Shown here: positions 1-64,000 of the stretch, piece by piece
Layout: each line of letters begins with the position of its first letter
Position numbering within the stretch: the first letter of the stretch is position 1
Assembly (NCBI RefSeq): GCF_036346595.1
Contig: NZ_CP107834.1
Span: forward strand, 6,572,001-6,636,000
DNA from: Streptomyces sp. NBC_00525
GTDB taxonomy: Bacteria > Actinomycetota > Actinomycetes > Streptomycetales > Streptomycetaceae
Length of the DNA stretch: 64,000 nucleotides
Direction: 5' to 3'
Notes under the pieces: generated by a model
Databases searched by the model: none
What the model was told of the DNA's origin: nothing
What the model saw: only the letters and a program-made list of their open reading frames with translations
Made by a program: the position numbers and the translations under genes

Positions 1-34
1 TTCGCTCGTTCCTCACCGTCACAGGCAGGCATCG

Positions 35-1627
35 ATGACCGCGTTCCACCCCTTCACGCCCTCCGGACCCTCCCGGCGCTCCACCCTGCGCGCCGCGGGC
101 GGCGGCGCCCTGCTCCTCGGACTCGGTGCCGCGGGCTGCCGCTCAGCGGTGTCGGAAGCCGCGTCCGCCCCGCAGGGCGCGAGCGCCGCACCCCGGCGCG
201 GGGGCGTGCTGAACGTCGCCGTGGACAGCGACTTCACCCCCGCCCTGCTGTTCGCCCAGAGCGGCCAGTCACTCCAACAGCGGCTGATCTACAACACCCT
301 CACCCGCTACGACGACCGCCTTCGCCCCCAACCCGAACTGGCCGCCTCCTGGACGTACGCGGACGACGGACGCGCCATCACGCTCCGGCTGCGCGACGAC
401 GTCACCTTCCACAACGGCCGCCCGTTCACCGCGGACGATGTCGTCTTCGCCGTGAAGAACCTCCAGGACCCGTTGCGCGCCGCCCAGTTGCGCAGCACTG
501 CGGCCGCGATCACCGGCTTCGAGAAGCGCGGCGACCACGAACTGGTGCTCAAGCTGGCGCACCCGGTGAACAACCTCTTCGACCTGTTCGAGTTCATGGT
601 CATCGCGGACCCGGAGAGCGTCGAGGACGCCGTCACCGGCCGGAAACTCATCGGGACCGGCCCGTTCCGGCTGCGGAAGTGGAGCCCCGGCAGCGGGCTC
701 AGCCTGACCCGCAACGACACCTACTGGCAGCCCGGCCGGCCCTACCTCGACGGCGTCGAACTGCGTGTCGTCACCCAGGCCGACGCGCTGATCTCGTCCC
801 TGCGCTCCGGTCAGTCCCAGCTCTCCTTTGATGTGCCCGGCCGAAGCCTCGGCGCCGTCAGGAGCGATCCGGGGCTGGTCGTCAGCGACTACGACACCGG
901 CGCCGGAGCCGTCTACCTCGGAGTCGACACCACCGTCGCCCCGCTGGACAACCGCACCGTCCGCCAGGCGCTCGCCTGGGCCGTGGACCGGGACCGGCTG
1001 GTCGCCCAGGCCCTCGGCGGATACGGCCTCGCCTCCGCCGCCCCCTGGCCCAGATCCTCACCCGCCTTCACTGAGGCCGGCCGCACCCACTACACCCACG
1101 ACCCGGCCAGAGCCCGGCAGTTGCTCAAATCGGCCGGGCACAGCCGGCTCGCCTTCCCGATGCTGCACATCGCACTACCCGGCGAGACCGCCATAGCCGA
1201 GTCCATCCAGTACGACCTCGAACAGGTCGGCGTCCACGTCACCCTCCGGCCCACCGACGGGGCGACCGCGCAGAAGAAACTCATCTCGCAGGACATGCCG
1301 GCCCTCTGGTCGCTCGGCCACGGCTTCGCACAGGTGCAGCCCTCCACGCTCGCCGTCAGCGCGTACCCCTTCAACGAGGCCAAGAACACCTCCAAGTACC
1401 GCTCGGCCGCCTACACCAAGGTCGTACGGGAAGCCTGGACCGCGCCCGCGACCGATACGGCCGCCGCCAACGCCGCACACCGCAGGATCTCCGCCCTCCT
1501 GCTCGACGAGGCGTTCCTCATCGACCTCGCCGTACGCGGACAGGTCCAGGTCTCCAGCCGCCGGCTGCACGGAGCGACGCTCAACAAGTTCTCCTACCTG
1601 AACCTCGACCACGCCTACCTGGTATGA
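35..1627 (+). CDS. ABC transporter substrate-binding lipoprotein, family 5
   Basis: This 530-residue protein is an extracytoplasmic solute-binding protein of the SBP_bac_5 (peptide/nickel) family. It captures a peptide-like or metal-complex ligand for the permeases encoded downstream. The N-terminus has a twin-arginine stretch (SRRSTLRAAGG) followed by a hydrophobic segment and a lipobox-like LGAAGC, so Tat export and lipid anchoring are likely. The family-typical pattern 'TWTY..DG..ITLRLRDDVTFHNGRPFTADDV' is visible around residues 105-140. Its stop is one base from the start of the first permease. Only a weak ribosome site precedes the ATG. The ligand cannot be read from sequence. Confidence 0.9.
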   Translation: MTAFHPFTPSGPSRRSTLRAAGGGALLLGLGAAGCRSAVSEAASAPQGASAAPRRGGVLNVAVDSDFTPALLFAQSGQSLQQRLIYNTLTRYDDRLRPQPELAASWTYADDGRAITLRLRDDVTFHNGRPFTADDVVFAVKNLQDPLRAAQLRSTAAAITGFEKRGDHELVLKLAHPVNNLFDLFEFMVIADPESVEDAVTGRKLIGTGPFRLRKWSPGSGLSLTRNDTYWQPGRPYLDGVELRVVTQADALISSLRSGQSQLSFDVPGRSLGAVRSDPGLVVSDYDTGAGAVYLGVDTTVAPLDNRTVRQALAWAVDRDRLVAQALGGYGLASAAPWPRSSPAFTEAGRTHYTHDPARARQLLKSAGHSRLAFPMLHIALPGETAIAESIQYDLEQVGVHVTLRPTDGATAQKKLISQDMPALWSLGHGFAQVQPSTLAVSAYPFNEAKNTSKYRSAAYTKVVREAWTAPATDTAAANAAHRRISALLLDEAFLIDLAVRGQVQVSSRRLHGATLNKFSYLNLDHAYLV

Positions 1628-1628
1628 C

Positions 1629-2573
1629 ATGCGCCGCTACCTGATCCGGCGGCTGCCGTCCGCCCTCCTCGTCCTGCTCGCCGCCTCCTTCCTCATCTTC
1701 ACCATCCTCCGGCTCGTCCCCGGCGACCCCGCCACCGCGCTCGCCGGACCCGACGCGGACGCGGCGACCGTCGCCGCCATCCGCGACCGGCTCGGCCTCG
1801 ACGCACCCCTGCTCACCCAGTACGCCCAGTGGATCGGCTCCCTGCTCACCGGGGACCTCGGACCGTCGTACGCGATCGGCGGGCAGACCGCCGACCTCAT
1901 CGGCGCCGGACTCTGCGCGACCGCCGAACTCACCCTCGGCGCCCTGCTGTTCATGATCGTGCTCGGTACGGCCTTCGGTGTCCTCGGCGCCACCTCGCGC
2001 AACCGGTGGCTCACCGCCGCCGTCCGCGTCGTCACCACCGCCGCCCTGGCCGTGCCGCCGTTCGTCAGCGGGGTCCTGCTCGTCCTGGTCCTCGCCGTGG
2101 CCCTGCCGGTGCTGCCGCCCGGCGGCCGGGTCGCCTTCCTGAGCGCACCCGACCTCGCCGTCCAGTACCTGGCGCTGCCGGCGCTCTGCCTGGCCCTGCC
2201 CGGCGCAGCCGTACTCGGCCGCTACCTCCGGGACGGCATCGAACGCGGGCTCGCCGAGGACCACATCCGCACCGCCACCGCCGCCGGAATCGCCCCGCGC
2301 CGGCTGCTGTGGCGCCACACCCTGCCCAACGCCCTGCCGCCCGTCGTCACCCTGCTCGGCATGCAGATCGGCAACCTCCTCGGCGGCGCCGTGCTCGTCG
2401 AGGCCATCTTCGCCTGGCCGGGCCTCGGACAACTCGCCGAACAGGGCCTCCAGCGCCGCGACTACCCCGTCGTCCAGGACCTGCTGCTGCTCCTGGTCGC
2501 CGTCTTCGTCCTCGTCCAACTGCTCACCGACCTCGTCTACGCCTGGCTCGACCCCCGCATCAGGTGGGAGTGA
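1629..2573 (+). CDS. ABC transporter permease, DppB/NikB-like
   Basis: This 314-residue integral membrane protein is the first permease of a peptide/nickel-type importer. It opens with the family-typical RRYLIRRLPSALLVLLAASF segment and has about six hydrophobic helices. The EAA-type loop that contacts the ATPase lies near residues 215-240 (HIRTATAAGIAPRRLLWRHTLPNA). It starts one base after the binding-protein stop, and its TGA overlaps the GTG of the next permease, so the genes are translationally coupled. Confidence 0.9.
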   Translation: MRRYLIRRLPSALLVLLAASFLIFTILRLVPGDPATALAGPDADAATVAAIRDRLGLDAPLLTQYAQWIGSLLTGDLGPSYAIGGQTADLIGAGLCATAELTLGALLFMIVLGTAFGVLGATSRNRWLTAAVRVVTTAALAVPPFVSGVLLVLVLAVALPVLPPGGRVAFLSAPDLAVQYLALPALCLALPGAAVLGRYLRDGIERGLAEDHIRTATAAGIAPRRLLWRHTLPNALPPVVTLLGMQIGNLLGGAVLVEAIFAWPGLGQLAEQGLQRRDYPVVQDLLLLLVAVFVLVQLLTDLVYAWLDPRIRWE

Positions 2574-3484
2574 CCCCGACGAACCCGACCCCCGGCCCCC
2601 GCGCCACCGCCCCCTCCCCGGCAGCCGCGCCGCCCCCGGCCGCCCGCACCCCGCGCTCCACCGCCCGCAGCCGCCACCCCTACCGCACCGCGCTGGCCAC
2701 CGCCCGCGCCCGCACCGGCCTCGCCCTCGTCGGCGCGGTCGTCCTCGCCGGGCTCCTCGCCCCGCTGCTCGCCGGACACGGGCCCACCGACCAGAGCGGG
2801 CAGAGCCTCGCCGGACCCGGCACCGCCGGACACCTCCTGGGCACCGACGACCTCGGCCGCGACCTGCTCAGCCGGGTGCTGTACGGCATCCGCACCGATC
2901 TCGGCATCATCTCCGTAGCCGTGCCCGCCGGGGCCGCGCTCGGCTGCCTGCTCGCCCTGGCCGCAGCCGCCCACCCTCTGGCCGACACGGTCGTCCAACG
3001 CGTCTTCGACCTGCTCCTCGCCTTCCCCGGCCTCATCCTCGCGCTCGCCGTCACCGCGATCCTCGGCCCCGGCCGCATCCCCGTCGTCCTCGTCATCGCC
3101 CTCGCCGAGGTCCCGGTGTTCGGCCGGCTGCTGCGCGGCGGCATCCTCGTCGAGCGGGAGCGCGAATACGTCACCGCCGCCCGCGTCGGCGGCACACCGG
3201 GCCACCGGCTCCTGGCCCGGCACATCCTGCCCAACGCGGCCGATCCGCTCGTCGTGCAACTCGCCGTCTCGCTGACCGTCGCCGTCTTCATCGAGGGCGC
3301 CATGAGCTTCCTCGGCGTCGGCGTCCGGCCGCCGCAGCCCACCCTCGGCGCCGTCCTCAGCCAGGCCATGCCCTACCTCGCCAGGGCCCCGCACTTCGCC
3401 GCCGGACCCCTGATCACCGTGACCGCACTCGTCCTCGGCCTCTCACTCGTCGCCGAGGCGCTCAACCGGGAGATACGCCGATGA
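2570..3484 (+). CDS. ABC transporter permease, DppC/NikC-like
   Basis: This second permease has about 304 residues. I chose the GTG at 2570, which overlaps the previous TGA in a GTGA, because the same reading frame upstream is only an arginine-proline rich shadow of the first permease. A proline-rich cytoplasmic N-terminus of about 40 residues precedes the first helix. The motif GTDDLGRDLLSRVLYG, typical of DppC-type subunits, is present, and the EAA loop (YVTAARVGGTPGHRLLARHILPNA) lies in the second half. Its stop overlaps the ATPase start. Confidence 0.9.
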   Translation: MTPTNPTPGPRATAPSPAAAPPPAARTPRSTARSRHPYRTALATARARTGLALVGAVVLAGLLAPLLAGHGPTDQSGQSLAGPGTAGHLLGTDDLGRDLLSRVLYGIRTDLGIISVAVPAGAALGCLLALAAAAHPLADTVVQRVFDLLLAFPGLILALAVTAILGPGRIPVVLVIALAEVPVFGRLLRGGILVEREREYVTAARVGGTPGHRLLARHILPNAADPLVVQLAVSLTVAVFIEGAMSFLGVGVRPPQPTLGAVLSQAMPYLARAPHFAAGPLITVTALVLGLSLVAEALNREIRR

Positions 3485-5358
3485 CCGCACCACCCGCACT
3501 GCTGGAGGTCCACGGCCTCGGCGTCGACTTCACCGCCCCCGACGGAACACCCCTGCACGCCGTACGCGACGTCTCCTTCATCCTGCGCCGGGGCGAGACC
3601 CTGGCCCTCGTCGGCGAGTCCGGGTCCGGCAAATCCACCACCGCACTCGCCCTGAACCGCATGCTGCCCGGCACCGGCCGCATCACCACGGGCACCGTCC
3701 GCCTGGACGGCCGCGACCTGACCACGGCAACCGAAGCGGAACTGCGGACCGTGCGCGGCGCCCGCATCGGCATGGTTTTCCAGGACCCCATGACCGCCCT
3801 CAACCCCGTCCTCACCGCCGGCCGCCACATCGACGAGGTCCTGCGCGCCCACGGCCACCGCGACAAGGCCGCCCGCCGCGCCCGCACCCTCGAACTCCTG
3901 GACCGCGTCGGCATCCGGGACCCGCACCGCCGCGCCGACGACCACCCGCACCGGTTCTCCGGGGGCCAGCGCCAGCGCATCCTCATCGCCGCGGCCCTCG
4001 CCGCCGAACCCGACATCCTCCTCGCCGACGAACCGACCACCGCACTCGACGCCACCGTCCAGGACCAGATCCTCACCCTGCTCGGCGACCTCAACCGCGA
4101 GACCGGCACCGCCCTCGTCCTCATCACCCACAACATGGGCGTCGTCGCCCGCTCCTGCGAACGCGTCCTCGTCATGTACGCCGGCACCGTCGTCGAGGAC
4201 GGGCCCACCGCCGACGTCCTCACCCGCCCCCGCCACCCCTACACCGCCGGACTCCTGGCCGCCGTACCGCGCCTCGCCTCCCCGTCCGGCACTCGCCTCA
4301 CCGGCATCCCCGGCAGCCCGCCCGACCTCGCCCTGCTCGGGAACGGCTGCGCCTTCGCCGAACGCTGCACCCTCGCCGAGGACCGCTGCCGCACCGCGGC
4401 CCCGCCGCTCGCGCGGGTGGCCGCAGGAGTGCGCGTCGCCTGCCTCCCCGCCGTCGGACGCGCCGAACCGCTGCCCGCCCCGGCCGCCCCCGCCCGTGTC
4501 CGGCGCCCCGCGCCCGGCGCGGTCGTCCTGGAGGCGGACGGGCTGACCAAGACGTACGGGGGACGCGGCGCCCGACGACGCGGAACGCCCGCGCTCGACG
4601 GGGTGTCGCTCAGCCTCGCGGAGGGCGAGACGCTGGGCATCGTCGGCGAGTCCGGCTCCGGCAAGTCCACCCTGGCCCGCGTCCTCGCCCACGCCCACAC
4701 CGCGGACGCCGGCACGCTGCGGCTGCGCGGCCAGGACATCACCCGGCCCTCACGGCGCGCCCTGCACACGGTGCGCCGGCAGATCCAGATGGTGTTCCAG
4801 GACCCCTACGCCTCCCTCAACCCGCGCCTGACGGTCGGCGAGATCATCGCCGAACCGCTCGTCGCGTTCGGGCTCGGTGACCGCGCCGCCCGCCGGGAAC
4901 GCGTCGCGGAACTCCTGGAACTCGCCGGCCTGGACCCCGCCGTCGCCGGACGCCATCCGCGCGCCTTCTCCGGCGGCCAGCGCCAGCGCATCGGCATCGC
5001 CCGCGCACTCGCCCCCCAACCCTCCGTCCTCATCTGCGACGAACCCGTCTCCGCACTCGACGTGTCCGTCCAGGCCCAGATCACCGGACTGCTCACCGAC
5101 CTCCAGCGCGACCTCGGGCTCGCCCTCGTCTTCATCGCCCACGACCTCGCCGTCGTCCGGCAGGTCAGCCACCGCATCGCCGTCATGCACGGGGGCCGCG
5201 TCGTGGAGACCGGCAGCGCCGACCAGGTCTGCGAACACCCCCGCGACCCGTACACCCGCGCACTGCTCGCCGCCGTCCCCGAACCCGTACCGGAGATCGA
5301 TTGGCGACGGCTCCCGCGCGGGTCTAACGTCGGGGGAGTGAACGACCTCGTTCACTGA
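3481..5358 (+). CDS. Fused double-ATPase subunit of peptide/nickel ABC importer (DppD-DppF type)
   Basis: This 625-residue protein carries two complete nucleotide-binding domains, at about residues 5-260 and 345-600. Each has a Walker A GESGSGKST, an SGGQRQRI signature and a Walker B (ILLADEPTTALD and VLICDEPVSALD). After the first domain there is a cysteine-containing oligopeptide-transporter C-terminal module (CAFAERCTLAEDRC). In many bacteria these domains are two separate genes. The ATG at 3481 overlaps the permease stop, so this is the last gene of the four-gene importer operon. Confidence 0.92.
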   Translation: MTAPPALLEVHGLGVDFTAPDGTPLHAVRDVSFILRRGETLALVGESGSGKSTTALALNRMLPGTGRITTGTVRLDGRDLTTATEAELRTVRGARIGMVFQDPMTALNPVLTAGRHIDEVLRAHGHRDKAARRARTLELLDRVGIRDPHRRADDHPHRFSGGQRQRILIAAALAAEPDILLADEPTTALDATVQDQILTLLGDLNRETGTALVLITHNMGVVARSCERVLVMYAGTVVEDGPTADVLTRPRHPYTAGLLAAVPRLASPSGTRLTGIPGSPPDLALLGNGCAFAERCTLAEDRCRTAAPPLARVAAGVRVACLPAVGRAEPLPAPAAPARVRRPAPGAVVLEADGLTKTYGGRGARRRGTPALDGVSLSLAEGETLGIVGESGSGKSTLARVLAHAHTADAGTLRLRGQDITRPSRRALHTVRRQIQMVFQDPYASLNPRLTVGEIIAEPLVAFGLGDRAARRERVAELLELAGLDPAVAGRHPRAFSGGQRQRIGIARALAPQPSVLICDEPVSALDVSVQAQITGLLTDLQRDLGLALVFIAHDLAVVRQVSHRIAVMHGGRVVETGSADQVCEHPRDPYTRALLAAVPEPVPEIDWRRLPRGSNVGGVNDLVH

Positions 5359-5381
5359 CGGCACGAGCGGCCGGCGAACCG

Positions 5382-6926
5382 ATGACGGATTCCCACGCGA
5401 GCACCGCACAGGCCACCGCGACCCCGCGGAAGGGGCGGGGTGGCGGGATCGCCCTGCTGGTCATCTGCTCCTGCCAGCTGATGGTGGTCCTGGACATCAC
5501 CATAGTCAACATCGCCCTCCCGCACATCCAGACCGCGCTGGGCTTCTCCACCGAGAACCTGTCCTGGGTGATCAACGCCTACACCCTGACCTTCGGCGGC
5601 CTGCTGCTGCTCGGCGGGCGGCTCGGAGACATCCTCGGGCGGCGCCGGGTCTTCATGACCGGCGTCGCCCTCTTCGTCTTCGCCTCCCTGCTCGGAGGCA
5701 TCGCCCAGGAATCCTGGCAACTGCTCGCCGCCCGCGCCCTGCAGGGCGTCGGCGGAGCCATCGCCTCGCCGACCGCGCTCGCCCTCATCACGACCACCTT
5801 CCGCGAAGGCCCCGCGCGCAACAGGGCCTTCGGCGTGTTCGCCGCCGTCTCGGCGGGCGGCAGCGCCATCGGGCTCCTCGCCGGCGGCGTGCTGGTCGAA
5901 TGGCTGGACTGGCGGTGGATCTTCTTCGTCAACGTGCCCATCGGCATCCTGATCGTGCTGGCCACCCGGCGCTACATCCAGGAGTCCGAACGCCACCCGG
6001 GCCACTTCGACCTCGTCGGCGCCCTCACCGCGACCCTGGGCATGGTGTGCCTCGTCTACGGCTTCATCCGGGCCTCCGAGGAGGGCTGGAGCGACCCGCT
6101 GACGCTGGGTGCGTTCGCCGCGGCCGTCGTGCTGCTCGGCCTGTTCATCGGCATAGAGAACCGCTCCCGGCAGCCCATCACACCGCTGTGGATGTTCCGC
6201 GACCGCAACCGTGCCGGCACCTACGGCATCATGCTGAGCCTTGCCGCGGCCATGTTCGGAATGTTCTTCTTCCTGACCCTGTTCGTGCAGAACATCCTCG
6301 GCTTCAGCCCGCTGCGCACCGGGCTCGCCTTCCTGCCGGTCAGCGTCATCATCGCCGTCGGGGCCGGATTCACCTCCCGGCTGCTGCCGCGCTGGGGCCC
6401 CAAACCGTTCATGGTGACCGGCGCCGTGCTCGCGGCGGTCGGACTCGGCTGGCTCACCCGGACCGACGTCCACAGCACCTACGCGGGCAGCCTGCTGGGC
6501 CCGGTACTGGTCTTCGGCCTCGGCATGGGCCTGCAGTTCGTGTCACTGACCCTGATGGCGCTCTCCGGCGTCGAACCCCGCGAGTCGGGCGCGGCCTCCG
6601 GCATCCTCAACACCACCCAGCAGGTGGGCGGATCGCTGGGTCTGTCCATCCTCGTCACCGTCTTCGGCACCGCCAGCCGCAACGAGGCGACCGACCAGGT
6701 ACCCGGGTTCATGGCCGAGGCCACCCCGGCCCAGCTCGCGCAGTTCCGGCGGACCGGACAGCTGCCGGGGCCCTGGGGCGAACAGGTCCTGGCCTCGGGC
6801 GTCTCCACCGCGTTCCTCGCCGCGGCGGCCTTCGCCGTCGCCGCGGCCCTGATCGCGCTGTTCGTCATCCAGGTCCGCCCCTCCGACCTGGAACGGCTGC
6901 GCGGCAGCGGACGGCCGGGCCCCTGA
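5382..6926 (+). CDS. MFS drug exporter, DHA2 family (14 TM)
   Basis: This 514-residue multidrug-type proton antiporter has the length and roughly 14 hydrophobic segments of the DHA2 (EmrB/QacA) family. The family pattern 'VVLDITIVNIALPHIQ..LGFS..NLSWVINAYTL' lies near residues 30-65, followed by GGRLGDILGRRRVF. It begins 23 bases after the importer ATPase and could be read through from that operon, although no strong ribosome site is visible. The substrate is unknown. Confidence 0.9.
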   Translation: MTDSHASTAQATATPRKGRGGGIALLVICSCQLMVVLDITIVNIALPHIQTALGFSTENLSWVINAYTLTFGGLLLLGGRLGDILGRRRVFMTGVALFVFASLLGGIAQESWQLLAARALQGVGGAIASPTALALITTTFREGPARNRAFGVFAAVSAGGSAIGLLAGGVLVEWLDWRWIFFVNVPIGILIVLATRRYIQESERHPGHFDLVGALTATLGMVCLVYGFIRASEEGWSDPLTLGAFAAAVVLLGLFIGIENRSRQPITPLWMFRDRNRAGTYGIMLSLAAAMFGMFFFLTLFVQNILGFSPLRTGLAFLPVSVIIAVGAGFTSRLLPRWGPKPFMVTGAVLAAVGLGWLTRTDVHSTYAGSLLGPVLVFGLGMGLQFVSLTLMALSGVEPRESGAASGILNTTQQVGGSLGLSILVTVFGTASRNEATDQVPGFMAEATPAQLAQFRRTGQLPGPWGEQVLASGVSTAFLAAAAFAVAAALIALFVIQVRPSDLERLRGSGRPGP

Positions 6927-6953
6927 ACCCCGCCCGCCCGCGCCGCGCCCGGT

Positions 6954-9245
6954 TCAGCCCTTGACGGTGAAGCCCGCCCTCAACAGATCCTCGTCCCGCG
7001 ACGACGGACCGACCAGCAGCTCGAACGCGCCCGGCTCGACCACCCGCCGGCCCCCGGCGTCCACCAGGCTGCACGCGGCCACCGGCAGTTCGACGAGCAC
7101 CTCGCGCGACTCGCCCGGCTCGAGCCGCACCTGCCGGTACGCCTTCAACTCCTTCTCCGCCCACGTCACGGACGTCACCGAGTCGCTCACGTACGCCTGT
7201 ACGGTCTCCAGCGCCGGACGCCGGCCCGTGTTGGAGACGACGACGCGCGCCCGCAGCGTGTCGCCCGCGCCCAGGACGTCGCTCAGCACCTCCAGGCCCG
7301 CGTACTCCACGGTCGTGTAGCTCAGGCCCTCGCCGAACGCGAACGCGGGCCGCTGCGTCAGATCCGCGTACCGGGTGCCGTGCTGGCCGCGCAACTGGTT
7401 GTAGTACGTCGGCTGCTGCCCGGCATGCCGGGCGAACGACACCGGCAGCCGGCCGGACGGCTCCACGAGCCCGAGGACCAGCTCCGCCACCGCACGGCCG
7501 CCCAGCATGCCCGGATTGAAGGCGTACACCACGGCCGACGCACGGTACGCGGACGGCGGCAGCACCAGCGGCTTGGAGGCGACGACCACCACGGTGAACG
7601 GCCTGCCCGTCGCCGCGAGCGCGTCCAGCAGCGCGATCTGCCCGCCGATCAGCTCCAGCGTCGCGGTCGAACGCCCCTCACCGATCAGCTCGATGCGGTC
7701 GCCCACCACGGCCACGACATGGTCGGCGGCCTCCGCCGCCGCGACCGCCTCCGCGATCAGGGCCTCGGACGGCTCCGCCGGGACCACGATCTCCGGGCGC
7801 GGCTGCCCGTCCGGGAAGAAGGCCCCCTCCGGGTCCGGGCCCACCGTCAGGATGTCCGCGCCGCGTGCGTGCGTGACGGTCCACCCGGCCGGCACATGCT
7901 CCCGGAAGCCGTCGAGCACGGTACGGATCATGGCGCGCGGCTGCCCGTCCGGCAGCCAGTCCGCCTGGCCCGACGAGCCCGCCCAGTCCCCGAGCTGCGT
8001 CTGCGCGTCGTCCGCGTTGGGCCCGATCACGGCCACCGTACGCGGCGCGCTCTCCTCCCGCGCCACCGCACGCCCGTCCGCGCCGGCCGCGTACCCGCCG
8101 TCCAGCGGCAGGGTGCCGTCGTTGGCCAGCAGCACCAGCGAGCGGCGGGCCGCCTCCAGGTTCAGCTCGGTGTGCCCGGCGCTCGCGATGACGGCGCGCT
8201 GGCGGGCCCGGTCGGGATGGCGCGGGTTCTCGAACAGCCCCAGCTCGAACTTGAGCGTGAGGATGCGCGCCACCGCCGCGTCGATCTCCGCCTCGTCCAG
8301 CCGCCCGGCCGCCACGGCCCGCTGGGCGCCCTCGAAGAAGTCCGGCGTCGTCATCACCACGTCGTTGCCGGCCCGGACCGCCGCCGCGGCCGCCTGCGCG
8401 TGGTCCGCGTACACCTTCTGCTCCCACACCATGCGCCCGACGTTGTCCCAGTCGGTCACCAGCGTGCCCGTGTACCCCCACTCGCCGCGCAGCACCTCGT
8501 TCAGCAGCCAGTCGTTGACAGTGATGGGGACGCCGTCCATCGACTGGTAGCCCAGCATGAACGTACGGCACCCCTCCCTCGCGACCCGCTCGAACGGCGG
8601 CAGGAACCACGAACGCAGCTTGCGCCGCGAGATGTCGGCCTCGCTGGCGTCCCGGCCGCCCTGGGTCTCGGAGTAGCCCGCGAAGTGCTTGGCGCAGGCC
8701 AGGATCGCCGTCGGATCGTCAAGACCCTCGCCCTGGTAGCCGCGCACCATCGCCGAGGCCAGCTCGCCGATCAGGAACGGGTCCTCGCCGAACGTCTCGC
8801 TCACCCGGCCCCAGCGCAGATCCCGCGTGACGCACAGCACCGGCGAGAACGTCCAGTGGACCCCGGTCGCCGCCACCTCCACGGCCGTCGCCCGCGCCAC
8901 CCGCTCCAGCAGCCGCGCGTCCCAGCTCGCGGCCATGCCCAGCTGGGTGGGGAAGATCGTCGCGCCCTCCCAGAACGAGTGTCCGTGGATGCAGTCCTCG
9001 GCGACCAGCAGCGGGATGCCCAGCCGGGTACGCCGGGTCAGCTCCGCCGCCTCCAGGACCCGTTCGGGCGAGGCGTGCAGGATCGAGCCCACGTGCAGGT
9101 CCTCGATGTGCTCCCGCACCCCGTCCTTGGCGTTCAGCTGGAGCATCTGCCCGACCTTCTCGGGCAGCGTCATCCGGCCGACCAGGTCCGCGACGCGCTC
9201 CGGAACGGGCAGGCGGGGGTCGAGATAGGGCAGGGAGGAGCCCAC
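6954..9245 (-). CDS. Glycoside hydrolase family 3 beta-glucosidase/beta-xylosidase
   Basis: This protein of about 763 residues has the GH3 layout: an N-terminal TIM barrel, an alpha/beta sandwich and a C-terminal fibronectin-III-like domain. The barrel contains the KHFAGY segment and the nucleophile motif GTLVTDWDNV. No signal peptide is seen, so it probably acts in the cytoplasm on imported oligosaccharides. I prefer the GTG at 9245 over the one at 9260 because AAAGGAAC lies at proper distance before the former. It is divergent from a TetR gene and convergent with the MFS gene. Confidence 0.9.
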   Translation of the reverse strand: MGSSLPYLDPRLPVPERVADLVGRMTLPEKVGQMLQLNAKDGVREHIEDLHVGSILHASPERVLEAAELTRRTRLGIPLLVAEDCIHGHSFWEGATIFPTQLGMAASWDARLLERVARATAVEVAATGVHWTFSPVLCVTRDLRWGRVSETFGEDPFLIGELASAMVRGYQGEGLDDPTAILACAKHFAGYSETQGGRDASEADISRRKLRSWFLPPFERVAREGCRTFMLGYQSMDGVPITVNDWLLNEVLRGEWGYTGTLVTDWDNVGRMVWEQKVYADHAQAAAAAVRAGNDVVMTTPDFFEGAQRAVAAGRLDEAEIDAAVARILTLKFELGLFENPRHPDRARQRAVIASAGHTELNLEAARRSLVLLANDGTLPLDGGYAAGADGRAVAREESAPRTVAVIGPNADDAQTQLGDWAGSSGQADWLPDGQPRAMIRTVLDGFREHVPAGWTVTHARGADILTVGPDPEGAFFPDGQPRPEIVVPAEPSEALIAEAVAAAEAADHVVAVVGDRIELIGEGRSTATLELIGGQIALLDALAATGRPFTVVVVASKPLVLPPSAYRASAVVYAFNPGMLGGRAVAELVLGLVEPSGRLPVSFARHAGQQPTYYNQLRGQHGTRYADLTQRPAFAFGEGLSYTTVEYAGLEVLSDVLGAGDTLRARVVVSNTGRRPALETVQAYVSDSVTSVTWAEKELKAYRQVRLEPGESREVLVELPVAACSLVDAGGRRVVEPGAFELLVGPSSRDEDLLRAGFTVKG

Positions 9246-9260
9246 GGGAGTTCCTTTCAC

Positions 9261-9397
9261 GACGTCGACGACGTTCTCGGGGTACGCGGAGGCCGCGCTC
9301 CGGGACCACCGTACGCCGAATACCGACCTAGTGGTAAGTAAGTGAGTATGGGAACGTACGCGGGACAGCCTGCCGAGACGACCGGGGAGCGAGCCGA
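9261..9397. promoter_or_regulatory. Divergent promoter region between GH3 and TetR genes
   Basis: This 137-base spacer must hold the promoters of both divergent genes. The one unusual element is a quasi-tandem tetranucleotide run, GTAAGTAAGTGAGTAT, near 9335-9350. It could be part of a TetR operator, but I see no clean dyad, so the assignment is tentative. Confidence 0.35.
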
Positions 9398-9997
9398 GTG
9401 ACCGGCGAGGAACGGCGTGGATACGCCAAGGGACGGGCCAGGCGCGAGGAGATCCTCGACCAGGCCATGGCGATGTTCGGCGAGGCCGGCTACCGGGGCG
9501 CCTCGCTGCGCGTGATCGCCACCCGCTGCGGCATCTCGCACCCCGGACTGCTCCACCACTTCCCGGCCAAGGAGGCTCTGCTGCTCGCCGTCCTGGAGCA
9601 CCGCGACGCGCTGGACGGGCAGTGGCTGGAGGAGGGGCGGCCGACCGGCGTGGACCGGCTGCGCCGCCTGGTCGGCCTCGCGGAGCTGAACGCGGGGCGG
9701 CGGGGGATCGTGGAGCTGTTCTGCGTGCTGTCGGCCGAGGCCACCGCCGCCGACCACCCGGCCCACGGCTACTTCGTCGAGCGGTACCGGGACTCGGTGC
9801 GTACGACGGAGGTCTCCTACGCGGAGGCCCGCGCGAAGGGGATGCTGCGGGACGACATCGATCCGGACGCGGCGGCCCGGCAGTTGATCGCGCTGATGGA
9901 CGGGCTCCAGATCCAGTGGCTGCTGAGCGACGGTGCGACGGACATGGCCGGGGTGCTGCGGGCGCACATCCGGGCGCAGTTGACCGTGCCGTTCTGA
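9398..9997 (+). CDS. TetR/AcrR-family transcriptional regulator
   Basis: This 199-residue protein has an N-terminal TetR helix-turn-helix at about residues 10-55 (REEILDQAMAMFGEAGYRGASLRVIA...ISHPGLLHHFPAKEALLLAVLE) and an all-helical ligand-binding C-terminal domain. The GTG at 9398 follows a GGGGAG ribosome site. The divergent position makes the GH3 glycosidase its likely target, probably repressed until a sugar ligand binds. That is context inference only. Confidence 0.88.
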   Translation: MTGEERRGYAKGRARREEILDQAMAMFGEAGYRGASLRVIATRCGISHPGLLHHFPAKEALLLAVLEHRDALDGQWLEEGRPTGVDRLRRLVGLAELNAGRRGIVELFCVLSAEATAADHPAHGYFVERYRDSVRTTEVSYAEARAKGMLRDDIDPDAAARQLIALMDGLQIQWLLSDGATDMAGVLRAHIRAQLTVPF

Positions 9998-10037
9998 ACC
10001 CGCCCGGGGACCGGGAGAGGTGAGGGCTCCCAGCCTC

Positions 10038-10089
10038 TTTACGGCATTGTCATGTGCCGGTAGCTTCCTTTCTGCAAAAGATTTCAGCA
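10038..10089 (+). promoter_or_regulatory. Candidate amylase promoter with operator-like dyad
   Basis: TTTACG (10038-10043) and TAGCTT (10061-10066) are separated by 17 bases. The imperfect dyad TGCAAAAGATTTCAGCA (10073-10089) sits where transcription would begin. LacI-family MalR repressors bind TGCA-containing dyads in front of Streptomyces amylase genes, so this is a plausible maltose-responsive operator, not a proven one. Confidence 0.4.
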
Positions 10090-10093
10090 ACAT

Positions 10094-10115
10094 TCCGGCT
10101 GTCGTTTCAGCCGGA
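10094..10115 (+). other. Hairpin in 5' leader of amylase gene
   Basis: TCCGGCTG (10094-10101) and CAGCCGGA (10108-10115) form a perfect 8-bp stem with a 6-base loop, about 125 bases before the amylase start. It may be an mRNA structure in the leader, or a weak terminator for the upstream TetR gene. Confidence 0.4.
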
Positions 10116-10238
10116 TGCTTTCCCGTTCGCTCGGACCTTGAGGCGCGTCAGGGTCTCCCGCGGTACGGCACGGACCCCAACTCCCGTGCCCCGGACGCCA
10201 CGGCTTCGCCGCCTCCGTGGCCCTTCCCTGGAGACACC

Positions 10239-13238
10239 ATGAAACGCACCCCTCACCGGCTGCTGAGACGCACCCTGGCGTCCGCCGCCGCAGCAGCGGC
10301 CGTGGGCGCGCTGCTCACCGCGCTGCCGGACGCCCCCGGCCTGGACGCACGGCCCGTCGCGGCCACCGACACCACCACGACCGTCTTCTACTACACCAAG
10401 ACGAAGAACTGGTCCGCCTACAACCTGCACTACGCGCCGGACGGCGGCTCCTGGACCACCGTGCCCGGCGTGGCCATGGAGGCCGCCTGCACCGACTGGG
10501 TCAAGAAGACCGTCCCGCTCTCGGGCGCCGACGGCCTCCAGGCCACCTTCAACAACGGCTCCGGCGTCTGGGACAACAACGGGGGCCGGAACTACGCACT
10601 CGGCAGCGGCACCATCACCGTCAAGGACGGCGTGGTGGCCCACAGCGACCCCTGCGCGGGCAGCGGCGACCCGGACCCGAGCCCCACCCCGACCGACGAC
10701 GCGCACACCGCGTCCGTCTACTACTCCACGGCCACCGTCGGCTGGACCACCACCAACCTCCACTACCGGCCCGCCGGCGGCTCCTGGACGGCCGTGCCCG
10801 GCATCGGCATGGAACCGGCCTGCACCGGCTGGGTGAGGAAGACGGTGGACCTCGGCACCGCCACCTCGATGAAGGCCGCGTTCAACAACGGCAACGGCGT
10901 CTGGGACAACAACAACGGCGGCGACTACACCATCCCGGCCGGCCTCAGCACCGTCAAGGACCGGACGGTCGTCAAGGACGCCAAGGACCCGTGCGCCGCC
11001 GAACCCGCCGACACCGAGGCGCCGACCGCCCCCACCGGCCTGACCGCCAAGGCCGACGGAGTGGCCGTCGTCCTCGGCTGGGAACCCGCCACCGACAACA
11101 ACAAGGTGACGAAGTACCAGGTCACCCGCACCGGAGGCACCAGGGGGAGCGTCGTCACCGATGTGACCTCGACCGTGCTGTCCGAGTCGGGACTGGAGGA
11201 GAACACCACATACACCTACACCGTCAGGGCGATCGACGCCGCCGGCAACACCTCCGCCGCCTCCGCGCCCGCGAAGGCCACCACCGGCAAGAAGCCGCCC
11301 GCCGCCGCCCAGGGCGAGCCACTGGGCACCGACCCCCGCAAGGACCCCATCTACTTCGTCCTGACCGCCCGCTTCAACGACGGCGACAGCGGCAACAACC
11401 GGGGCGGCAGCCAGCACGTCAAGTCCGGCAACGCGGCCAACAACGACCCCATGTTCCGCGGTGACTTCAAGGGCCTGGTCAACAAGCTCGACTACATCAA
11501 GGGCCTCGGCTTCTCGGCGATCTGGATCACCCCGGTCGTCCTGAACCGCTCCGACTACGACTACCACGGCTACCACGGCTACGACTTCTACAAGGTCGAC
11601 CCCCGCCTGGAGTCCGCCGGCGCCTCCTACCAGGACCTCATCAACGCCGCCCACGCCAAGGGCATCAAGATCTACCAGGACGTCGTCTACAACCACTCCT
11701 CGCGCTGGGGCGCCAAGGGCCTGTTCACGCCCACCGTCTACGGCGTCCGCGACACCCAGTGGAGCTGGTACTACGACGAGAAGAACGAGGGCTTCGAGTA
11801 CGACGGCCTGACCGTCGACCCCAAGAGCGGCAAGTCCTACTACAACGGCGACCTGTGGTCCACGGCCGAACCCGCCGGCAACACCTGCCTCAACTGGGGC
11901 AAGCCCACCGGCGGCAGGTCCGCCGAGGGCTACACCATCTACAACTGCCAGTGGCCCAACCCGACATCGGGCATGTTCCCGAAGGAGTACTACCACAACT
12001 GCTGGCTCGGCAACTGGGAGGGCGAGGACTCCCGCTCCTGCTGGCTGCACGAGGACCTGGCCGACTTCAATACCGAGTCCGCACCCGTGCAGAACTACCT
12101 GATCGGCGCCTACAACAAGTACATCGACATGGGCGTCGACGGCTTCCGCGTCGACACCGCCGTGCACATCCCGCGCACCACCTGGAACCGCCGCTTCCTG
12201 CCCGCCATCCAGGAACGCGTCACCCAGCGGTTCGGAGCCGAGGCGGCGAAGAACTTCTTCGTCTTCGGCGAGGTCGGCGCCTTCGTCAACGACAAGTGGA
12301 ACCGCGGCTCGGTCAACCACTCCGCCCAGTTCTTCACCTGGAAGGAACGCAAGGAGTACGACGCCGACGACGCCAAGGCCGCGCTGGAGATGTACGAGTA
12401 CGAGGAGAAGCTCGGCACCGGCAACCAGCCGACCTCCACCAACGCCTTCCTGGACGGCAACACCTACCATGCCCCGGACCACAGCCAGTTCTCCGGCATG
12501 AACATCATCGACATGCGCATGCACATGAACTTCGGTGACGCCACCAACGCCTACAACAACGGCAAGGACTCCGACGACTCGACCAACGACGCCACCTACA
12601 ACGTCGTCTACGTCGACAGCCACGACTACGGCCCCAACAAGAGCAGCGAACGCTACGCCGGAGGCACCGACGCCTGGGCCGAGAACATGTCCCTGATGTG
12701 GACCTTCCGCGGCATCCCCACCCTCTACTACGGATCGGAGATCGAGTTCCAGGCCGGCAAGAAGATCGACTGCGGCCCCTCCTGCCCGCTGGCCACCACC
12801 GGCCGCGCCTACTACGGCGACCACCTCGCGGGCAGCGTCACCTCATCGGAGTTCTCCCGCGTGGACTCCGCCTCCGGCGAGGTCGCCAACACCCTCGGCA
12901 AGCCCCTGGTCAAGCACCTCCAGCGGCTCAACCAGATCCGCCGGGCCGTGCCCGCCCTCCAGATGGGCCAGTACTCCACCGAGGGCATCAGCGGCCAGAT
13001 GGCGTACAAGCGCCGCTACACCAGCGGATCGACCGACAGCTTCGCCCTGGTCACCGTCACGGGCGGCGCCTCCTACACCGGCATCCCCAACGGCACCTAC
13101 AAGGACGCCGTCACCGGAGACACCAAGGTCGTCACCGACGGCAGGCTCACCGTCGCCGCCCCCGGCAAGGGCAACCTCCGCGTCTACGTGCTCAACGGCC
13201 CCGGCAGGATCGGCGCCGACGGCCCGTACCTGAAGTAG
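10239..13238 (+). CDS. Secreted GH13 alpha-amylase with two CBM25/26-like modules and an FN3 domain
   Basis: This enzyme of about 999 residues hydrolyses starch-like alpha-glucans outside the cell. The ATG at 10239 follows CTGGAG and opens a classical signal peptide (MKRTPHRLLRRTLASAAAAA). Two related starch-binding modules follow (about 45-135 and 152-250; shared pattern FYYT/YYST..W...NLHY..PGG.W and FNNG.GVWDNN), then a fibronectin-III domain (257-347) and the GH13 barrel from about 369. Catalytic signatures are DVVYNHSS (about 481), DGFRVDTAVH with the nucleophile Asp (about 638), FGEVGAF with the acid/base Glu (about 678) and YVDSHDYG (about 795). A C-terminal beta domain closes the protein. 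Confidence 0.92.
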   Translation: MKRTPHRLLRRTLASAAAAAAVGALLTALPDAPGLDARPVAATDTTTTVFYYTKTKNWSAYNLHYAPDGGSWTTVPGVAMEAACTDWVKKTVPLSGADGLQATFNNGSGVWDNNGGRNYALGSGTITVKDGVVAHSDPCAGSGDPDPSPTPTDDAHTASVYYSTATVGWTTTNLHYRPAGGSWTAVPGIGMEPACTGWVRKTVDLGTATSMKAAFNNGNGVWDNNNGGDYTIPAGLSTVKDRTVVKDAKDPCAAEPADTEAPTAPTGLTAKADGVAVVLGWEPATDNNKVTKYQVTRTGGTRGSVVTDVTSTVLSESGLEENTTYTYTVRAIDAAGNTSAASAPAKATTGKKPPAAAQGEPLGTDPRKDPIYFVLTARFNDGDSGNNRGGSQHVKSGNAANNDPMFRGDFKGLVNKLDYIKGLGFSAIWITPVVLNRSDYDYHGYHGYDFYKVDPRLESAGASYQDLINAAHAKGIKIYQDVVYNHSSRWGAKGLFTPTVYGVRDTQWSWYYDEKNEGFEYDGLTVDPKSGKSYYNGDLWSTAEPAGNTCLNWGKPTGGRSAEGYTIYNCQWPNPTSGMFPKEYYHNCWLGNWEGEDSRSCWLHEDLADFNTESAPVQNYLIGAYNKYIDMGVDGFRVDTAVHIPRTTWNRRFLPAIQERVTQRFGAEAAKNFFVFGEVGAFVNDKWNRGSVNHSAQFFTWKERKEYDADDAKAALEMYEYEEKLGTGNQPTSTNAFLDGNTYHAPDHSQFSGMNIIDMRMHMNFGDATNAYNNGKDSDDSTNDATYNVVYVDSHDYGPNKSSERYAGGTDAWAENMSLMWTFRGIPTLYYGSEIEFQAGKKIDCGPSCPLATTGRAYYGDHLAGSVTSSEFSRVDSASGEVANTLGKPLVKHLQRLNQIRRAVPALQMGQYSTEGISGQMAYKRRYTSGSTDSFALVTVTGGASYTGIPNGTYKDAVTGDTKVVTDGRLTVAAPGKGNLRVYVLNGPGRIGADGPYLK

Positions 13239-13261
13239 CACCGCGCGGTCACGCGCGCACA

Positions 13262-13300
13262 GGCGCCCCGGCACCCGGAGACTCCGGCTGCCGGGGCGCC
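13262..13300. terminator. Bidirectional terminator between amylase and sugar kinase
   Basis: A perfect 12-bp stem (13262-13273 with 13289-13300) encloses a second 6-bp stem (CCGGAG/CTCCGG). It lies between two convergent genes. Confidence 0.8.
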
Positions 13301-13308
13301 CGCCGTCG

Positions 13309-14211
13309 CTACGCCCCCAGCAACTCCGCCCGGCCGATCATGGCCGTCGAGCCCGGAGCCGTACACGCGTAAGCGCCCGCGACCGCCCCGAGCCGGGCGC
13401 ACTCCAAGGGCTCCCGCCCCGCCAGCCTCCCGTACAGGAAACCGGTCACGAACGCGTCGCCCGCCCCGTTGCTGTCGACCACCGGGGCCGGCGGCGCCAC
13501 CGCCGGGACGTGCACCGGCTCCTCGCCGCCGTCGCGCGTCAGGAGGTACGAGCCCTCCGCGCCCGCCGTGGCGACCACCGTCGCGGCCCGGCCCGCACGC
13601 AGGATCTCCCGCATCACCGCCGGGGTGCGCTCCCCGGTCGCCGCCGCACTGAAGAACACCAGGTCCGCCCGGAGCGCGAACTCCCGCTGGTGGTCACCGA
13701 TCCCGTCCCAGTCGTGCAGATCCGTGGAGACCGGCACCCCCAGCGCCTCGATGTCGTCGAACAGGAACCGGGCGAAGTTCATGATCGACAGATGGACATG
13801 GCGGGCCGCGCGCAGCCGGGGCAGATAGAAGTCCCGCGGCATCCGCAGGTCCTCCGGGTCGCGGGCATCGTAGAACGACATCCGCCGGCCCGTCGCGTCC
13901 ACCAGGTTCACCGCCCGCCGCGTCCCGGCCGGGGAGATCACCGCGTGGAACTCCACATCGCCCTTCGCGAGGCGCTCGCGCACCTGCGCACCGATCCAGT
14001 CGTCGCCGACACAGTCGAGGAACGCCACGTCCAGCCCGAGCGCACGGGCACCGAGCGCCACATTGCCACCCGTGTGGCCGGGCCACTCCTGGATCGGACC
14101 GACCATCACCGAATCGGCCAGTGGCACCGGGAGGGCATCGACGCGGACGATCGTGTCCACCCCGCTGCCGCCTACCACCACGACGTCGTATTCCGTTTGT
14201 TGCTGGACCAC
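13309..14211 (-). CDS. PfkB-family carbohydrate kinase
   Basis: This 300-residue ribokinase-fold kinase phosphorylates a sugar or nucleoside with ATP. The N-terminal GG motif (VVVVGGSGVDTIVRV), the internal GHTGGNVALGARALG and the C-terminal PfkB signature PVVDSNGAGDAFVTG with the catalytic Asp are all present. I chose the GTG at 14211 because a GAGAGGGGG ribosome site precedes it. The longer upstream reading has no kinase similarity. The specific substrate is not evident. Confidence 0.88.
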   Translation of the reverse strand: MVQQQTEYDVVVVGGSGVDTIVRVDALPVPLADSVMVGPIQEWPGHTGGNVALGARALGLDVAFLDCVGDDWIGAQVRERLAKGDVEFHAVISPAGTRRAVNLVDATGRRMSFYDARDPEDLRMPRDFYLPRLRAARHVHLSIMNFARFLFDDIEALGVPVSTDLHDWDGIGDHQREFALRADLVFFSAAATGERTPAVMREILRAGRAATVVATAGAEGSYLLTRDGGEEPVHVPAVAPPAPVVDSNGAGDAFVTGFLYGRLAGREPLECARLGAVAGAYACTAPGSTAMIGRAELLGA

Positions 14212-14352
14212 TGAGCCCCCTCTCGTGTACCCGCCGTGATCAGTATCGCCCAGCGCCGGGCCGGGCCCGGCGGCGTTCTCTGCGCGCGCCAGGAGGAGCC
14301 GCTGGCTATGCTCGATCGGGGGCCGACAACCTGATCCGTGGAGGCTCACGCC

Positions 14353-14799
14353 ATGATGCCGCTGCCCGAACCGCGCGATATTCCGCCGCGCCTCGCCACC
14401 GGCGCGTTCATCCTCAACTCCGGCCTCGGCAAGCTCAAGGCCGACGAGGCGACCGCCCAGGGGCTGCACGGCATGGCCAGCACGGCCTACCCGTTCCTCG
14501 GCAAGCTCGAAGCCACCCGGTTCACCCGGCTGCTCGCCTGGTCGGAGATCACGGTGGGCGCCACCCTGCTGGCCCCGTTCGTGCCGACCAGGCTCGCCGG
14601 GCTCGCCCTCACCGGGTTCTCCGGCGGCCTCCTCGGCCTCTATCTGCGGGTCCCCGGCATGCGGGAGTCCGGCAGCCTGCGGCCCAGCCAGGACGGCGTA
14701 CCGCTGGCCAAGGACGCCTGGATGTTCGGCATCGGCCTCGGCTTCCTCGGCGCCGGAGGCCCCCGCCGCCCCACCCGGCGCAGGTGCTGCCGGCACTGA
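14353..14799 (+). CDS. DoxX-like small membrane protein
   Basis: This 148-residue protein has about four hydrophobic segments and a DoxX-like opening (PPRLATGAFILNSGLGKLKADE). A GGAGG lies eight bases before the ATG at 14353, which I prefer to the GTG at 14338. The C-terminus is arginine and cysteine rich. The family is loosely linked to redox or membrane homeostasis, but no specific function can be assigned. Confidence 0.65.
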   Translation: MMPLPEPRDIPPRLATGAFILNSGLGKLKADEATAQGLHGMASTAYPFLGKLEATRFTRLLAWSEITVGATLLAPFVPTRLAGLALTGFSGGLLGLYLRVPGMRESGSLRPSQDGVPLAKDAWMFGIGLGFLGAGGPRRPTRRRCCRH

Positions 14800-14811
14800 C
14801 CCTCCGACGAC

Positions 14812-14846
14812 GGCGGGCGGCGGCGCGGACGGCGCCACCGCCCGCC
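14812..14846. terminator. Bidirectional terminator, convergent genes
   Basis: GGCGGGCGG (14812-14820) pairs with CCGCCCGCC (14838-14846). A further GGCGC/GCGCC stem forms inside after one mismatch. It separates the DoxX-like and phosphatase genes. Confidence 0.7.
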
Positions 14847-14847
14847 C

Positions 14848-16923
14848 TCACGTGTGGACGCGGGCCATCAGCAGCGCGACGTCGTCGTGGTCCCCCGGGT
14901 TGCGCAGCTCGCGCAGCAGCCGGTCGCAGGTCGCGCCGAGCGAGGCGTCCGGCTGCCGCAGCAGCCCCAGCAGCGTGTCGAGCCGGCTGTCGATGTCGTC
15001 GTCGCGGGTCTCCACGAGCCCGTCCGTGTACAGCACCAGCCGGTCGCCCGGACCGAGCGGCACCGTCACATCGGTGAACGGCACCCCGCCCACCCCGAGC
15101 GGCGCCCCGGCGGGCAGATCCAGGAGCACCGGGTCCCCGCCCTCGGGGATCAGCACCGGCGGGAGATGGCCGGCCGTGGACACCCGGCAGCGCCCGGCCT
15201 TCGGGTCGTACACGGCGTAGACGCAGGTGGCGAACCACGGGTCGAGATCCGTGGTGATCTCGTCCAGATGGCCCAGCACCTCGGCGGGCTCCAGGGCGAG
15301 CCGGGACAGCGTCTGCGTGGCGGTGCGCAGCCGGCCCATCGTGGTGGCCGCGTCGATGCCGCTGCCCATCACATCGCCCACCACCAGAGCGGTGCGGCCG
15401 TCGCGCAGCCCGATCACGTCGAACCAGTCGCCGCCGACCTCGTAGCGCGAGGCGGCCGGCAGATAGCGGGACACCACGTCCAGGCCCGCCGGATCGTGGT
15501 GGTTGCGCGGCAGCATGCTGCGCTGGAGCGTCAGCGCCGTCTCCTGCTGCTGCCGGTAGAGCCGGGCGTTGTCGATGGCGACCGCGGCCCGGCCCGCCAG
15601 TTCGAGGGCCAGCGCCTCGTCCTCCGCGGTGAACGGCAGCGGATTGTCCATCCGCAGGAAGTCGATCGCGCCCAGCACCTCGCCCCGGGCGATCAGCGGC
15701 ACCGCCAGGTAGGAGTGGGCACCGGACTCGGCGAGCAGGGCCGCCGAGTCCTCGTCGCGGGCGATGAGCAGGATCTTCTGCGCGTCGAGGTACGGCTCCC
15801 GGACCGGGCGCGCCGTCCGTACGCACCGGGTGGCCAGGCGGTCGGCGTCGTAGCGGGCGGCGGACCCGAGCGGGTCGGCCGCCTCGTCGGCGGGCGTCGG
15901 CCGGACGGAGACGATCGCCAGGGCCTGGAAGAGCAGCGGGCCCTCGCTCGGCCCCGGCTGCCCTTTCAGCACATGGTCCAGCAGGTCCACCGCGGCGGCG
16001 TCGGCGAGCTGCGGCACGGTGACCTCGGCCAGCTCGCGGGCCGTCTGCTGGAGGTCGAGCGTGGTGCCGATACGCACCGAGGCGTCGGCGATCAGCGCCA
16101 GATGCCGGCGGGCCCGCTCCGCCTCGTCCGCCGCGCGATGCCGGTCGGTGACGTCGATCAGCGACACCGCGATGCCCAGCACCCGGCCCCCCGAGTCGTC
16201 CAGCCGGTACAGCGAAACGGACCAGGCGCGCTCGGTCTCCGGATCGGCGGGGCTGCGGCCCACCATCTCGCGCGAGACCCGGGGCTCACCGCTGTCCAGG
16301 ACCTCCCGCGCCATCGCCTCCGGGTCGTCCGGGCCCAGGAACGGCAGCGCCTCGCCGATCCGCAGGCCCAGGTGCCCGGCGGCGCTCACCCCGTCCATCC
16401 GCTCCAGTGCCGCGTTGGCGGACAGGAAGCGCAGATCGGGGCCCAGCACCCCGAGGCCGATCGGCGACTGGTCGACCAGGCCCACCGAAAGCGCCAGATT
16501 CCGTTCGACCCGGCGCAGTACATCGCCGTCCGCCGCGAGGCCCAGGGCGAAGAAGTCGCCCCGATCGTCCTGCAACCGCATATTGCGGAACTCCAGCAGT
16601 CGTGTGGTGCCGTCCTTGTGCCGTACGGGGAAGACCCCCGCCCAGGCCTCGCCGCTGCTCATGACCTCGCCGAACAGGCGCAGCACCAGCTCGAAGTGCT
16701 CCTCGTCCACCAGGACCCGGGCGGCGAACTCTCCCAGCGCCTCGTCGGCGGAGTAGCCCAGCAGCCGTTCCGCCTGCGGGCTCCACAGGACGATGCGGCC
16801 GCGGGTGTCCAGGACGAGCGCCGCGACTCCGAGGACGTCGAGCAGACCGCTCTCGGACGACCGGCGCGCGCCTGCCCGGCGATCCTCGCCCCAGTCGATC
16901 CGCATGTCATCAGTGCCGCCCAC
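14848..16923 (-). CDS. PAS-PAS-GAF-SpoIIE (PP2C) serine phosphatase
   Basis: This sensor phosphatase of about 691 residues is of the kind that reverses phosphorylation of anti-sigma-factor antagonists. A PAS domain (about 20-130, VLGVAALVLDTRGRIVLWSPQAERLLGY), a second PAS domain (about 140-260), a GAF domain (about 290-460) and a C-terminal SpoIIE-type PP2C domain (about 475-690; VGGDWFDVIGLRDG, LVVGDVMGSG, LYTDGLVETRDDDID) occur in that order. No kinase domain is present. The GTG at 16923 has GGGGAAGGA six bases upstream. The partner proteins are not in this window. Confidence 0.88.
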   Translation of the reverse strand: MGGTDDMRIDWGEDRRAGARRSSESGLLDVLGVAALVLDTRGRIVLWSPQAERLLGYSADEALGEFAARVLVDEEHFELVLRLFGEVMSSGEAWAGVFPVRHKDGTTRLLEFRNMRLQDDRGDFFALGLAADGDVLRRVERNLALSVGLVDQSPIGLGVLGPDLRFLSANAALERMDGVSAAGHLGLRIGEALPFLGPDDPEAMAREVLDSGEPRVSREMVGRSPADPETERAWSVSLYRLDDSGGRVLGIAVSLIDVTDRHRAADEAERARRHLALIADASVRIGTTLDLQQTARELAEVTVPQLADAAAVDLLDHVLKGQPGPSEGPLLFQALAIVSVRPTPADEAADPLGSAARYDADRLATRCVRTARPVREPYLDAQKILLIARDEDSAALLAESGAHSYLAVPLIARGEVLGAIDFLRMDNPLPFTAEDEALALELAGRAAVAIDNARLYRQQQETALTLQRSMLPRNHHDPAGLDVVSRYLPAASRYEVGGDWFDVIGLRDGRTALVVGDVMGSGIDAATTMGRLRTATQTLSRLALEPAEVLGHLDEITTDLDPWFATCVYAVYDPKAGRCRVSTAGHLPPVLIPEGGDPVLLDLPAGAPLGVGGVPFTDVTVPLGPGDRLVLYTDGLVETRDDDIDSRLDTLLGLLRQPDASLGATCDRLLRELRNPGDHDDVALLMARVHT

Positions 16924-17112
16924 CGACGATCCTTCCCCTGCCGTCACCGTGCCCGACCAGGCCCGCGTCTCCCATGGTCGCCCCTGAGCCACCGGCCCCG
17001 CAGCTTCGAGGCATGCGAAGGGGAACCTGCGGGGGTTTCGGAGGCGAAATGCCGGTCACCCGCAGCGTACCGACCGAAACGCGACGCACACGACCATCAG
17101 GAGTGAGAGTCC

Positions 17113-17358
17113 ATGGAGAACTGGCGCATGCACGCGGCCTGCCGCGGAGCCGACCCGGATCTGTTCTTTCCGATCGGCAGCACCGGACCCGCGATCGTCC
17201 AGGTGGAGGAGGCGAAGGCGGTGTGCCGGCGCTGCCCCGTACAGGAGGAATGCCTGCGGTGGGCGCTGGACAACAATCAGGACACGGGCGTCTGGGGCGG
17301 CCTCGGGGAGGGCGAACGGCGTGCCCTGAAGCGCCGCAGCCGCCGCCGCGCCCGTTAG
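17113..17358 (+). CDS. WhiB-family Fe-S transcriptional regulator
   Basis: This 81-residue Wbl protein should bind a 4Fe-4S cluster through four cysteines at 10, 38, 41 and 47 (VCRRCPVQEEC). It has the GVWGGLGEGERR turn and a basic C-terminus (KRRSRRRAR) for DNA contact. Wbl proteins act with the major sigma factor in redox-sensitive or developmental control. The length resembles the short, widely conserved members. It faces away from the phosphatase gene. Confidence 0.92.
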   Translation: MENWRMHAACRGADPDLFFPIGSTGPAIVQVEEAKAVCRRCPVQEECLRWALDNNQDTGVWGGLGEGERRALKRRSRRRAR

Positions 17359-17392
17359 CTTTTCGCCACCCGCCTGGTGGAGTATGAAACGC

Positions 17393-17725
17393 ATGGACAC
17401 CACGGCTTGGCTCATCATCGCGGCGGTCCTCGTGCTGCTCATGCTGGCCGCGGTCGGGGTGCTGGTGGTGCGGGTCCTCAAGGCCAGGAAGCTGCTGGCC
17501 GACGCCGGTGTCCCGCTGCACAACAAGGCGCTGGTCTGGGCCGCGGTGCTCTACACCGTGTCGCCGGTGGACCTGCTGCCGGACCCGGTCTACCTGGACG
17601 ACATCGGGTTCCTCCTGCTGGCGCTGCGCTCGCTGCACTCCGCCGCGCGGGCCGCCGGAATCGGCGGGTCCGGCGAGCGTGCGGCGGAGCCGGCGGCCGG
17701 GGCCGGGCGGACCCCGCTCCCGTAA
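17393..17725 (+). CDS. DUF1232/YkvA-like membrane protein
   Basis: This 110-residue protein has one N-terminal transmembrane helix (LIIAAVLVLLMLAAVGVLVV) and a DUF1232 core (VLYTVSPVDLLPDPVYLDDIGFLLLALR). GGTGGAG lies ten bases before the ATG at 17393, which makes that start better than the one at 17384. The function of the family is not established. Confidence 0.75.
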   Translation: MDTTAWLIIAAVLVLLMLAAVGVLVVRVLKARKLLADAGVPLHNKALVWAAVLYTVSPVDLLPDPVYLDDIGFLLLALRSLHSAARAAGIGGSGERAAEPAAGAGRTPLP

Positions 17726-17787
17726 CCCTCCGGCTGCTCCCGCAACCCCCTCGCGCGCGTCCGGCGGAAGCGGGCGCGTCCTGATCG

Positions 17788-17835
17788 TTGACACCTGGAC
17801 GGGTACACGTCACTCTCTCGGGAGAGCGCTCTCCC
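17788..17835 (+). promoter_or_regulatory. Promoter with 16-bp perfect LacI-type operator
   Basis: TTGACA (17788-17793) is followed 17 bases later by a weak -10 (CACTCT, 17811-17816). The perfect palindrome GGGAGAGCGCTCTCCC (17820-17835) then covers the expected start of transcription. The central GAGCGCTC is typical of operators of LacI-family sugar repressors in Streptomyces. Confidence 0.7.
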
Positions 17836-17881
17836 ACTTGTTTCCGGGACGCCGTCCCGCACCCTTCCGCCAGGAGAGAAT

Positions 17882-20056
17882 GTGTACCGAGCCGGCTCAG
17901 TCCTGCCCGCGCGACCACGCACGGGCACGCTGCTGTTCACCCTCCTCGCCCTGTTCGCCTCGTCGCTGGTCCTGCTGACCGCGCCCCGTTCCGAAGCCGC
18001 CGAGACCCTGCTGTCCCGGGGGAAGCCCGCCACCGCCTCCTCCTCGGAGGGCGCCGGCTACGCGGCGTCCGCCGCCGTGGACGGCGATCCCGGCACCCGC
18101 TGGGCCAGCGAGTGGGGCGACCCCCAGTGGCTCCGGGTCGACCTCGGCGCCACCGCCGACCTCAGCAGGGTCGTCCTGACCTGGGAGTCCGCCTACGGCA
18201 AGGCGTACGAGATCCAGGCATCCGACAACGGCTCCGACTGGCGCACCCTGAAGACCGTCACCGACGGCGACGGCGGCACCGACGAACTGGCGGTCACCGG
18301 CTCCGGGCGGTACGTCAGGATGTACGGCACGGCCCGCCCCGGCGGCTACGGCTACTCCCTGTGGGAGTTCCAGGTGTACGGCACCACCGGCGCCACCGAT
18401 CCCGGTCCGGGCAGCGGCGGCACCGTCCGCGTCACCGGCTCGCAGGGCGACTGGGCGCTGACCGTGGACGGCAGGCCGTACCAGGTCAAGGGCCTCACCT
18501 GGGGCCCGTCCGTCAGCGACGCGGCGCGCTACCTGCCCGATCTCAAGGCGATGGGCGTCAACACCATCCGCACCTGGGGCACCGACGGCACCTCCGGGCC
18601 CCTGCTCGACGCGGCGGCCGCCAACGGCATCCGCGTGGTGAGCGGCTTCTGGCTCCAGCCGGGCGGCGGTCCGGGCAGCGGCGGCTGCGTCGACTACCTG
18701 ACCGACGACGCCTACAAGGCCGCCTCCCTCGCCGAGTTCGCCAAGTGGGTGGACGCGTACAAGGGCCACCCCGGCGTGCTGATGTGGAACGTCGGCAACG
18801 AGTCGGTCCTCGGGCTGCAGAACTGCTACAGCGGCGACGCGCTGGAGAAGCAGCGCGACGCGTACACCACCTTCGTCAACGACGTCGCGAAGAAGATCCA
18901 CACCATCGACCCCGACCACCCGGTGACCTCCACGGACGCCTGGGTCGGCGCCTGGCCCTACTACCGGCGCAACGCCCCCGACCTGGACCTCTACTCGGTC
19001 AACGCCTACGGCGACATCTGCGGCGTCCGCGCGGCCTGGGAGTCCGGCGGCTACACCAAGCCCTACCTCATCACCGAGGGCGGCCCCGCCGGTGAATGGG
19101 AGGTGCCCGACGACGCCAACGGCGTCCCGGACGAGCCCACCGACGTACAGAAGGCGGAGGGCTACACCCGGGCGTGGAACTGCGTCACCGCGCACCGGGG
19201 CGTCGCCCTCGGCGCCACCCTCTTCCACTACGGCACGGAGCACGACTTCGGCGGCGTCTGGTTCAACGTGGTCCCGGACGGCCGGAAGCGGCTGTCGTAC
19301 TACGCCCTCAAGAAGGCGTACAGCGGCTCCACCACCGGGGACAACACCCCGCCCGTCATCAGCGGCATGACCGTCGAGAACGCCGGCGGCGCGCCCGCCG
19401 GCAAGGAGTTCGCCGTCCGGGCCGACGTCCGCGACCCGGACAACGACCCGGTCACGTACAAGATCTATCTCAGCGGCAACTACGCCACCGGCGACAAGGG
19501 CCTGGTGGAGGCCGACTGGCGGGCGACCGGCGACGGCGCCTTCGCGGTGACCGCGCCCGCCCGGCTCGGCGTGTGGAAGGTCTACATCCAGGCCGAGGAC
19601 GGGCACGGCAACGTCGGCATCGAGACGAAGTCCGTGAAGGTCGTGGTGCCCCCGGTCAGTGGGACCGACATCGCGGCCGGACGCCCGACGACCGCCTCCT
19701 CCGCCCAGGCGGGCGGCAGCGGCTGCCCCTGCACCCCGGCGATGGCGACGGACGGGCGGCTGGACACCCGGTGGGCCGGTGACTGGAGCGACCCGCAGTA
19801 CATCCAGGTGGACTTCGGCGAGCGGAAGTCCTTCCGCCACATCCAGCTGGTGTGGGACCCGGCGTTCGCCAGGGCCTACGAGGTGCTGGTGTCGGACGAC
19901 GGCAGCTCCTGGCGGTCGGTGTACGCCACCACCGGCGGCGACGGTGACGCCGACGACCTCGACGTCGCCGCGACCGCCCGCTATGTGAAGCTCTCCCTCA
20001 CCCAGCGGGGCACCGCCTGGGGCTACTCGCTCTGGCAGTTCGGCGTCTACAGCTGA
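17882..20056 (+). CDS. Secreted glycoside hydrolase with TIM barrel and two F5/8C (CBM32-like) domains
   Basis: This 724-residue secreted enzyme begins at a GTG after AGGAGAG. The order is signal peptide (1 to about 40), discoidin/F5-8C carbohydrate-binding domain (about 42-170), GH2/GH5-like TIM barrel (about 180-490), Ig-like domain (about 495-600) and a second F5-8C domain (about 610-724). The likely acid/base Glu is in WNVGNES (about 306) and the nucleophile in LITEGGP (about 399). The substrate is probably a beta-linked glycan, but I cannot name it. A LacI-type operator precedes it, so induction by a sugar is likely. Confidence 0.8.
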   Translation: MYRAGSVLPARPRTGTLLFTLLALFASSLVLLTAPRSEAAETLLSRGKPATASSSEGAGYAASAAVDGDPGTRWASEWGDPQWLRVDLGATADLSRVVLTWESAYGKAYEIQASDNGSDWRTLKTVTDGDGGTDELAVTGSGRYVRMYGTARPGGYGYSLWEFQVYGTTGATDPGPGSGGTVRVTGSQGDWALTVDGRPYQVKGLTWGPSVSDAARYLPDLKAMGVNTIRTWGTDGTSGPLLDAAAANGIRVVSGFWLQPGGGPGSGGCVDYLTDDAYKAASLAEFAKWVDAYKGHPGVLMWNVGNESVLGLQNCYSGDALEKQRDAYTTFVNDVAKKIHTIDPDHPVTSTDAWVGAWPYYRRNAPDLDLYSVNAYGDICGVRAAWESGGYTKPYLITEGGPAGEWEVPDDANGVPDEPTDVQKAEGYTRAWNCVTAHRGVALGATLFHYGTEHDFGGVWFNVVPDGRKRLSYYALKKAYSGSTTGDNTPPVISGMTVENAGGAPAGKEFAVRADVRDPDNDPVTYKIYLSGNYATGDKGLVEADWRATGDGAFAVTAPARLGVWKVYIQAEDGHGNVGIETKSVKVVVPPVSGTDIAAGRPTTASSAQAGGSGCPCTPAMATDGRLDTRWAGDWSDPQYIQVDFGERKSFRHIQLVWDPAFARAYEVLVSDDGSSWRSVYATTGGDGDADDLDVAATARYVKLSLTQRGTAWGYSLWQFGVYS

Positions 20057-20079
20057 CACCGGACCTGCGGCCGCGACCC

Positions 20080-20119
20080 GGCCGGGTGCCGGCGGGCAGC
20101 TCCCCGCCGGCACCCGGCC
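20080..20119 (+). terminator. Terminator after glycosidase gene
   Basis: A perfect 17-bp GC stem (20080-20096 with 20103-20119) with a 6-base loop follows the glycosidase stop. Confidence 0.85.
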
Positions 20120-20173
20120 CGCGCAGGGCGTGTCGGTGCCCGGCCGGGGCCGGGCAGCGGCCATGGTGAGGGG

Positions 20174-20683
20174 ATGAACGTCGCAGACATCCTGACCGAG
20201 GGCTACTCCCGCATCCAGGAGACCGTGCACGAGGCCGTCGAGGGCCTCGCGCCCGACGACCTCCACGCCCGGCTCGACGACGGCGCCAACTCGATCGCCT
20301 GGCTCGTCTGGCACCTCACCCGCGTCCAGGACGACCACATCGCGGACGCGGCCGGCACCGAACAGCTCTGGACCGCCCGGGACTGGGCCGGCCGCTTCGA
20401 CCTCCCCTTCGCCGCGGACGCCACCGGCTACGGGCAGAGCAGCGAGGAGGTGGCGGCCGTCCGGGTGGACTCCGGCGACCTGCTCCTCGGCTACTACGAC
20501 GCGGTCCACGCGCACACCCTCGCCTTCCTCGGCGAGCTCGACGGCCATGCGCTGGACCGCGTGGTGGACGAGGCGTGGGACCCGCCGGTCACGCTCGGGG
20601 TGCGGCTGGTCAGCGTCCTGTCCGACGACCTCCAGCACGCCGCCCAGGCCGCCTACGTCCGGGGCGTACTGGCACGCCGCTAG
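20174..20683 (+). CDS. DinB/DUF664-family protein
   Basis: This 169-residue four-helix-bundle protein fits the DinB/DUF664 group, many of which are mycothiol-dependent or metal-binding enzymes in actinobacteria. The typical histidines appear in WLVWHLTRVQDDHIAD near residues 40-55 and in SDDLQHAAQAAYVRGV near the end, where a divalent metal would bind. The specific reaction is unknown. The next gene is convergent. Confidence 0.75.
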   Translation: MNVADILTEGYSRIQETVHEAVEGLAPDDLHARLDDGANSIAWLVWHLTRVQDDHIADAAGTEQLWTARDWAGRFDLPFAADATGYGQSSEEVAAVRVDSGDLLLGYYDAVHAHTLAFLGELDGHALDRVVDEAWDPPVTLGVRLVSVLSDDLQHAAQAAYVRGVLARR

Positions 20684-20732
20684 CGGCAGGGCACGGGCGC
20701 GGGCGCGGTGCGCCGGGGGAGACGCGCGTACG

Positions 20733-22040
20733 TCAGTGGCTCGGGCCCCGCTCCGCCAGATGGGCGAGGAACCAGGCGCGGGCCCGTTCGGCGACTTCGT
20801 CCAGGGCGCCCGGCTCCTCGAAGAGGTGGGTGGCGCCGGGGACCACGTCGAGCCGGCTCTCGCAGCGCAGCTCGGCCAGCGCCCGGCGGTTCAGCTCCAG
20901 CACCTCGGAGTCCCGGCCGCCCACCAGGAGCAGCGTGGGGGAGCGGACCTGGCTCAGCCGGGCCCCCGCCAGGTCGGGGCGGCCGCCGCGCGAGACGACC
21001 GCGCCGATACCCGTGTCCCGGTCCGCGCCGACGACGGCCGCCGCCTGCAACGCGGCCGCCGCGCCCGTGCTGGCGCCGAACACGCCGATGGGCCCGGCGG
21101 AGCGCTCCCGCAGCCAGGCGACGGCGTCGGCCAGCCGCCCGGCGAGGGCGAAGATGTCGAAGACATGACCGCCCTCGGCCTCCTCGCCGGCGGTGAGCAG
21201 GTCGAACAGCAGCGTGCCGAGGCCGGCCCGGTTCAGCGCCGCCGCCACCGACCGGTTGCGCGGGCTGTGCCTGCTGCTGCCCGAGCCGTGCGCGAACACG
21301 ACGAGCGCCCCGGTGTCCCCGGGCGGGGTCAGGGTGCCCGGCAGTTCCACCCCGCCCGCCCTCACCAGCACCTCGCCGGCCGGCCGGGGCCCGGCCCGCC
21401 GCGCCGCCCGCGCCAGCAGCGCCACGACCTCCTCGTCCGGGGTCTGGCCGAAGTCCCGGTACCACTCGCCCACCGCGGAGAACCCGGCCGGCGCCGACAG
21501 GCACACCAGCTCGTCCGCCTCCTCCCGCAGCCGGGCCGCGGCGGAGGGCGGGGCGACCGGCACCGCCAGCACCACATGCGCGGCGCCCTGCGCACGGGCC
21601 ACGGCGCAGGCGGCGAGCGCGGTCGCGCCGGTGGCGATGCCGTCGTCCACGAGGACCGCCGTGCGTCCTTCGAGCGGGATACGCGGCCGGTCGCCCCGGA
21701 ACGCCCGGGCCCGGCGCAGCAGTTCGGCCTCCTCGGCCCGCTCGACGGAGGCGATCTCGGACTCGGACACCCCCGCCCGGCGCACGATGTCGTCGCTGAT
21801 GACCCGCACCCCGCCCTCGCCGATCGCGCCGAAGCCCAGCTCCGGATGGCGCGGGACGCCGAGCTTGCGGACCACGATCACATCGAGCGGCGCGCCGAGT
21901 TCCTGGGCGACGCGGAAGGCGACCGGCACTCCGCCGCGCGGCAGGCCGAGTACGACCGGGTCGCTCTGCGCGAGGGGGTCAAGGGCCTCGGCGAGCCGCC
22001 GGCCCGCGTCGGCACGGTCGGCGAAGAGCACGGGACTCAC
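20733..22040 (-). CDS. Phosphoribosyltransferase-alpha/beta hydrolase fusion
   Basis: This is a two-domain protein of 435 residues. Residues 1 to about 210 form a type-I phosphoribosyltransferase with the PRPP loop TAVLVDDGIATGATALAA. Residues about 215-435 form a dienelactone-hydrolase-like alpha/beta hydrolase (VVFAHGSGSSRHSPRNR; IGVFGASTGAAAAL with the nucleophile Ser). The two domains occur as separate or fused genes in actinobacteria, and the function of the fusion is not established. The GTG at 22040 lies opposite the metallophore-like operon promoter. Confidence 0.85.
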   Translation of the reverse strand: MSPVLFADRADAGRRLAEALDPLAQSDPVVLGLPRGGVPVAFRVAQELGAPLDVIVVRKLGVPRHPELGFGAIGEGGVRVISDDIVRRAGVSESEIASVERAEEAELLRRARAFRGDRPRIPLEGRTAVLVDDGIATGATALAACAVARAQGAAHVVLAVPVAPPSAAARLREEADELVCLSAPAGFSAVGEWYRDFGQTPDEEVVALLARAARRAGPRPAGEVLVRAGGVELPGTLTPPGDTGALVVFAHGSGSSRHSPRNRSVAAALNRAGLGTLLFDLLTAGEEAEGGHVFDIFALAGRLADAVAWLRERSAGPIGVFGASTGAAAALQAAAVVGADRDTGIGAVVSRGGRPDLAGARLSQVRSPTLLLVGGRDSEVLELNRRALAELRCESRLDVVPGATHLFEEPGALDEVAERARAWFLAHLAERGPSH

Positions 22041-22202
22041 CCCTGTCCGGAACCACGCACGGCGGCCACCCGCCCGGTGCCGGGCGGCACACGTACCTCA
22101 TTCCAATCAACCGCGCCTGCGGGAGGTACGCAAATCGGTGGCACGACACCCGACTCCGACCGAACCACCCACCCGTGGACGGCCCCGGACCACAACTCGT
22201 AG

Positions 22203-22231
22203 ATGACAATGAAAACGATTGTCGTTAACGT
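22203..22231 (+). promoter_or_regulatory. Promoter with embedded Zur-box-like operator
   Basis: ATGACA (22203-22208) and TAACGT (22226-22231) are 17 bases apart. The sequence AATGAAAACGATTGTCGTT (22208-22226) fills the spacer. It differs at two positions from the AATGAAAACGATTTTCATT form that I associate with actinobacterial Zur (zinc uptake regulator) sites. A bound repressor would block polymerase directly. This predicts low-zinc induction of the downstream operon. No iron-box-like sequence is seen here. Confidence 0.6.
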
Positions 22232-22313
22232 ATGGCGGGTCGGGTCGCACGGCCCGCCGTCCGGGCCGAGGTGTGCCCGCATTCCTGCAACCGTGCGTTC
22301 AAGAGGGGGAGTT

Positions 22314-23570
22314 GTGGCTCATCTGCTGATGGTCGAGAGCTGGGTCGGGTCGATGAGCAGACTGCTGCCACGGGCCATCCGGGAAGGCGGGCACGAATTC
22401 ACCTTCCTCACCCGCGATCTGCACCACTACCTGCGCGCGGCGCCCGAGGGCACCCAGCACCCGCTCCTCGGCGCCCGGCACCTGCTGACCGGCCCCACCA
22501 ACGACCCCGCCCGGCTGCTGCCCTTCGCCGAACGGGCCCACCGGGCACTCCGGTTCGACGCCGTGATCTCGTCCTGCGACTACTACCTCCCCCTGGCCGC
22601 CCGTATCGCGCGTCGGCTGGGCCTGCCCGGCCCGGACCCCGAGGCGATGGAGAACGCCTGCCGCAAGGACGCCACACGCGACGTCCTCGCCGCGGCCGGA
22701 GTGCCCGGACCGCGCTACGCGGTCTGCGCCGACTGGGTCGAGACCACGAAGGCGGCCGCGAGGATCGGGCTGCCGCTGGTCGTCAAGCCGGTCGACCTGT
22801 GCGCCGGAATGCTCGTACGCCGGGTGGACGACGAGACCCAGCTCGCCGAAGCCCACCGCGCCCTCGCCGATTTCCCGGTCAACGCGCGCGGCCAGCGCCG
22901 CAACCCCGCGGTCCTGCTGGAAGAACTGCTGCACGGCCCCGAGGTCAGCGTCGAGACCGTCACCCACCGGGGCACGACCCGTGTCGTCGGGATCACCGAC
23001 AAGAGCGTCGGCGGGGCCCCGGCCTTCGTGGAGACCGGGCACATGTTCCCGGCCGCGCTCACCGAACCGGACGCCCGCGCCGTCCGCGACACCGCGGTGC
23101 GGGCGATCGAGGCGCTCGGCCTGGACGACGTCGTCGCGCACACCGAGATCAAACTGACGCCCACCGGCCCCCGCGTGGTCGAGGTCAACCCCCGCCCGGC
23201 CGGCAACCGCATCACCGAACTCGTCCGGCATGTGACCGGCATCGACATCACCGCCGCCTGCGTCGGCGTCGCCCTCGGCCGGGAACCGGACCTGCGCCCC
23301 CACGACACCGGCCTGCGCAGCGCCGCCATCGGCTTCCTGGTGCCCGAGACCGGGGGAGTTCTGGACGGCGTCGACGGCGGCGACACGGTCGGCGGGGCCC
23401 GCGACGTGCTGGAGCTGAGCCTCGCCGCGCCCGGCACCCGCGTCACCGCGGACGGCAGCAACAACGGCTACCTCGGGCATGTGATGGCCGGCGACCCCGC
23501 GGGACCGGGCGCCCGCGCCCGCGTGGAGGCGCTGCTGTCGGGCCTGCGCCCCCGGGTGGTGGCCCGATGA
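22314..23570 (+). CDS. ATP-grasp ligase (amino-acid/peptide ligase type)
   Basis: This 418-residue ATP-grasp enzyme should form an amide bond through an acyl-phosphate intermediate. A Rossmann-like N-terminus (VAHLLMVESWVGS) is followed by the ATP-grasp fold: LPLVVKPVDLCAGM with an ATP-binding Lys, LLEELLHGPEVSVE, and the metal-binding VVEVNPRPAGNRI. It resembles L-amino-acid ligases rather than acetyl-CoA carboxylases. I chose the GTG at 22314 behind GAGGGGGAG, since earlier starts would lie in the promoter. Its TGA overlaps the next ATG. It is the first gene of a ten-gene operon. The substrates are unknown. Confidence 0.8.
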   Translation: MAHLLMVESWVGSMSRLLPRAIREGGHEFTFLTRDLHHYLRAAPEGTQHPLLGARHLLTGPTNDPARLLPFAERAHRALRFDAVISSCDYYLPLAARIARRLGLPGPDPEAMENACRKDATRDVLAAAGVPGPRYAVCADWVETTKAAARIGLPLVVKPVDLCAGMLVRRVDDETQLAEAHRALADFPVNARGQRRNPAVLLEELLHGPEVSVETVTHRGTTRVVGITDKSVGGAPAFVETGHMFPAALTEPDARAVRDTAVRAIEALGLDDVVAHTEIKLTPTGPRVVEVNPRPAGNRITELVRHVTGIDITAACVGVALGREPDLRPHDTGLRSAAIGFLVPETGGVLDGVDGGDTVGGARDVLELSLAAPGTRVTADGSNNGYLGHVMAGDPAGPGARARVEALLSGLRPRVVAR

Positions 23571-24418
23571 CCGCCGCCGCCCACCCCACCACGGCCCCGG
23601 CCCCGGTCCCGGCCCCCGGCTCGTGCGAGGAGCTGATGTGCCGGGTCCTGGCCGGTGCGTACGGACCCGACCCGCGCACCCTCCGCGTCAGCACCGCGTT
23701 CACCACCCGCCAGTCCGTCCGGCACTCCGGACGCGCCGGCGGCTACCGCAACGAGGTGCTGAGCCTGCGCATCGCCGGGGCGGTCGGCTCCTGCGCCGTC
23801 GAACCGGGCGAACTGCCCGACAGCGCCGCCGACGACTGCGCCGGCAGGGACGCCGCCACGCTGCTCACCCATCCGCTGCGGCCGGTACGGATCGCCGCCC
23901 TCGACGCCGTCCTGATGCACGCCCTGCCGCACGGCCCGGCCTCCGGCGCCCGGTCGCTGCCACTGCCTGCGGGCGACTCGCTGGCGAAGTCGCGGGCCAG
24001 GGCGCACGCCGTCGTCGGCCTGCTCGACCTGCCGCCCGGCCGCACCGTGCTCGTCGTCGGCGTCGTCAACTCGCTCCTGGAGGCGCTGCGCGAGCGCGGG
24101 CTGCGCTACACACCCTGCGACCTCAAGGGCGGCACCACCGAGTGGAACGAACCCGTGCGCACGGACGCGGCGGGCCCGCTCGGCCGGTGCGACGCCGTCC
24201 TCGCCTCCGGGATGACGCTCGGCAACGGCAGCTTCGAACGGTTCCGTACCCACGCCCAGCGGTACGGCAAGCCGCTCGTGATGTTCGCCCAGACGGGCAG
24301 CGCCGTCCTGCCGCGCCTCATCGGCTCCGGAGTCACCGCCGTGTCCGCCGAGCCGTACCCCTTCTTCTGGCTCGACGGCGGACCCGGCACCATCCACCAG
24401 TACGGAGGCACCCGGTGA
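23567..24418 (+). CDS. DUF4213/DUF364-like protein (putative heavy-metal chelation family)
   Basis: This 283-residue protein matches, by pattern, the DUF4213 N-terminal and DUF364 Rossmann-like C-terminal domains, which are described as putative heavy-metal chelation. HPLRPVRIAALDAVL (about 102-116) and RTVLVVGVVNSLLEALRERG lead to DAVLASGMTLGNGSFERF, where the 'SG.TL.NG' turn is the best landmark. Its biochemical role is unknown. Translational coupling to the ligase before it and the PLP enzyme after it argues for a part in the same pathway. Confidence 0.65.
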   Translation: MTAAAHPTTAPAPVPAPGSCEELMCRVLAGAYGPDPRTLRVSTAFTTRQSVRHSGRAGGYRNEVLSLRIAGAVGSCAVEPGELPDSAADDCAGRDAATLLTHPLRPVRIAALDAVLMHALPHGPASGARSLPLPAGDSLAKSRARAHAVVGLLDLPPGRTVLVVGVVNSLLEALRERGLRYTPCDLKGGTTEWNEPVRTDAAGPLGRCDAVLASGMTLGNGSFERFRTHAQRYGKPLVMFAQTGSAVLPRLIGSGVTAVSAEPYPFFWLDGGPGTIHQYGGTR

Positions 24419-25503
24419 CCACGGCACTTCTGCGCCCCGCCGCCAACCGCGAACTGCTCGGCCTGGTCGGGCGCACCCCGCTCGCCCGCATCACCGCACC
24501 GCTGCCCTGCCCGCACCCCGGTTTCTGGGCCAAGCTCGAAGGCTTCGGCGTCGGCGGCATGAAGGCACGCGCCGCCGTGTCGATGCTCCGGGGTGCCGAG
24601 GAACGCGGCGAACTCCTGCCCGGCGCACCGGTCGTGGAGTCGACCTCCGGCACCCTCGGCATCGGCCTGGCCTTCGCCGGCCAGGCCCTCGGCCACCCCG
24701 TCGTCCTGGTCGGCGACACCGAACTCGAACCGTCCATGCGGCAGTTGCTGCGCGCCCACGGGGCCCGGCTGGAGCTCGTCGACCGGCCCGCCGAACGGGG
24801 CGGCTGGCAGGCGGCCCGGCTGACCCGGCTCCGCGAACTGCTGGCCGCGCTGCCGGACGCGTACTGGCCCGACCAGTACAACAACCCCGACAACACCGCG
24901 GGCTACGCGTCCCTCGCCGCCGAGATCGCCGGCCGGCTCGACCGGGTCGACGTGCTGGTGTGCAGCGTCGGCACCGGCGGACACAGCGCCGGGACCGCCG
25001 CCTGGCTGCGCAGGCAGTGGCCGGCGCTGCGGCTGATCGGCGTGGACGCCACCGGCTCGACGATCTTCGGCCAGCCCGCCCGCCCCCGGCTCATGCGCGG
25101 CCTGGGCAGCAGCATCCACCCCCGCAACGTCGCCCACGACCGCTTCGACGAGGTCCACTGGGTCGGCCCCGCCGAGGCCGCCGACAGCTGCCGCAGACTC
25201 GCCCGGCACAACTTCGTCAGCGGCGGCTGGAGCACCGGCGCCGTCGCCCTCGTCGCCGCCTGGGCCGCCCGCGTACACCCCGAAGCGGTCGTGGTCACCG
25301 TCTTCCCGGACGGCCCCCACCGCTACCTCGGCAGCGTCTTCGACGACGGCTTCACCACCCTGCACGGACTGCGCACGGCCACCCCGGCGACCCGCCCCCT
25401 CGAAATCTCCCACCCGCAGGCGGTCGAGGCCACCGGCTGGACCCGCTGCACCACCGTCACCGACCCCGCCCGCATCCCGCACGCCCCCCGGGAGCACCGA
25501 TGA
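24415..25503 (+). CDS. Cysteine-synthase-like PLP-dependent enzyme
   Basis: This 362-residue fold-type II PLP enzyme of the cysteine synthase/CBS group has a recognisable STSGTLGIGLAFAG phosphate-side loop, SVGTGGHSAGT and GLGSSIHP. The lysine expected to bind PLP lies in GVGGMKARAA, where most relatives have an SVKDR-like motif, so the active site is divergent. Relatives in metallophore clusters make 2,3-diaminopropionate precursors, but the divergence means the product cannot be assumed. The GTG at 24415 overlaps the previous stop and is preceded by GGAGG. Confidence 0.78.
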   Translation: MTTALLRPAANRELLGLVGRTPLARITAPLPCPHPGFWAKLEGFGVGGMKARAAVSMLRGAEERGELLPGAPVVESTSGTLGIGLAFAGQALGHPVVLVGDTELEPSMRQLLRAHGARLELVDRPAERGGWQAARLTRLRELLAALPDAYWPDQYNNPDNTAGYASLAAEIAGRLDRVDVLVCSVGTGGHSAGTAAWLRRQWPALRLIGVDATGSTIFGQPARPRLMRGLGSSIHPRNVAHDRFDEVHWVGPAEAADSCRRLARHNFVSGGWSTGAVALVAAWAARVHPEAVVVTVFPDGPHRYLGSVFDDGFTTLHGLRTATPATRPLEISHPQAVEATGWTRCTTVTDPARIPHAPREHR

Positions 25504-26558
25504 AGTGCACCCTGCGCACCACACGGCTGCGGCTCGCCGAGCCGCTGCGGATCTCCCGCTCCACCACGACCGCCCGGCACGCCGTCGTCCTGTCCGTCGA
25601 GCACCAGGGCCTCCACGGCCACGGCGAAGCCGTCACCAGCGTGTACTACGGGCTCGACACCGCGACCCTGCGCCAGTGCCTGCACCGGTCCGCGCACGCC
25701 CTGGCCCGCTTCCCCGACCCGGAAACCGCCCTCGCGGCCCTGCCCGACACCGCCCCCGGCACGCCCCCGGCGGTCACGGCCGCCGTCGAATCCGCGCTCC
25801 TCGACCTCGCGGGCCGGCGCGCCGGACAGCCCGTCCACCGGCTCCTCGGCGCCGCCGCCTCGCCCGCCGCCGCGACCGCCCGGACCATCGGCATCACCGC
25901 GCCCCCGCACGCCGCCGCCCTCGCCACCCGCCTCGCGGAGCGCGGATTCACGGTCCTCAAACTCAAGGCCGGGACCACCGATCCCGAGGACGACCTCGCA
26001 CGGGTGCGTGCGGTACGCGCCGCCGCCCCCGGCGTACGCCTGCTGCTCGACCCGAACGGCGGCTGGAGCCCGTCCGCCGCGCCCCGGCTGCTCGGCCGCT
26101 TCGCCGAACTCGGCGTCGAGGCCGTGGAGCAGCCGGTCCCGCCCGGCGACCCCGAAGGACTGGCCCGCCTCGCCGCGCGCTCACCGCTGCCCGTCGTCGC
26201 GGACGAGGACGCCGTCTCGTACGAGGACGCCGCCCGCCTCGCCGGCCGCGTCCACGGGATCAACGTCAAGCTCCCCAAATGCGGCGGCCCCGGCGCGGCC
26301 CTGCGCATCGCCGCCCTGATCGCCGGAAGCGGAACGGACCTCATGCTGGGCTGCCTCACCGCCAGTTCGCTCGGCCTCGCCCCCGCCGTCCACCTCGCCG
26401 ACCGCGCCCGCTGGACCGACCTCGACGGACACCTCCTCCTCGCCCACGACCCCTGGACCGGCATCGGCGGCGACGACGGCACCGTACGCGCCGCAGCGCT
26501 TCCCGGACTCGGCGTCCGCCCGAACCCGCCGCTCGACCCCGACGAGGAGCGGCCGTGA
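25500..26558 (+). CDS. Enolase-superfamily epimerase (dipeptide epimerase type)
   Basis: This 352-residue enzyme of the muconate-lactonizing subgroup resembles L-Ala-D/L-Glu (dipeptide) epimerases. The KxK catalytic motif is in TVLKLKAG. The three metal ligands are in LLLDPNGGW, VEAVEQPV and VVADEDA, and the opposing general base Lys is in INVKLPKCGG. It should abstract an alpha proton from a carboxylate substrate using Mg. Beside an ATP-grasp ligase, epimerisation of a ligated dipeptide is a sensible guess. The ATG at 25500 overlaps the PLP gene stop. Confidence 0.85.
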   Translation: MKCTLRTTRLRLAEPLRISRSTTTARHAVVLSVEHQGLHGHGEAVTSVYYGLDTATLRQCLHRSAHALARFPDPETALAALPDTAPGTPPAVTAAVESALLDLAGRRAGQPVHRLLGAAASPAAATARTIGITAPPHAAALATRLAERGFTVLKLKAGTTDPEDDLARVRAVRAAAPGVRLLLDPNGGWSPSAAPRLLGRFAELGVEAVEQPVPPGDPEGLARLAARSPLPVVADEDAVSYEDAARLAGRVHGINVKLPKCGGPGAALRIAALIAGSGTDLMLGCLTASSLGLAPAVHLADRARWTDLDGHLLLAHDPWTGIGGDDGTVRAAALPGLGVRPNPPLDPDEERP

Positions 26559-27817
26559 CGATCCGGCGCGAGATACGCGGCTTCAGCCCGGCCGTCCGCC
26601 TCCTGCTGGTCAACCAGTTCGGCGTGAACACCGGCTTCTACCTGCTCATCCCCTACCTCGCCGTCCATCTGAGCCGCGACCTCGGCATGTCCGCCGCAGC
26701 CGTCGGCACCGTGCTCGGCGTACGCAACCTCAGCCAGCAGGGCCTCTTCGTCATCGGCGGCTCCGCGGCGGACCGCCTCGGCGCACGCGGCGTGATCATC
26801 ACCGGCTGCGCCCTGCGGACCGTGGGCTTCGGCCTGTTCGCCCTCGGTGACGGAACGACGGTACTGCTGGCCGCCTCGGTGCTCAGCGGGCTCGCCGGCG
26901 CGCTGTTCAACCCGGCCGTCCGCGCCTACCTCGCGCAGGAGGCGGGCGAGCGCAAGGCCGAAGCCTTCGCCCTGTTCAACGTGTTCGCGACGACCGGGGC
27001 CCTCGTCGGCCCCCTCATCGGCAGCGCGCTGCTCCTCGTCGACTTCCGCGCGGCGGCCCTGACCGCGGCGGCGCTCTTCGCGCTCCTCACCGCCGCCCAG
27101 GCCCTGACCCTGCCTGCGGTACCGGTCGCCCCCGGCCGCGCGAGCGTCCTCGCCGACTGGCGCGAAGTCGTGGGCAACCGGAGGTTCATGGCGTTCGCGT
27201 CGGCCATGGTGGCCATGGTCACGCTGGAGAGCCAGCTCTATCTGCTGCTCCCCGAGGGCGCCCGCCTCGCCACCGGATGGGACGGTGCCGCCGCACCGGT
27301 CCTCCTCGTGGCGACCCTCTCCGGACTCGCACTCCAGCTGCGCATCACCCGGACCCTGCGCCGGCGCGGCAGCCGGGCCGGCTGGATCGGCGCCGGTCTC
27401 GCGCTGATGGCCGCCGCCTTCGTACCCCCCATGCTCCAGGCGGCCGGCCGGGCGCCGGAGCCGGGCGGCATGCCGGGCGCGGCGCTGTCCCTGCTCCCGG
27501 TGCTGGTGGCCGCCCTGCTCCTGCAGACCGGCCTCATGGCCGCCCAGCCCTTCGTGATGGAACTGGTGCCCGCCTTCGGCCGGTCCGGGCTCACCGGCAC
27601 CTACTTCGGGGTCTTCTACGTCGTCTCCGGCCTCGCGGCCGCCCTGGGCAACGCCGCCATCGGCTGGGCCATGGACACCGGGGCGCGTACCGGCGCCGGA
27701 TGGCTGCCGTGGGCGTGCTGCCTGGGGCTCGGACTCGCCTCGGCCGCCGCCGTCGCCCGACTGCACCGCACGGGCGCGCTGCCCGGCCGGCCGGCTCCCG
27801 TGCCGGCCGGGGCATGA
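26555..27817 (+). CDS. MFS transporter, 12 TM, probable product exporter
   Basis: This 420-residue major facilitator has about 12 hydrophobic segments, with the loop-2/3 signature as GGSAADRLGARGVIITG near residues 65-82. Position between biosynthetic enzymes and importer genes suggests export of the operon product. The GTG at 26555 overlaps the epimerase stop. It is shorter than the DHA2 exporter at 5382 and belongs to a different subfamily. Confidence 0.82.
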   Translation: MTIRREIRGFSPAVRLLLVNQFGVNTGFYLLIPYLAVHLSRDLGMSAAAVGTVLGVRNLSQQGLFVIGGSAADRLGARGVIITGCALRTVGFGLFALGDGTTVLLAASVLSGLAGALFNPAVRAYLAQEAGERKAEAFALFNVFATTGALVGPLIGSALLLVDFRAAALTAAALFALLTAAQALTLPAVPVAPGRASVLADWREVVGNRRFMAFASAMVAMVTLESQLYLLLPEGARLATGWDGAAAPVLLVATLSGLALQLRITRTLRRRGSRAGWIGAGLALMAAAFVPPMLQAAGRAPEPGGMPGAALSLLPVLVAALLLQTGLMAAQPFVMELVPAFGRSGLTGTYFGVFYVVSGLAAALGNAAIGWAMDTGARTGAGWLPWACCLGLGLASAAAVARLHRTGALPGRPAPVPAGA

Positions 27818-27828
27818 GGGGGGCCGCG

Positions 27829-28623
27829 ATGAACCACCGGAACCTGCTCACCGACAACCCCGCCCTGTACGAGACGCGCTTCCCCGACCCTGAAAGGCTC
27901 GCCGGACGCTGGACCGAGGACCGCCTGCGCGGCCACGGGTGCGGCGCCCGCGTCCTGGACATCGGCTGCGGCACCGGCCGCGACGCCGCCCACCTGCACG
28001 CCGCCGGCCGTACGGTGACCGGCGCGGACCTCTCCGACGCGATGCTCCGTTACGCCGCCCGGCACCACCCCGGCCCCCGCTACGTCCACGCCGACCTGCG
28101 CCGATTCGACCTGGGAGCGGGAAACTTCGACGCGGTCGTCTGCCTGGACAGCGCGCTGCTCTACTGCCGGACCGACGCCGAACTCGACAGCTGCCTCGCC
28201 TCCTGCCACCGCGCCCTGGCCCCCGGCGGCCTGCTCGTCGCGGAAATGCGCAACGGCGCCTACTTCCTCGACGGCGCCGGCACCCTCGGCGGCCCCGCCG
28301 TCCACACCTTCACTCACGACGGCGTCACCTACCGCTCCGTCACCCGGCTGCGCGTGGACGCCGCCCCGCGCCTCCTGCACCGCAGCCGCACCTGGACCAC
28401 GGACGACGGATCGCCCCCGGTCGAACAGCGCTCCGCCTGGCGCCTGCTGCCACCCCCCGAACTACGACGCGCCGTCACCGCCGCCGGCTTCGAGGTCCTG
28501 GCCCTGCACGACGGACCCGGCCCGCGCACCGAACCCGCCTGGCGCGAAGGCGCGACACCCGCGGGCACGACGACCGGCGACCGGCTCCACCTCATCGCCC
28601 GCCGCACGGCCCCGCACGCCTGA
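27829..28623 (+). CDS. SAM-dependent methyltransferase, class I
   Basis: This 264-residue methyltransferase has motif I ARVLDIGCGTGRDAAHLH, the acidic strand-2 end in VTGADLSDAML and the post-II motif FDAVVCLDSALLY. I chose the ATG at 27829 because GAGGGGGG lies five bases upstream. An ATG at 27814 overlapping the exporter stop is also possible and would add five residues. It probably tailors the operon product on O or N; the acceptor is not evident. Confidence 0.82.
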   Translation: MNHRNLLTDNPALYETRFPDPERLAGRWTEDRLRGHGCGARVLDIGCGTGRDAAHLHAAGRTVTGADLSDAMLRYAARHHPGPRYVHADLRRFDLGAGNFDAVVCLDSALLYCRTDAELDSCLASCHRALAPGGLLVAEMRNGAYFLDGAGTLGGPAVHTFTHDGVTYRSVTRLRVDAAPRLLHRSRTWTTDDGSPPVEQRSAWRLLPPPELRRAVTAAGFEVLALHDGPGPRTEPAWREGATPAGTTTGDRLHLIARRTAPHA

Positions 28624-28662
28624 GCCCGGCCCCGCAACCCACCGCACAGCAAGGACACCGCC

Positions 28663-30297
28663 ATGCACCACGACCCCCACAGCCACCCCCTCCGCCCCGT
28701 CCACCGCGGCCCGGCCCCGGCAGACCCCGGGCGCCTGTCCGGCCTGCACCGGCGCGGCTTCCTCACCGCGTCGGCGGCGGGCGCGCTCGCCCTCTCCGGC
28801 TGCGCGGGCGCCGCGGGCCCCGACCCCTCCGACGCGAAGGCGGAGACCGGCACGCCGAGGCGCGGCGGCCGGCTGCGGGCCGCCTTCGCCGGGGGAGGGG
28901 CGGGCGAAACCCTGGACCCCCACCTGAGCAACCTGTTCGCCGACGCCGCACGCGCCAAAGCCCTGTACGACAAGCTCGCCGACTACGGCGCCGACCTGTC
29001 CGCGCGGCCCCGCCTCGCCGCGTCCTGGGAACCCGACGCCACCCTGAAGCGGTGGAAGGTCTCCCTGCGCGACGCGGAATTCCACGACGGGAAGCCCGTC
29101 ACAGCCGCCGACGTCCTGCACAGCTACCGGCGCATAGCCGACCCGAAGCGCGCCTTCCGGGCCAGGGCCTCCCTCGAACCGATCGACCTCGCCGCCAGCC
29201 GGGCCACGGACGACCGGACCGTCGAGTTCGTCCTCAAGCGCCCGACCGCCGAATTCCCCAACGTCATGGCCGCGTTCGGCGCCTCCATCATCCCCGCGTC
29301 GGCCCGCGAGGGCGACTTCGACCACGCGCCCGTCGGCAGCGGCCCGTTCCGCCTGGTGTCCTTCGCACCCGGCCGCTCCACCCTGCTGCGCCGCAACGAC
29401 GCCTACTGGGACGGCGCGCCCCATCTGGACGAGCTGGAGTTCGTCGTCGCCGACGAGGAGTCCGCCCGTGTCAACGCCCTGCTCGGCGGCCAGGTGGAGT
29501 ACGCCCACGAGCTGAACCCCACGACCGCCCGCGCCCACGAACACGGCGGGCACGTGACCATCATCCGGCTGCGCGACAGCGCCATGCAGTCCTTCGCCAT
29601 GAAGACCGACCGGCCGCCCTTCGACGACCCCCGCGTCCGCCGCGCCCTGTTCCTCGTCGCCGACCGTCCCGAACTCGTCCGCAGCGTCCTGTCCGGCGCC
29701 GGCGGGATCGGCAACGACCTCTTCGGCAAGGGCTACGAGTACTACGCCGACGGCCTCCCCCAGCGCGAACAGGACATCGACCGCGCCCGGCGGCTCCTGA
29801 AGGAGGCGGGCGCCGGCGATCTGCGCCTCACCCTGGACACCTCACCGGTCGCCACCGGATTCACCGAGGCGGCCGCCGTCTTTCGCGACCAGGCCGCGCG
29901 GGCCGGCATCACCATCCGGGTCCGCACCGGGAACAAGGACACCTACTGGAAGGACATCCTCGACTCGGGCACCCTCTGCTGCTACCGGTCCGGGGCCATG
30001 CCCATCGAGTCGCACCTCTCCCAACGGCTGCTCACCGACTCCACCACCAACGCCACCCATTGGCGCCACCGCGACTTCGACGCCCTCTACCGGCAGGCCC
30101 AGTCCACCCGCGACCCGCAGCGGCGCGCCGACGTCTACGCCCGCATGCAGCGCCGCCTCCGCACCGAGGGCCCCTTCCTCGTCTGGGGATTCGCCGACTG
30201 GATTCTCGGCACCGCCCGCAACGTCCGGGGCGTCGAGCGGCACGCCCCCGCCAACACCCTCGACTGGGCCCGCTTCGACAAGGTGTGGCTGGCGTGA
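28663..30297 (+). CDS. ABC transporter substrate-binding lipoprotein, family 5
   Basis: This 544-residue SBP_bac_5 protein has a Tat signal (HRRGFLTASAAGALALSG) with lipobox LSGC. The family segments LAASWEPDATLKRWKVSLRD and EFHDGKPVTAADVLHSY are present. Because it follows biosynthetic and export genes, it likely captures the extracellular, perhaps metal-loaded, product. It starts 39 bases after the methyltransferase stop with an AAGGA site upstream. It is clearly a paralogue of the binding protein at 35-1627 but not a near-identical copy. Confidence 0.88.
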   Translation: MHHDPHSHPLRPVHRGPAPADPGRLSGLHRRGFLTASAAGALALSGCAGAAGPDPSDAKAETGTPRRGGRLRAAFAGGGAGETLDPHLSNLFADAARAKALYDKLADYGADLSARPRLAASWEPDATLKRWKVSLRDAEFHDGKPVTAADVLHSYRRIADPKRAFRARASLEPIDLAASRATDDRTVEFVLKRPTAEFPNVMAAFGASIIPASAREGDFDHAPVGSGPFRLVSFAPGRSTLLRRNDAYWDGAPHLDELEFVVADEESARVNALLGGQVEYAHELNPTTARAHEHGGHVTIIRLRDSAMQSFAMKTDRPPFDDPRVRRALFLVADRPELVRSVLSGAGGIGNDLFGKGYEYYADGLPQREQDIDRARRLLKEAGAGDLRLTLDTSPVATGFTEAAAVFRDQAARAGITIRVRTGNKDTYWKDILDSGTLCCYRSGAMPIESHLSQRLLTDSTTNATHWRHRDFDALYRQAQSTRDPQRRADVYARMQRRLRTEGPFLVWGFADWILGTARNVRGVERHAPANTLDWARFDKVWLA

Positions 30298-31247
30298 ACG
30301 AGACCGGGCGCCGGATCACGCGCCGGCTGATCCTCGGGGGCGCACAGATTGCCGCCGTCGTCCTGCTGGTCTTCGCCGCCACCGAGGCCCTGCCCGGCGA
30401 CGCCGCCGTCGCCCTCGCCGGCGACCAGCCCGACCCGGCCCGCATCGAAGCCGTCCGCACGGCCCTGCGCCTGGACCGGCCGGCCCACGAACGCCTGCTG
30501 GACTGGACGGCCGGACTGCTCCACGGCGACCTCGGCGTCTCGCTCACCTCCGGCCGGCCGGTCGCCGCCGCCCTCGCCGACGGCTTCGGCCCCACCCTGC
30601 TGCTCGCCGTGCCCACGGTCCTCCTGCTCGTCCCGGCCGGCATCGGCCTCGGCGTGCTCGCGGCCCGGCGCGAGGGCGGCGCGGTGGACCGGGCCGTCAG
30701 CGCGGTGCTGATCGGCCTCTACGCCGTACCCGAATTCGCCCTCGGCGCCCTGCTGGTGGCGCTCTTCGCCCTGCGGCTCGGCTGGTTCCCGCCGACCGCC
30801 GTGGGGTACGGCACCGAGCTGGCGGCCCACCCCGAAGCGCTCGTCCTGCCCGTCCTCGTCCTGCTCGCCCGCCCGGTCTGCTCGCTCGCCCGGCTCGTCC
30901 GCGCCGGCATGCTCGACGCGCTGGCCTCTCCGTACGCCGCCCACGCACGCCGCTGCGGCATCTCCCGCAGCCGCGTCCGCTACGCCCACGCCCTCCCCAA
31001 CGCCCTCGCCCCGGCCGCCCAGCAACTCGCCCGCACGGTCGACTGGCTGCTGTGCGGGGTGATCGTCGTCGAGGCCCTGTTCGTGATCCCCGGACTCGGC
31101 ACCCTCCTGATGAACGCCGTCGCCGAGCGCGACCTGCCCACCGTGCAGGGGCTCGCCGTCGTGTTCGGCCTCGTCACCGTCCTGCTCAACCTGGCCGCCG
31201 ATCTGACCACCCACCGCCTCGCCCCCCGGACGGCGGTGGCCGCGTGA
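30294..31247 (+). CDS. ABC transporter permease, DppB/NikB-like
   Basis: This 317-residue permease has about six helices, the DppB-type loop LDWTAGLLHGDLGVSLTSGRPV and the EAA loop HARRCGISRSRVRYAHALPNA. The GTG at 30294 overlaps the TGA of the binding protein gene (GTGA). It forms the translocation pore with the next gene product. Confidence 0.88.
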   Translation: MNETGRRITRRLILGGAQIAAVVLLVFAATEALPGDAAVALAGDQPDPARIEAVRTALRLDRPAHERLLDWTAGLLHGDLGVSLTSGRPVAAALADGFGPTLLLAVPTVLLLVPAGIGLGVLAARREGGAVDRAVSAVLIGLYAVPEFALGALLVALFALRLGWFPPTAVGYGTELAAHPEALVLPVLVLLARPVCSLARLVRAGMLDALASPYAAHARRCGISRSRVRYAHALPNALAPAAQQLARTVDWLLCGVIVVEALFVIPGLGTLLMNAVAERDLPTVQGLAVVFGLVTVLLNLAADLTTHRLAPRTAVAA

Positions 31248-32131
31248 TGGCCGTCGCCGTCGCCCGCTCCCGGCGCGGCCTCAAACGCGTCGTCGTCGGC
31301 CCGCCGCACGATCCCGCGCGCACCCGTGCGCGGAGCGCCCTGCGGTACGTTCCCGGCCTGCTCGTCCTCGGCGTGCCGCTGCTCATCGCGCTGGCCGGGC
31401 CGCTGTTCGCCGGCGACGCCGGACCGCGCGGCACCTCGCTGACCACCGGCGACGGCCATCCGCTCGGCACCGACTTCACCGGACGCGACGTGCTGCGGGA
31501 GGTGCTGCTCGGCGGCCGGTCCGTCGTCACCGTCGCCCTCGCGGCGACGGCCCTCACCTACGCGGTGGCGCTGCCCATCGGCTTCGTCTGCGCGCTCACT
31601 CGCCGGACCTGGCTGGAGGAGTCGCTGATGCGCCCGCTGGACGTCCTGCTGTCGGTGCCCTCCCTCCTCGTCGTGGTGCTGGTATCCGCCGCCGTACAGC
31701 CGGGCGGGGCCGGCGCGGCGGTCGTGGTCGCCGTCGTCGGCATCCCGGACGCGGTCAGGATCGTCCGTGCCGCCGGGGCGGAGGCCGCCTCGCGCCCGGC
31801 GGTGGAGGCGCTGCGCCTGCAGGGCGAGAGCTGGGCGCGGACGGCCCTCGGCTACGTCGGACGCGCCATGGGCCGCACCCTCGCCGCCGACATCGGCGTA
31901 CGCCTCACCGGAGCGGTCCACCTCGTCGCCACCGCGGCCTTCCTCGGCGTCGGCGTCGCACCGGACGCCGCCGACTGGGCCGTGATGGTGGACCGCAACC
32001 GCACCGGACTGTCCGTGCAGCCCTGGGCGACCGTGGTGCCCGCCCTCCTGATCGTCGCCCTCACCATGGGCGGCAACCTGCTCGCCGACGCCGCCCTCGC
32101 CCGCCCGCCCCGCACGGAGAAGGACCGATGA
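31247..32131 (+). CDS. ABC transporter permease, DppC/NikC-like
   Basis: This 294-residue second permease carries the GTDFTGRDVLREVLLGG motif of DppC-type subunits and about six helices. I use the ATG at 31247, overlapping the previous stop by one base. A GTG three bases earlier is equally possible. The EAA loop is less canonical than in the first importer (ALRLQGESWARTALGYVGRA), and asparagine and proline are missing from its end. Confidence 0.85.
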   Translation: MAVAVARSRRGLKRVVVGPPHDPARTRARSALRYVPGLLVLGVPLLIALAGPLFAGDAGPRGTSLTTGDGHPLGTDFTGRDVLREVLLGGRSVVTVALAATALTYAVALPIGFVCALTRRTWLEESLMRPLDVLLSVPSLLVVVLVSAAVQPGGAGAAVVVAVVGIPDAVRIVRAAGAEAASRPAVEALRLQGESWARTALGYVGRAMGRTLAADIGVRLTGAVHLVATAAFLGVGVAPDAADWAVMVDRNRTGLSVQPWATVVPALLIVALTMGGNLLADAALARPPRTEKDR

Positions 32132-33633
32132 CACCCGAACACACCACCACGGAGCCCGTCGCCGTGATCGAGGGACTGCGCGTGGAGATCGGCGGACGCA
32201 CCGTGCTCGACGGCGTGGACCTCCGCCTGCGGCCCGGCCGCATCACCGCGCTGACCGGCGGATCGGGCAGCGGCAAGACGACCACCGGGCTCGCCCTGCT
32301 CGGCGAGTACCCGCCCGGAGCGCGGGTGACCGGCCGCGTACGCGCACAGCGGGGCCTGATCGGCTACGTGCCCCAGCACCCGGCGGCCGTGCTCAACCCG
32401 GCCCGCCGCGTCGGCGCACTCCTCACGGACATCGCCCGCACCCGCGTGCGGCACCTGCCCCGCTCCCGGCGCCGGGCCGCCGCGCGGGAACGGGTGCTCG
32501 ACGCGCTGGCCCGCGTCCGGCTGCCGGCGGACGGACGGCTGTTGCGCCGCTTCCCCCACCAGCTCTCCGGCGGACAGCAGCAGCGCGTGGTGCTCGCCCA
32601 GATGCTGCTGCTCGGCGCCCGCGCCGTCGTCGCCGACGAACCGACCACCGGACAGGACGCGCTCACCAAGCGCGGCGTCGTGGACCTGCTGGCCGACGTG
32701 GCCCGGCAGGGCATCGCCGTCCTCCTGCTCAGCCACGACCGGGACGTGGTGCGCGCGCTCGCCGACGAGGTGGTCGTCCTGCACGACGGCCGGGTACGCG
32801 ACGCCGCCCCGGCGGCCCTGCCCGCCACCCGGACCCCGCTGGGCGGCACGGGAAGCGGCGAAGCGCTGCTCGACGTGCGCGCACTGGTCGCACGGCACGG
32901 CCGGACGACCGTCCTCGACCGCGTCTCGCTCACCGTCCGCACCGGGGAGTGCCTCGCCGTCGTGGGCCGCTCCGGAAGCGGCAAGACGACACTGGCGCGC
33001 TGCCTGAGCGGCCTGCACCCGCGCCACGACGGGGCCGTCCTCCTCGGCGGCCGGACCCTCCCGCCCGGCCTGCGCGACCGCTCCCGGAGCCGGCTCGCCG
33101 AGGTGCAGTACGTCTTCCAGGACGCGAAGGCCGCCTTCGACGCGTACCGCCCGGTCCTCGACCAGGTGGCGCGGACCGCGGTACGGCTGCGCGGAGCGGC
33201 CCCGGCCGCGGCGAGGCGCGAGGCGCTGACGCTGCTGGCCGCCCTGGGACTCGCGGCGGAGGAGGCGGCCCGCCGCCCCGGAGCCCTGTCCGGCGGCGAA
33301 CTCCAGCGTGCGGCCCTGGCCCGAGCCGCCCTGGCCCGCCCCGGGGTCCTGCTGTGCGACGAGATCACCTCGGGCCTGGACCCCCGGTCCCGCGACACGG
33401 TCCTCACCCTGCTCGACGGCCTGCTGCGCTCGGGGCGCGTCGAGGCGCTGATCCTGATCACCCACGACCTGGACACCGCCGCCAGGGCGCACCGCATCGC
33501 GGTGATGGACGCCGGCAGGGTGGTGGAGACGGGCCCGACACCACGGGTGCTGGCCGCGCCGGAGCACCCGTTCACCAGGGAGCTGCTGGCCGCGCGTCCA
33601 CCGGCTTCCGTTCCGGGCACACCGGTGTGCTGA
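32128..33633 (+). CDS. Fused double-ATPase subunit of peptide/metal ABC importer
   Basis: This 501-residue protein has two nucleotide-binding domains. The first has Walker A GGSGSGKTT, signature LSGGQQQRV and Walker B AVVADEPTTG. The second has GRSGSGKTT, LSGGELQRA and VLLCDEITSG. It is about 120 residues shorter than the paralogue at 3481 and lacks the cysteine-containing C-terminal oligopeptide module after domain one. That fits a nickel/metallophore-type rather than an oligopeptide-type ATPase. The ATG overlaps the permease stop. Confidence 0.88.
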   Translation: MTPEHTTTEPVAVIEGLRVEIGGRTVLDGVDLRLRPGRITALTGGSGSGKTTTGLALLGEYPPGARVTGRVRAQRGLIGYVPQHPAAVLNPARRVGALLTDIARTRVRHLPRSRRRAAARERVLDALARVRLPADGRLLRRFPHQLSGGQQQRVVLAQMLLLGARAVVADEPTTGQDALTKRGVVDLLADVARQGIAVLLLSHDRDVVRALADEVVVLHDGRVRDAAPAALPATRTPLGGTGSGEALLDVRALVARHGRTTVLDRVSLTVRTGECLAVVGRSGSGKTTLARCLSGLHPRHDGAVLLGGRTLPPGLRDRSRSRLAEVQYVFQDAKAAFDAYRPVLDQVARTAVRLRGAAPAAARREALTLLAALGLAAEEAARRPGALSGGELQRAALARAALARPGVLLCDEITSGLDPRSRDTVLTLLDGLLRSGRVEALILITHDLDTAARAHRIAVMDAGRVVETGPTPRVLAAPEHPFTRELLAARPPASVPGTPVC

Positions 33634-33666
33634 ACTGTCCGGGTACCGTTCGATTCAGGAGCATCC

Positions 33667-34962
33667 TTGAACAGCTACCGGCAGCCCGGCCTCGTCCTCA
33701 CCGACCACCGCTTCACCGTCCCGCTGGACCACGCCGACCCCGGCGGTGAGCAGATCGAGATCTTCGGCCGGGAGATCGTGGCCTCGTCGCGGGCGGACCA
33801 GGACCTGCCCTGGCTGCTCTACCTGGAGGGCGGCCCCGGCTTCGGCGCCCGCCGCTTCACCGGCGCGGAGGCCTGGCTCGGACGGGCGGTACGGGAATTC
33901 CGGGTGCTCCTGCTCGACCAGCGCGGCACCGGCCTGTCCACGCCCGCCAACCGGCAGACGCTGCCGCTGCGCGGCGGCCCCCGCGAGCAGGCCGACTACC
34001 TCGCGCACTTCCGCGCGGACAACATCGTGCGCGACTGCGAGGCCATCCGCCCCCGGCTCACCGGCGGCGCCCCCTGGACGGTCCTCGGCCAGTCCTTCGG
34101 CGGCTTCTGCGCCGTGCGCTACCTCTCGGCCGCGCCCGAGGGGCTGAACACCGTCCTGATCACCGGCGGCCTGCCCTCCCTGGACGCCCACGCGGACGAC
34201 GTCTACCGGGCCGCGTACCCCCGGATCGAACGCAAGGTCGCCGCGCACTACGCCCGCTACCCGCAGGACGTCGCACGCGCCCGCGAGATCACCGCCCACC
34301 TCGCGGAGCACCGCCCGGAGAGCGCCGGACACCGGCTGACGCCCGAGGGCTTCCAGTCCCTCGGCATCCTGCTCGGCGGCGGCAGCGGCAGCCACCAGCT
34401 GCACTACCTCCTGGAGAACGCCTTCGTCCGCACCCCGCACGGCACCGAACTGTCGGACACCTTCCAGGAGGGCATGCGCGCCGCGACCTCCTTCGCCGGA
34501 CACCCCCTGTACGCCGTGATGCACGAGGCCATCTACGGCCAGGGCGGCCGGGCCACCGACTGGTCGGCCGAGCGGGTTCGCGCCGAGTTCCCGCAGTTCG
34601 ACGCGGCAGAGGCCTTCGCGGGCGGCGGCCCGGTCCTCTTCACGGGCGAGAGCATCCACCCGTGGCACTTCGAGGTGGACCCGGCGCTGCGCCCGCTGCG
34701 CGAGACCGCCGGCCTGCTCGCGGCCCGCACCGACTGGGCGCCCCTGTACGACCCCGCGCGGCTCGCCGCCAACGAGGTGCCCGTGGCCGCCGCCGTCTAC
34801 CACGACGACATGTACGTCGACACCGCCCACGCGCTGCGCACCGCCGCCGCGATCCGGGGACTGCGCACCTGGGTGACCGACGAGTTCGAGCACGACGGGC
34901 TGCGCGCGGGCGGACCGCGCGTCCTGGACCGGCTGCTCGCCCTGGTCCGCGACGAGGTCTGA
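33667..34962 (+). CDS. Proline-iminopeptidase-like alpha/beta hydrolase (S33 family)
   Basis: This 431-residue cytoplasmic alpha/beta hydrolase has the iminopeptidase landmarks LEGGPGFG (oxyanion region), LLDQRGTG, the nucleophile elbow GQSFGG and a His near the end in FEHDGLR. The start is a TTG preceded by AGGAG at five bases. It lies 33 bases after the ATPase and is probably co-transcribed with it. If the operon product is a peptide-like metallophore, this enzyme could cleave it after re-import. Confidence 0.82.
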   Translation: MNSYRQPGLVLTDHRFTVPLDHADPGGEQIEIFGREIVASSRADQDLPWLLYLEGGPGFGARRFTGAEAWLGRAVREFRVLLLDQRGTGLSTPANRQTLPLRGGPREQADYLAHFRADNIVRDCEAIRPRLTGGAPWTVLGQSFGGFCAVRYLSAAPEGLNTVLITGGLPSLDAHADDVYRAAYPRIERKVAAHYARYPQDVARAREITAHLAEHRPESAGHRLTPEGFQSLGILLGGGSGSHQLHYLLENAFVRTPHGTELSDTFQEGMRAATSFAGHPLYAVMHEAIYGQGGRATDWSAERVRAEFPQFDAAEAFAGGGPVLFTGESIHPWHFEVDPALRPLRETAGLLAARTDWAPLYDPARLAANEVPVAAAVYHDDMYVDTAHALRTAAAIRGLRTWVTDEFEHDGLRAGGPRVLDRLLALVRDEV

Positions 34963-34968
34963 GACAGC

Positions 34969-35006
34969 GCCGGGGCCGGCCGCGTACCGGCGCGGCCGGC
35001 CCCGGC
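34969..35006. terminator. Bidirectional terminator at end of metallophore-like operon
   Basis: A perfect 16-bp stem (34969-34984 with 34991-35006) and a 6-base loop lie between convergent genes. No other strong hairpin is seen between 22314 and here, which supports one long transcription unit. Confidence 0.85.
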
Positions 35007-35020
35007 GTGTGCCGGCGGCC

Positions 35021-35593
35021 TCAGCCCTGCAGGGCGTCCAGCGTGGTGCGCAGGTCCGCCGCCGAGCGCGGCGCCCGGTTGTGCGGAAGCCGCGACAGGG
35101 CCGCCGCCATGCCGCAGGTGTTGGTGACGGCGGAGAAGACGAGCCCGGAGCCGACCCCGGCCGACAGCCAGCGCGCCGCCGGATACCGGAGCCCCGCCAG
35201 CAGACCGGCCACCACGAGCGACCCGGCGGCGAGCCGCACCTGGCGCTCCATCGGCCAGACCGTCCGCGCACCCTCCGGACGCTCCAGTCCGTGGCCCGCG
35301 GTCTCCCAGGCGGAGGTGCCGCCGCCGAGCGTCGCGGCTTCGATGTCGGCCGCCGCCAGGACGTCGCAGGCGCGCGTCGAGCGGGTGCCCGAGGCGCAGA
35401 CCACGAGCAGGGCGCCGCGGGCGGACGCCGACTTGAGGGCGGGCAGCGCCTCGTCGAGACGGTCGAGCGGTATGTTCAGCGCCCCCGGCACATGGCCGGT
35501 CGCGTACTCACCGGGTGCCCGTACGTCGATCACGGTGAACTCCGCGAGCCGGGCGGCCGCCTGTGCGGGGGAGAGGGAAACGGGGGTGGTCAC
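35021..35593 (-). CDS. Rhodanese-DUF2892 fusion protein
   Basis: This 190-residue protein combines a rhodanese domain (1 to about 110), with active-site Cys66 in VVCASGTRS, and a C-terminal DUF2892 module with hydrophobic helices from about 115. It should handle sulfane sulfur at the membrane. The GTG at 35593 follows AAAGGAAC. A CsoR/CstR-type operator lies 69 bases upstream, so control by a thiol- or copper-sensing repressor is probable. Confidence 0.85.
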   Translation of the reverse strand: MTTPVSLSPAQAAARLAEFTVIDVRAPGEYATGHVPGALNIPLDRLDEALPALKSASARGALLVVCASGTRSTRACDVLAAADIEAATLGGGTSAWETAGHGLERPEGARTVWPMERQVRLAAGSLVVAGLLAGLRYPAARWLSAGVGSGLVFSAVTNTCGMAAALSRLPHNRAPRSAADLRTTLDALQG

Positions 35594-35661
35594 GAGCTGT
35601 GTTCCTTTCGTTCACCGGGTATGCGGCGGATATCGCTCCCGCCTGCCCCGGATCGCCCAGG

Positions 35662-35677
35662 ATACCCCCCTGGGTAT
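35662..35677. promoter_or_regulatory. CsoR/CstR-type operator
   Basis: ATACCC and GGGTAT form an inverted repeat around CCCT. This is the GC-centred, ATACC-flanked form bound by the CsoR/CstR/RcnR family of copper, persulfide or nickel sensors. On the minus strand it overlaps a TATCCT hexamer that could serve as the -10 of the rhodanese gene. The regulator gene is not in this window. Confidence 0.65.
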
Positions 35678-35737
35678 GAAGGCCGAGGTGTCGCGGATTC
35701 CGGCCCGCCCCCGCCCCGTGCCCGTTAGCCTGCCGAT

Positions 35738-36478
35738 ATGACCGATCAGACCGATCAACTGAAGCCCATGCCCGAGGACTGGCAGCGCGCGCTCGCCGTC
35801 GTGGCCCACCCCGACGATCTGGAGTACGGCTGTGCGGCGGCGGTGGCCGGCTGGACCGACGCCGGGCGTGAGATCACGTATCTGCTCGCCACCAGGGGCG
35901 AGGCCGGCATCGACACGCTGGAACCCGAGAAGTGCGGACCCCTGCGCGAGCAGGAGCAGCGCGCGAGCGCGGCCGTCGTGGGCGTCACGGACGTCGAGTT
36001 CCTGGACCACCGTGACGGGGTGATCGAGTACGGCATCCCGCTGCGCCGCGAGATCGCCGCCGCCATCCGCAGACACCGCCCCGAGCTGGTCATCACGCTC
36101 AACCACCGGGACACCTGGGGCGGCGTCCTCTGGAACACTCCCGACCACCGCGCGGTCGGCCGGGCCACCCTGGACGCGGCGGCCGACGCGGGCAACCGCT
36201 GGATCTTCCCGGAACTGGTGGAGCAGGGCCTCCAGCCGTGGGACGGAGTGCGCTGGGTGGCGGTGGCCGGATCGTCCTCGCCGACGCACGCGGTGGACGC
36301 CACCGCCGGTCTCGAACGGTCCGTGCGGTCCCTCCTGGCCCACCGCACCTACATCGAGGTCCTGACGGACGAGGAGCCCGAGGCGTACTGCCGGGACTTC
36401 CTCACCGGCTACGCCCAGGAGGTGGCCCCGCGTTTCGGTGGCCGCCCGGCCGTCCCGTTCGAACTCTTCACCCGCTGA
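35738..36478 (+). CDS. PIG-L family deacetylase (LmbE-like)
   Basis: This 246-residue zinc-dependent N-deacetylase of the PIG-L/MshB superfamily has its metal motif at residues 23-29 (AHPDDLE), with supporting LDHRDG and NHRDTW segments. Relatives act on GlcNAc-inositol, mycothiol conjugates or antibiotic intermediates. The substrate here cannot be told. A hairpin terminator follows at once. Confidence 0.88.
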   Translation: MTDQTDQLKPMPEDWQRALAVVAHPDDLEYGCAAAVAGWTDAGREITYLLATRGEAGIDTLEPEKCGPLREQEQRASAAVVGVTDVEFLDHRDGVIEYGIPLRREIAAAIRRHRPELVITLNHRDTWGGVLWNTPDHRAVGRATLDAAADAGNRWIFPELVEQGLQPWDGVRWVAVAGSSSPTHAVDATAGLERSVRSLLAHRTYIEVLTDEEPEAYCRDFLTGYAQEVAPRFGGRPAVPFELFTR

Positions 36479-36480
36479 CC

Positions 36481-36508
36481 GGTCCGGCATCCCTGGGCCG
36501 GCCGGACC
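36481..36508 (+). terminator. Terminator after PIG-L gene
   Basis: GGTCCGGC (36481-36488) pairs with GCCGGACC (36501-36508) around a 12-base loop, directly after the stop codon. Confidence 0.65.
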
Positions 36509-36535
36509 GACCGGCCCAGGTCTGTTCACAGGGCC

Positions 36536-36547
36536 AAGCAACCGCTT
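36536..36547. promoter_or_regulatory. Possible TetR-type operator
   Basis: AAGC-AACC-GCTT forms a short dyad 50 bases before the oxidoreductase start. Fatty-acid and steroid gene repressors of the TetR family often bind AAGC/GCTT-type dyads, but the element is short and could be chance. Confidence 0.3.
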
Positions 36548-36596
36548 AGTATGCGCCGGAGCAGTGGTAACGCCGACAGTGTTGTGGAGGCCCCTC

Positions 36597-37565
36597 ATGC
36601 AGGCATGGCGCGTGCACCGGAACGGAGAGCCGAGCGAGGTGATGCGGCTGGAGGAGACCGACCGGCCGGTGCCGGGCGACGGGCAGGTGGTCGTCGAGGT
36701 GCTCGCGGCCGGCATCAACTTCCCCGACGCGCTGCTCTGCCGGGGCCAGTACCAGGTGCGGCCCCCGCTGCCCTTCACCCCCGGCGTCGAGGTCTGCGGA
36801 CGCACCGAGGACGGAAGCCGGGTGATCGCCACGCCCGCCCTGCCGCACGGCGGCCTCGCCCAGTACGTCGTCGCCGACGAGGCGGCCCTGCTGCCGGCGC
36901 CGGAGGCCCTCGACGACGCGGAGGCCGCCGCCCTGCACATCGGCTACCAGACCGGCTGGTTCGGGCTCCACCGCCGCGCGCACCTGAAGGCGGGCGAGAC
37001 CCTGCTCGTGCACGCCGCCGCCGGCGGGGTCGGCAGCGCCGCCGTCCAGCTCGGCAAGGCCGCGGGCGCCATCGTCATCGGCGTCGTCGGCGGACCCGGC
37101 AAGGCGAAGACCGCCGCGGCGCTCGGCTGCGACCTCGTCATCGACCGGCACACCGAGGACATCGTCGCGGCGGTCAAGGAGTTCACCGGAGGCCGGGGCG
37201 CCGACGTCGTCTACGACCCGGTCGGCGGCGACGCGTACGCCAAGTCGGTCAAGTGCATCGCCTTCGAGGGGCGGATCGTCGTCGTCGGCTTCGCCTCCGG
37301 CACCATTCCCACGCCCGCCCTCAACCACGCCCTGGTGAAGAACTACTCCGTCCTCGGCCTGCACTGGGGCCTCTACAACACCAAGGACCCGCAGGCAGTA
37401 CGCGACTGCCACCGGGAGCTGACCCGGCTCGCCACCGAAGGCACCGTCAAGCCGCTGATCAGCGAACGGGTCCCGATGGACCGGGCGGCGGCGGCCGTCC
37501 AGCGCGTCGCCGACGGCACCAGCACCGGCCGTATCGTCGTCCTCCCGTCAGGAGCCGCCCGATGA
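36597..37565 (+). CDS. NADPH:quinone oxidoreductase, zinc-independent MDR family
   Basis: This 322-residue medium-chain reductase has a GroES-like N-terminus (GINFPDALLCRGQY) and a Rossmann domain with LLVHAAAGGVGSAAVQLGKA. The structural-zinc cysteines of alcohol dehydrogenases are absent, as in quinone reductases. The ATG at 36597 follows TGGAGG. Its stop overlaps the start of an acyl-CoA dehydrogenase, suggesting a shared catabolic pathway for a fatty or branched acyl substrate. Confidence 0.85.
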   Translation: MQAWRVHRNGEPSEVMRLEETDRPVPGDGQVVVEVLAAGINFPDALLCRGQYQVRPPLPFTPGVEVCGRTEDGSRVIATPALPHGGLAQYVVADEAALLPAPEALDDAEAAALHIGYQTGWFGLHRRAHLKAGETLLVHAAAGGVGSAAVQLGKAAGAIVIGVVGGPGKAKTAAALGCDLVIDRHTEDIVAAVKEFTGGRGADVVYDPVGGDAYAKSVKCIAFEGRIVVVGFASGTIPTPALNHALVKNYSVLGLHWGLYNTKDPQAVRDCHRELTRLATEGTVKPLISERVPMDRAAAAVQRVADGTSTGRIVVLPSGAAR

Positions 37566-38752
37566 GCACCCCCGACGCCGGCGAACTGCGCCGCCGCACC
37601 CGCGCACTGCTCGCCGCACACCCCCCGGCCACCACCGGCCGCACCGAATTCCTCAAGGCGCGCTTCGACGCCGGACTCGCCTGGGTGCACTACCCGGTGG
37701 GCCTCGGCGGCCTGGCCGCGCCACGCTCCCTCCAGCCCGTCGTCGACGCCGAACTCGCCGCCGCCGGCGCCCCGGACAACGACCCCCGCCGCATCGGCAT
37801 CGGCCTCGGCATGGCCGCCCCCACCATCCTCGGCTTCGGCACCGACGAACAGAAGGAGCGCTTCCTGCGGCCCCTGTGGGTGGGGGAGGAGGTCTGGTGC
37901 CAGCTGTTCAGCGAACCCGGCGCCGGCTCCGACCTCGCCGCCCTCGGCACGCGCGCCGTACGCGACGAAGAAGGCACCTGGGTGATCGACGGGCAGAAGG
38001 TCTGGACGTCCAGCGCCCACCTCGCCCGCTGGGCCATCCTCATCGCCCGCACCGACCCCGAAGCGCCCAAGCACCGCGGCATCAGCTACTTCATCTGCGA
38101 CATGACCGACCCCGGCGTCGAGGTCCGGCCGCTGCGCCAGATCACCGGCGAGGCCGAGTTCAACGAGGTCTTCCTGACCGGAGTGCGCATCCCCGACAGC
38201 CACCGGCTCGGAGCGGTCGGCGAGGGCTGGAAGGTCGCCCGGACCACCCTCATGAACGAACGGGTCTCCATCGGCGGCTCCCGCATCCCCCGCGAGGGCG
38301 GCATGATCGGCCCCGTCGCCGCGACCTGGCGCGAACGGCCCGAACTGCGCACCCACGACCTCCATCAGCGCCTGCTCACCCTCTGGGTCGAGGCGGAGGT
38401 CGCCCGGCTCACCGGGGAGCGGCTGCGCCAGCAACTCGTCGCAGGGCAGCCGGGCCCCGAGGGCTCCGGCATGAAACTCGCCTTCGCGCGGCTCAACCAG
38501 GAGATCAGCGGCCTGGAGGTGGAACTCCTCGGCGACGATGGCCTGCTCTACGGCGACTGGACCATGCGGCGGCCCGAACGCGTCGACTTCACCGGCCGCG
38601 ACGCCGGCTACCGCTACCTCCGCTCCAAGGGCAACTCCATCGAGGGCGGCACGAGCGAAGTACTGCTGAACATCGTCGCCGAACGCGTGCTCGGGCTGCC
38701 CGCCGAGCCGCGTGACGACAAGGACGTCGCCTGGAAGGACCTCTCCCGATGA
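37562..38752 (+). CDS. Acyl-CoA dehydrogenase, catalytic-type subunit
   Basis: This 396-residue flavoprotein introduces an alpha-beta double bond into an acyl-CoA. The FAD-binding segments CQLFSEPGAGSDLAALGT and WVIDGQKVWTSSAH are typical. The C-terminus includes NSIEGGTSEVLLNIVAERVLGLP. ATGA overlaps exist on both sides. It is immediately followed by a second acyl-CoA dehydrogenase, as in heteromeric FadE pairs. Confidence 0.88.
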   Translation: MSTPDAGELRRRTRALLAAHPPATTGRTEFLKARFDAGLAWVHYPVGLGGLAAPRSLQPVVDAELAAAGAPDNDPRRIGIGLGMAAPTILGFGTDEQKERFLRPLWVGEEVWCQLFSEPGAGSDLAALGTRAVRDEEGTWVIDGQKVWTSSAHLARWAILIARTDPEAPKHRGISYFICDMTDPGVEVRPLRQITGEAEFNEVFLTGVRIPDSHRLGAVGEGWKVARTTLMNERVSIGGSRIPREGGMIGPVAATWRERPELRTHDLHQRLLTLWVEAEVARLTGERLRQQLVAGQPGPEGSGMKLAFARLNQEISGLEVELLGDDGLLYGDWTMRRPERVDFTGRDAGYRYLRSKGNSIEGGTSEVLLNIVAERVLGLPAEPRDDKDVAWKDLSR

Positions 38753-39882
38753 CCGCACCCACCCCGGCGGACCGGACACCCGAACTGCTGTACTCGCGGG
38801 ACGAGGAGGACCTGCGCGCCGCCGTCCGCTCCCTGCTCGCCGGCCGGGCCGACGCGCCGTCCGTGATCGCCCGCGCCGAGTCCGACACGCCGTACGACCG
38901 GGAGCTGTGGCAGGCGCTCGCCACCGGCATCGGCGCCGCCGGACTCCTGGTGCCCGAGAGGCTGGACGGCCAGGGCGCCACGCACCGCGAGGCGGCCGTC
39001 GTGCTGGAGGAGCTGGGCCGCAGCGTCGCACCCGCGCCGTTCCTGACCAGCTCCGTCGTCGCCACCGAGACCCTGCTCGCGCTCGACACGCGGGACGGCC
39101 CGGTCGTCGGACTCCTCACCGAACTCGCGGAGGGGCGCAGGACGGCGGTGCTCGCGGTGCCGTTCTCGGCGTCGTCCGCCCCCATCGTCCCGCCGGACCG
39201 GCGAGCGGAGGGCGGCGGCCTGCACGCGGTGATCGGCCCGGTCGCGGACGCGGCTGCCGCCGACGTGCTGCTGGTCCCCGCCGCGGACGGGCTGTACGCC
39301 GTCGAGGCGGACGCGCCCGGCGTACGCGTCGAACCGCTCGTGGCGCTCGACCTCACCCGCCCGCTCGCCACCCTCACCCTCGACGGCGCGACCGGCACCC
39401 GACTCGCCGGCGCCGACGCCGCAGGGCGCGCGGTGGACCGGGGACTGCTGGCCGGAGCCGGGCTGCTCGCGTCGGAGCAGCTGGGACTCGCCGAGTGGTG
39501 CCTCACCGAGACGGTCCGCCACACCCGGGAGCGCCACCAGTTCAACCGGCCCATCGGCTCGTTCCAGGCGCTCAAACACCGAATGGCGCAGCTCTGGCTC
39601 GAAATCGTCTCCGCGCGCGCCGCCGCGCGAAACGCCGCCGACGCCCTGGCCGCGGACAGCCCCGACACGCCGCTGGCCGTCGCCGTCGCGCAGGCGTACT
39701 GCTCCCGGATCGCGGTCCACGCCGCCGAGGAGTGCGTGCAGTTGCACGGTGGCATCGGCATGACCTGGGAGCACCCCGCACACCTCTACCTCAAGCGGGC
39801 CAAGGCGGATGCCACCGCGTACGGCACGGCCGGACGCCACCGTGACACCGTCGCCGCACTGATGGAGCTGCCGGCGCCCTGA
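38749..39882 (+). CDS. Acyl-CoA dehydrogenase, partner subunit
   Basis: This 377-residue homologue has a weaker N-terminal half, rich in alanine and lacking the clear SEPGAGSD segment. It retains the C-terminal ECVQLHGGIGMTWEHPAHLYLKRA that lines the FAD and substrate site. In actinobacteria such unequal neighbours often form alpha2beta2 dehydrogenases for steroid side chains or branched acyl-CoAs. The ATG overlaps the preceding stop. Confidence 0.85.
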   Translation: MTAPTPADRTPELLYSRDEEDLRAAVRSLLAGRADAPSVIARAESDTPYDRELWQALATGIGAAGLLVPERLDGQGATHREAAVVLEELGRSVAPAPFLTSSVVATETLLALDTRDGPVVGLLTELAEGRRTAVLAVPFSASSAPIVPPDRRAEGGGLHAVIGPVADAAAADVLLVPAADGLYAVEADAPGVRVEPLVALDLTRPLATLTLDGATGTRLAGADAAGRAVDRGLLAGAGLLASEQLGLAEWCLTETVRHTRERHQFNRPIGSFQALKHRMAQLWLEIVSARAAARNAADALAADSPDTPLAVAVAQAYCSRIAVHAAEECVQLHGGIGMTWEHPAHLYLKRAKADATAYGTAGRHRDTVAALMELPAP

Positions 39883-39991
39883 GACCCGAGCCCTACCCGT
39901 TTGGCGGACACACAAGTGCGCCGGACGGCCCCTCCGCTGCGCCACACTGACGCCGAATGCCGCACATCAGGCGCGGCGGAGGAGGGTGGCC

Positions 39992-40186
39992 ATGGCTGTT
40001 TCGATCTCGGTGGTGCTGCTTCTGCTGATCCTCGCGGTGGTCTTCCTCCGCAGCGGCGGGCTGAAACTCTCCCACGCGCTGGTGTGCGGGATGCTCGGAT
40101 TCCTGCTCGCAGGCACCAGCATGGCACCCACCATCCAGGACGGCATCATGGCGACCGCCGATGTGGTGAGCAGCATCAGGCCCTGA
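39992..40186 (+). CDS. Small hydrophobic membrane protein
   Basis: This 64-residue protein has two predicted helices (ISVVLLLLILAVVFL and LVCGMLGFLLAGTSMAP). The ATG at 39992 has GGAGGAGGG five bases upstream, a very strong site that supports translation. I recognise no function. Confidence 0.6.
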   Translation: MAVSISVVLLLLILAVVFLRSGGLKLSHALVCGMLGFLLAGTSMAPTIQDGIMATADVVSSIRP

Positions 40187-40231
40187 CGGCCCGTCGCACG
40201 CACGGGCACGGACCGTACAGTGGCGGGCGGC

Positions 40232-40552
40232 TCACTCCGCGGGGGCTTCCCCCACCGCCTGTTCGGAACCGGGCAGCGACGCCGGAACCCTCGCCGACGC
40301 ACCGTGCCGCACCGCCTCCACGGCGGCCGCGTGCAGGGCGCGGCTCGCCTCCTCCGAGGGGCAGGGCACGGGACTGCCCGCCATGGTGAACCAGTCGGCC
40401 GCATCGGTGTACTGCACGGTGATCTGTGCCGTGCCCTCGGCCCAAGTGGTGTGGATGGTCAGGTCGCCGTACAGCGGCGGCCCGCCCTCCTCGGTGAGCA
40501 CGCCACCGTGCCCCGAGTACACTCCGCGCGTTGTCCAGGACGCCCACGTCAT
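40232..40552 (-). CDS. Hypothetical protein
   Basis: This 106-residue acidic protein has no signal peptide or membrane helix. It begins MTWASWTTRGVYSGHGG with GGAG a few bases upstream of the ATG at 40552, and codon use looks normal for the host. The pattern of tryptophans and beta-strand-like stretches (DLTIHTTWAEGTAQITVQY) suggests a small beta-rich fold. No function is recognised. Confidence 0.5.
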   Translation of the reverse strand: MTWASWTTRGVYSGHGGVLTEEGGPPLYGDLTIHTTWAEGTAQITVQYTDAADWFTMAGSPVPCPSEEASRALHAAAVEAVRHGASARVPASLPGSEQAVGEAPAE

Positions 40553-40754
40553 GGCTCCAGGCTCGCACCAAAGCGGCCGGATCGCGACCTGCGGGAACAG
40601 GTAATTCGGACTGTTGTCGCATCTTCGCCCATCGTGCACGAAATCCCCCCGGTACGCCCCGCGTTACGCGGGCCGGGGCGGGAAGACGGTCGATCGGGTG
40701 ACACTGCCCGCCCGGTCCACATGCCGAAGCCGTACGGGGGTTAAGCATGCGGGC

Positions 40755-41564
40755 ATGACACGTGATTCCCACGCCAAGAACACCGGATTCCTCCGTGCCC
40801 ACCGGCTGCGCGCCGCCGGTGTCGCCTGCGTCGTCCTCTCCGCCGCCCTGCTGACCGGCTGCGGCCAGGACAGCGGCAGCGGCTCCACGACCGCGCAGAC
40901 CTCCGAGGCGGCCCGCGCCGTCCCCGAGGCCACGAAGACTCCGTCCCCCACCGGGAGCGACACCGCGTCGCCGGCCCAGCTGACCGAGGACCAGAAGGAA
41001 CGCAAGGAGCTGATCTCCGCCACCAAGGTCACCTACGACAAGGCCATCACCACGGCCGAGGACGCGGTGAGCGGCAGCAAGGTCGTCGACATCGAGCTCA
41101 AGAGCGCCAAGGACGCCGCCGACGACGAGAGCGCGAGCCCCAGCCCCTCACCCACCGGCAGCCCCTCTCCCACGGGCAGCCCCTCGCCGTCCGGCAGCCC
41201 CTCGCCCGGCGCCCCGCCCCAGTGGGTGGCGACCGTCGCCACCAAGACCGGCACCAAGCACAAGGTGCACATCGACGCCGTCTCCGGCAAGGTCCTCAGC
41301 TCCGCGGAGGAGTCCGACCAGGACACCGCCGACAAGGCCAAGACCGCCAAGCGGATGACCGAGGCCAAGCAGACGCCGCAGCAGGCGGCCAAGGCGGCCA
41401 CGGACAAGAAGAAGGGCACGGTCACCTCCGTCGACCTGGACGAGAACGACCAGAACACCCTCGTCTGGCAGACCGACGTCGTGACCAAGGACTGGAAGAA
41501 GACGACCTTCGACGTCGACGCGTCCAACGGCTCGATCACCCACGAGGAGACCGACAACGACTGA
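40755..41564 (+). CDS. PepSY-domain lipoprotein
   Basis: This 269-residue secreted lipoprotein has a hydrophobic signal with lipobox ALLTGC. Two PepSY-like units are visible: one at about 75-175, interrupted by a four-unit SPSPxG repeat (around 41140-41215), and one at about 200-269 (TPQQAAKAATDKKKGTVTSVDLDEN). PepSY domains often regulate peptidases or bind small ligands at the envelope. The ATG at 40755 is the best start before the signal. Confidence 0.78.
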   Translation: MTRDSHAKNTGFLRAHRLRAAGVACVVLSAALLTGCGQDSGSGSTTAQTSEAARAVPEATKTPSPTGSDTASPAQLTEDQKERKELISATKVTYDKAITTAEDAVSGSKVVDIELKSAKDAADDESASPSPSPTGSPSPTGSPSPSGSPSPGAPPQWVATVATKTGTKHKVHIDAVSGKVLSSAEESDQDTADKAKTAKRMTEAKQTPQQAAKAATDKKKGTVTSVDLDENDQNTLVWQTDVVTKDWKKTTFDVDASNGSITHEETDND

Positions 41565-41592
41565 CGCCCCTCCCGCGTCCGACGGCCTCAGA

Positions 41593-41651
41593 CCCCCGGC
41601 CCCCGGACCCAGGCCCCCGACCCTCGGACCCGAAGGTCCGGGGGCCGGGGG
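41593..41651. terminator. Bidirectional terminator, convergent genes
   Basis: A perfect 17-bp stem (41593-41609 with 41635-41651) with a 25-base loop lies between the PepSY and ABC exporter genes. Confidence 0.85.
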
Positions 41652-41660
41652 CTGCCCGCG

Positions 41661-43571
41661 TCAGGCAGATCGCACCGGCTCCGGCCGGCCGTCCGGAGCG
41701 TCCGGTGCGTCCGGTGACGCGAACTGCGTCCGGTACAGCTCCTCGTACCGCCCGCCCGCCGCCAGCAGCTCGGTATGCGTACCCCGCTCCACCACCCGGC
41801 CCTCCTCCACGACCAGAATCAGATCGGCGGCCCGCACCGTCGACAGCCGGTGCGCGATCACCAGGGCGGTGCGCCCCTCCAGCGCCTCGGCCAGGGCCTC
41901 CTGCACGACCGCCTCCGACGTGGAGTCGAGATGCGCGGTCGCCTCGTCCAGGATCACCACGCGCTGCCGGGCCAGCAGCAGCCGGGCGATGGTCAGCCGC
42001 TGCCGCTCCCCGCCCGAGAGCCGGTAGCCGCGCTCACCCACGACCGTGTCGAGCCCATCGGGCAGCGAGGCCACCAGTCCGTCCAGCCGGGCGCGCCGCA
42101 ACGCGTCCCACACCTCGTCCTCGGTGGCGCCGGGCCTGGCCAGCAGAAGGTTGGCGCGCACCGAATCGTGGAAGAGATGCCCGTCCTGAGTGACCATCCC
42201 GAGCGTTTCGCGGATCGACTCGGCGGAAAGATCGCGCACGTCCACACCGTTCAGCCGCACCGCGCCCTCGTCGGCGTCGTACAGCCGGGGCAGGAGCTGG
42301 GCGATCGTCGACTTCCCGGCGCCCGACGAGCCGACCAGGGCGACCATGCGGCCGGGCGCGGCCCGGAACGACACCTCGTGCAGCACCCGCGTACCGCCGC
42401 GGGAGTCCAGCGTCGCGACCTCCTCCAGCGAGGCCAGCGACACCTTGTCGGCGGACGGGTAGCCGAAGGACACCCCGTCGAACTCCACCGACACCGGCCC
42501 CTCGGGCACCGTGCGGGCGTCCGGCTTCTCGGCGATCAGCGGCTTCAGGTCCAGGATCTCGAAGACCCGCTCGAAGCTCACCAGCGCGCTCATCACCTCG
42601 ACCCGGGCACCGGCCAGCGCCGTCAGCGGGGCGTAGAGCCGGGTCAGCAGCAGGGCCAGCGTCACGACCGCGCCCGCCTCCAGGCTGCCGCGCAGCGCGT
42701 AGTAGCCGCCCAGGCCGTAGACCAGTGCCAGCGCCAGCGCGGACACCAGGGTCAGCGCCGTGATGAACGTGGACTGCGCCATCGCCGTACGGATGCCGAT
42801 GTCCCGCACCCTTCCGGCGCGGGCCGCGAACTCGGCCGACTCGTCGGCGGGCCGCCCGAAGAGCTTCACCAGGGTGGCGCCGGGCGCCGAGAACCGCTCC
42901 GTCATCTGGGTACTCATCGCGGAGTTGTGCGCGGCGGCCTCACGCTGCATCCGGGCCATGCGGGAGCCCATCCGGCGGGCCGGCACGACGAACACCGGCA
43001 GCAGCACCAGCGCGAGCAGGGTGATCTGCCAGGAGATCGTCAGCATCACGGCCAGCGTCAGCACCAGCGTCACCACATTGGACACCACCCCCGACAGGGT
43101 GTTGCTGAACGCCCGCTGCGCGCCGATCACGTCGTTGTTGAGCCGGCTCACCAGCGCCCCGGTCCGGGTCCTGGTGAAGAACGCGACGGGCATGCGCTGC
43201 ACATGGTCGAAGACGGCGGTGCGCAGATCCAGGATCAGCCCCTCGCCCAGCGTCGCCGACAGCAGCCGGGTCAGCAGCCCCAGTGCCGCCTCCGCCACGG
43301 CGATCACGGCGATCAGCAGGGCGAGACGGACCACCGTGCCGCTGTCCCGGCCCTCCACGATCGCGTCCACGACCCGGCCGGCCAGCAGCGGCGTCGCCAC
43401 CGCGAGCAGCGCCGTGACCACGCTCAGCAGCAGGAACCGGTACATCTGCCGGCGGCGCGGCCGGGCGAAGGAGGCGATCCGGCGCACGGTCGCGCGGGAG
43501 AACGGTCTGCGGTCCGCTTGCGCGTTGATCGCGCTGTGCAGCGACGACCACGCGGTGACTTCCATGCTCAT
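41661..43571 (-). CDS. ABC exporter, fused permease-ATPase
   Basis: This 636-residue half-transporter has a six-helix membrane domain (about 40-350) and a C-terminal ATPase (about 370-610) with Walker A GSSGAGKST, signature LSGGERQR and Walker B VVILDEATAHLD. It should work as a homodimer that exports drugs or lipids. The ATG at 43571 follows GGAGG. Its promoter carries a SoxR-type box, so it likely responds to redox-active compounds, as SoxR targets in Streptomyces do. Confidence 0.9.
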   Translation of the reverse strand: MSMEVTAWSSLHSAINAQADRRPFSRATVRRIASFARPRRRQMYRFLLLSVVTALLAVATPLLAGRVVDAIVEGRDSGTVVRLALLIAVIAVAEAALGLLTRLLSATLGEGLILDLRTAVFDHVQRMPVAFFTRTRTGALVSRLNNDVIGAQRAFSNTLSGVVSNVVTLVLTLAVMLTISWQITLLALVLLPVFVVPARRMGSRMARMQREAAAHNSAMSTQMTERFSAPGATLVKLFGRPADESAEFAARAGRVRDIGIRTAMAQSTFITALTLVSALALALVYGLGGYYALRGSLEAGAVVTLALLLTRLYAPLTALAGARVEVMSALVSFERVFEILDLKPLIAEKPDARTVPEGPVSVEFDGVSFGYPSADKVSLASLEEVATLDSRGGTRVLHEVSFRAAPGRMVALVGSSGAGKSTIAQLLPRLYDADEGAVRLNGVDVRDLSAESIRETLGMVTQDGHLFHDSVRANLLLARPGATEDEVWDALRRARLDGLVASLPDGLDTVVGERGYRLSGGERQRLTIARLLLARQRVVILDEATAHLDSTSEAVVQEALAEALEGRTALVIAHRLSTVRAADLILVVEEGRVVERGTHTELLAAGGRYEELYRTQFASPDAPDAPDGRPEPVRSA

Positions 43572-43641
43572 ACGGGTGCCTCCGGGCAGGACGGATCGGT
43601 ACGGCCCCGGCGGCCGGTGCGGACCGGGGTGTGCGACAAGA

Positions 43642-43672
43642 ACGTTAGAAGCTCAAGCGAACTTGAGGTCAA
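43642..43672 (-). promoter_or_regulatory. SoxR-type promoter with 19-bp spacer
   Basis: Read on the minus strand, TTGACC and TAACGT are separated by 19 bases, the over-long spacer of MerR-family promoters. The spacer holds the dyad GCTCAAGCGAACTTGAGG (43651-43668), close to the SoxR consensus CCTCAAGTTAACTTGAGG. Transcription would start near 43635 and read the ABC exporter gene. Confidence 0.8.
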
Positions 43673-43771
43673 ACTCTGGGACCCGGTGCCGAACCGGCTC
43701 GGGACCTGCGTAGAATCGGCCCCTGTTTCCGGCCGGACGACGGCAGACACGACCGATTGAGGCAGTTCGAC

Positions 43772-43933
43772 GTGAGTTTCACAGACAGTTCCGAAGCACC
43801 GATCTACGCCGGTCTCGTGGAGGAGCACGGGGATGTGCCGGCCGAGGTGCGCCGGGTGGCTGAAGAGACCATGCGAGAGGCCGACCGGGCCATCGACTTC
43901 AGCGATATCCGCAGGTCAGCGGCTTACCGCTAA
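43772..43933 (+). CDS. Small hypothetical protein (53 aa)
   Basis: A GTG at 43772 with GAGG upstream opens a 53-codon frame: VSFTDSSEAPIYAGLVEEHG, then PAEVRRVAEETMREADRAID, ending in RRSAAYR. It is acidic in the middle and probably helical. Normal codon bias and a hairpin just after the stop support a real gene. The function is unknown. Confidence 0.6.
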   Translation: MSFTDSSEAPIYAGLVEEHGDVPAEVRRVAEETMREADRAIDFSDIRRSAAYR

Positions 43934-43936
43934 GCC

Positions 43937-43960
43937 CGGGAGCCTCACCTTCGGCTCCCG
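43937..43960 (+). terminator. Terminator after 53-aa gene
   Basis: CGGGAGCC (43937-43944) pairs with GGCTCCCG (43953-43960) around an 8-base loop, four bases after the TAA. Confidence 0.7.
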
Positions 43961-44152
43961 CCCGAACGCCCGCCGAGCCCCCGGTGACCCCGGTTCCGGC
44001 CCGCGCGGACCTGCCGTCCACGCCCCGCCCGTCACGCACCGCCAGGACCACCCCGGCGGCGGTGCGGCGATCGCTCGCACTGCGGACCCGGCTCTCCCGT
44101 CGGAGCATGGAACGACACAGTCGCCGACGACTTCGGGACGAAGGGAAGCCGG

Positions 44153-45988
44153 ATGGGTGGTGAACGGCGCGAGCCACCGACCGACGCGTTCGAGGCGGAG
44201 CTGCACCAGATCGAGGCGCTGAACCGGATGCAGGCACCGGGGCCCGACCCGGCGCTCCCGCCCGGACCCGACCACGGCACACGGGACGAGGGCACCCCGG
44301 AGGAGGCCCGGCGCCGCGACGCCCTGCTGCTCACGGCCGGGCACTCGGTGGCCGCGGCCGACACCCTAGACGAGGCACTCCGGCTCGCCGCAGGCCTGTA
44401 CGCCCGGGACTTCCCGCTGGACGGCCAGGCCGTCTTCGGCGTCGCCGACGGCAACCTCACCGCGCTCGCACAGTACGGATTCCGGCCCGGCGGGGGCGGC
44501 CGCGGCTTCCGCATGCCCATGAACACCGGCTACCCGGCGGCCGAGGTGGCCAGGACCGGGCGGGCCGTCTACCTCGGCTCCGTCGACGAGTACCGCCGCC
44601 GCTTCCCGGCGACCTGGCACATGTCCGCCCGCAAGGGCCGCGAGGCATGGGGCTTCCTTCCCCTGGTGACCGCCGGACGGGTCGTCGGCGTCTGGCTGGC
44701 CGCCTTCCGCAGCCCGATGCAGTTCACCGCGGGCGAGCGCGCCCTGCTCACCGTCACCGGCCGCATGATCGCCCAGGTCCTCGAACAGGCCCGCGCCAGC
44801 CGCGCCGAACTCGAACTCTCGCGGGGACTGCGCCGCAGCATGCACACCGCGGGCGAGGCACCGACCGGGCTGAGCGTCGCCACCCGCTACGTGCCGACCG
44901 GCGGCGGCCTCATGGTCGGCGGCGACTGGTACGACAGCATCGACCTGCCCAACGGCCGGATGGCGGTCGTCATCGGCGACGTCCAGGGACACGATGTGCA
45001 CGCCGCCGGCCTCATGGCCCAGCTGCGCACCGCCGTCCACGCCTACGCCGCCGAGGGACACGGCCCCGACGCCGTCCTGGCCCGGGCCTCCCGCTTCCTG
45101 ACCACCCTCGACGAGGACCGCTTCGCCACCTGCCTCTACATCGAGGCCGACCCCTCCACCGGGGACCTGCACATCGCACGCGCCGGACATCCGCACCCCG
45201 TGCTGCGCATGGGCGACGGCACCTGTGTGCTCAAACACGTCAGCGGCGGCCTCCCGCTCGGGCTGATGCCCGGCGAGGAGGACTACCCCGTGGACACCGT
45301 GCGCCTGCACGAGGGCGAGATCCTCATGCTGTGCACGGACGGCCTGATCGAGAACGGCGGCCACGACATGTACACCGGCTGGGTCCGGGTGCGCGACGCC
45401 TTCTCACCCGGACCCGCCGACGACCTGGAGGCCATGGCCGACCGGCTCATGGCGGCCATCCTCAGCCCCGGCCCCGGCGCCCGCGAGGACGCCGCCGCAC
45501 GCGACGGCGACGACATCGCCCTGCTGCTCCTGCGGCGCGACGCCGTGCACGCCCGCGCCGACCTCAGCCGGCGCCGGCTGGTGCTCACCGTGGGGCAGGA
45601 CCAGGGCGAGGGCCTGGCCGAGGCCCGCGCCGAACTCAAGGCCCTGCTGCACGACTGGGCACGCCCCGACCAGATCGACACCGCGGTGCTCCTGGCGACC
45701 GAACTCCTCGGCAACGTCCTCGTCCACACCGACCAGGACGGCGCCCTCAACGCCACCGTCTCCGGCGAGACCGGCACCCGCCGGCTGCTCGTCGAGGTCA
45801 TGGACCGCGGCGACGAACTGCCCCACCAGCGCACCCCCGGCGAACTCGCCTCGTCGGGGCGCGGCCTGCTCCTGCTGGACATCCTCGCCGACCAGTGGGG
45901 CGTACGGCCCGAGCCGGAGGGGAAGACCGCCTGGTTCGCGCTCAACGAGGCCGCCTCCGCAGAACCGGGCGACATCCCCGGCCTCTGA
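44153..45988 (+). CDS. GAF-SpoIIE phosphatase-HATPase regulator
   Basis: This 611-residue cytoplasmic signalling protein has a GAF-like sensor (about 70-215), a SpoIIE/PP2C phosphatase (about 230-455; VGGDWYDSIDLPNGRMAVVIGD, LCTDGLIENGG) and a C-terminal anti-sigma-factor-type HATPase (about 465-600; ATELLGNVLVHT). It joins phosphatase and kinase functions of a partner-switching pathway in one chain. The ATG at 44153 follows GAAGGGAA. No sigma factor is adjacent, so its partners are unknown. Confidence 0.88.
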   Translation: MGGERREPPTDAFEAELHQIEALNRMQAPGPDPALPPGPDHGTRDEGTPEEARRRDALLLTAGHSVAAADTLDEALRLAAGLYARDFPLDGQAVFGVADGNLTALAQYGFRPGGGGRGFRMPMNTGYPAAEVARTGRAVYLGSVDEYRRRFPATWHMSARKGREAWGFLPLVTAGRVVGVWLAAFRSPMQFTAGERALLTVTGRMIAQVLEQARASRAELELSRGLRRSMHTAGEAPTGLSVATRYVPTGGGLMVGGDWYDSIDLPNGRMAVVIGDVQGHDVHAAGLMAQLRTAVHAYAAEGHGPDAVLARASRFLTTLDEDRFATCLYIEADPSTGDLHIARAGHPHPVLRMGDGTCVLKHVSGGLPLGLMPGEEDYPVDTVRLHEGEILMLCTDGLIENGGHDMYTGWVRVRDAFSPGPADDLEAMADRLMAAILSPGPGAREDAAARDGDDIALLLLRRDAVHARADLSRRRLVLTVGQDQGEGLAEARAELKALLHDWARPDQIDTAVLLATELLGNVLVHTDQDGALNATVSGETGTRRLLVEVMDRGDELPHQRTPGELASSGRGLLLLDILADQWGVRPEPEGKTAWFALNEAASAEPGDIPGL

Positions 45989-46013
45989 CCCGCCCCCGGC
46001 CCCCGGTCTCTGT

Positions 46014-46067
46014 CCCCGCACGCCTCTCAGCCGGCTCCGCCCCCGGCCCCCGCACGCCTCTCAGCCG
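46014..46067. repeat. 20-bp direct repeat spanning thrE 3' end
   Basis: CCCCGCACGCCTCTCAGCCG occurs at 46014-46033 and again at 46048-46067. The second copy contains the stop codon of the ThrE-type gene, so the gene's last bases have been duplicated into the spacer. Confidence 0.75.
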
Positions 46068-47320
46068 TCGCCCGGCCGCTGGGCCGCCACCGCGCCCAGG
46101 AGCAGCCCGGCACCGATCGCCATCACGATGGTGATCAGCTCCGTCAGATCGCGGAAGCCCTCGATGGCGTACCCGCCCGCCAGCGCCGTCAGCCCCCGCA
46201 TGCCCAGCGAGCCCACCGTCAGTGTGAAGAAGCCCGGCAGCACCAGGACCAGGCGCGGCGGGCGGCCGGGCCGACGCGCCAGCCAGGTCGTGGCGGCCCC
46301 CAGCACGACCGCCGCCACGAACGTCCCGCCCACGTCCCCCAGCAGCGCCGTGAACCCTGTCTGCACCCCCACCGTCAGATACACCAGCGCCAGCAGCATG
46401 CCGAGCAGCCGCGCGGGTACGGCGAAGGCCAGCAGGGCGCCCGCGGTGAACACGATCCAGCTCGCGAACAGCACCCAGCGCGGCAGATCCGAACCGGCCG
46501 CCACATCGAACAGGTCCTGGCGCGGGCGGCCCGTGACGACCAGCCCCAGGATCACGCCCACATAGAGCTGCACCAGCAGCGCGACCGCGTACACCAGACG
46601 GATGGCGCCGGTCGTGAGGTAGCCGGCCGCCAGTTCGGCCGCCGCCGCGCTCAGATAGTCGCCGGGCACGAAGAAGAACAGCGCCGGCAGCATCAGCAGC
46701 ACCGGCCCGCCGTGCGCCGGCGTGCGCGCGAACACCTCCAGCGTGATCAGCGAGACCGTCACCGCCACGACCAGCGGCAGCACCTTCGCCAGCCGGGGCA
46801 GCCGGTCCGCCGCCACCGCCAGGCCCCCAGCGACCGCCGCCAGGACCGCGGTGCTCCCGATCTCGTACCAGGTCGGCTGCATCAGCGGGGCGAAGCCCAC
46901 CGAGAACAGCACGATCCCCACCAGCTTCGCCCACCAGGGGTACGGGGGAGCGGCACGGGCGATCGCGTCGAGCCGGCGCCCGGCCCGAAGGGCATCGAGC
47001 CGGCCCGCCGCCACCTCGTCCACCAGCGGCTTCAGCGCCACCACCTGGTCCATCCGGAAGACCTCCGGAAAGGCGCGCACCACGACCACGGAGTCCCGGC
47101 CGTGCGAGCGCACGGCGAGCGTGGCCGCGTCGGGCAGCACGGCCACCGACGCGGTGCCGCCCAGCCCGCGCGCCGCCGAGACGACCGAGCGCTCGATCTG
47201 CTCCGCGCCCTCACCGCTCGTGCCCAGCAGCAGCCGGGTCAGCCCGTCGAGGAAGCCGACGACGGCCTCGTGCCCGCCGTCGCGGTCGGTGTCCGCGTCC
47301 GCGTCCGGCCCCTCGCTCAT
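46061..47320 (-). CDS. thrE: ThrE-family threonine/serine exporter
   Basis: This 419-residue membrane protein has a soluble N-terminal domain (ThrE/DUF1212, about 20-140) followed by about ten hydrophobic helices (DUF1212 plus DUF3815 parts fused). It fits the actinobacterial threonine/serine exporter family, which uses the proton motive force. The stop is shared with the local 20-bp repeat. It is followed by no clear hairpin of its own. The substrate assignment rests on family membership. Confidence 0.75.
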   Translation of the reverse strand: MSEGPDADADTDRDGGHEAVVGFLDGLTRLLLGTSGEGAEQIERSVVSAARGLGGTASVAVLPDAATLAVRSHGRDSVVVVRAFPEVFRMDQVVALKPLVDEVAAGRLDALRAGRRLDAIARAAPPYPWWAKLVGIVLFSVGFAPLMQPTWYEIGSTAVLAAVAGGLAVAADRLPRLAKVLPLVVAVTVSLITLEVFARTPAHGGPVLLMLPALFFFVPGDYLSAAAAELAAGYLTTGAIRLVYAVALLVQLYVGVILGLVVTGRPRQDLFDVAAGSDLPRWVLFASWIVFTAGALLAFAVPARLLGMLLALVYLTVGVQTGFTALLGDVGGTFVAAVVLGAATTWLARRPGRPPRLVLVLPGFFTLTVGSLGMRGLTALAGGYAIEGFRDLTELITIVMAIGAGLLLGAVAAQRPGDG

Positions 47321-47338
47321 CGGCCCCGCCCGCCGCGC

Positions 47339-48694
47339 TCAGCGCGCGGTGCGCGCGAAGGTCTGGAGGAACAGCGCCTCCACATGAGCCATGTGCTCGA
47401 TCTCCGCCGGATCGACGCTCTCGTTGGGCGCGTGGATGAGGCACTGCGGTTCCTCGACGCCCATCAGGATGATCTCCGCCGAAGGACAGGCGTCCGCGAG
47501 GACGTTGCAGAGCGGAATGGAACCGCCCTGCCCGAGGAACGTCATCGGCCGCCCGTACACCGCGGCCATCGCCTCGCCCAGCGCCCGGTAGGCGGGCCCG
47601 TCCGTCGCCGCGCGGAACGGCGCGCCGGCCGACTCCGGCTCCACCGACACCCGTGCCCCCCAGGGAGTGGCGTCGGTCAGATGGTCCGTCAGCGCACGCT
47701 GGGCGGCCTTCGGGTCGGTGCCCGGCGGGATGCGCAGGCTCACCCGGGCGCGGGCCCTGGCCGGCACCGACGCGGACGACCCGACCACGGGCGGGCAGTC
47801 GATGCCGAGGACGGTGACGGCCGGACGGGCCCACAGCAGATCGGACACCGAGCCGGTACCGATGAGCGGCACCCCGTCCAGGACACCGGCGTCCTCGCGG
47901 AACCGGTCCTCCTCGTAGTGCGCGCCCTCCCACGTCCCGGTCGCGTCCAGGCCGTTGATCCGCGTCGCCCCGGTCTGCGGGTCGCGCAGGGTGGAGAGCA
48001 GCTGCACCAGGGCGGCCAGCGCGTCGGGCGCCGGGCCGCCGAACATGCCCGAGTGCACCTCCCCGGCCAGCGTCTCCACGGTGACGACGACGTTGACCAG
48101 ACCGCGCAGCGAGGTGGTGGCGGTGCCGACCCCCACGGCCGCGTTCCCGGTGTCGCAGACCAGCAGGGCGTCGGCCGCGAACAGTTCGGGGTGCGCGGCC
48201 ACGTACGCGTCGAGGCCCCCGGTGCCCTGCTCCTCCGAACCCTCGGCCACGAACGTCAGCCCCACCGGGATGTCGTCGCCGAGCGCGCGCAGTGCGGTGA
48301 GGTGCATGACGATGTTGCCCTTGCAGTCCGCCGCGCCCCGCCCGTACCAGCGGCCGTCGCGCTCGGTGAGGGTGAAGGGCGGGGTGGTCCACGCGTCGTC
48401 GTCCAGCGGGGGCTGTACGTCGTAGTGGCAGTACAGCAGCACGGTCGGCGCGCCCGGCGGGGCCGGCCGGTGCCCCATGACGGCGTCGCTGCCGTCGGGG
48501 GTCTCCACGAGGCGTACGTCCCGCAGACCGGCCTCGGTGAAGGCGTCCGCGACCCACCGGGCCGCCCGCACGCACTCCTCGGGCGGATACTGCCGGGGGT
48601 CGGCCACCGAGGGGATGGCGACCAGTTCCGTCAGGTCGGTCCGTGCGCGGGACATCAGGTCGGCGATACGTCCGGCGAGTGCGTCGGTGGCCAT
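47339..48694 (-). CDS. M20-family dipeptidase
   Basis: This 451-residue zinc metallopeptidase of the M20 (ArgE/DapE/carnosinase-like) family carries LLYCHYDVQPP (metal His and catalytic Asp), GRGAADCKG (bridging Asp) and VAEGSEEQGTGG (catalytic and metal Glu). A dimerisation domain sits in the middle and a C-terminal His in IHAPNESV. The true start is the ATG at 48694, which overlaps the stop of the small upstream gene. It probably hydrolyses dipeptides in the cytoplasm. Confidence 0.9.
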   Translation of the reverse strand: MATDALAGRIADLMSRARTDLTELVAIPSVADPRQYPPEECVRAARWVADAFTEAGLRDVRLVETPDGSDAVMGHRPAPPGAPTVLLYCHYDVQPPLDDDAWTTPPFTLTERDGRWYGRGAADCKGNIVMHLTALRALGDDIPVGLTFVAEGSEEQGTGGLDAYVAAHPELFAADALLVCDTGNAAVGVGTATTSLRGLVNVVVTVETLAGEVHSGMFGGPAPDALAALVQLLSTLRDPQTGATRINGLDATGTWEGAHYEEDRFREDAGVLDGVPLIGTGSVSDLLWARPAVTVLGIDCPPVVGSSASVPARARARVSLRIPPGTDPKAAQRALTDHLTDATPWGARVSVEPESAGAPFRAATDGPAYRALGEAMAAVYGRPMTFLGQGGSIPLCNVLADACPSAEIILMGVEEPQCLIHAPNESVDPAEIEHMAHVEALFLQTFARTAR

Positions 48695-49131
48695 CAGCGC
48701 CTCACAGTGTTCTCGGTCTTGAGGTCGTCGAGCTTGTCCTCGATCTTGTCCAGCTTGTCCGGGCAGTAGATCTCCAGGATCTTCGCCTCGGCCCGCACCG
48801 CCTGGGTGTCCCCGATGACGGGGCGGATGCCGGGGCCGGTGGCGCCGTTGGACAGGCTGATCTTCCAGAGCGCCGACTTGAGCGCCGAGCCGGGCTTCTC
48901 GCAGACCTGGCCGCCGTCGTCGCCCAGGGTGCGCGCGATGGTGCCCACGTCGGGCCTCGGGTAGCCGGCCTCCTCGGCGGCGTCGGCGAGCTGTTCGGCC
49001 TTCCGCGTCGCCTGGTTGTTCGCCTTGACCTTCTCGTACTGGACGACGCCGACGACGGCGAGCGCCACCAGGAGGACGATCGCGCCCACGTACAGCCAGC
49101 GGTGCTCGGAGGCGAAACGGGTGGGGCTCAT
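48694..49131 (-). CDS. Small membrane-anchored hypothetical protein
   Basis: This 145-residue protein has one N-terminal transmembrane helix (WLYVGAIVLLVALAVVGVV) and an extracytoplasmic, charged domain with two cysteines (VCEKPGSAL; EIYCPDKLDK). It overlaps both its neighbours by one to four bases, so it was co-transcribed with the permease upstream and the dipeptidase downstream. Prophage insertion has probably removed the native promoter of this operon. Confidence 0.65.
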   Translation of the reverse strand: MSPTRFASEHRWLYVGAIVLLVALAVVGVVQYEKVKANNQATRKAEQLADAAEEAGYPRPDVGTIARTLGDDGGQVCEKPGSALKSALWKISLSNGATGPGIRPVIGDTQAVRAEAKILEIYCPDKLDKIEDKLDDLKTENTVRR

Positions 49132-49471
49132 GACGCGGCCTCCTCACCGGCGGCGGCCGTCCGCCAGCCGGGCTTGCGCAGCTTCAGGAACAGCCACGGG
49201 ATCAGCAGCCCCAGGATGACCAGACCGCCGCCGATGATCGCCACGTACACACCGACGCTGCCGCCGCCGAACTGGGACGGTGGTACGAAGCCGATGGCCA
49301 GGGCCGCGACGGAGGCCAGCAGGCCGACGACGCACAGCACGGGGAGCGCGGGGACGCGGTAGCCGCGCGGGTGGTCCGGCTGGGTCTTCCGCAGCCGGAC
49401 GGCGGCCACGAACATCAGCAGGTAGACGATGAGATAGACCTGCGTCGTGATGGTCGAGAAGATCCAGTATA
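49128..49471 (-). pseudogene. C-terminal remnant of APC-family amino-acid permease, cut by prophage
   Basis: About 114 residues remain of an amino-acid/polyamine permease, from YWIFSTITTQVYLIVYLLMFVA through KTQPDHPRGYR (a conserved cytoplasmic loop) and two more helices to the C-terminus. A normal family member has about 450-500 residues, so most of the gene is missing. Upstream of about 49471 the frame runs into sequence belonging to the integrase side of the prophage. The missing N-terminal part should lie at the far end of the prophage. Confidence 0.85.
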
Positions 49472-49484
49472 CCCCTTGTGGTAT
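49469..49484. other. Probable left attachment-site core (attL)
   Basis: ATACC-CCTTGT-GGTAT forms an inverted repeat exactly where permease homology stops and 33 bases before the integrase start. Tyrosine recombinases recognise such short arm pairs around a 6-8 base crossover region. The right-hand copy is outside the window, so the exact core cannot be fixed. Confidence 0.6.
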
Positions 49485-49516
49485 GATGATCTGCAAAAAC
49501 AGCGGAGACGTCACGG

Positions 49517-50545
49517 ATGTCTGATTTCACCCTTCATGACGCAGTACATACCTACCTAGACGCGCTCCGCAACGAGGGTGCTCCACACGGGACGATCAAG
49601 CAGTACCGAAGCGTCCTGTACCGCCTCACTGCCCGCTATCAGGGCCGCCAGTACGGCGGGATCAAGACCAAGGACCTCGCCCAGTTCCTCTACGGCCCGG
49701 ACGGCATCACGACGGGCAAGGCGGCGTCTACCGGCGGCGCCTACCGGGCGGCTCTCCGGTCGTTCTTCGCGTACGGCCATCTCATGGGCTGGGGCCCGGT
49801 CGTCGTCGTCCCGCAGCCGGTCATCCGCCAACGCTCTGGACGCCCCCAGGAGCGCCCGACGCGGCTTGCCCCCACCGAGCTGCACCTGATGCTCCAGCGG
49901 TGCCCAGACGCCGCCCAGGGGCGCGTCCTGCGGGGGATGGTGGCGGTCGCCATGAACACCGCGCTCCGGCTCTCCGACATAGTCAAGATCGAGATTGGCC
50001 ATATCGACCTCGCCAAAGGCGAGTTGGCCGTCTGGAGCCAGAAGACGCAGCGGTTCAACACCTGGCCGATCACGGCGGACCTGGACCGGGAGCTTCGGGA
50101 CTACATGACCTGGTACACGGCTACGACGGGCGTCACCTTCGCCGACGCCGGGCGCTTCCTGTTCCCCGGCTGGGGTACGACGCGGGTCGTCGGGGGCTTC
50201 GCGGCGACCCCGGAGCCGTCGCGGCACACGTCGCCGACCTGGGCGAACGTCCACATTCACCGGCTGTTCGAGGCGTGCGGCATCGCGGTCGAGTCCGGCG
50301 AGGCGTGGCACACGATCCGCCGGTCGGTCGCCCGGATCTACTTCGACACCCTCCGCGAAGAGGTCTCGTACGACCACGCGCTCCGGCAGGTGTCGGTGCT
50401 GCTCGATCACGCCAACTCGGCGACCACGGAACGGTACCTCGGCACCCGCGCCGAGAAGGAAGCTGTGGACCGGTCGTTGAAGGGGAAGCGGCTGATTCCG
50501 GCTCCGGCCAGCGGCGTGATCGACATGACTCGGCGGGCCGCGTAG
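49517..50545 (+). CDS. int: Tyrosine-recombinase phage integrase
   Basis: This 342-residue integrase has an N-terminal SAM-like core-binding domain (about 1-100) and a catalytic domain with Arg151 (ALRLSD), His265/Arg268 (WHTIRR), His298 (LLDHAN) and the nucleophile Tyr307 (TERYLG). All key residues are intact. GCGGAGA lies eight bases before the ATG. Its position beside the attachment core and the truncated permease identifies the insertion event. Confidence 0.93.
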   Translation: MSDFTLHDAVHTYLDALRNEGAPHGTIKQYRSVLYRLTARYQGRQYGGIKTKDLAQFLYGPDGITTGKAASTGGAYRAALRSFFAYGHLMGWGPVVVVPQPVIRQRSGRPQERPTRLAPTELHLMLQRCPDAAQGRVLRGMVAVAMNTALRLSDIVKIEIGHIDLAKGELAVWSQKTQRFNTWPITADLDRELRDYMTWYTATTGVTFADAGRFLFPGWGTTRVVGGFAATPEPSRHTSPTWANVHIHRLFEACGIAVESGEAWHTIRRSVARIYFDTLREEVSYDHALRQVSVLLDHANSATTERYLGTRAEKEAVDRSLKGKRLIPAPASGVIDMTRRAA

Positions 50546-50549
50546 TGAA

Positions 50550-50592
50550 GCCCCTGCCGCCGGGGGCTTCGGGGGCGTCCGGCGGCAGGGGC
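50550..50592. terminator. Bidirectional terminator after integrase
   Basis: A perfect 12-bp stem (50550-50561 with 50581-50592) with a 19-base loop separates the integrase from the convergent small gene. Confidence 0.85.
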
Positions 50593-50601
50593 GGTCTGGG
50601 G

Positions 50602-50865
50602 TTAGTTCTTCCGTCGTCGGGCGCGGCGGGCGCGCTCCTCGTTCTCTTCGGTTTCCCGCTGCTTCTTCTGCCGCTGCTTCAGCACCTCGTGCGGGTGGCG
50701 GCCGATCTCGACTGCGCAGTCGGTCGACAGCGACGGGTCGTACTGGGGGCTGTTGGGCATCCGGGTCTGCTGCCACTGCTCCATCAGGGCGCCGCACACA
50801 AGGCATCCCGGCGTCGGCTGCGGGGCGGGCAGGGGGGCGGCTAGGAAGATGTCCTCGGTTTCCAT
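50602..50865 (-). CDS. Small phage protein with CxxC motif
   Basis: This 87-residue protein has CLVC near residue 21, a later Cys and an HPH, which together could bind zinc. Its C-terminal third is very charged (KQRQKKQRETEENEERARRARRRKN) and probably a helix that binds nucleic acid. The ATG at 50865 follows GGGGAG. No family is recognised. Confidence 0.6.
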   Translation of the reverse strand: METEDIFLAAPLPAPQPTPGCLVCGALMEQWQQTRMPNSPQYDPSLSTDCAVEIGRHPHEVLKQRQKKQRETEENEERARRARRRKN

Positions 50866-50907
50866 GCGTCCAGGGTCTCCCCAGGCAGTGACGCTTTCCA
50901 GTAGCTA

Positions 50908-50936
50908 AGTGGTGACTAGTGGTGACTAGGTACCCT
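50908..50936 (+). promoter_or_regulatory. Tandem-repeat operator and likely leaderless promoter of XRE gene
   Basis: AGTGGTGACT is repeated without gap at 50908-50917 and 50918-50927. TACCCT (50931-50936) ends six bases before the ATG at 50943, the geometry of a leaderless transcript, and no ribosome site is seen. Two repeats one helical turn apart fit an operator for the XRE protein itself. Confidence 0.5.
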
Positions 50937-50942
50937 GCCACC

Positions 50943-51941
50943 ATGAGCTTCGGGGACAACGTCCGGTCCGCCCTCCAAGAACGTGGGGTGTCGATCCGCG
51001 CCGCCGCCAAAGCCCTGAACTACGACCACGCCTACCTATCCCGCGTGATCAACGGCAAACAAGCCCCGTCCCGCGAACTCGCCCACGCCATCGACAAGTT
51101 CGTCGGCGCAGACGGCGCACTCGCCGCCCTCGGTGTCCGCCTCGACGGCGACGACGTCGACAGGGTCCGGAAGGTACTCCAGGACGCGTCCAGGCTCGAC
51201 GCCCAGGCCGTGAAATCCCTCGCCGGGGTTCTGGCGGCCGAACGCCGACTCGATGACACCCTCGGCCCCTGCCCCCTCATTCCGGGCGCCAGAGGCGACG
51301 CCAGCAGCCTCCGGCAGCTCCTCCGCGCGGCCCGTGGCCCACACCGCCTCGCCCTGGCCGACGTCGTCGCCGAGTGGGTGCAGTTCGAGGGGTGGCTTCA
51401 CGCGTCGGCTGGCAACTTCGGCGACGCCGTCCCGCTCCTCGTTGAAGCCCTCGATCTGGCCGACGAAGCGGAGTCCCCGACCCTCGCCGCCCAGGCACTC
51501 AACTTCCGGGGCTACATCGCCCGCCAACAGCGCCGCCCGATGGCCGTCGCCCGGTGGTTCTACGCCGCGTACACGACGCCCGGCGCCCACCCGGCACAGC
51601 GCATGGGGGACGCCGCACAGACCGCCCAGGGGCTAGCCGAACTGGGCAGATTCACCGACGCCCGGCGCATGCTCGACGAAGCTGCCGCGCTCGCCGATCC
51701 GGCCGCCGACCAACCCCCAGGCACCGCCTACTGGTTGACGCCGACGTTCCAGCGACTCAACCTCGGCCTGGCACACCTCGGCCTCGGCGACCATGACACC
51801 GCCGTTGATCATCTCGCGGCCGGCCTCGACGGACTGCCCGACGACCAGCGGAACGCTGAATGGACCGTCGAATACAAAGACGCCCTAAACGCAGCAAGGG
51901 CCGGACACGTTGAGGTCCATGTCCGGCCTGATGTCGTCTAG
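50943..51941 (+). CDS. XRE-family HTH regulator with TPR-like C-terminus
   Basis: This 332-residue protein has an N-terminal helix-turn-helix (about 5-60; VSIRAAAKALNYDHAYLSRVINGKQAPSRE) and a long helical region rich in alanine and leucine with TPR-like pairs (GWLHASAGNFGDAVPLLVEALDLADEA; GLAHLGLGDHDTAVDHLAAGL). In actinophages such proteins replace the short CI-type repressor, so it is the best candidate for lysogeny control. The TPR part may sense a peptide or protein. It is convergent with the lipoprotein gene, overlapping by four bases. Confidence 0.82.
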   Translation: MSFGDNVRSALQERGVSIRAAAKALNYDHAYLSRVINGKQAPSRELAHAIDKFVGADGALAALGVRLDGDDVDRVRKVLQDASRLDAQAVKSLAGVLAAERRLDDTLGPCPLIPGARGDASSLRQLLRAARGPHRLALADVVAEWVQFEGWLHASAGNFGDAVPLLVEALDLADEAESPTLAAQALNFRGYIARQQRRPMAVARWFYAAYTTPGAHPAQRMGDAAQTAQGLAELGRFTDARRMLDEAAALADPAADQPPGTAYWLTPTFQRLNLGLAHLGLGDHDTAVDHLAAGLDGLPDDQRNAEWTVEYKDALNAARAGHVEVHVRPDVV

Positions 51942-52345
51942 TTGGTGACTTCCCACCCCTGGGCGCCCAAGAACATCCGGTACGCCTGATCGCCGATGGC
52001 CTGGACGCGGGCATCACTCAGGCCGTCGCACTCCGGCGGCGTCTCCTGCGAACCGGTCGGGTGCTCCAGCTCCGCCATGAATCGGTTCAGGCAGCCGTCC
52101 CACGCCGGGTTCCACTCCTCGCCGGGTGCCGGAGTGTCCTGGACGGCCGCCTGCGGGGCCGCCGGGGCCGGGGCGGTGTCCTTGGCCGGGGGCCGCTCGA
52201 CAGCGCTCTGGGCGGGCGTCGGGGACGCCTTCGCCGGGGCCGACGATGTCGCTGCCGGGGCGTCGCCGTCGCCGCAGGCCGTCATGCCGAAGATGGCGGC
52301 GAGGCTGATCATGACTCCGACGACGATCTTCTTCGTGCTATGCAT
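51938..52345 (-). CDS. Prophage-encoded lipoprotein
   Basis: This 135-residue protein has a signal peptide with lipobox GMTACG (about residues 19-25), a proline/alanine-rich linker (about 30-75) and a small C-terminal domain with two cysteines (GCLNRF and ECDGLS). Its position in a repressor-side operon suggests expression in the lysogen. Similar lipoproteins in other prophages block superinfection, but that role is not shown by sequence here. It is the last gene of a leftward chain. Confidence 0.7.
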   Translation of the reverse strand: MHSTKKIVVGVMISLAAIFGMTACGDGDAPAATSSAPAKASPTPAQSAVERPPAKDTAPAPAAPQAAVQDTPAPGEEWNPAWDGCLNRFMAELEHPTGSQETPPECDGLSDARVQAIGDQAYRMFLGAQGWEVTN

Positions 52346-52466
52346 TTCCGTCTTCCTCTTCCGCTGTTTCGGTGGTTGCTCGTGCTATGAGTTCTTCGAG
52401 GGTCGGGTGAACGGGATCGTCACAGTCGCCGTCCTCGCAAAACTCGTCCCAGGGTTCATGATTCAT
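52338..52466 (-). CDS. Small acidic phage protein (42 aa)
   Basis: MNHEPWDEFCEDGDCDDPVH begins a 42-residue, strongly acidic protein ending in ETAEEEDGNA. Its TAG overlaps the lipoprotein start (ATGCATAG), and its ATG overlaps the end of the upstream frame. Two cysteines and two histidines could bind a metal. The function is unknown. Confidence 0.55.
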   Translation of the reverse strand: MNHEPWDEFCEDGDCDDPVHPTLEELIARATTETAEEEDGNA

Positions 52467-52611
52467 CTTGTTGTTCCGCTTCCAGTTCGCGAAGGAGCCG
52501 CCTGTATTTGCGGAGCCGGTCTCGTGCCTTCATATCGTGATCGAGGTCGTCTTCTTGTAGCCGCCGTTCAAACGCCGCGATTGCGGCGCATATCTCGTCA
52601 AGGTCGTGCAT
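52456..52611 (-). CDS. Small helical phage protein (51 aa)
   Basis: MHDLDEICAAIAAFERRLQE starts a 51-residue charged protein that should be a two-helix hairpin (RDRLRKYRRLLRELEAEQQ). It overlaps the next gene by eleven bases. It is too short for family assignment. Confidence 0.55.
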   Translation of the reverse strand: MHDLDEICAAIAAFERRLQEDDLDHDMKARDRLRKYRRLLRELEAEQQDES

Positions 52612-52667
52612 CGGCCGTCTCTTTCACACAGGCCGGATGCGGGTAAACCGGCTCGCTCTTCAGCTAT

Positions 52668-52793
52668 TCAGCAGTCCCGGACGCCCTCTTTGTGCGGCCG
52701 GCCGCAGTCTTCGCAGTAACCCATCTCGCGGAGTATCTGTTCGATACGGTCGATCGACGCGAGGATGAGTTGATAGGCGTCTGTCGGCATCAT
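52668..52793 (-). CDS. Small zinc-knuckle-like phage protein (41 aa)
   Basis: MMPTDAYQLILASIDRIEQI begins a 41-residue protein with CEDCGRPH and a terminal Cys, a C2HC pattern that could hold zinc. The ATG at 52793 overlaps the stop of the upstream gene (ATGATG). The function is unknown. Confidence 0.55.
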   Translation of the reverse strand: MMPTDAYQLILASIDRIEQILREMGYCEDCGRPHKEGVRDC

Positions 52794-52999
52794 CCGCCCC
52801 TATGGTTGTTCAGCATCGCGTAATGGGGAGAAGAGTCGCGGACGACAGCCACGCCGTTATAGGCGAAGACCTGGTGATTCTCTTGTCCCTGGGCGAAGAC
52901 CTCGATGTTGCCGTACTTGGCGCGGATCGTCCGGAGCTTGATTATTAGCTGGTCGATGGTCAGCGAAATCGGCTCGAACACTTCGTCGTCATCGATCAC
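52790..52999 (-). CDS. Hypothetical phage protein (69 aa)
   Basis: A GTG at 52999 overlapping the J-like gene's TGA opens a 69-residue frame: an acidic start (MIDDDEVFEP) followed by a mixed alpha/beta stretch (TIDQLIIKLRTIRAKYGNIEV). It resembles small actinophage proteins found in early operons, but I cannot name a family. Confidence 0.6.
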   Translation of the reverse strand: MIDDDEVFEPISLTIDQLIIKLRTIRAKYGNIEVFAQGQENHQVFAYNGVAVVRDSSPHYAMLNNHRGG

Positions 53000-53445
53000 C
53001 TGGACAACTCCTTGACCCTGTCGCGGGCGGCGTTCAGCGCTTTCGTGGGCTCGCTGCCGGACTCGCCAGCGCGGTCGGGGTGCAGGACCCGCAAGAGGGC
53101 GTTGTAGGCGGCCGTGTGCAGCTCCAGAGGGAGCGCCCGGAACATCGCCTCCGCCCAGTCAGGGACGGGGCTCTCGGGGGCGCTGGGCGGCGCCGTCCGC
53201 CAGATGATTTCCTGGGGGTCGTAAACCGCGACCACGTGCCCGCCCTTGCGCAGGGACATCAACAACAGGTCAGCGGCCAGAGGGGACTTGATACGCCACA
53301 GCTTCGAATCCGGCAGCCACTCACGGTCGTTGGAGTCGAGCAACTTGATCGCATGGACCACGTCGCGGTCGTAGGGGAAGTGAACGAGGACGCTCGGCCA
53401 GCCGGTACGAGGATCACGCCCGGCGAACATCGTTACCGCCGTCAT
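52996..53445 (-). CDS. Phage protein with C-terminal J-domain-like segment
   Basis: This 149-residue protein has an N-terminal alpha/beta part (GWPSVLVHFPYDRDVVHAIK) and a C-terminal 45-residue stretch that looks like DnaJ helices II-III around an HPD motif (AYNALLRVLHPDRAGESG, then LNAARDRVKE). The HPD is what activates Hsp70 ATPase. It may recruit the host chaperone for replication, or it may be a decayed fold used for something else. Start and stop overlap both neighbours. Confidence 0.6.
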   Translation of the reverse strand: MTAVTMFAGRDPRTGWPSVLVHFPYDRDVVHAIKLLDSNDREWLPDSKLWRIKSPLAADLLLMSLRKGGHVVAVYDPQEIIWRTAPPSAPESPVPDWAEAMFRALPLELHTAAYNALLRVLHPDRAGESGSEPTKALNAARDRVKELSR

Positions 53446-53576
53446 CGTCGCCCGTCCTTGCTACGGAGGGGGCAGGAGTCGTCGTGTTTATAGACGATCG
53501 CGAAGTTGTCGCACGTAGGGCAGTGGTAGTGAGGTCGGTTGTTGTCCTCACACTTAGGGTTCTGACACTTGCGCAT
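53442..53576 (-). CDS. Small zinc-ribbon-like phage protein (44 aa)
   Basis: MRKCQNPKCEDNNRPHYHCP begins a 44-residue protein with Cys4, Cys9, a CPTC pair and a later Cys, a likely zinc ribbon. It heads the leftward chain. No ribosome site precedes the ATG, and a TATCCA hexamer lies six bases before it, so the transcript may be leaderless. Confidence 0.55.
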   Translation of the reverse strand: MRKCQNPKCEDNNRPHYHCPTCDNFAIVYKHDDSCPLRSKDGRR

Positions 53577-53665
53577 TTTCTGTGGATACCACTCTTCTCA
53601 CGGCCTAGAGGGCGGGTGTGTTGGTCGCTGCCGTGCGGCTAACCCCTCGTGAAAACGGATGAGTT

Positions 53666-53696
53666 GGGGGCGGCCGTGGTCCGGCCGGCCGTCCCC
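53666..53696 (-). terminator. Terminator after RHH gene
   Basis: GGGGGCGGCCG (53666-53676) pairs with CGGCCGTCCCC (53686-53696), 11 bp with one G-T pair, directly beyond the stop of the leftward ribbon-helix-helix gene. Confidence 0.7.
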
Positions 53697-53703
53697 GGTC
53701 CTG

Positions 53704-53883
53704 CTACTTCTCCAGGTAGTCGGCGAGCGCCCAACGGATGATGGTGCTCATGCTGACTTCCTGATCCTTCGCGACCTGCTCAAGGCGGTCTTTTACCTCT
53801 CCAGGGATCTTCAGGTTTATTGCGGTGTCATGGACCCTGGTTCGCTGAGGGATGCTCCGGAGAGCGTCGACGGAATTCGTCAT
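53704..53883 (-). CDS. Ribbon-helix-helix DNA-binding protein
   Basis: This 59-residue Arc/CopG-like protein has a beta-strand (TAINLKIPGEV) and two helices (KDRLEQVAKDQEVSMSTIIRWALADYL). It should bind DNA as a dimer. I chose the ATG at 53883 because AGAGGAAG precedes it. A promoter (TTGCGG, 18-base spacer, TAATTT at 53971-53942) lies upstream. It could be a second lysogeny or early-gene regulator. Confidence 0.7.
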   Translation of the reverse strand: MTNSVDALRSIPQRTRVHDTAINLKIPGEVKDRLEQVAKDQEVSMSTIIRWALADYLEK

Positions 53884-53941
53884 CGATCTTCCTCTTTCAC
53901 TTTCGGGTAATCCCCCTCGGGGTTTCGCCCTTCCATAATCG

Positions 53942-53971
53942 AAATTACCGTGCAGTCTTTTTTCACCGCAA
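53942..53971 (-). promoter_or_regulatory. Promoter of RHH gene
   Basis: On the minus strand TTGCGG (53971-53966) and TAATTT (53947-53942) are separated by 18 bases, about 60 bases before the RHH start. Confidence 0.45.
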
Positions 53972-54033
53972 TACCTCAATGTCCGTGACGTCTATCACAT
54001 TCCCTTGACGGGGTTGTCGGCGTGCGATAGAAG

Positions 54034-54073
54034 CCAGTCCCCCCGGCCGGAGAACGGTTGCCGGGGGGACTGG
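54034..54073 (-). terminator. Strong terminator after RecA-like ATPase gene
   Basis: A perfect 14-bp stem (54034-54047 with 54060-54073) with a 12-base loop lies 60 bases beyond the leftward ATPase gene. Confidence 0.85.
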
Positions 54074-54131
54074 ACGGGCCTCAGACGGGGGCTTCGACCT
54101 CCCCTCGGCCCGGTCTATGGGATGGGTACTC

Positions 54132-55472
54132 CTACGCCTTCAGCTCCCACTCTGCGGGGCCGTTGCCGTTGATCCGGGTCGATTTGCACATGTGCCGCGC
54201 GACCTTCTCCAGGGTGCGGCGTGAGTGCTTGGCCTTCTTCCCGTCCTCCACGGCCTCGGACTTGAGGACCCGGCCCCGGCTCATCAGGTACTCACGAAGC
54301 CAGTCCCGAGCGTCGGCGGCGCGGCCTCCGTCCCCCGTGTCGGCGATGATGTCGCCGACGGTCTTATCTGATCGCGTCATCTGACCGATACAGGAAGTCT
54401 CGATGTGTTCGCCATTGGTGGCGGTGTAGGCGAAGTCCTCGATCTCGTATTCCATCGACTCGATGCGGGACATTTTCGATAGGTTCGCCTTCTCCTGCGA
54501 CATGATGAAGCGGCCGGGGTTTTCGTCGTCCTCGGCGATGCCGATAGCGGAACGGCACACGTTGCCCTGTTCCGACGAACCCATGATTGCTTCGAGCAGC
54601 GAACCCGACTGGCCCTTACGAGTGTGAGCCAGGCCGACGACGGCAATACCGCATTCCGTCGCCATGCGCTGAATAGCTTCGAACACCTTCCGCATGTCGT
54701 TTTGATCGTTCCTCTTACCCGTCCCCAAGTTCGAGGACAGGGGATCGAACATGACGCAGACGGCGTTCTTCTCGCGTGCCATCTCAGCGAAGCGGTCGCA
54801 GTCACGTGACATATCGATCCGCTCGTCATCCGCCATGCGAACGATGTGGATGCGGCTCATATCGACACCGGCGGCGACGAATCGCGGCTTAACCGTTCGG
54901 GCGATGTCATCCTCGTTCGCCACGTACAGAACGTCGCGCGGCTCCATAAGGAACTTCCCCGGCAGTCGGCCAGTGGTTATATCGGCCGCGATCTTCGCCA
55001 GCATCGTTGATTTGCCGACGCCGCCCTTTCCCGCTATCAGCGTCACCTCGCCGACCGGGATGCGGTCCTTCCACACCCAATCCGTGTGCGCCTCGCTGAT
55101 CTCGTCCAGGCTGACGGAGACCAGACGACGCGAGGCGATGACCTCCTCCTCCAGCTTCGCTTCTGCCGCCCTGGACGCCTTCCTCCGGGCAAGCTCACGC
55201 TCCGCCGCCGCCTCCTCCGCCGCGCCCTGCTGGTCGGCCTGGAACTCGCCCGTCAGCCGACGAAGACCCACGGCGGTGACGAAGTCGGTGACGGCGTCGG
55301 CGGGGACGACGGTGTCGGCGAAGGTGTCTGGAGCCTCCAGGTGGGCCGCGTAGTCGACCAGGGCGTCCCAGGCCGCACGAGTCATCCCTGAGCGCTCCCA
55401 GGACGTGTCAGGGGCGGGCTGGGCGAAGGCGTCGGTGTCGGGTGACGGCTGACTGAACGGGGAGGCGTACAT
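54132..55472 (-). CDS. RepA/RecA-like AAA ATPase (phage replication)
   Basis: This 446-residue protein has a RecA-type ATPase core of the RepA/AAA_25 kind: Walker A AGKGGVGKST, Walker B VCVMFDPLSS and AVVGLAHTRKG. It has an acidic, coiled-coil-like stretch before it (EEAAAERELARRKASRAAEAKLEEE) and a C-terminal winged-helix-like segment. It probably acts as the replicative helicase or its loader. The ATG at 55472 follows GGAGA. The repeat-rich region immediately upstream is a natural candidate for its origin. Confidence 0.75.
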   Translation of the reverse strand: MYASPFSQPSPDTDAFAQPAPDTSWERSGMTRAAWDALVDYAAHLEAPDTFADTVVPADAVTDFVTAVGLRRLTGEFQADQQGAAEEAAAERELARRKASRAAEAKLEEEVIASRRLVSVSLDEISEAHTDWVWKDRIPVGEVTLIAGKGGVGKSTMLAKIAADITTGRLPGKFLMEPRDVLYVANEDDIARTVKPRFVAAGVDMSRIHIVRMADDERIDMSRDCDRFAEMAREKNAVCVMFDPLSSNLGTGKRNDQNDMRKVFEAIQRMATECGIAVVGLAHTRKGQSGSLLEAIMGSSEQGNVCRSAIGIAEDDENPGRFIMSQEKANLSKMSRIESMEYEIEDFAYTATNGEHIETSCIGQMTRSDKTVGDIIADTGDGGRAADARDWLREYLMSRGRVLKSEAVEDGKKAKHSRRTLEKVARHMCKSTRINGNGPAEWELKA

Positions 55473-55591
55473 AGGGCGTTCTCCAAACGCGCGGGACGGG
55501 CCTGTCGAAGGGGCCACGTCCAGGGGGCTAGTGATCAGCTCCGGCGCGCGGGATGCGCCGTATGCAGTTATGAGGCGGGGAGAGGGCGACC

Positions 55592-55620
55592 CCTGTATCA
55601 GGCCGGAGTTCCCCTGTCAA
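55592..55620 (-). promoter_or_regulatory. Candidate promoter of RecA-like ATPase gene
   Basis: On the minus strand a perfect TTGACA (55620-55615) is followed after 17 bases by TACAGG (55597-55592), about 120 bases before the ATPase start. Confidence 0.45.
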
Positions 55621-55768
55621 ATAAGGTACGCCCAGGGGGTATGAGGAGGCAATACCTGGAAGTGGTGATGTCGATCACAGCCTGCCGGGAGTCTTGACGT
55701 CCAGTGCCGGGTTCGCTAAGGGCGGCGAGCGGCCTTGGGTTCGGTGACCCTCCGCAGTGAGCCCCGCC

Positions 55769-56000
55769 CCGTCTCGCCCAGGTTCCAGCGCCCAGACGGC
55801 GAGACGGCGGCGAGACGGATTCGACCCTCCTCTTAGACGCATTTGGCGAGACGGCGAGACAGAACTAAGAAGAGTAGTAGTAGTAGTTTGACCTGGTCTT
55901 TGTCACTCTCCGCGTTCCGCACCCGACTCGCCAAACCGGTCGGCGAGACGGACGTCGGCGAGACGGATTCGGGTTGGTCTCGCCGTCTCGCCGTCTCGCC
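55769..56000. repeat. GGCGAGACGG iteron-like array
   Basis: The 10-mer GGCGAGACGG occurs at 55798, 55809, 55845, 55942 and 55957, with a one-mismatch copy at 55853. Its complement occurs at 55769, 55983 and 55991, with a partial copy at 55976. Some copies overlap with an 8-base step. An (AGT)5 run sits between them (55873-55887). No credible gene covers 55473-56437. I read this as a phage replication origin or regulatory region. Confidence 0.65.
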
Positions 56001-56113
56001 AGAATCTGGCCGCCGGAACCCGAAACGGTCACCCTGCGCAACGCCCCTGGGCGACGAAGATCCATACGCACCCCTGCGTAACGATCACTGGGCGACGACC
56101 GGCACCCCTGGGT

Positions 56114-56147
56114 GATGACGTACGCGATGACGTACCGGATGACGTAC
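56114..56147. repeat. Three tandem GATGACGTAC repeats
   Basis: GATGACGTAC is repeated three times with a strict 12-base period (56114, 56126, 56138). The flanks share CACCCCTGG-type boxes, with CCGGCACCCCTGG at both ends (about 56099 and 56149) and related CCCCTGGGCGAC copies near 56045 and 56207. Regular spacing near one helical turn suggests protein-binding iterons. Confidence 0.65.
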
Positions 56148-56370
56148 ACCGGCACCCCTGGACGTCGCCGACAGCCCCGGCCGTCGCCCACCAGACGGCC
56201 CCGCATCCCCTGGGCGACCTCCGCGACGCCGACACCCCGCCACGGCCCGCAGACGGCCGCACAGGCGACGCCGACGCCCGACCCCGTCGCCTGTGAGCGA
56301 CGACACGAAATGCCCCCTGGTGGGCGGTGGCTATTCGGGCGGAAAATGGAAGGACAAGCGAATAACGACT

Positions 56371-56400
56371 ACCCCCGGCCCTTGATTGGCGACCGGGGGT
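56371..56400 (+). terminator. Intrinsic terminator ahead of late operon
   Basis: ACCCCCGG (56371-56378) pairs with CCGGGGGT (56393-56400), followed by TTTCT. It points rightward and sits 37 bases before the first late gene. Confidence 0.65.
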
Positions 56401-56437
56401 TTCTGCTGCCCAGGCTGGGCGAAAGGGGCGGCGGCCT

Positions 56438-56806
56438 ATGTCGGTCGACGAAGTCTTCCTATGGCTGGGCGTCGTCGCCGGTGGACTGGTCAGTCTCGGC
56501 GTGATCTGGACGAAGGGTGTGCGGCCGTTGTGGCGGTTCCTTCGCCGCGTCGAGGCAGTCCACGAACTCATCATTGACGAGTTGCCTGCGTTCATGCGAG
56601 ACACGCGTGAATGGCAAGCGGCCAAAGACCCCGTCTTGAAGCAGCTTCAACCCAACTCCGGTAGTTCCATGTTCGACCGTGTGATGCGTACTGAGGAACT
56701 TCTCCAGGATCACGTTAGTAACAAGGCGATCCACGCACCCACTTATAGCCCGATGATGCGGCCGCCGGCCGTCGAATCCAGGGGTGACCGTGGGCAAAAG
56801 GACTGA
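56438..56806 (+). CDS. DUF2746-type phage membrane protein
   Basis: This 122-residue protein has one N-terminal transmembrane helix (VFLWLGVVAGGLVSLGVIW) and a charged helical tail. The arrangement matches small actinophage proteins of the DUF2746 kind found near terminase genes. The ATG at 56438 follows GGGGCGGCGG. The function is unknown. Its end overlaps the HNH gene. Confidence 0.6.
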   Translation: MSVDEVFLWLGVVAGGLVSLGVIWTKGVRPLWRFLRRVEAVHELIIDELPAFMRDTREWQAAKDPVLKQLQPNSGSSMFDRVMRTEELLQDHVSNKAIHAPTYSPMMRPPAVESRGDRGQKD

Positions 56807-57086
56807 CGTAACCAGCTACGAGTACCGACAGCTACGTGCGGCCGTACTGCTTGCATCAGATGTGTGCATCCTCTGCGGCCATGGTGATAGCGACGCTGTC
56901 GACCACGTCATCCCGGTAAGCCGTGGTGGTCCATCCATCGACATCAACAACCTAGCTCCCATCCATGGTGTGAAGGGCTGTCGAGTCTGCCTGCGTAAGT
57001 GCAACTCGGAGAAGAGCAACAAGCTCATGAGTGAACTTGAGCGCAACCCCACATCAAGGGACTGGTACAAGGCGCCCGGCAGCTGA
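56784..57086 (+). CDS. HNH endonuclease
   Basis: This 100-residue nuclease has CILCG, the HNH core VDHVIPVSRGGPSIDINNLAPIH and a second cysteine group (CRVCLRKC) that completes the zinc site. HNH proteins next to terminase genes are needed for cos-site cleavage and packaging in several HK97-like phages. I use the GTG at 56784; a GTG two codons later is possible. Confidence 0.85.
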   Translation: MTVGKRTDVTSYEYRQLRAAVLLASDVCILCGHGDSDAVDHVIPVSRGGPSIDINNLAPIHGVKGCRVCLRKCNSEKSNKLMSELERNPTSRDWYKAPGS

Positions 57087-57191
57087 CCCCGTTTCTTTAA
57101 AGACGGCTTGTTAGCAGCCCCACGCCCACCTTCTTTTTTTCTCTCCCTGGCCCGAAAGTTGCCGGGGCCGCCCCGACGAGGAGGACGTTTC

Positions 57192-57431
57192 GTGGGCAAA
57201 GTCGAGGCCGCAACGCAGCGGCTTATCAAGCAGATGGGCGAGTTGGCTGGACCCGAAGAGGCTCTGGGCGAACTCGCGCTAACAGTCGCTCACGCGATTG
57301 ACCACATCGGAGAGGACAAACGCCAGCTCCCGAATCTGTCGAAGGAACTTCGGTTGGCGCTCAAGCAACTTCAGGGTGACCACGCCGGAGGCGAAGACGA
57401 TGGATGGAGCGACCTGGCGTCCCCCGAGTGA
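57192..57431 (+). CDS. Putative small terminase subunit or terminase-associated protein
   Basis: This 79-residue helical protein begins at a GTG behind GAGGAGGA and overlaps the large terminase gene by 32 bases. Position between HNH and large terminase suggests a small-subunit role. However, it is short for one and lacks a clear helix-turn-helix, so the assignment rests on context only. Confidence 0.5.
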   Translation: MGKVEAATQRLIKQMGELAGPEEALGELALTVAHAIDHIGEDKRQLPNLSKELRLALKQLQGDHAGGEDDGWSDLASPE

Positions 57432-58938
57432 ATTCGAGCGGGACCTGAACGAACGTTACGGCCTCACCTGTCCCCCTCGTTGGGGCACTCCGCGCGATCC
57501 GTCTCGTAAGACCCTGGGCCCGAAGGTGGCGAGGGTTATGGAGGCGATGGGGTGTTCTCCGATGCCGTGGCAGCGCTACGTCCTGGACGTCGCTTTCGAG
57601 ATCGACCCGGACACGGGCAACCTCTTCTATCGGAAGGTCGGTCTGTCGGTTCCCCGTCAGCAGGGAAAGACGGAGTTGGTATTCACGGTAATGATCTTCC
57701 GCGCGATGGCCTGGGCGAATCAGCACGTGATCTATGCGGCGCAGACCCGCAACGACGCTCGTAAGCGCTGGGAGGATGAACTACTCGCCCGGCTGGAGCA
57801 GTCAACAAAGCTGCGCCCGACGATGTATCCCAGGAAGTCGAACGGCAATGAAGCCATCATCTTCCGGCGTACGAGGTCGCGCATCGGTATCACGGCGAAT
57901 ACGGAGAAGGCCGGGCACGGTCCGCCGCTCGACCTGGGCATGATCGATGAGGCTTTCGCTCACACAGACGATCGCCTCGAACAAGCGATGTCCCCCGCCA
58001 TGTCCACTCGTGACAACGCACAGATGTGGTGGGTTTCAGCGGGCGGCACGACGACGTCGGTGTTCCTGAATAAGAAGCGCCGACAGGGCCGGGAACTCAT
58101 CGAAAGGCAATACGCCTCCGGTGACTTCTCCGAGCGCATCGCGCACTTCGAGTGGTTCGCCGATGAGGACATGCCCAGGGACGCCGTGGAGACGTGGCGA
58201 GCGGTAATGCCAGCCCTCGGAATCACGGTCAAGGAAGGGACGGTCAGGGCAGAGCTGACTTCCCTGGACGACGCCGAGTTCGACCGGGCCTACCTGAATC
58301 GGACCCGCAAGCCGACTCCGCCGGACGACCCGAACGTCCCTAAGAAGGAGTGGACGGGATGCGTCGACAAGGAGTCACGGGCAACCGATCGACTCGCTTT
58401 CGGAATCGATGTCGCGCCCCTTCGTGACTACGCGTCCATATCGGTTGCGAGCCTCCGTGAGGACGGTCGGGTTCACCTCGAATTGGTCGACCGCCGGCCC
58501 GGAACTGACTGGATTGTTCCGGCGATTGTCCGACTTCGGGAGCTGTGGAACCCGGTGGCCATCGCGCTGGATTCCAAGAGCCCTGCTGGTTCCCTGCTGG
58601 ACGAACTCAAGGCGCGTGGCATCTGCGTACCCGAGAGGGCTGACGAGCCGCTGCACGGCGATCTGGCCATTCCGAAGGTGTACGAGGTGGCGTCGATGTG
58701 CGGGCAGATAGCCGACGCAATTCGGCAGGGCACGGCCGCGCACCTTGATCAGCCGCTTCTCACCGGGGCGATCAACGGCGCATCGACGCGGCCTCTTACC
58801 GACGCCTGGGCGTGGAATCGGCGCACGGCCTTGGTCGACATCAGCCCCCTGGTCGCTGTCACGCTCGCTCGCTGGGCGCTCATCGTCCGCGATTCAGCGA
58901 TTGAACCCGAATACGACCTACTCAATTCGTTCTACTAG
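57400..58938 (+). CDS. Large terminase subunit
   Basis: This 512-residue packaging motor has an N-terminal ATPase with a Walker A-like SVPRQQGKTE (near residue 85) and Walker B LGMIDEAF. It is followed by an RNase-H-like nuclease with Asp in FGIDVAPLRDY and AIALDSKSPAG. The ATG at 57400 has GGAGG nine bases upstream. The frame upstream of it is a shadow of the preceding gene. It belongs to the HK97/terminase_1 type. Confidence 0.9.
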   Translation: MDGATWRPPSEFERDLNERYGLTCPPRWGTPRDPSRKTLGPKVARVMEAMGCSPMPWQRYVLDVAFEIDPDTGNLFYRKVGLSVPRQQGKTELVFTVMIFRAMAWANQHVIYAAQTRNDARKRWEDELLARLEQSTKLRPTMYPRKSNGNEAIIFRRTRSRIGITANTEKAGHGPPLDLGMIDEAFAHTDDRLEQAMSPAMSTRDNAQMWWVSAGGTTTSVFLNKKRRQGRELIERQYASGDFSERIAHFEWFADEDMPRDAVETWRAVMPALGITVKEGTVRAELTSLDDAEFDRAYLNRTRKPTPPDDPNVPKKEWTGCVDKESRATDRLAFGIDVAPLRDYASISVASLREDGRVHLELVDRRPGTDWIVPAIVRLRELWNPVAIALDSKSPAGSLLDELKARGICVPERADEPLHGDLAIPKVYEVASMCGQIADAIRQGTAAHLDQPLLTGAINGASTRPLTDAWAWNRRTALVDISPLVAVTLARWALIVRDSAIEPEYDLLNSFY

Positions 58939-58954
58939 GAAGGAGGGTTCAGGC

Positions 58955-60124
58955 GTGGGTCTGTTCAACCGCAAGAACCGTCAGCCGGCCGTTGAAGAAC
59001 AGAGGTCAGTTACCTCGCTGCCGTGGGAAATGTACGGCCCTTCTTCATCGAACGTCACTCCCGAGAGTGCAGCTTCAATCGTTCCGGTGTTCGCCTCGAT
59101 GCGGATTCTGTCGGAGAACATAGCGACGCTGCCGATCGACGCATACCGAAACGTCGGAGGGAAGCTCACCCCGCAGAGCTACGTTCCTCCACTCTTCTAC
59201 TCACCCGCCGTTCGAGACAACATCGTTCAGTGGGTGAGTAAGTGTCTCGTTTCCCTGGCACTCCGCGGAAACGCATACGGGGTCATAACTCAGCGGGATC
59301 AACTCGGTTTCCCGACTCAGGTGGAATGGCTTCACCCGGACGATGTGCATGTCGATGAGTCGAGTTCCGTGAAGCCCGTCTACTACTACCAGGGACACCA
59401 GGTCGATACTTCCGACGTCGTCCACATTCCGTGGATTGTGATGCCGGGCCGCGTCGTCGGCATGTCCCCGGTTCAGGCGTTCGCGGCGACCATGGGTATC
59501 GGCCTTCATGCCACCGAGTACGGGAAGCGGTGGTTTGAGAACGGCGGGCTCCCCCCGGCCACGGTGAAGAACAACGCCAAGACGGTCGGCCCGGACGAAG
59601 CAACGGAAATCGGCGCTCGCATGGGGAAGTCCATACGCAGCGGCCGGCCGCTGGTTCTGGGTAAGGACTGGGATTTCGAAGCCATTCCGGTGAACCCGAA
59701 CGAGTCCCAGTTCATCGAAACCATGAAGCTCAACGCGACACAGATAGCTGCCATCTACGGCGTGCCCCCGACAGCGGTCGGCGGTGAACTCGGCGGGTCT
59801 CTTACGTACTCGACGGATGAGCAGCAGACCAACAGCCTGATCACGCTTACGCTGCGCCCGTGGATGATTCGGCTGGAAACGGCATTCTCCGCACTACTGT
59901 CCCCGAACGAGGAAGTTCGATTCAACCCGGACGCAATGATTCGCACCTCGATTCAGGACCGCTACGAAAACCACAACCTCGCCCTTGAAGGCGGCTGGAT
60001 GAACGTGGACGAAGTGCGGGCCAAGGAGAACCTTCCGCCGCTCCCGAACGGAGCGGGACAGGTGTACCGGATACCCGGCGCCGCCTCTGCAACTCCGAGC
60101 CCTGACGAGGGGGTTACTGAATGA
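58955..60124 (+). CDS. Phage portal protein, HK97 family
   Basis: This 389-residue portal subunit begins at a GTG behind AGGAAGGAGGG. Family landmarks are VPVFASMRILSENIATLPID, SLALRGNAYGVI, IPWIVMPGRVVGMSPV and LNATQIAAIYGVPP. Twelve copies would form the DNA channel at the capsid vertex. Its stop overlaps the protease start. Confidence 0.92.
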   Translation: MGLFNRKNRQPAVEEQRSVTSLPWEMYGPSSSNVTPESAASIVPVFASMRILSENIATLPIDAYRNVGGKLTPQSYVPPLFYSPAVRDNIVQWVSKCLVSLALRGNAYGVITQRDQLGFPTQVEWLHPDDVHVDESSSVKPVYYYQGHQVDTSDVVHIPWIVMPGRVVGMSPVQAFAATMGIGLHATEYGKRWFENGGLPPATVKNNAKTVGPDEATEIGARMGKSIRSGRPLVLGKDWDFEAIPVNPNESQFIETMKLNATQIAAIYGVPPTAVGGELGGSLTYSTDEQQTNSLITLTLRPWMIRLETAFSALLSPNEEVRFNPDAMIRTSIQDRYENHNLALEGGWMNVDEVRAKENLPPLPNGAGQVYRIPGAASATPSPDEGVTE

Positions 60125-60783
60125 CCGACATCGAACGGCGCTTCACTCGTCGGGCAACCGAAGTCCGCGCCGAAGACTCCCGGACCATCGGCGGCTATGC
60201 GGCCGTGTTCGGCAAGCGTTCCAACAACCTGGGCGGTTTCGTTGAGCTGGTCGACAACCGCGCCTTCAACAAGTCCAAGGGCGACGGTTGGCCGGACGTG
60301 ATCGCCCGGTGGAACCATGACGACGCATTCCTTCTCGGCACCACGCGAAGCGGCACGCTCCGCCTTGCAGTTGATGGCGAAGGTCTGCGCTACGACGTCG
60401 ATGTTCCCGAGACCCGCCAGGACGTTTACGAACTCGTTCAGCGTGGTGACATCGACAAGTCCTCTTTCGCCTTTCGGGTGATGGAAGACGACTGGGACTC
60501 AACCGAGGACGGGTTTCCGATCCGCACTCTTACGAAGGTTCAGCTTGTCGACGTGGCCCCGGTGAATACCCCGGCCTACCCCGACTCGTCTGCGGGTCTT
60601 CGCTCGCTGGCGCTCGCCAAGGACGCCGACCTGGAAGAGGTTCGCAAGCTGGCCGAAGAGGGGGAACTCTCCCGGCTGTTCAAGCGGACTGACCGACCGT
60701 CTCCGACTGCTGGCCCCGGTGGCGTCAGCGTCAAGCAGGCACGGATGGAACTTCTCAAGTTGAAGAACTCCCCGTACCTGTAG
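60121..60783 (+). CDS. HK97-family prohead protease
   Basis: This 220-residue U35-type maturation protease has the catalytic His in ARWNHDD (near residue 62) and Ser in DIDKSSFAF, with a beta-barrel core (FPIRTLTKVQLVDVAPVNTPAYPDS). It cleaves the N-terminal delta domain of the capsid protein during assembly. The ATG overlaps the portal stop. Confidence 0.9.
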   Translation: MTDIERRFTRRATEVRAEDSRTIGGYAAVFGKRSNNLGGFVELVDNRAFNKSKGDGWPDVIARWNHDDAFLLGTTRSGTLRLAVDGEGLRYDVDVPETRQDVYELVQRGDIDKSSFAFRVMEDDWDSTEDGFPIRTLTKVQLVDVAPVNTPAYPDSSAGLRSLALAKDADLEEVRKLAEEGELSRLFKRTDRPSPTAGPGGVSVKQARMELLKLKNSPYL

Positions 60784-60895
60784 TTCCACCGGGCAGGGCC
60801 AACCCCACCCATTAGCGCAGTCTGAATGCCGGTAGCCCTGAAGGCACCGCGCAGCAAAACAAGTTCATAAAATTTGAATATGGGGTACACGCAAA

Positions 60896-62134
60896 ATGTC
60901 TCTCGCAGACGCTCTCAACTCCCGGCGCCTCCAAGTGTGGAACGAGATGCAGGAACTCGTCGACCGCACCGACGCCGAAGGTCGTTCCTTCTCCGGTGAG
61001 GAGGACGCCAAGTGGGCCAACATGAACGCCGAGATCGCCAAGATCGATGAGCGCATCAAGTCCGTCCGCGACGCCGAAGCCCGCACCAACGAGGTCGACG
61101 CCATCGTCAACCGCAGCGGCCGGAAGCTCATCACCGGCGCCGACGCCGACGCCGAACTCCGCGCCTGGGCACGGGGCGAGCGCGGCAAGGGGTACGAGGT
61201 CCGCCCCGTGGGCCCGGTCAACTTCCGCGACCTGACCACCGGTACGGCCGCGACGCCGTACGCGGGCAACACGGTCCCGCAGTCGTTCTACGCCCAGCTC
61301 GTCCAGCACCTCATCGAGAACGGCGCTCTCCTGGGCGCTGGCGTGACCGTGCTCAACACGGCCTCCGGCGAGGGTCTGACGATCCCGAAGACGACCGCGC
61401 ACAGCACGGCGTCGCTCACCGCCGAAGGGGCCACGATCACCGAGTCCGATCCGGTGTTTGGCTCCGTCGAGCTGGGCGCGTACAAGTACGCCACGGCGTT
61501 CCAGGTGTCCTCTGAACTGCTCCAGGACTCCGGCGTCGACCTGACCGGCTACCTCGCCTCCCAGGCGGGCCGTGCGCTCGGCAACAAGTTCGGCACCGAC
61601 ATCGTCACCGGCGCGGGCTCGTCCGGCCCGAAGGGCATCGTGACGGCGTCCACCCTGGGCGTCACCGGTGCTGCCGCGATCTCCGGCGGCCTGGGCTCCC
61701 AGGCGACCGCTGGGCAGGGTGTCGACTACCTGATCGACCTCTTCCACAAGGTCATCGCGCCGTACCGCCAGAGCCCGTCCTGTGGCTGGCTGATGAGCGA
61801 CCCGACGGCGGCGATGGTCCGGAAGCTCAAGACGTCTGAGGGCGCGTACGTGTGGCAGCCCTCGGTGATCGCCGGGCAGCCGGACCTTCTCCTGTCGAAG
61901 CCGGTCACCATCGACACGAACGTCGCCGACATGGCGGCTGACGCGGTCTCCATCGTCTTCGGCGACTTCTCCCGGTACTTCGTCCGCATGGCGGGCCCGA
62001 TCCGGTTCGAGCGCTCGGACGACTTCGCGTTCACCAACGACCTCGTGACCTTCCGCGCTGTGATGCGCGCCGATGGCGACCTGGTCGACACCACGGGTGC
62101 TGTCCAGCACTTCAAGGGCGGCGCGGCCTCCTGA
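60896..62134 (+). CDS. Major capsid protein, HK97 fold
   Basis: This 412-residue capsid protein has an N-terminal coiled-coil scaffold (about 1-100, QVWNEMQELVDRTDAEGRSF) that the protease should remove. The HK97 core follows (TVPQSFYAQLVQHLIENGALL; LTIPKTTAHSTASLTAEGA; AFQVSSELLQDSGVDL). It is separated from the protease by 112 AT-richer bases and followed by hairpins, which fits its need for high expression. Confidence 0.92.
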   Translation: MSLADALNSRRLQVWNEMQELVDRTDAEGRSFSGEEDAKWANMNAEIAKIDERIKSVRDAEARTNEVDAIVNRSGRKLITGADADAELRAWARGERGKGYEVRPVGPVNFRDLTTGTAATPYAGNTVPQSFYAQLVQHLIENGALLGAGVTVLNTASGEGLTIPKTTAHSTASLTAEGATITESDPVFGSVELGAYKYATAFQVSSELLQDSGVDLTGYLASQAGRALGNKFGTDIVTGAGSSGPKGIVTASTLGVTGAAAISGGLGSQATAGQGVDYLIDLFHKVIAPYRQSPSCGWLMSDPTAAMVRKLKTSEGAYVWQPSVIAGQPDLLLSKPVTIDTNVADMAADAVSIVFGDFSRYFVRMAGPIRFERSDDFAFTNDLVTFRAVMRADGDLVDTTGAVQHFKGGAAS

Positions 62135-62140
62135 TGAACC

Positions 62141-62178
62141 CCGCCCCCGGCGCTGCCTCCTCCCGGCGCCTGGGGCGG
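62141..62178 (+). terminator. Hairpin just after capsid gene
   Basis: A 12-bp stem with one mismatch (62141-62153 with 62166-62178) and a 12-base loop starts seven bases after the capsid stop. Confidence 0.6.
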
Positions 62179-62210
62179 CCTCCACTTCCCCCCTGACGGG
62201 GGCGGAGGAC

Positions 62211-62261
62211 GACAGGGAGCGGAAGTCACCGGCGGTCCCCGATGGGCGTCCGCTCCCTGTC
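62211..62261 (+). terminator. Second hairpin between capsid and connector genes
   Basis: GACAGGGAGCGGA (62211-62223) and its exact complement (62249-62261) form a 13-bp stem around a 25-base loop, 26 bases before the connector start. It could be a partial terminator or an mRNA-stabilising element. Confidence 0.6.
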
Positions 62262-62286
62262 CTCACACCTCTGGAGGGGGTGCCAC

Positions 62287-62865
62287 ATGGGCTACGTCGA
62301 CCTCACCGACGTGAAGGCCGCCGCCGGGATGGCGAGCGACGACGACACGAGGGACGCCCTGCTCACCACCGCGATCAACGCGGCCACCAAGCTCATCGAC
62401 AACGAGACCGGCCGGACGTTCACCCTGGACGCAGCCGCGTCGGCCCGCGTCTTCGTCCCCTCGTTCGGGGACCTGCTGATCATCGACGATGTCGGCGCCG
62501 CTGCCGGTGTCGTTGTCGAGGTCGGGTCGGTCGGCTCAACTAGCTGGTCGGAGCTGGACAGTTCGGCTTACGAGCTGCATCCGTTGAACGCCCTCGCCAA
62601 GGGCAAGCCGGTCACGGGTCTGGCGGCACCGGCCTCCGCCGGTTGGGGGTCGCGGACGCGGGTCCGGGTGACTGCCCGCTGGGGCTGGCCGGCCGTGCCC
62701 GACGAGGTCGTGCAGGCGTGCATGATCCAGGCCGTCCGACTGTTCAAGCGGAAGGACTCCCCCGAGGGGATCATGGGCTCCGATCAGTGGGGGCTCGCTC
62801 GCCTCTCACGGGTCGATCCCGACGTCCAGGCACTCATCGCCCACCTCGCCCTTCCCGGCTTCTGA
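62287..62865 (+). CDS. Head-tail connector protein (gp6-like)
   Basis: This 192-residue protein begins YVDLTDVKAAAGMASDDDTRD and has the helical connector pattern ALLTTAINAATKLIDNETGRTF, then a beta region and a terminal helix pair (DEVVQACMIQAVRLFKR). It should form a ring below the portal. The ATG at 62287 follows CTGGAGGGGG. Confidence 0.8.
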   Translation: MGYVDLTDVKAAAGMASDDDTRDALLTTAINAATKLIDNETGRTFTLDAAASARVFVPSFGDLLIIDDVGAAAGVVVEVGSVGSTSWSELDSSAYELHPLNALAKGKPVTGLAAPASAGWGSRTRVRVTARWGWPAVPDEVVQACMIQAVRLFKRKDSPEGIMGSDQWGLARLSRVDPDVQALIAHLALPGF

Positions 62866-62876
62866 GAGGGGCGCAC

Positions 62877-63341
62877 ATGGACATCTACAGCGTGTGTGAG
62901 GGCTTGGCCGACACCCTCCGGACACACCTCACGCTCCAGGGCGGCGAGCGGGCCGTGACGGTCTTCCCGTACGTCCCCGACAGCATCCCCGAGCCGTGCG
63001 TGTTCGTGGCTGAGTACGAGGTCGACTACGACGGCGCCATGGGGCGCGGCATGGACACCCTCACGGTCACGATCCGTGCACTCGTCAGCAAGGCCGACGA
63101 CGTGTCAGCGGCACGGGCCGTCGCCGCTCTCTTCTCCGGTTCGGGGGCCGGGTCGTTGAAGGCCGCCCTGGAGGCGGGGCGGGGAGGTCCCGGCGAGGGG
63201 TGCTTCCAGGGGACGGAGTTCGCCGACGCCTGCGACGACTACCGGGTCCTGCGGATGCAGGCCAACCGCTGGTATCAGCACGCCACCGCCACCTATCTGG
63301 GCGGCGAAATCACCCTCAAGGTAATAGGAAGCGGGGACTGA
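62877..63341 (+). CDS. Tail-terminator/tail-completion-like phage protein
   Basis: This 154-residue protein lies between connector and major tail protein, where tail-terminator or neck proteins are encoded. The N-terminal helix (VCEGLADTLRTHL) followed by beta strands (VTVFPYVPDSIPEPCVFVA; DTLTVTIRALV) fits that fold. Function is by position. The ATG follows GAGAGGGG. Confidence 0.6.
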   Translation: MDIYSVCEGLADTLRTHLTLQGGERAVTVFPYVPDSIPEPCVFVAEYEVDYDGAMGRGMDTLTVTIRALVSKADDVSAARAVAALFSGSGAGSLKAALEAGRGGPGEGCFQGTEFADACDDYRVLRMQANRWYQHATATYLGGEITLKVIGSGD

Positions 63342-63342
63342 G

Positions 63343-64000
63343 ATGGCCAAGACCATTCTCACTGGCGCTCGGATCTTCGCTGGCGGCGCGGATCTCACCG
63401 GAGCGTCCAACAAGGCAGAACTCAGCGCCGAGGTAGAAGAGAAGGACGTCACGACCTTCGCCTCCAACAAGTGGAACGAAGTCGTCGGTGGCCTGGCGTC
63501 CGGTCAGTTCAAGGGCTCCGGCTACTGGGAGTCCGGCGACGCGGGCAAGGTCGACGACGAGATGTGGGCCAACGTCGGCGGCGTCGGCGTCCCCTACAGC
63601 GTCGGCCCCACCGCCGCGACCGTTGGCAGCCTCGTCTACTTCATGAAGGCCATGCGGACGGACTACACCCTCCTGGGCGAGGTCGGCGAAGTCGCCCCCT
63701 GGGAGTCGTCGGCTACCACCAACTGGCCGATGGTGCGAGGGCAGTTCGCTCACCCGCCGGGCACCGCGCGGACGTCCAGCGGAAACGGTTCTGCCGTCGA
63801 GCTGGTCGCCGTCCCCGCAGGCAAGAGGCTGTACGCCGCCGTCCACGTCCTGGCCGCCGCCGGGGTCGACGCCACCGCCGACGTCACCGTCGAGTCCGCC
63901 GCCACCGCCGACTTCGCCGACCCCGTCACCCGGCTCACCTTCTCGCAGGCGAGCGGGATCTCTTCGCAGATCCTCCGCACGGACGGCACGGCCATCACAG
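63343..64000 (+). CDS. Major tail (tube) protein, 3' end beyond window
   Basis: From the ATG at 63343, one base after the previous stop, the frame is open to the window edge (219 codons). The start MAKTILTGARIFAGGADLTG and the segments VTTFASNKWNEVVGGL and KGSGYWESGD are typical of siphovirus tail tube subunits. After about residue 125 the sequence becomes alanine/valine rich (VELVAVPAGKRLYAAVHVLA), which may be an extra Ig-like or receptor-type domain. The C-terminus is not visible. Confidence 0.82.
   Translation, partial: MAKTILTGARIFAGGADLTGASNKAELSAEVEEKDVTTFASNKWNEVVGGLASGQFKGSGYWESGDAGKVDDEMWANVGGVGVPYSVGPTAATVGSLVYFMKAMRTDYTLLGEVGEVAPWESSATTNWPMVRGQFAHPPGTARTSSGNGSAVELVAVPAGKRLYAAVHVLAAAGVDATADVTVESAATADFADPVTRLTFSQASGISSQILRTDGTAIT

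Follow-up and report, generated by a model that had tools for sequence, protein, structure and literature searches.

A conserved, probable Zur-controlled zincophore operon with an unusual biosynthetic gene set in Streptomyces, and a related cluster type in actinomycetes

The window analysed here, a stretch of 64,000 nucleotides (C1:6572001-6636000) of the 7.1 Mb genome of Streptomyces sp. NBC_00525, contains ten co-directional genes on the plus strand (A-J, 22314-33633) that probably constitute a Zur-controlled zincophore operon. As the product of this operon we favour a diaminopropionate-like dipeptide or aminocarboxylate zincophore that is made independently of NRPS enzymes. The operon would belong to a known theme, that of zincophore clusters under Zur control, but its set of biosynthetic genes is unusual. 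Beyond this locus, we lean towards the broader view that the pairing of a DUF364 gene and an SbnA-like PLP gene marks a so far unrecognised zincophore family in actinomycetes, independent of NRPS, NIS and opine-like routes, in which the DUF364 protein would be a metallophore-building enzyme. This family would comprise at least two builds, one with ligase, epimerase, methyltransferase and a NikA-type importer (A-J, type I) and one in which a GHMP kinase usually occurs alongside an importer of the siderophore type (type II). The features of the window locus are as follows.

22203..22231, plus strand: possible promoter, noted by eye, with a -35 ATGACA (22203-22208), a 17-base spacer containing the operator and a -10 TAACGT (22226-22231)
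22207..22227, no strand assigned: Zur-type operator CAATGAAAACGATTGTCGTTA, lying some 90 bases before the ligase start and forming the core of a conserved 28-base element (about 22203-22230)
22314..23570, plus strand: A, ATP-grasp L-amino acid ligase, 418 aa, GTG start (PF13535 and PF18603 LAL_C2, above cut-offs)
23567..24418, plus strand: B, DUF364 protein, 283 aa (PF04016, 29.5 bits, cut-off 23)
24415..25503, plus strand: C, SbnA-like PLP beta-substitution enzyme (PALP; best family TIGR03945, 244 bits, cut-off 350)
25500..26558, plus strand: D, enolase-superfamily, dipeptide-epimerase-like enzyme (MR/MLE enolase; best NCBIfam models DgcA and L-Ala-D/L-Glu epimerase, below cut-offs)
26555..27817, plus strand: E, MFS exporter, MdtH-like (PF07690; best NCBIfam model MdtH, below cut-off)
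27814..28623, plus strand: F, SAM-dependent methyltransferase (PF13649); the start may be some codons later
28663..30297, plus strand: G, substrate-binding lipoprotein of family 5, peptide/nickel/opine (PF00496, SBP_bac_5)
30294..31247, plus strand: H, permease (PF00528; nickel-type permease models, below cut-offs)
31244..32131, plus strand: I, permease (PF00528)
32128..33633, plus strand: J, dual ABC ATPase, NikD/NikE- and CntD/CntF-like (PF00005 in two stretches; NCBIfam below cut-offs)
33667..34962, plus strand: S33-type peptidase (alpha/beta hydrolase), outside the unit; absent after J in relatives and a common Streptomyces gene

As annotated, eight of the nine A-J junctions are overlaps of 4 bases and the remaining one, F-G, is a gap of 39 bases. 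A scan of 22000-36000 gave a single terminator-like site, on the minus strand, against a chance expectation of 1.6, and nothing pointing to a terminator within A-J on their coding strand; this agrees with the preliminary description, which had reported no strong internal hairpins. That description had also placed an eleventh gene in the operon. The ten genes stand, but the eleventh, encoding the S33-type peptidase, falls outside the unit. It begins 33 bases after J in the window and is missing there in all seven relatives whose sequence continues for about 7-8 kb past J. Strong matches to it (E <1e-100) occur in 56 of 61 sampled genomes of the genus Streptomyces, with and without DUF364, and in all eight genomes where it was compared with a close DUF364 gene on the same contig (G010, G027, G029, G047, G049, G050, G051, G055) the two are more than 100 kb apart. 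The peptidase was therefore rejected as a member of the system, and the proposal that it hydrolyses the product finds no support. A start of the first gene at 22203 was likewise dropped, since the ATG there touches the Zur-type operator, and the conserved ligase part, where homology in relatives begins, opens at the GTG at 22314, which is preceded by GAGGGGG.

The gene families originally named from the translations (ATP-grasp ligase, PLP enzyme, epimerase, MFS, methyltransferase and ABC importer) were recovered in Pfam and NCBIfam; C, D, E, G, H and J each fall short of the curated cut-off of the best-matching NCBIfam model, which counts against the zincophore reading. A has the combination that identifies an L-amino acid ligase, ATP-grasp plus LAL_C2, both above gathering scores in a Pfam scan run on the longer frame from 22203, and its closest solved structures are BL00235 and BacD. 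For B, a DUF4213/DUF364 label had been given; only the DUF364 part was detected, and DUF4213 gave no match. The predicted model of B (pLDDT 87.9) agrees with the profile score, its best fold matches being the solved DUF364 members 3l5o (TM 0.58/0.65) and 3npg; further fold matches were left aside for their low TM-scores, and a sequence profile against solved structures returned only a weak match to 3npg (E 0.47). To our knowledge, DUF364 has had no assigned function since its 2010 structure.

C falls short of the 350 bits that define the SbnA equivalog family, although that family remains its best and SbnA is its best solved structure; the lysine of GGMKAR is retained without exception in the orthologues that cover the site (88 loci aligned). 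The operon has no SbnB-like gene, so free diaminopropionate is not assured. In dipeptide epimerases, the functional residues are the KxK motif, D/E/D metal ligands, a second lysine and a DxD near the barrel end. Compared with the solved enzymes 3iji, 4gfi, 3jva, 1jpm and 3u9i, D retains KxK, D, E, D, K and DLDG, and is best described as dipeptide-epimerase-like. In F, conservation among orthologues starts near residue 8. The importer encoded by G-J resembles nickel, opine and metallophore systems in both NCBIfam models and solved relatives. The best NCBIfam models for G are of the nickel type, with CntA weaker and all below cut-offs, and its solved relatives are AgaA and NikA; by eye, G carries a twin-arginine-like signal, RRGFLTA, and an LSGC. 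The peptide/nickel/opine-binding family to which G belongs also includes an aminopolycarboxylate binder (PMC7312458).

Comparison with known systems sets this gene combination apart. Pfam and NCBIfam searches of the ten genes (gene I in Pfam only) found no match to an NRPS, to a nicotianamine synthase (CntL-like) or to an opine dehydrogenase (CntM-like), and none to SbnB or a NIS synthetase was seen among the ten in Pfam and NCBIfam. CntL-like and CntM-like genes are the defining features of an opine-like metallophore cluster. Their absence separates A-J from the opine-like zincophores staphylopine and pseudopaline, to whose importers the CntD/CntF-like ATPase and, weakly, the CntA-like binding protein bear a resemblance. 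Staphyloferrin B provides the closest family and the closest solved structure of C in SbnA, but C lies below the SbnA cut-off, A-J have neither the SbnB-like nor the NIS-synthetase match, and their control is of the Zur type. A shares ATP-grasp and LAL_C2 with the L-amino acid ligases BL00235 and BacD, from which it is nevertheless distant. The EDDS (aes) cluster of Amycolatopsis japonicum is likewise a set of actinomycete chelator genes, found through their Zur sites (PMC12161575, citing Spohn 2016; PMC6103462). It is not known to contain genes for a DUF364 protein, an L-amino acid ligase or a dipeptide epimerase. Coelibactin of S. coelicolor also belongs to a Zur-repressed Streptomyces zincophore cluster (PMC5472717), but is a nonribosomal peptide, whereas A-J have no NRPS match. 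The metallophore classes of antiSMASH 7 include aminopolycarboxylic acid, opine-like and NRP (PMC10320115). Among the matches listed in the open-licence PMC literature, titles and abstract openings contained no description of this operon or of type II, which is weak evidence of absence.

Zinc regulation, as originally proposed, is strongly supported by the sequence upstream of A. The Zur-type operator at 22207-22227 differs from the published actinobacterial Zur 21-mer at 2 positions and is both the best match in the genome and its sole site at no more than 2 mismatches. As in a Zur regulon, this box lies near the candidate promoter; a consensus promoter scan did not call the -35/-10 pair at 22203-22231. 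At up to 3 mismatches the 21-mer occurs at ten places in the genome, namely at the operon, at znuA, at an importer at 3647179, at 6202899 and in six identical copies, which we take to be the six rRNA operons. The reversed 21-mer gave no forward and 3 reverse matches at this threshold, so that lone 3-mismatch sites are weaker evidence than the 2-mismatch site. At znuA the 21-mer is adjoined by a match to the 15-mer; the ZnuA profile match starts at 1791233 and the listed ORF opens at about 1791101, which puts the box against the start of znuA or across it. The genes that follow read, by eye, as znuC, znuB and zur. The 3-mismatch site at C1:3647179 (L157:680) closely precedes a second peptide/nickel-type ABC importer, which is placed before a cysS-like gene and has a binding protein and a permease weakly similar to G and H; this is perhaps a second zinc-complex importer.

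The operator region was compared across the best 80 of 296 encoding loci in named genomes, a selection that leans to close relatives (all titles are Streptomyces except one, Wenjunlia). All 80 have a Zur-type box upstream of A, mostly at 80-130 bases from its start (range 53-247). The 28-base element matches at 19-27 of 28 positions in these 80 and at 18 or fewer in 382 control regions, which carry the weight of the comparison because the consensus was drawn from the same loci. The 15-bp motif published for S. coelicolor Zur (PMC5472717) reached 9 or more of 11 positions upstream of A in 75 of the 80 loci, compared with 40 of 1509 control regions and 21 of 1600 shuffles. Applied genome-wide with free inner positions, the 15-mer was uninformative (1204 matches per strand at no more than 2 mismatches, and 296 for the reversed pattern), and the 21-mer was therefore used in its place. 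At up to 3 mismatches the 21-mer is found in 72 of the best 80 of 296 loci and its reverse in none; its absence from the other 8 counts against the reading.

In each of the same best 80 of 296 loci A-J are collinear on one strand, and 69 contain all ten genes, the others being cut by contig ends (10) or a scaffold gap (1). Both gene order and Zur boxes exceed chance. With putative synthesis genes, exporter, binding lipoprotein and importer in one conserved unit, the metallophore logic advanced at the outset is strongly supported by gene content. More widely, a DUF364 match was present in 68 of 151 sampled genomes of the genus, of which 43 have a close match, 26 a distant one and G010 both. A type I profile matched 7 of 396 phylum genomes, six in the same genus and one weakly; a mixed profile matched 36 of 393 class genomes, in 10 of 122 genera, with 16 matches in the same genus and 16 strong and 4 weak ones outside it. 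One of the outside loci, from another actinomycete family (L212, f108), has A-J in the same order with a 3-mismatch Zur box just before A. Its A and D-J are 50-62% identical to those of the window, and its B and C are matched by type II queries (41 and 30%) as well as by window queries.

The type II set comprises 27 loci, all 26 distant DUF364 matches of the 151-genome sample and one from the phylum sample. An SbnA-like PALP gene lies near DUF364 in 26 of them, and the remaining locus is cut by a contig end. A GHMP kinase is present in 21 and thus not in every locus, and a siderophore-type binding protein or importer in 23 (Pfam was run on type II loci L137, L139 and L140 only, and the Peripla_BP_2 check on L139 and L140 only), while two loci, L137 and L171, have a relative of G-J. 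For the tested type II PLP enzymes NCBIfam puts SbnA first, below cut-off, and the kinase gets no firm name; we would guess that it supplies a phosphorylated amino acid for the PLP enzyme. A homologue of the MFS exporter of L140 was found in only 8 of the 27, which counts against the reading, and export in type II is therefore often unseen. The Zur 21-mer occurs at up to 3 mismatches in 23 of the 27 loci; the reversed and 20 permuted patterns gave no match in the same 0.5 Mb. Among the other four, a box is present at 4 mismatches in L142 and in the extension of L171, and at 1 mismatch in the extension of L137; L169 stops where its contig does.

Outside the genus, 14 of the 16 strong DUF364 matches were fetched, and 13 proved to be type II, the other being the type I locus L212. 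The 21-mer was found at up to 4 mismatches in all 14 and at up to 3 in 13, and in the type II loci in 13 of 13 and 12 of 13, respectively. Ten permuted patterns gave 7 matches in all at up to 4, and the reversed pattern none. A kinase match occurs in 11 of these 13 type II loci.

If A-J form a zincophore operon, zinc-loaded Zur would bind the predicted operator and silence the genes, and zinc starvation would release it. C would then make a diaminopropionate-like or N-substituted amino-carboxylate, which A would join to a second amino acid; D would invert one centre, F would methylate the product, and B may perform one step of the synthesis. The MFS protein E would export the product, lipoprotein G would capture its zinc complex, and H-I-J would bring that complex back in. 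A ligase-made, epimerised and methylated dipeptide-like chelator is compatible with the predicted enzymes. All steps after derepression are read from enzyme families, from which we infer their order, the structure of the product and its metal specificity.

The operon might instead make a dipeptide antibiotic or antimetabolite induced by zinc starvation, a bacilysin-like product of ligase and exporter that is merely under Zur, with an importer that takes up peptides. The relationship of A to BL00235 and BacD and the drug-efflux type of exporter E would suit such a product, but we regard it as unlikely: binding protein, two permeases and ATPase belong to the unit in all 69 full-length loci of the best 80 of 296, 23 of the 27 type II loci have a binding protein of the siderophore type alongside the DUF364/SbnA-like core, and Zur boxes are found throughout. 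A similarly small chance attaches to a metallophore for another metal (nickel, cobalt or copper), or one of broad spectrum, with Zur as regulator. Importers of the nickel/staphylopine type, to which G-J belong, carry several metals, which is in its favour. The operator, however, is of the Zur type, and no iron-type or nickel-type box was found in 81 upstream regions, the window's included; in 12 type II or remnant loci there was just a single weak nickel-type palindrome, at a distance from the cluster. Recycling of murein peptides or scavenging of peptides on the model of Bacillus ykf/dpp, raised as an alternative in the preliminary description, would fit the relationship of D to L-Ala-D/L-Glu epimerases and the Opp/Dpp-like importer, but it is highly improbable, as Pfam and NCBIfam found no muropeptide hydrolase among A-J to accompany epimerase and importer, the S33 gene is outside the unit, the PLP synthase, the ligase, the methyltransferase and the exporter speak for synthesis, and control is of the Zur type.

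In S. coelicolor, zinc has a strong influence on differentiation and on the production of antibiotics (PMC5472717). A common route to zincophores outside the NRPS and opine-like classes would be easily missed; DUF364 relatives of this kind occur in 68 of the 151 sampled genomes of the genus and in other actinomycete families. Such a route would also give DUF364 a testable role and may yield new zinc chelator chemistry, and a Zur box with a DUF364/SbnA-like gene pair offers a ready rule for genome mining.

Several individual loci deserve mention. One genome (G010, L153) keeps A-E but lacks F-J, and its only box there is at 4 mismatches, which counts against the reading; it also carries a type II cluster. 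Another (G099, L148) has an extra weak DUF364 relative (30% identity) without a PLP or ligase neighbour, which again counts against it, and a nearby gene looks by eye like an NRPS adenylation domain. In L160 (G005), a type II cluster at about 2868-9036 includes a HemK-like methyltransferase and has two Zur-type boxes upstream; by eye, the genes downstream include one that resembles an oxygenase and one that resembles a Fur/Zur regulator.
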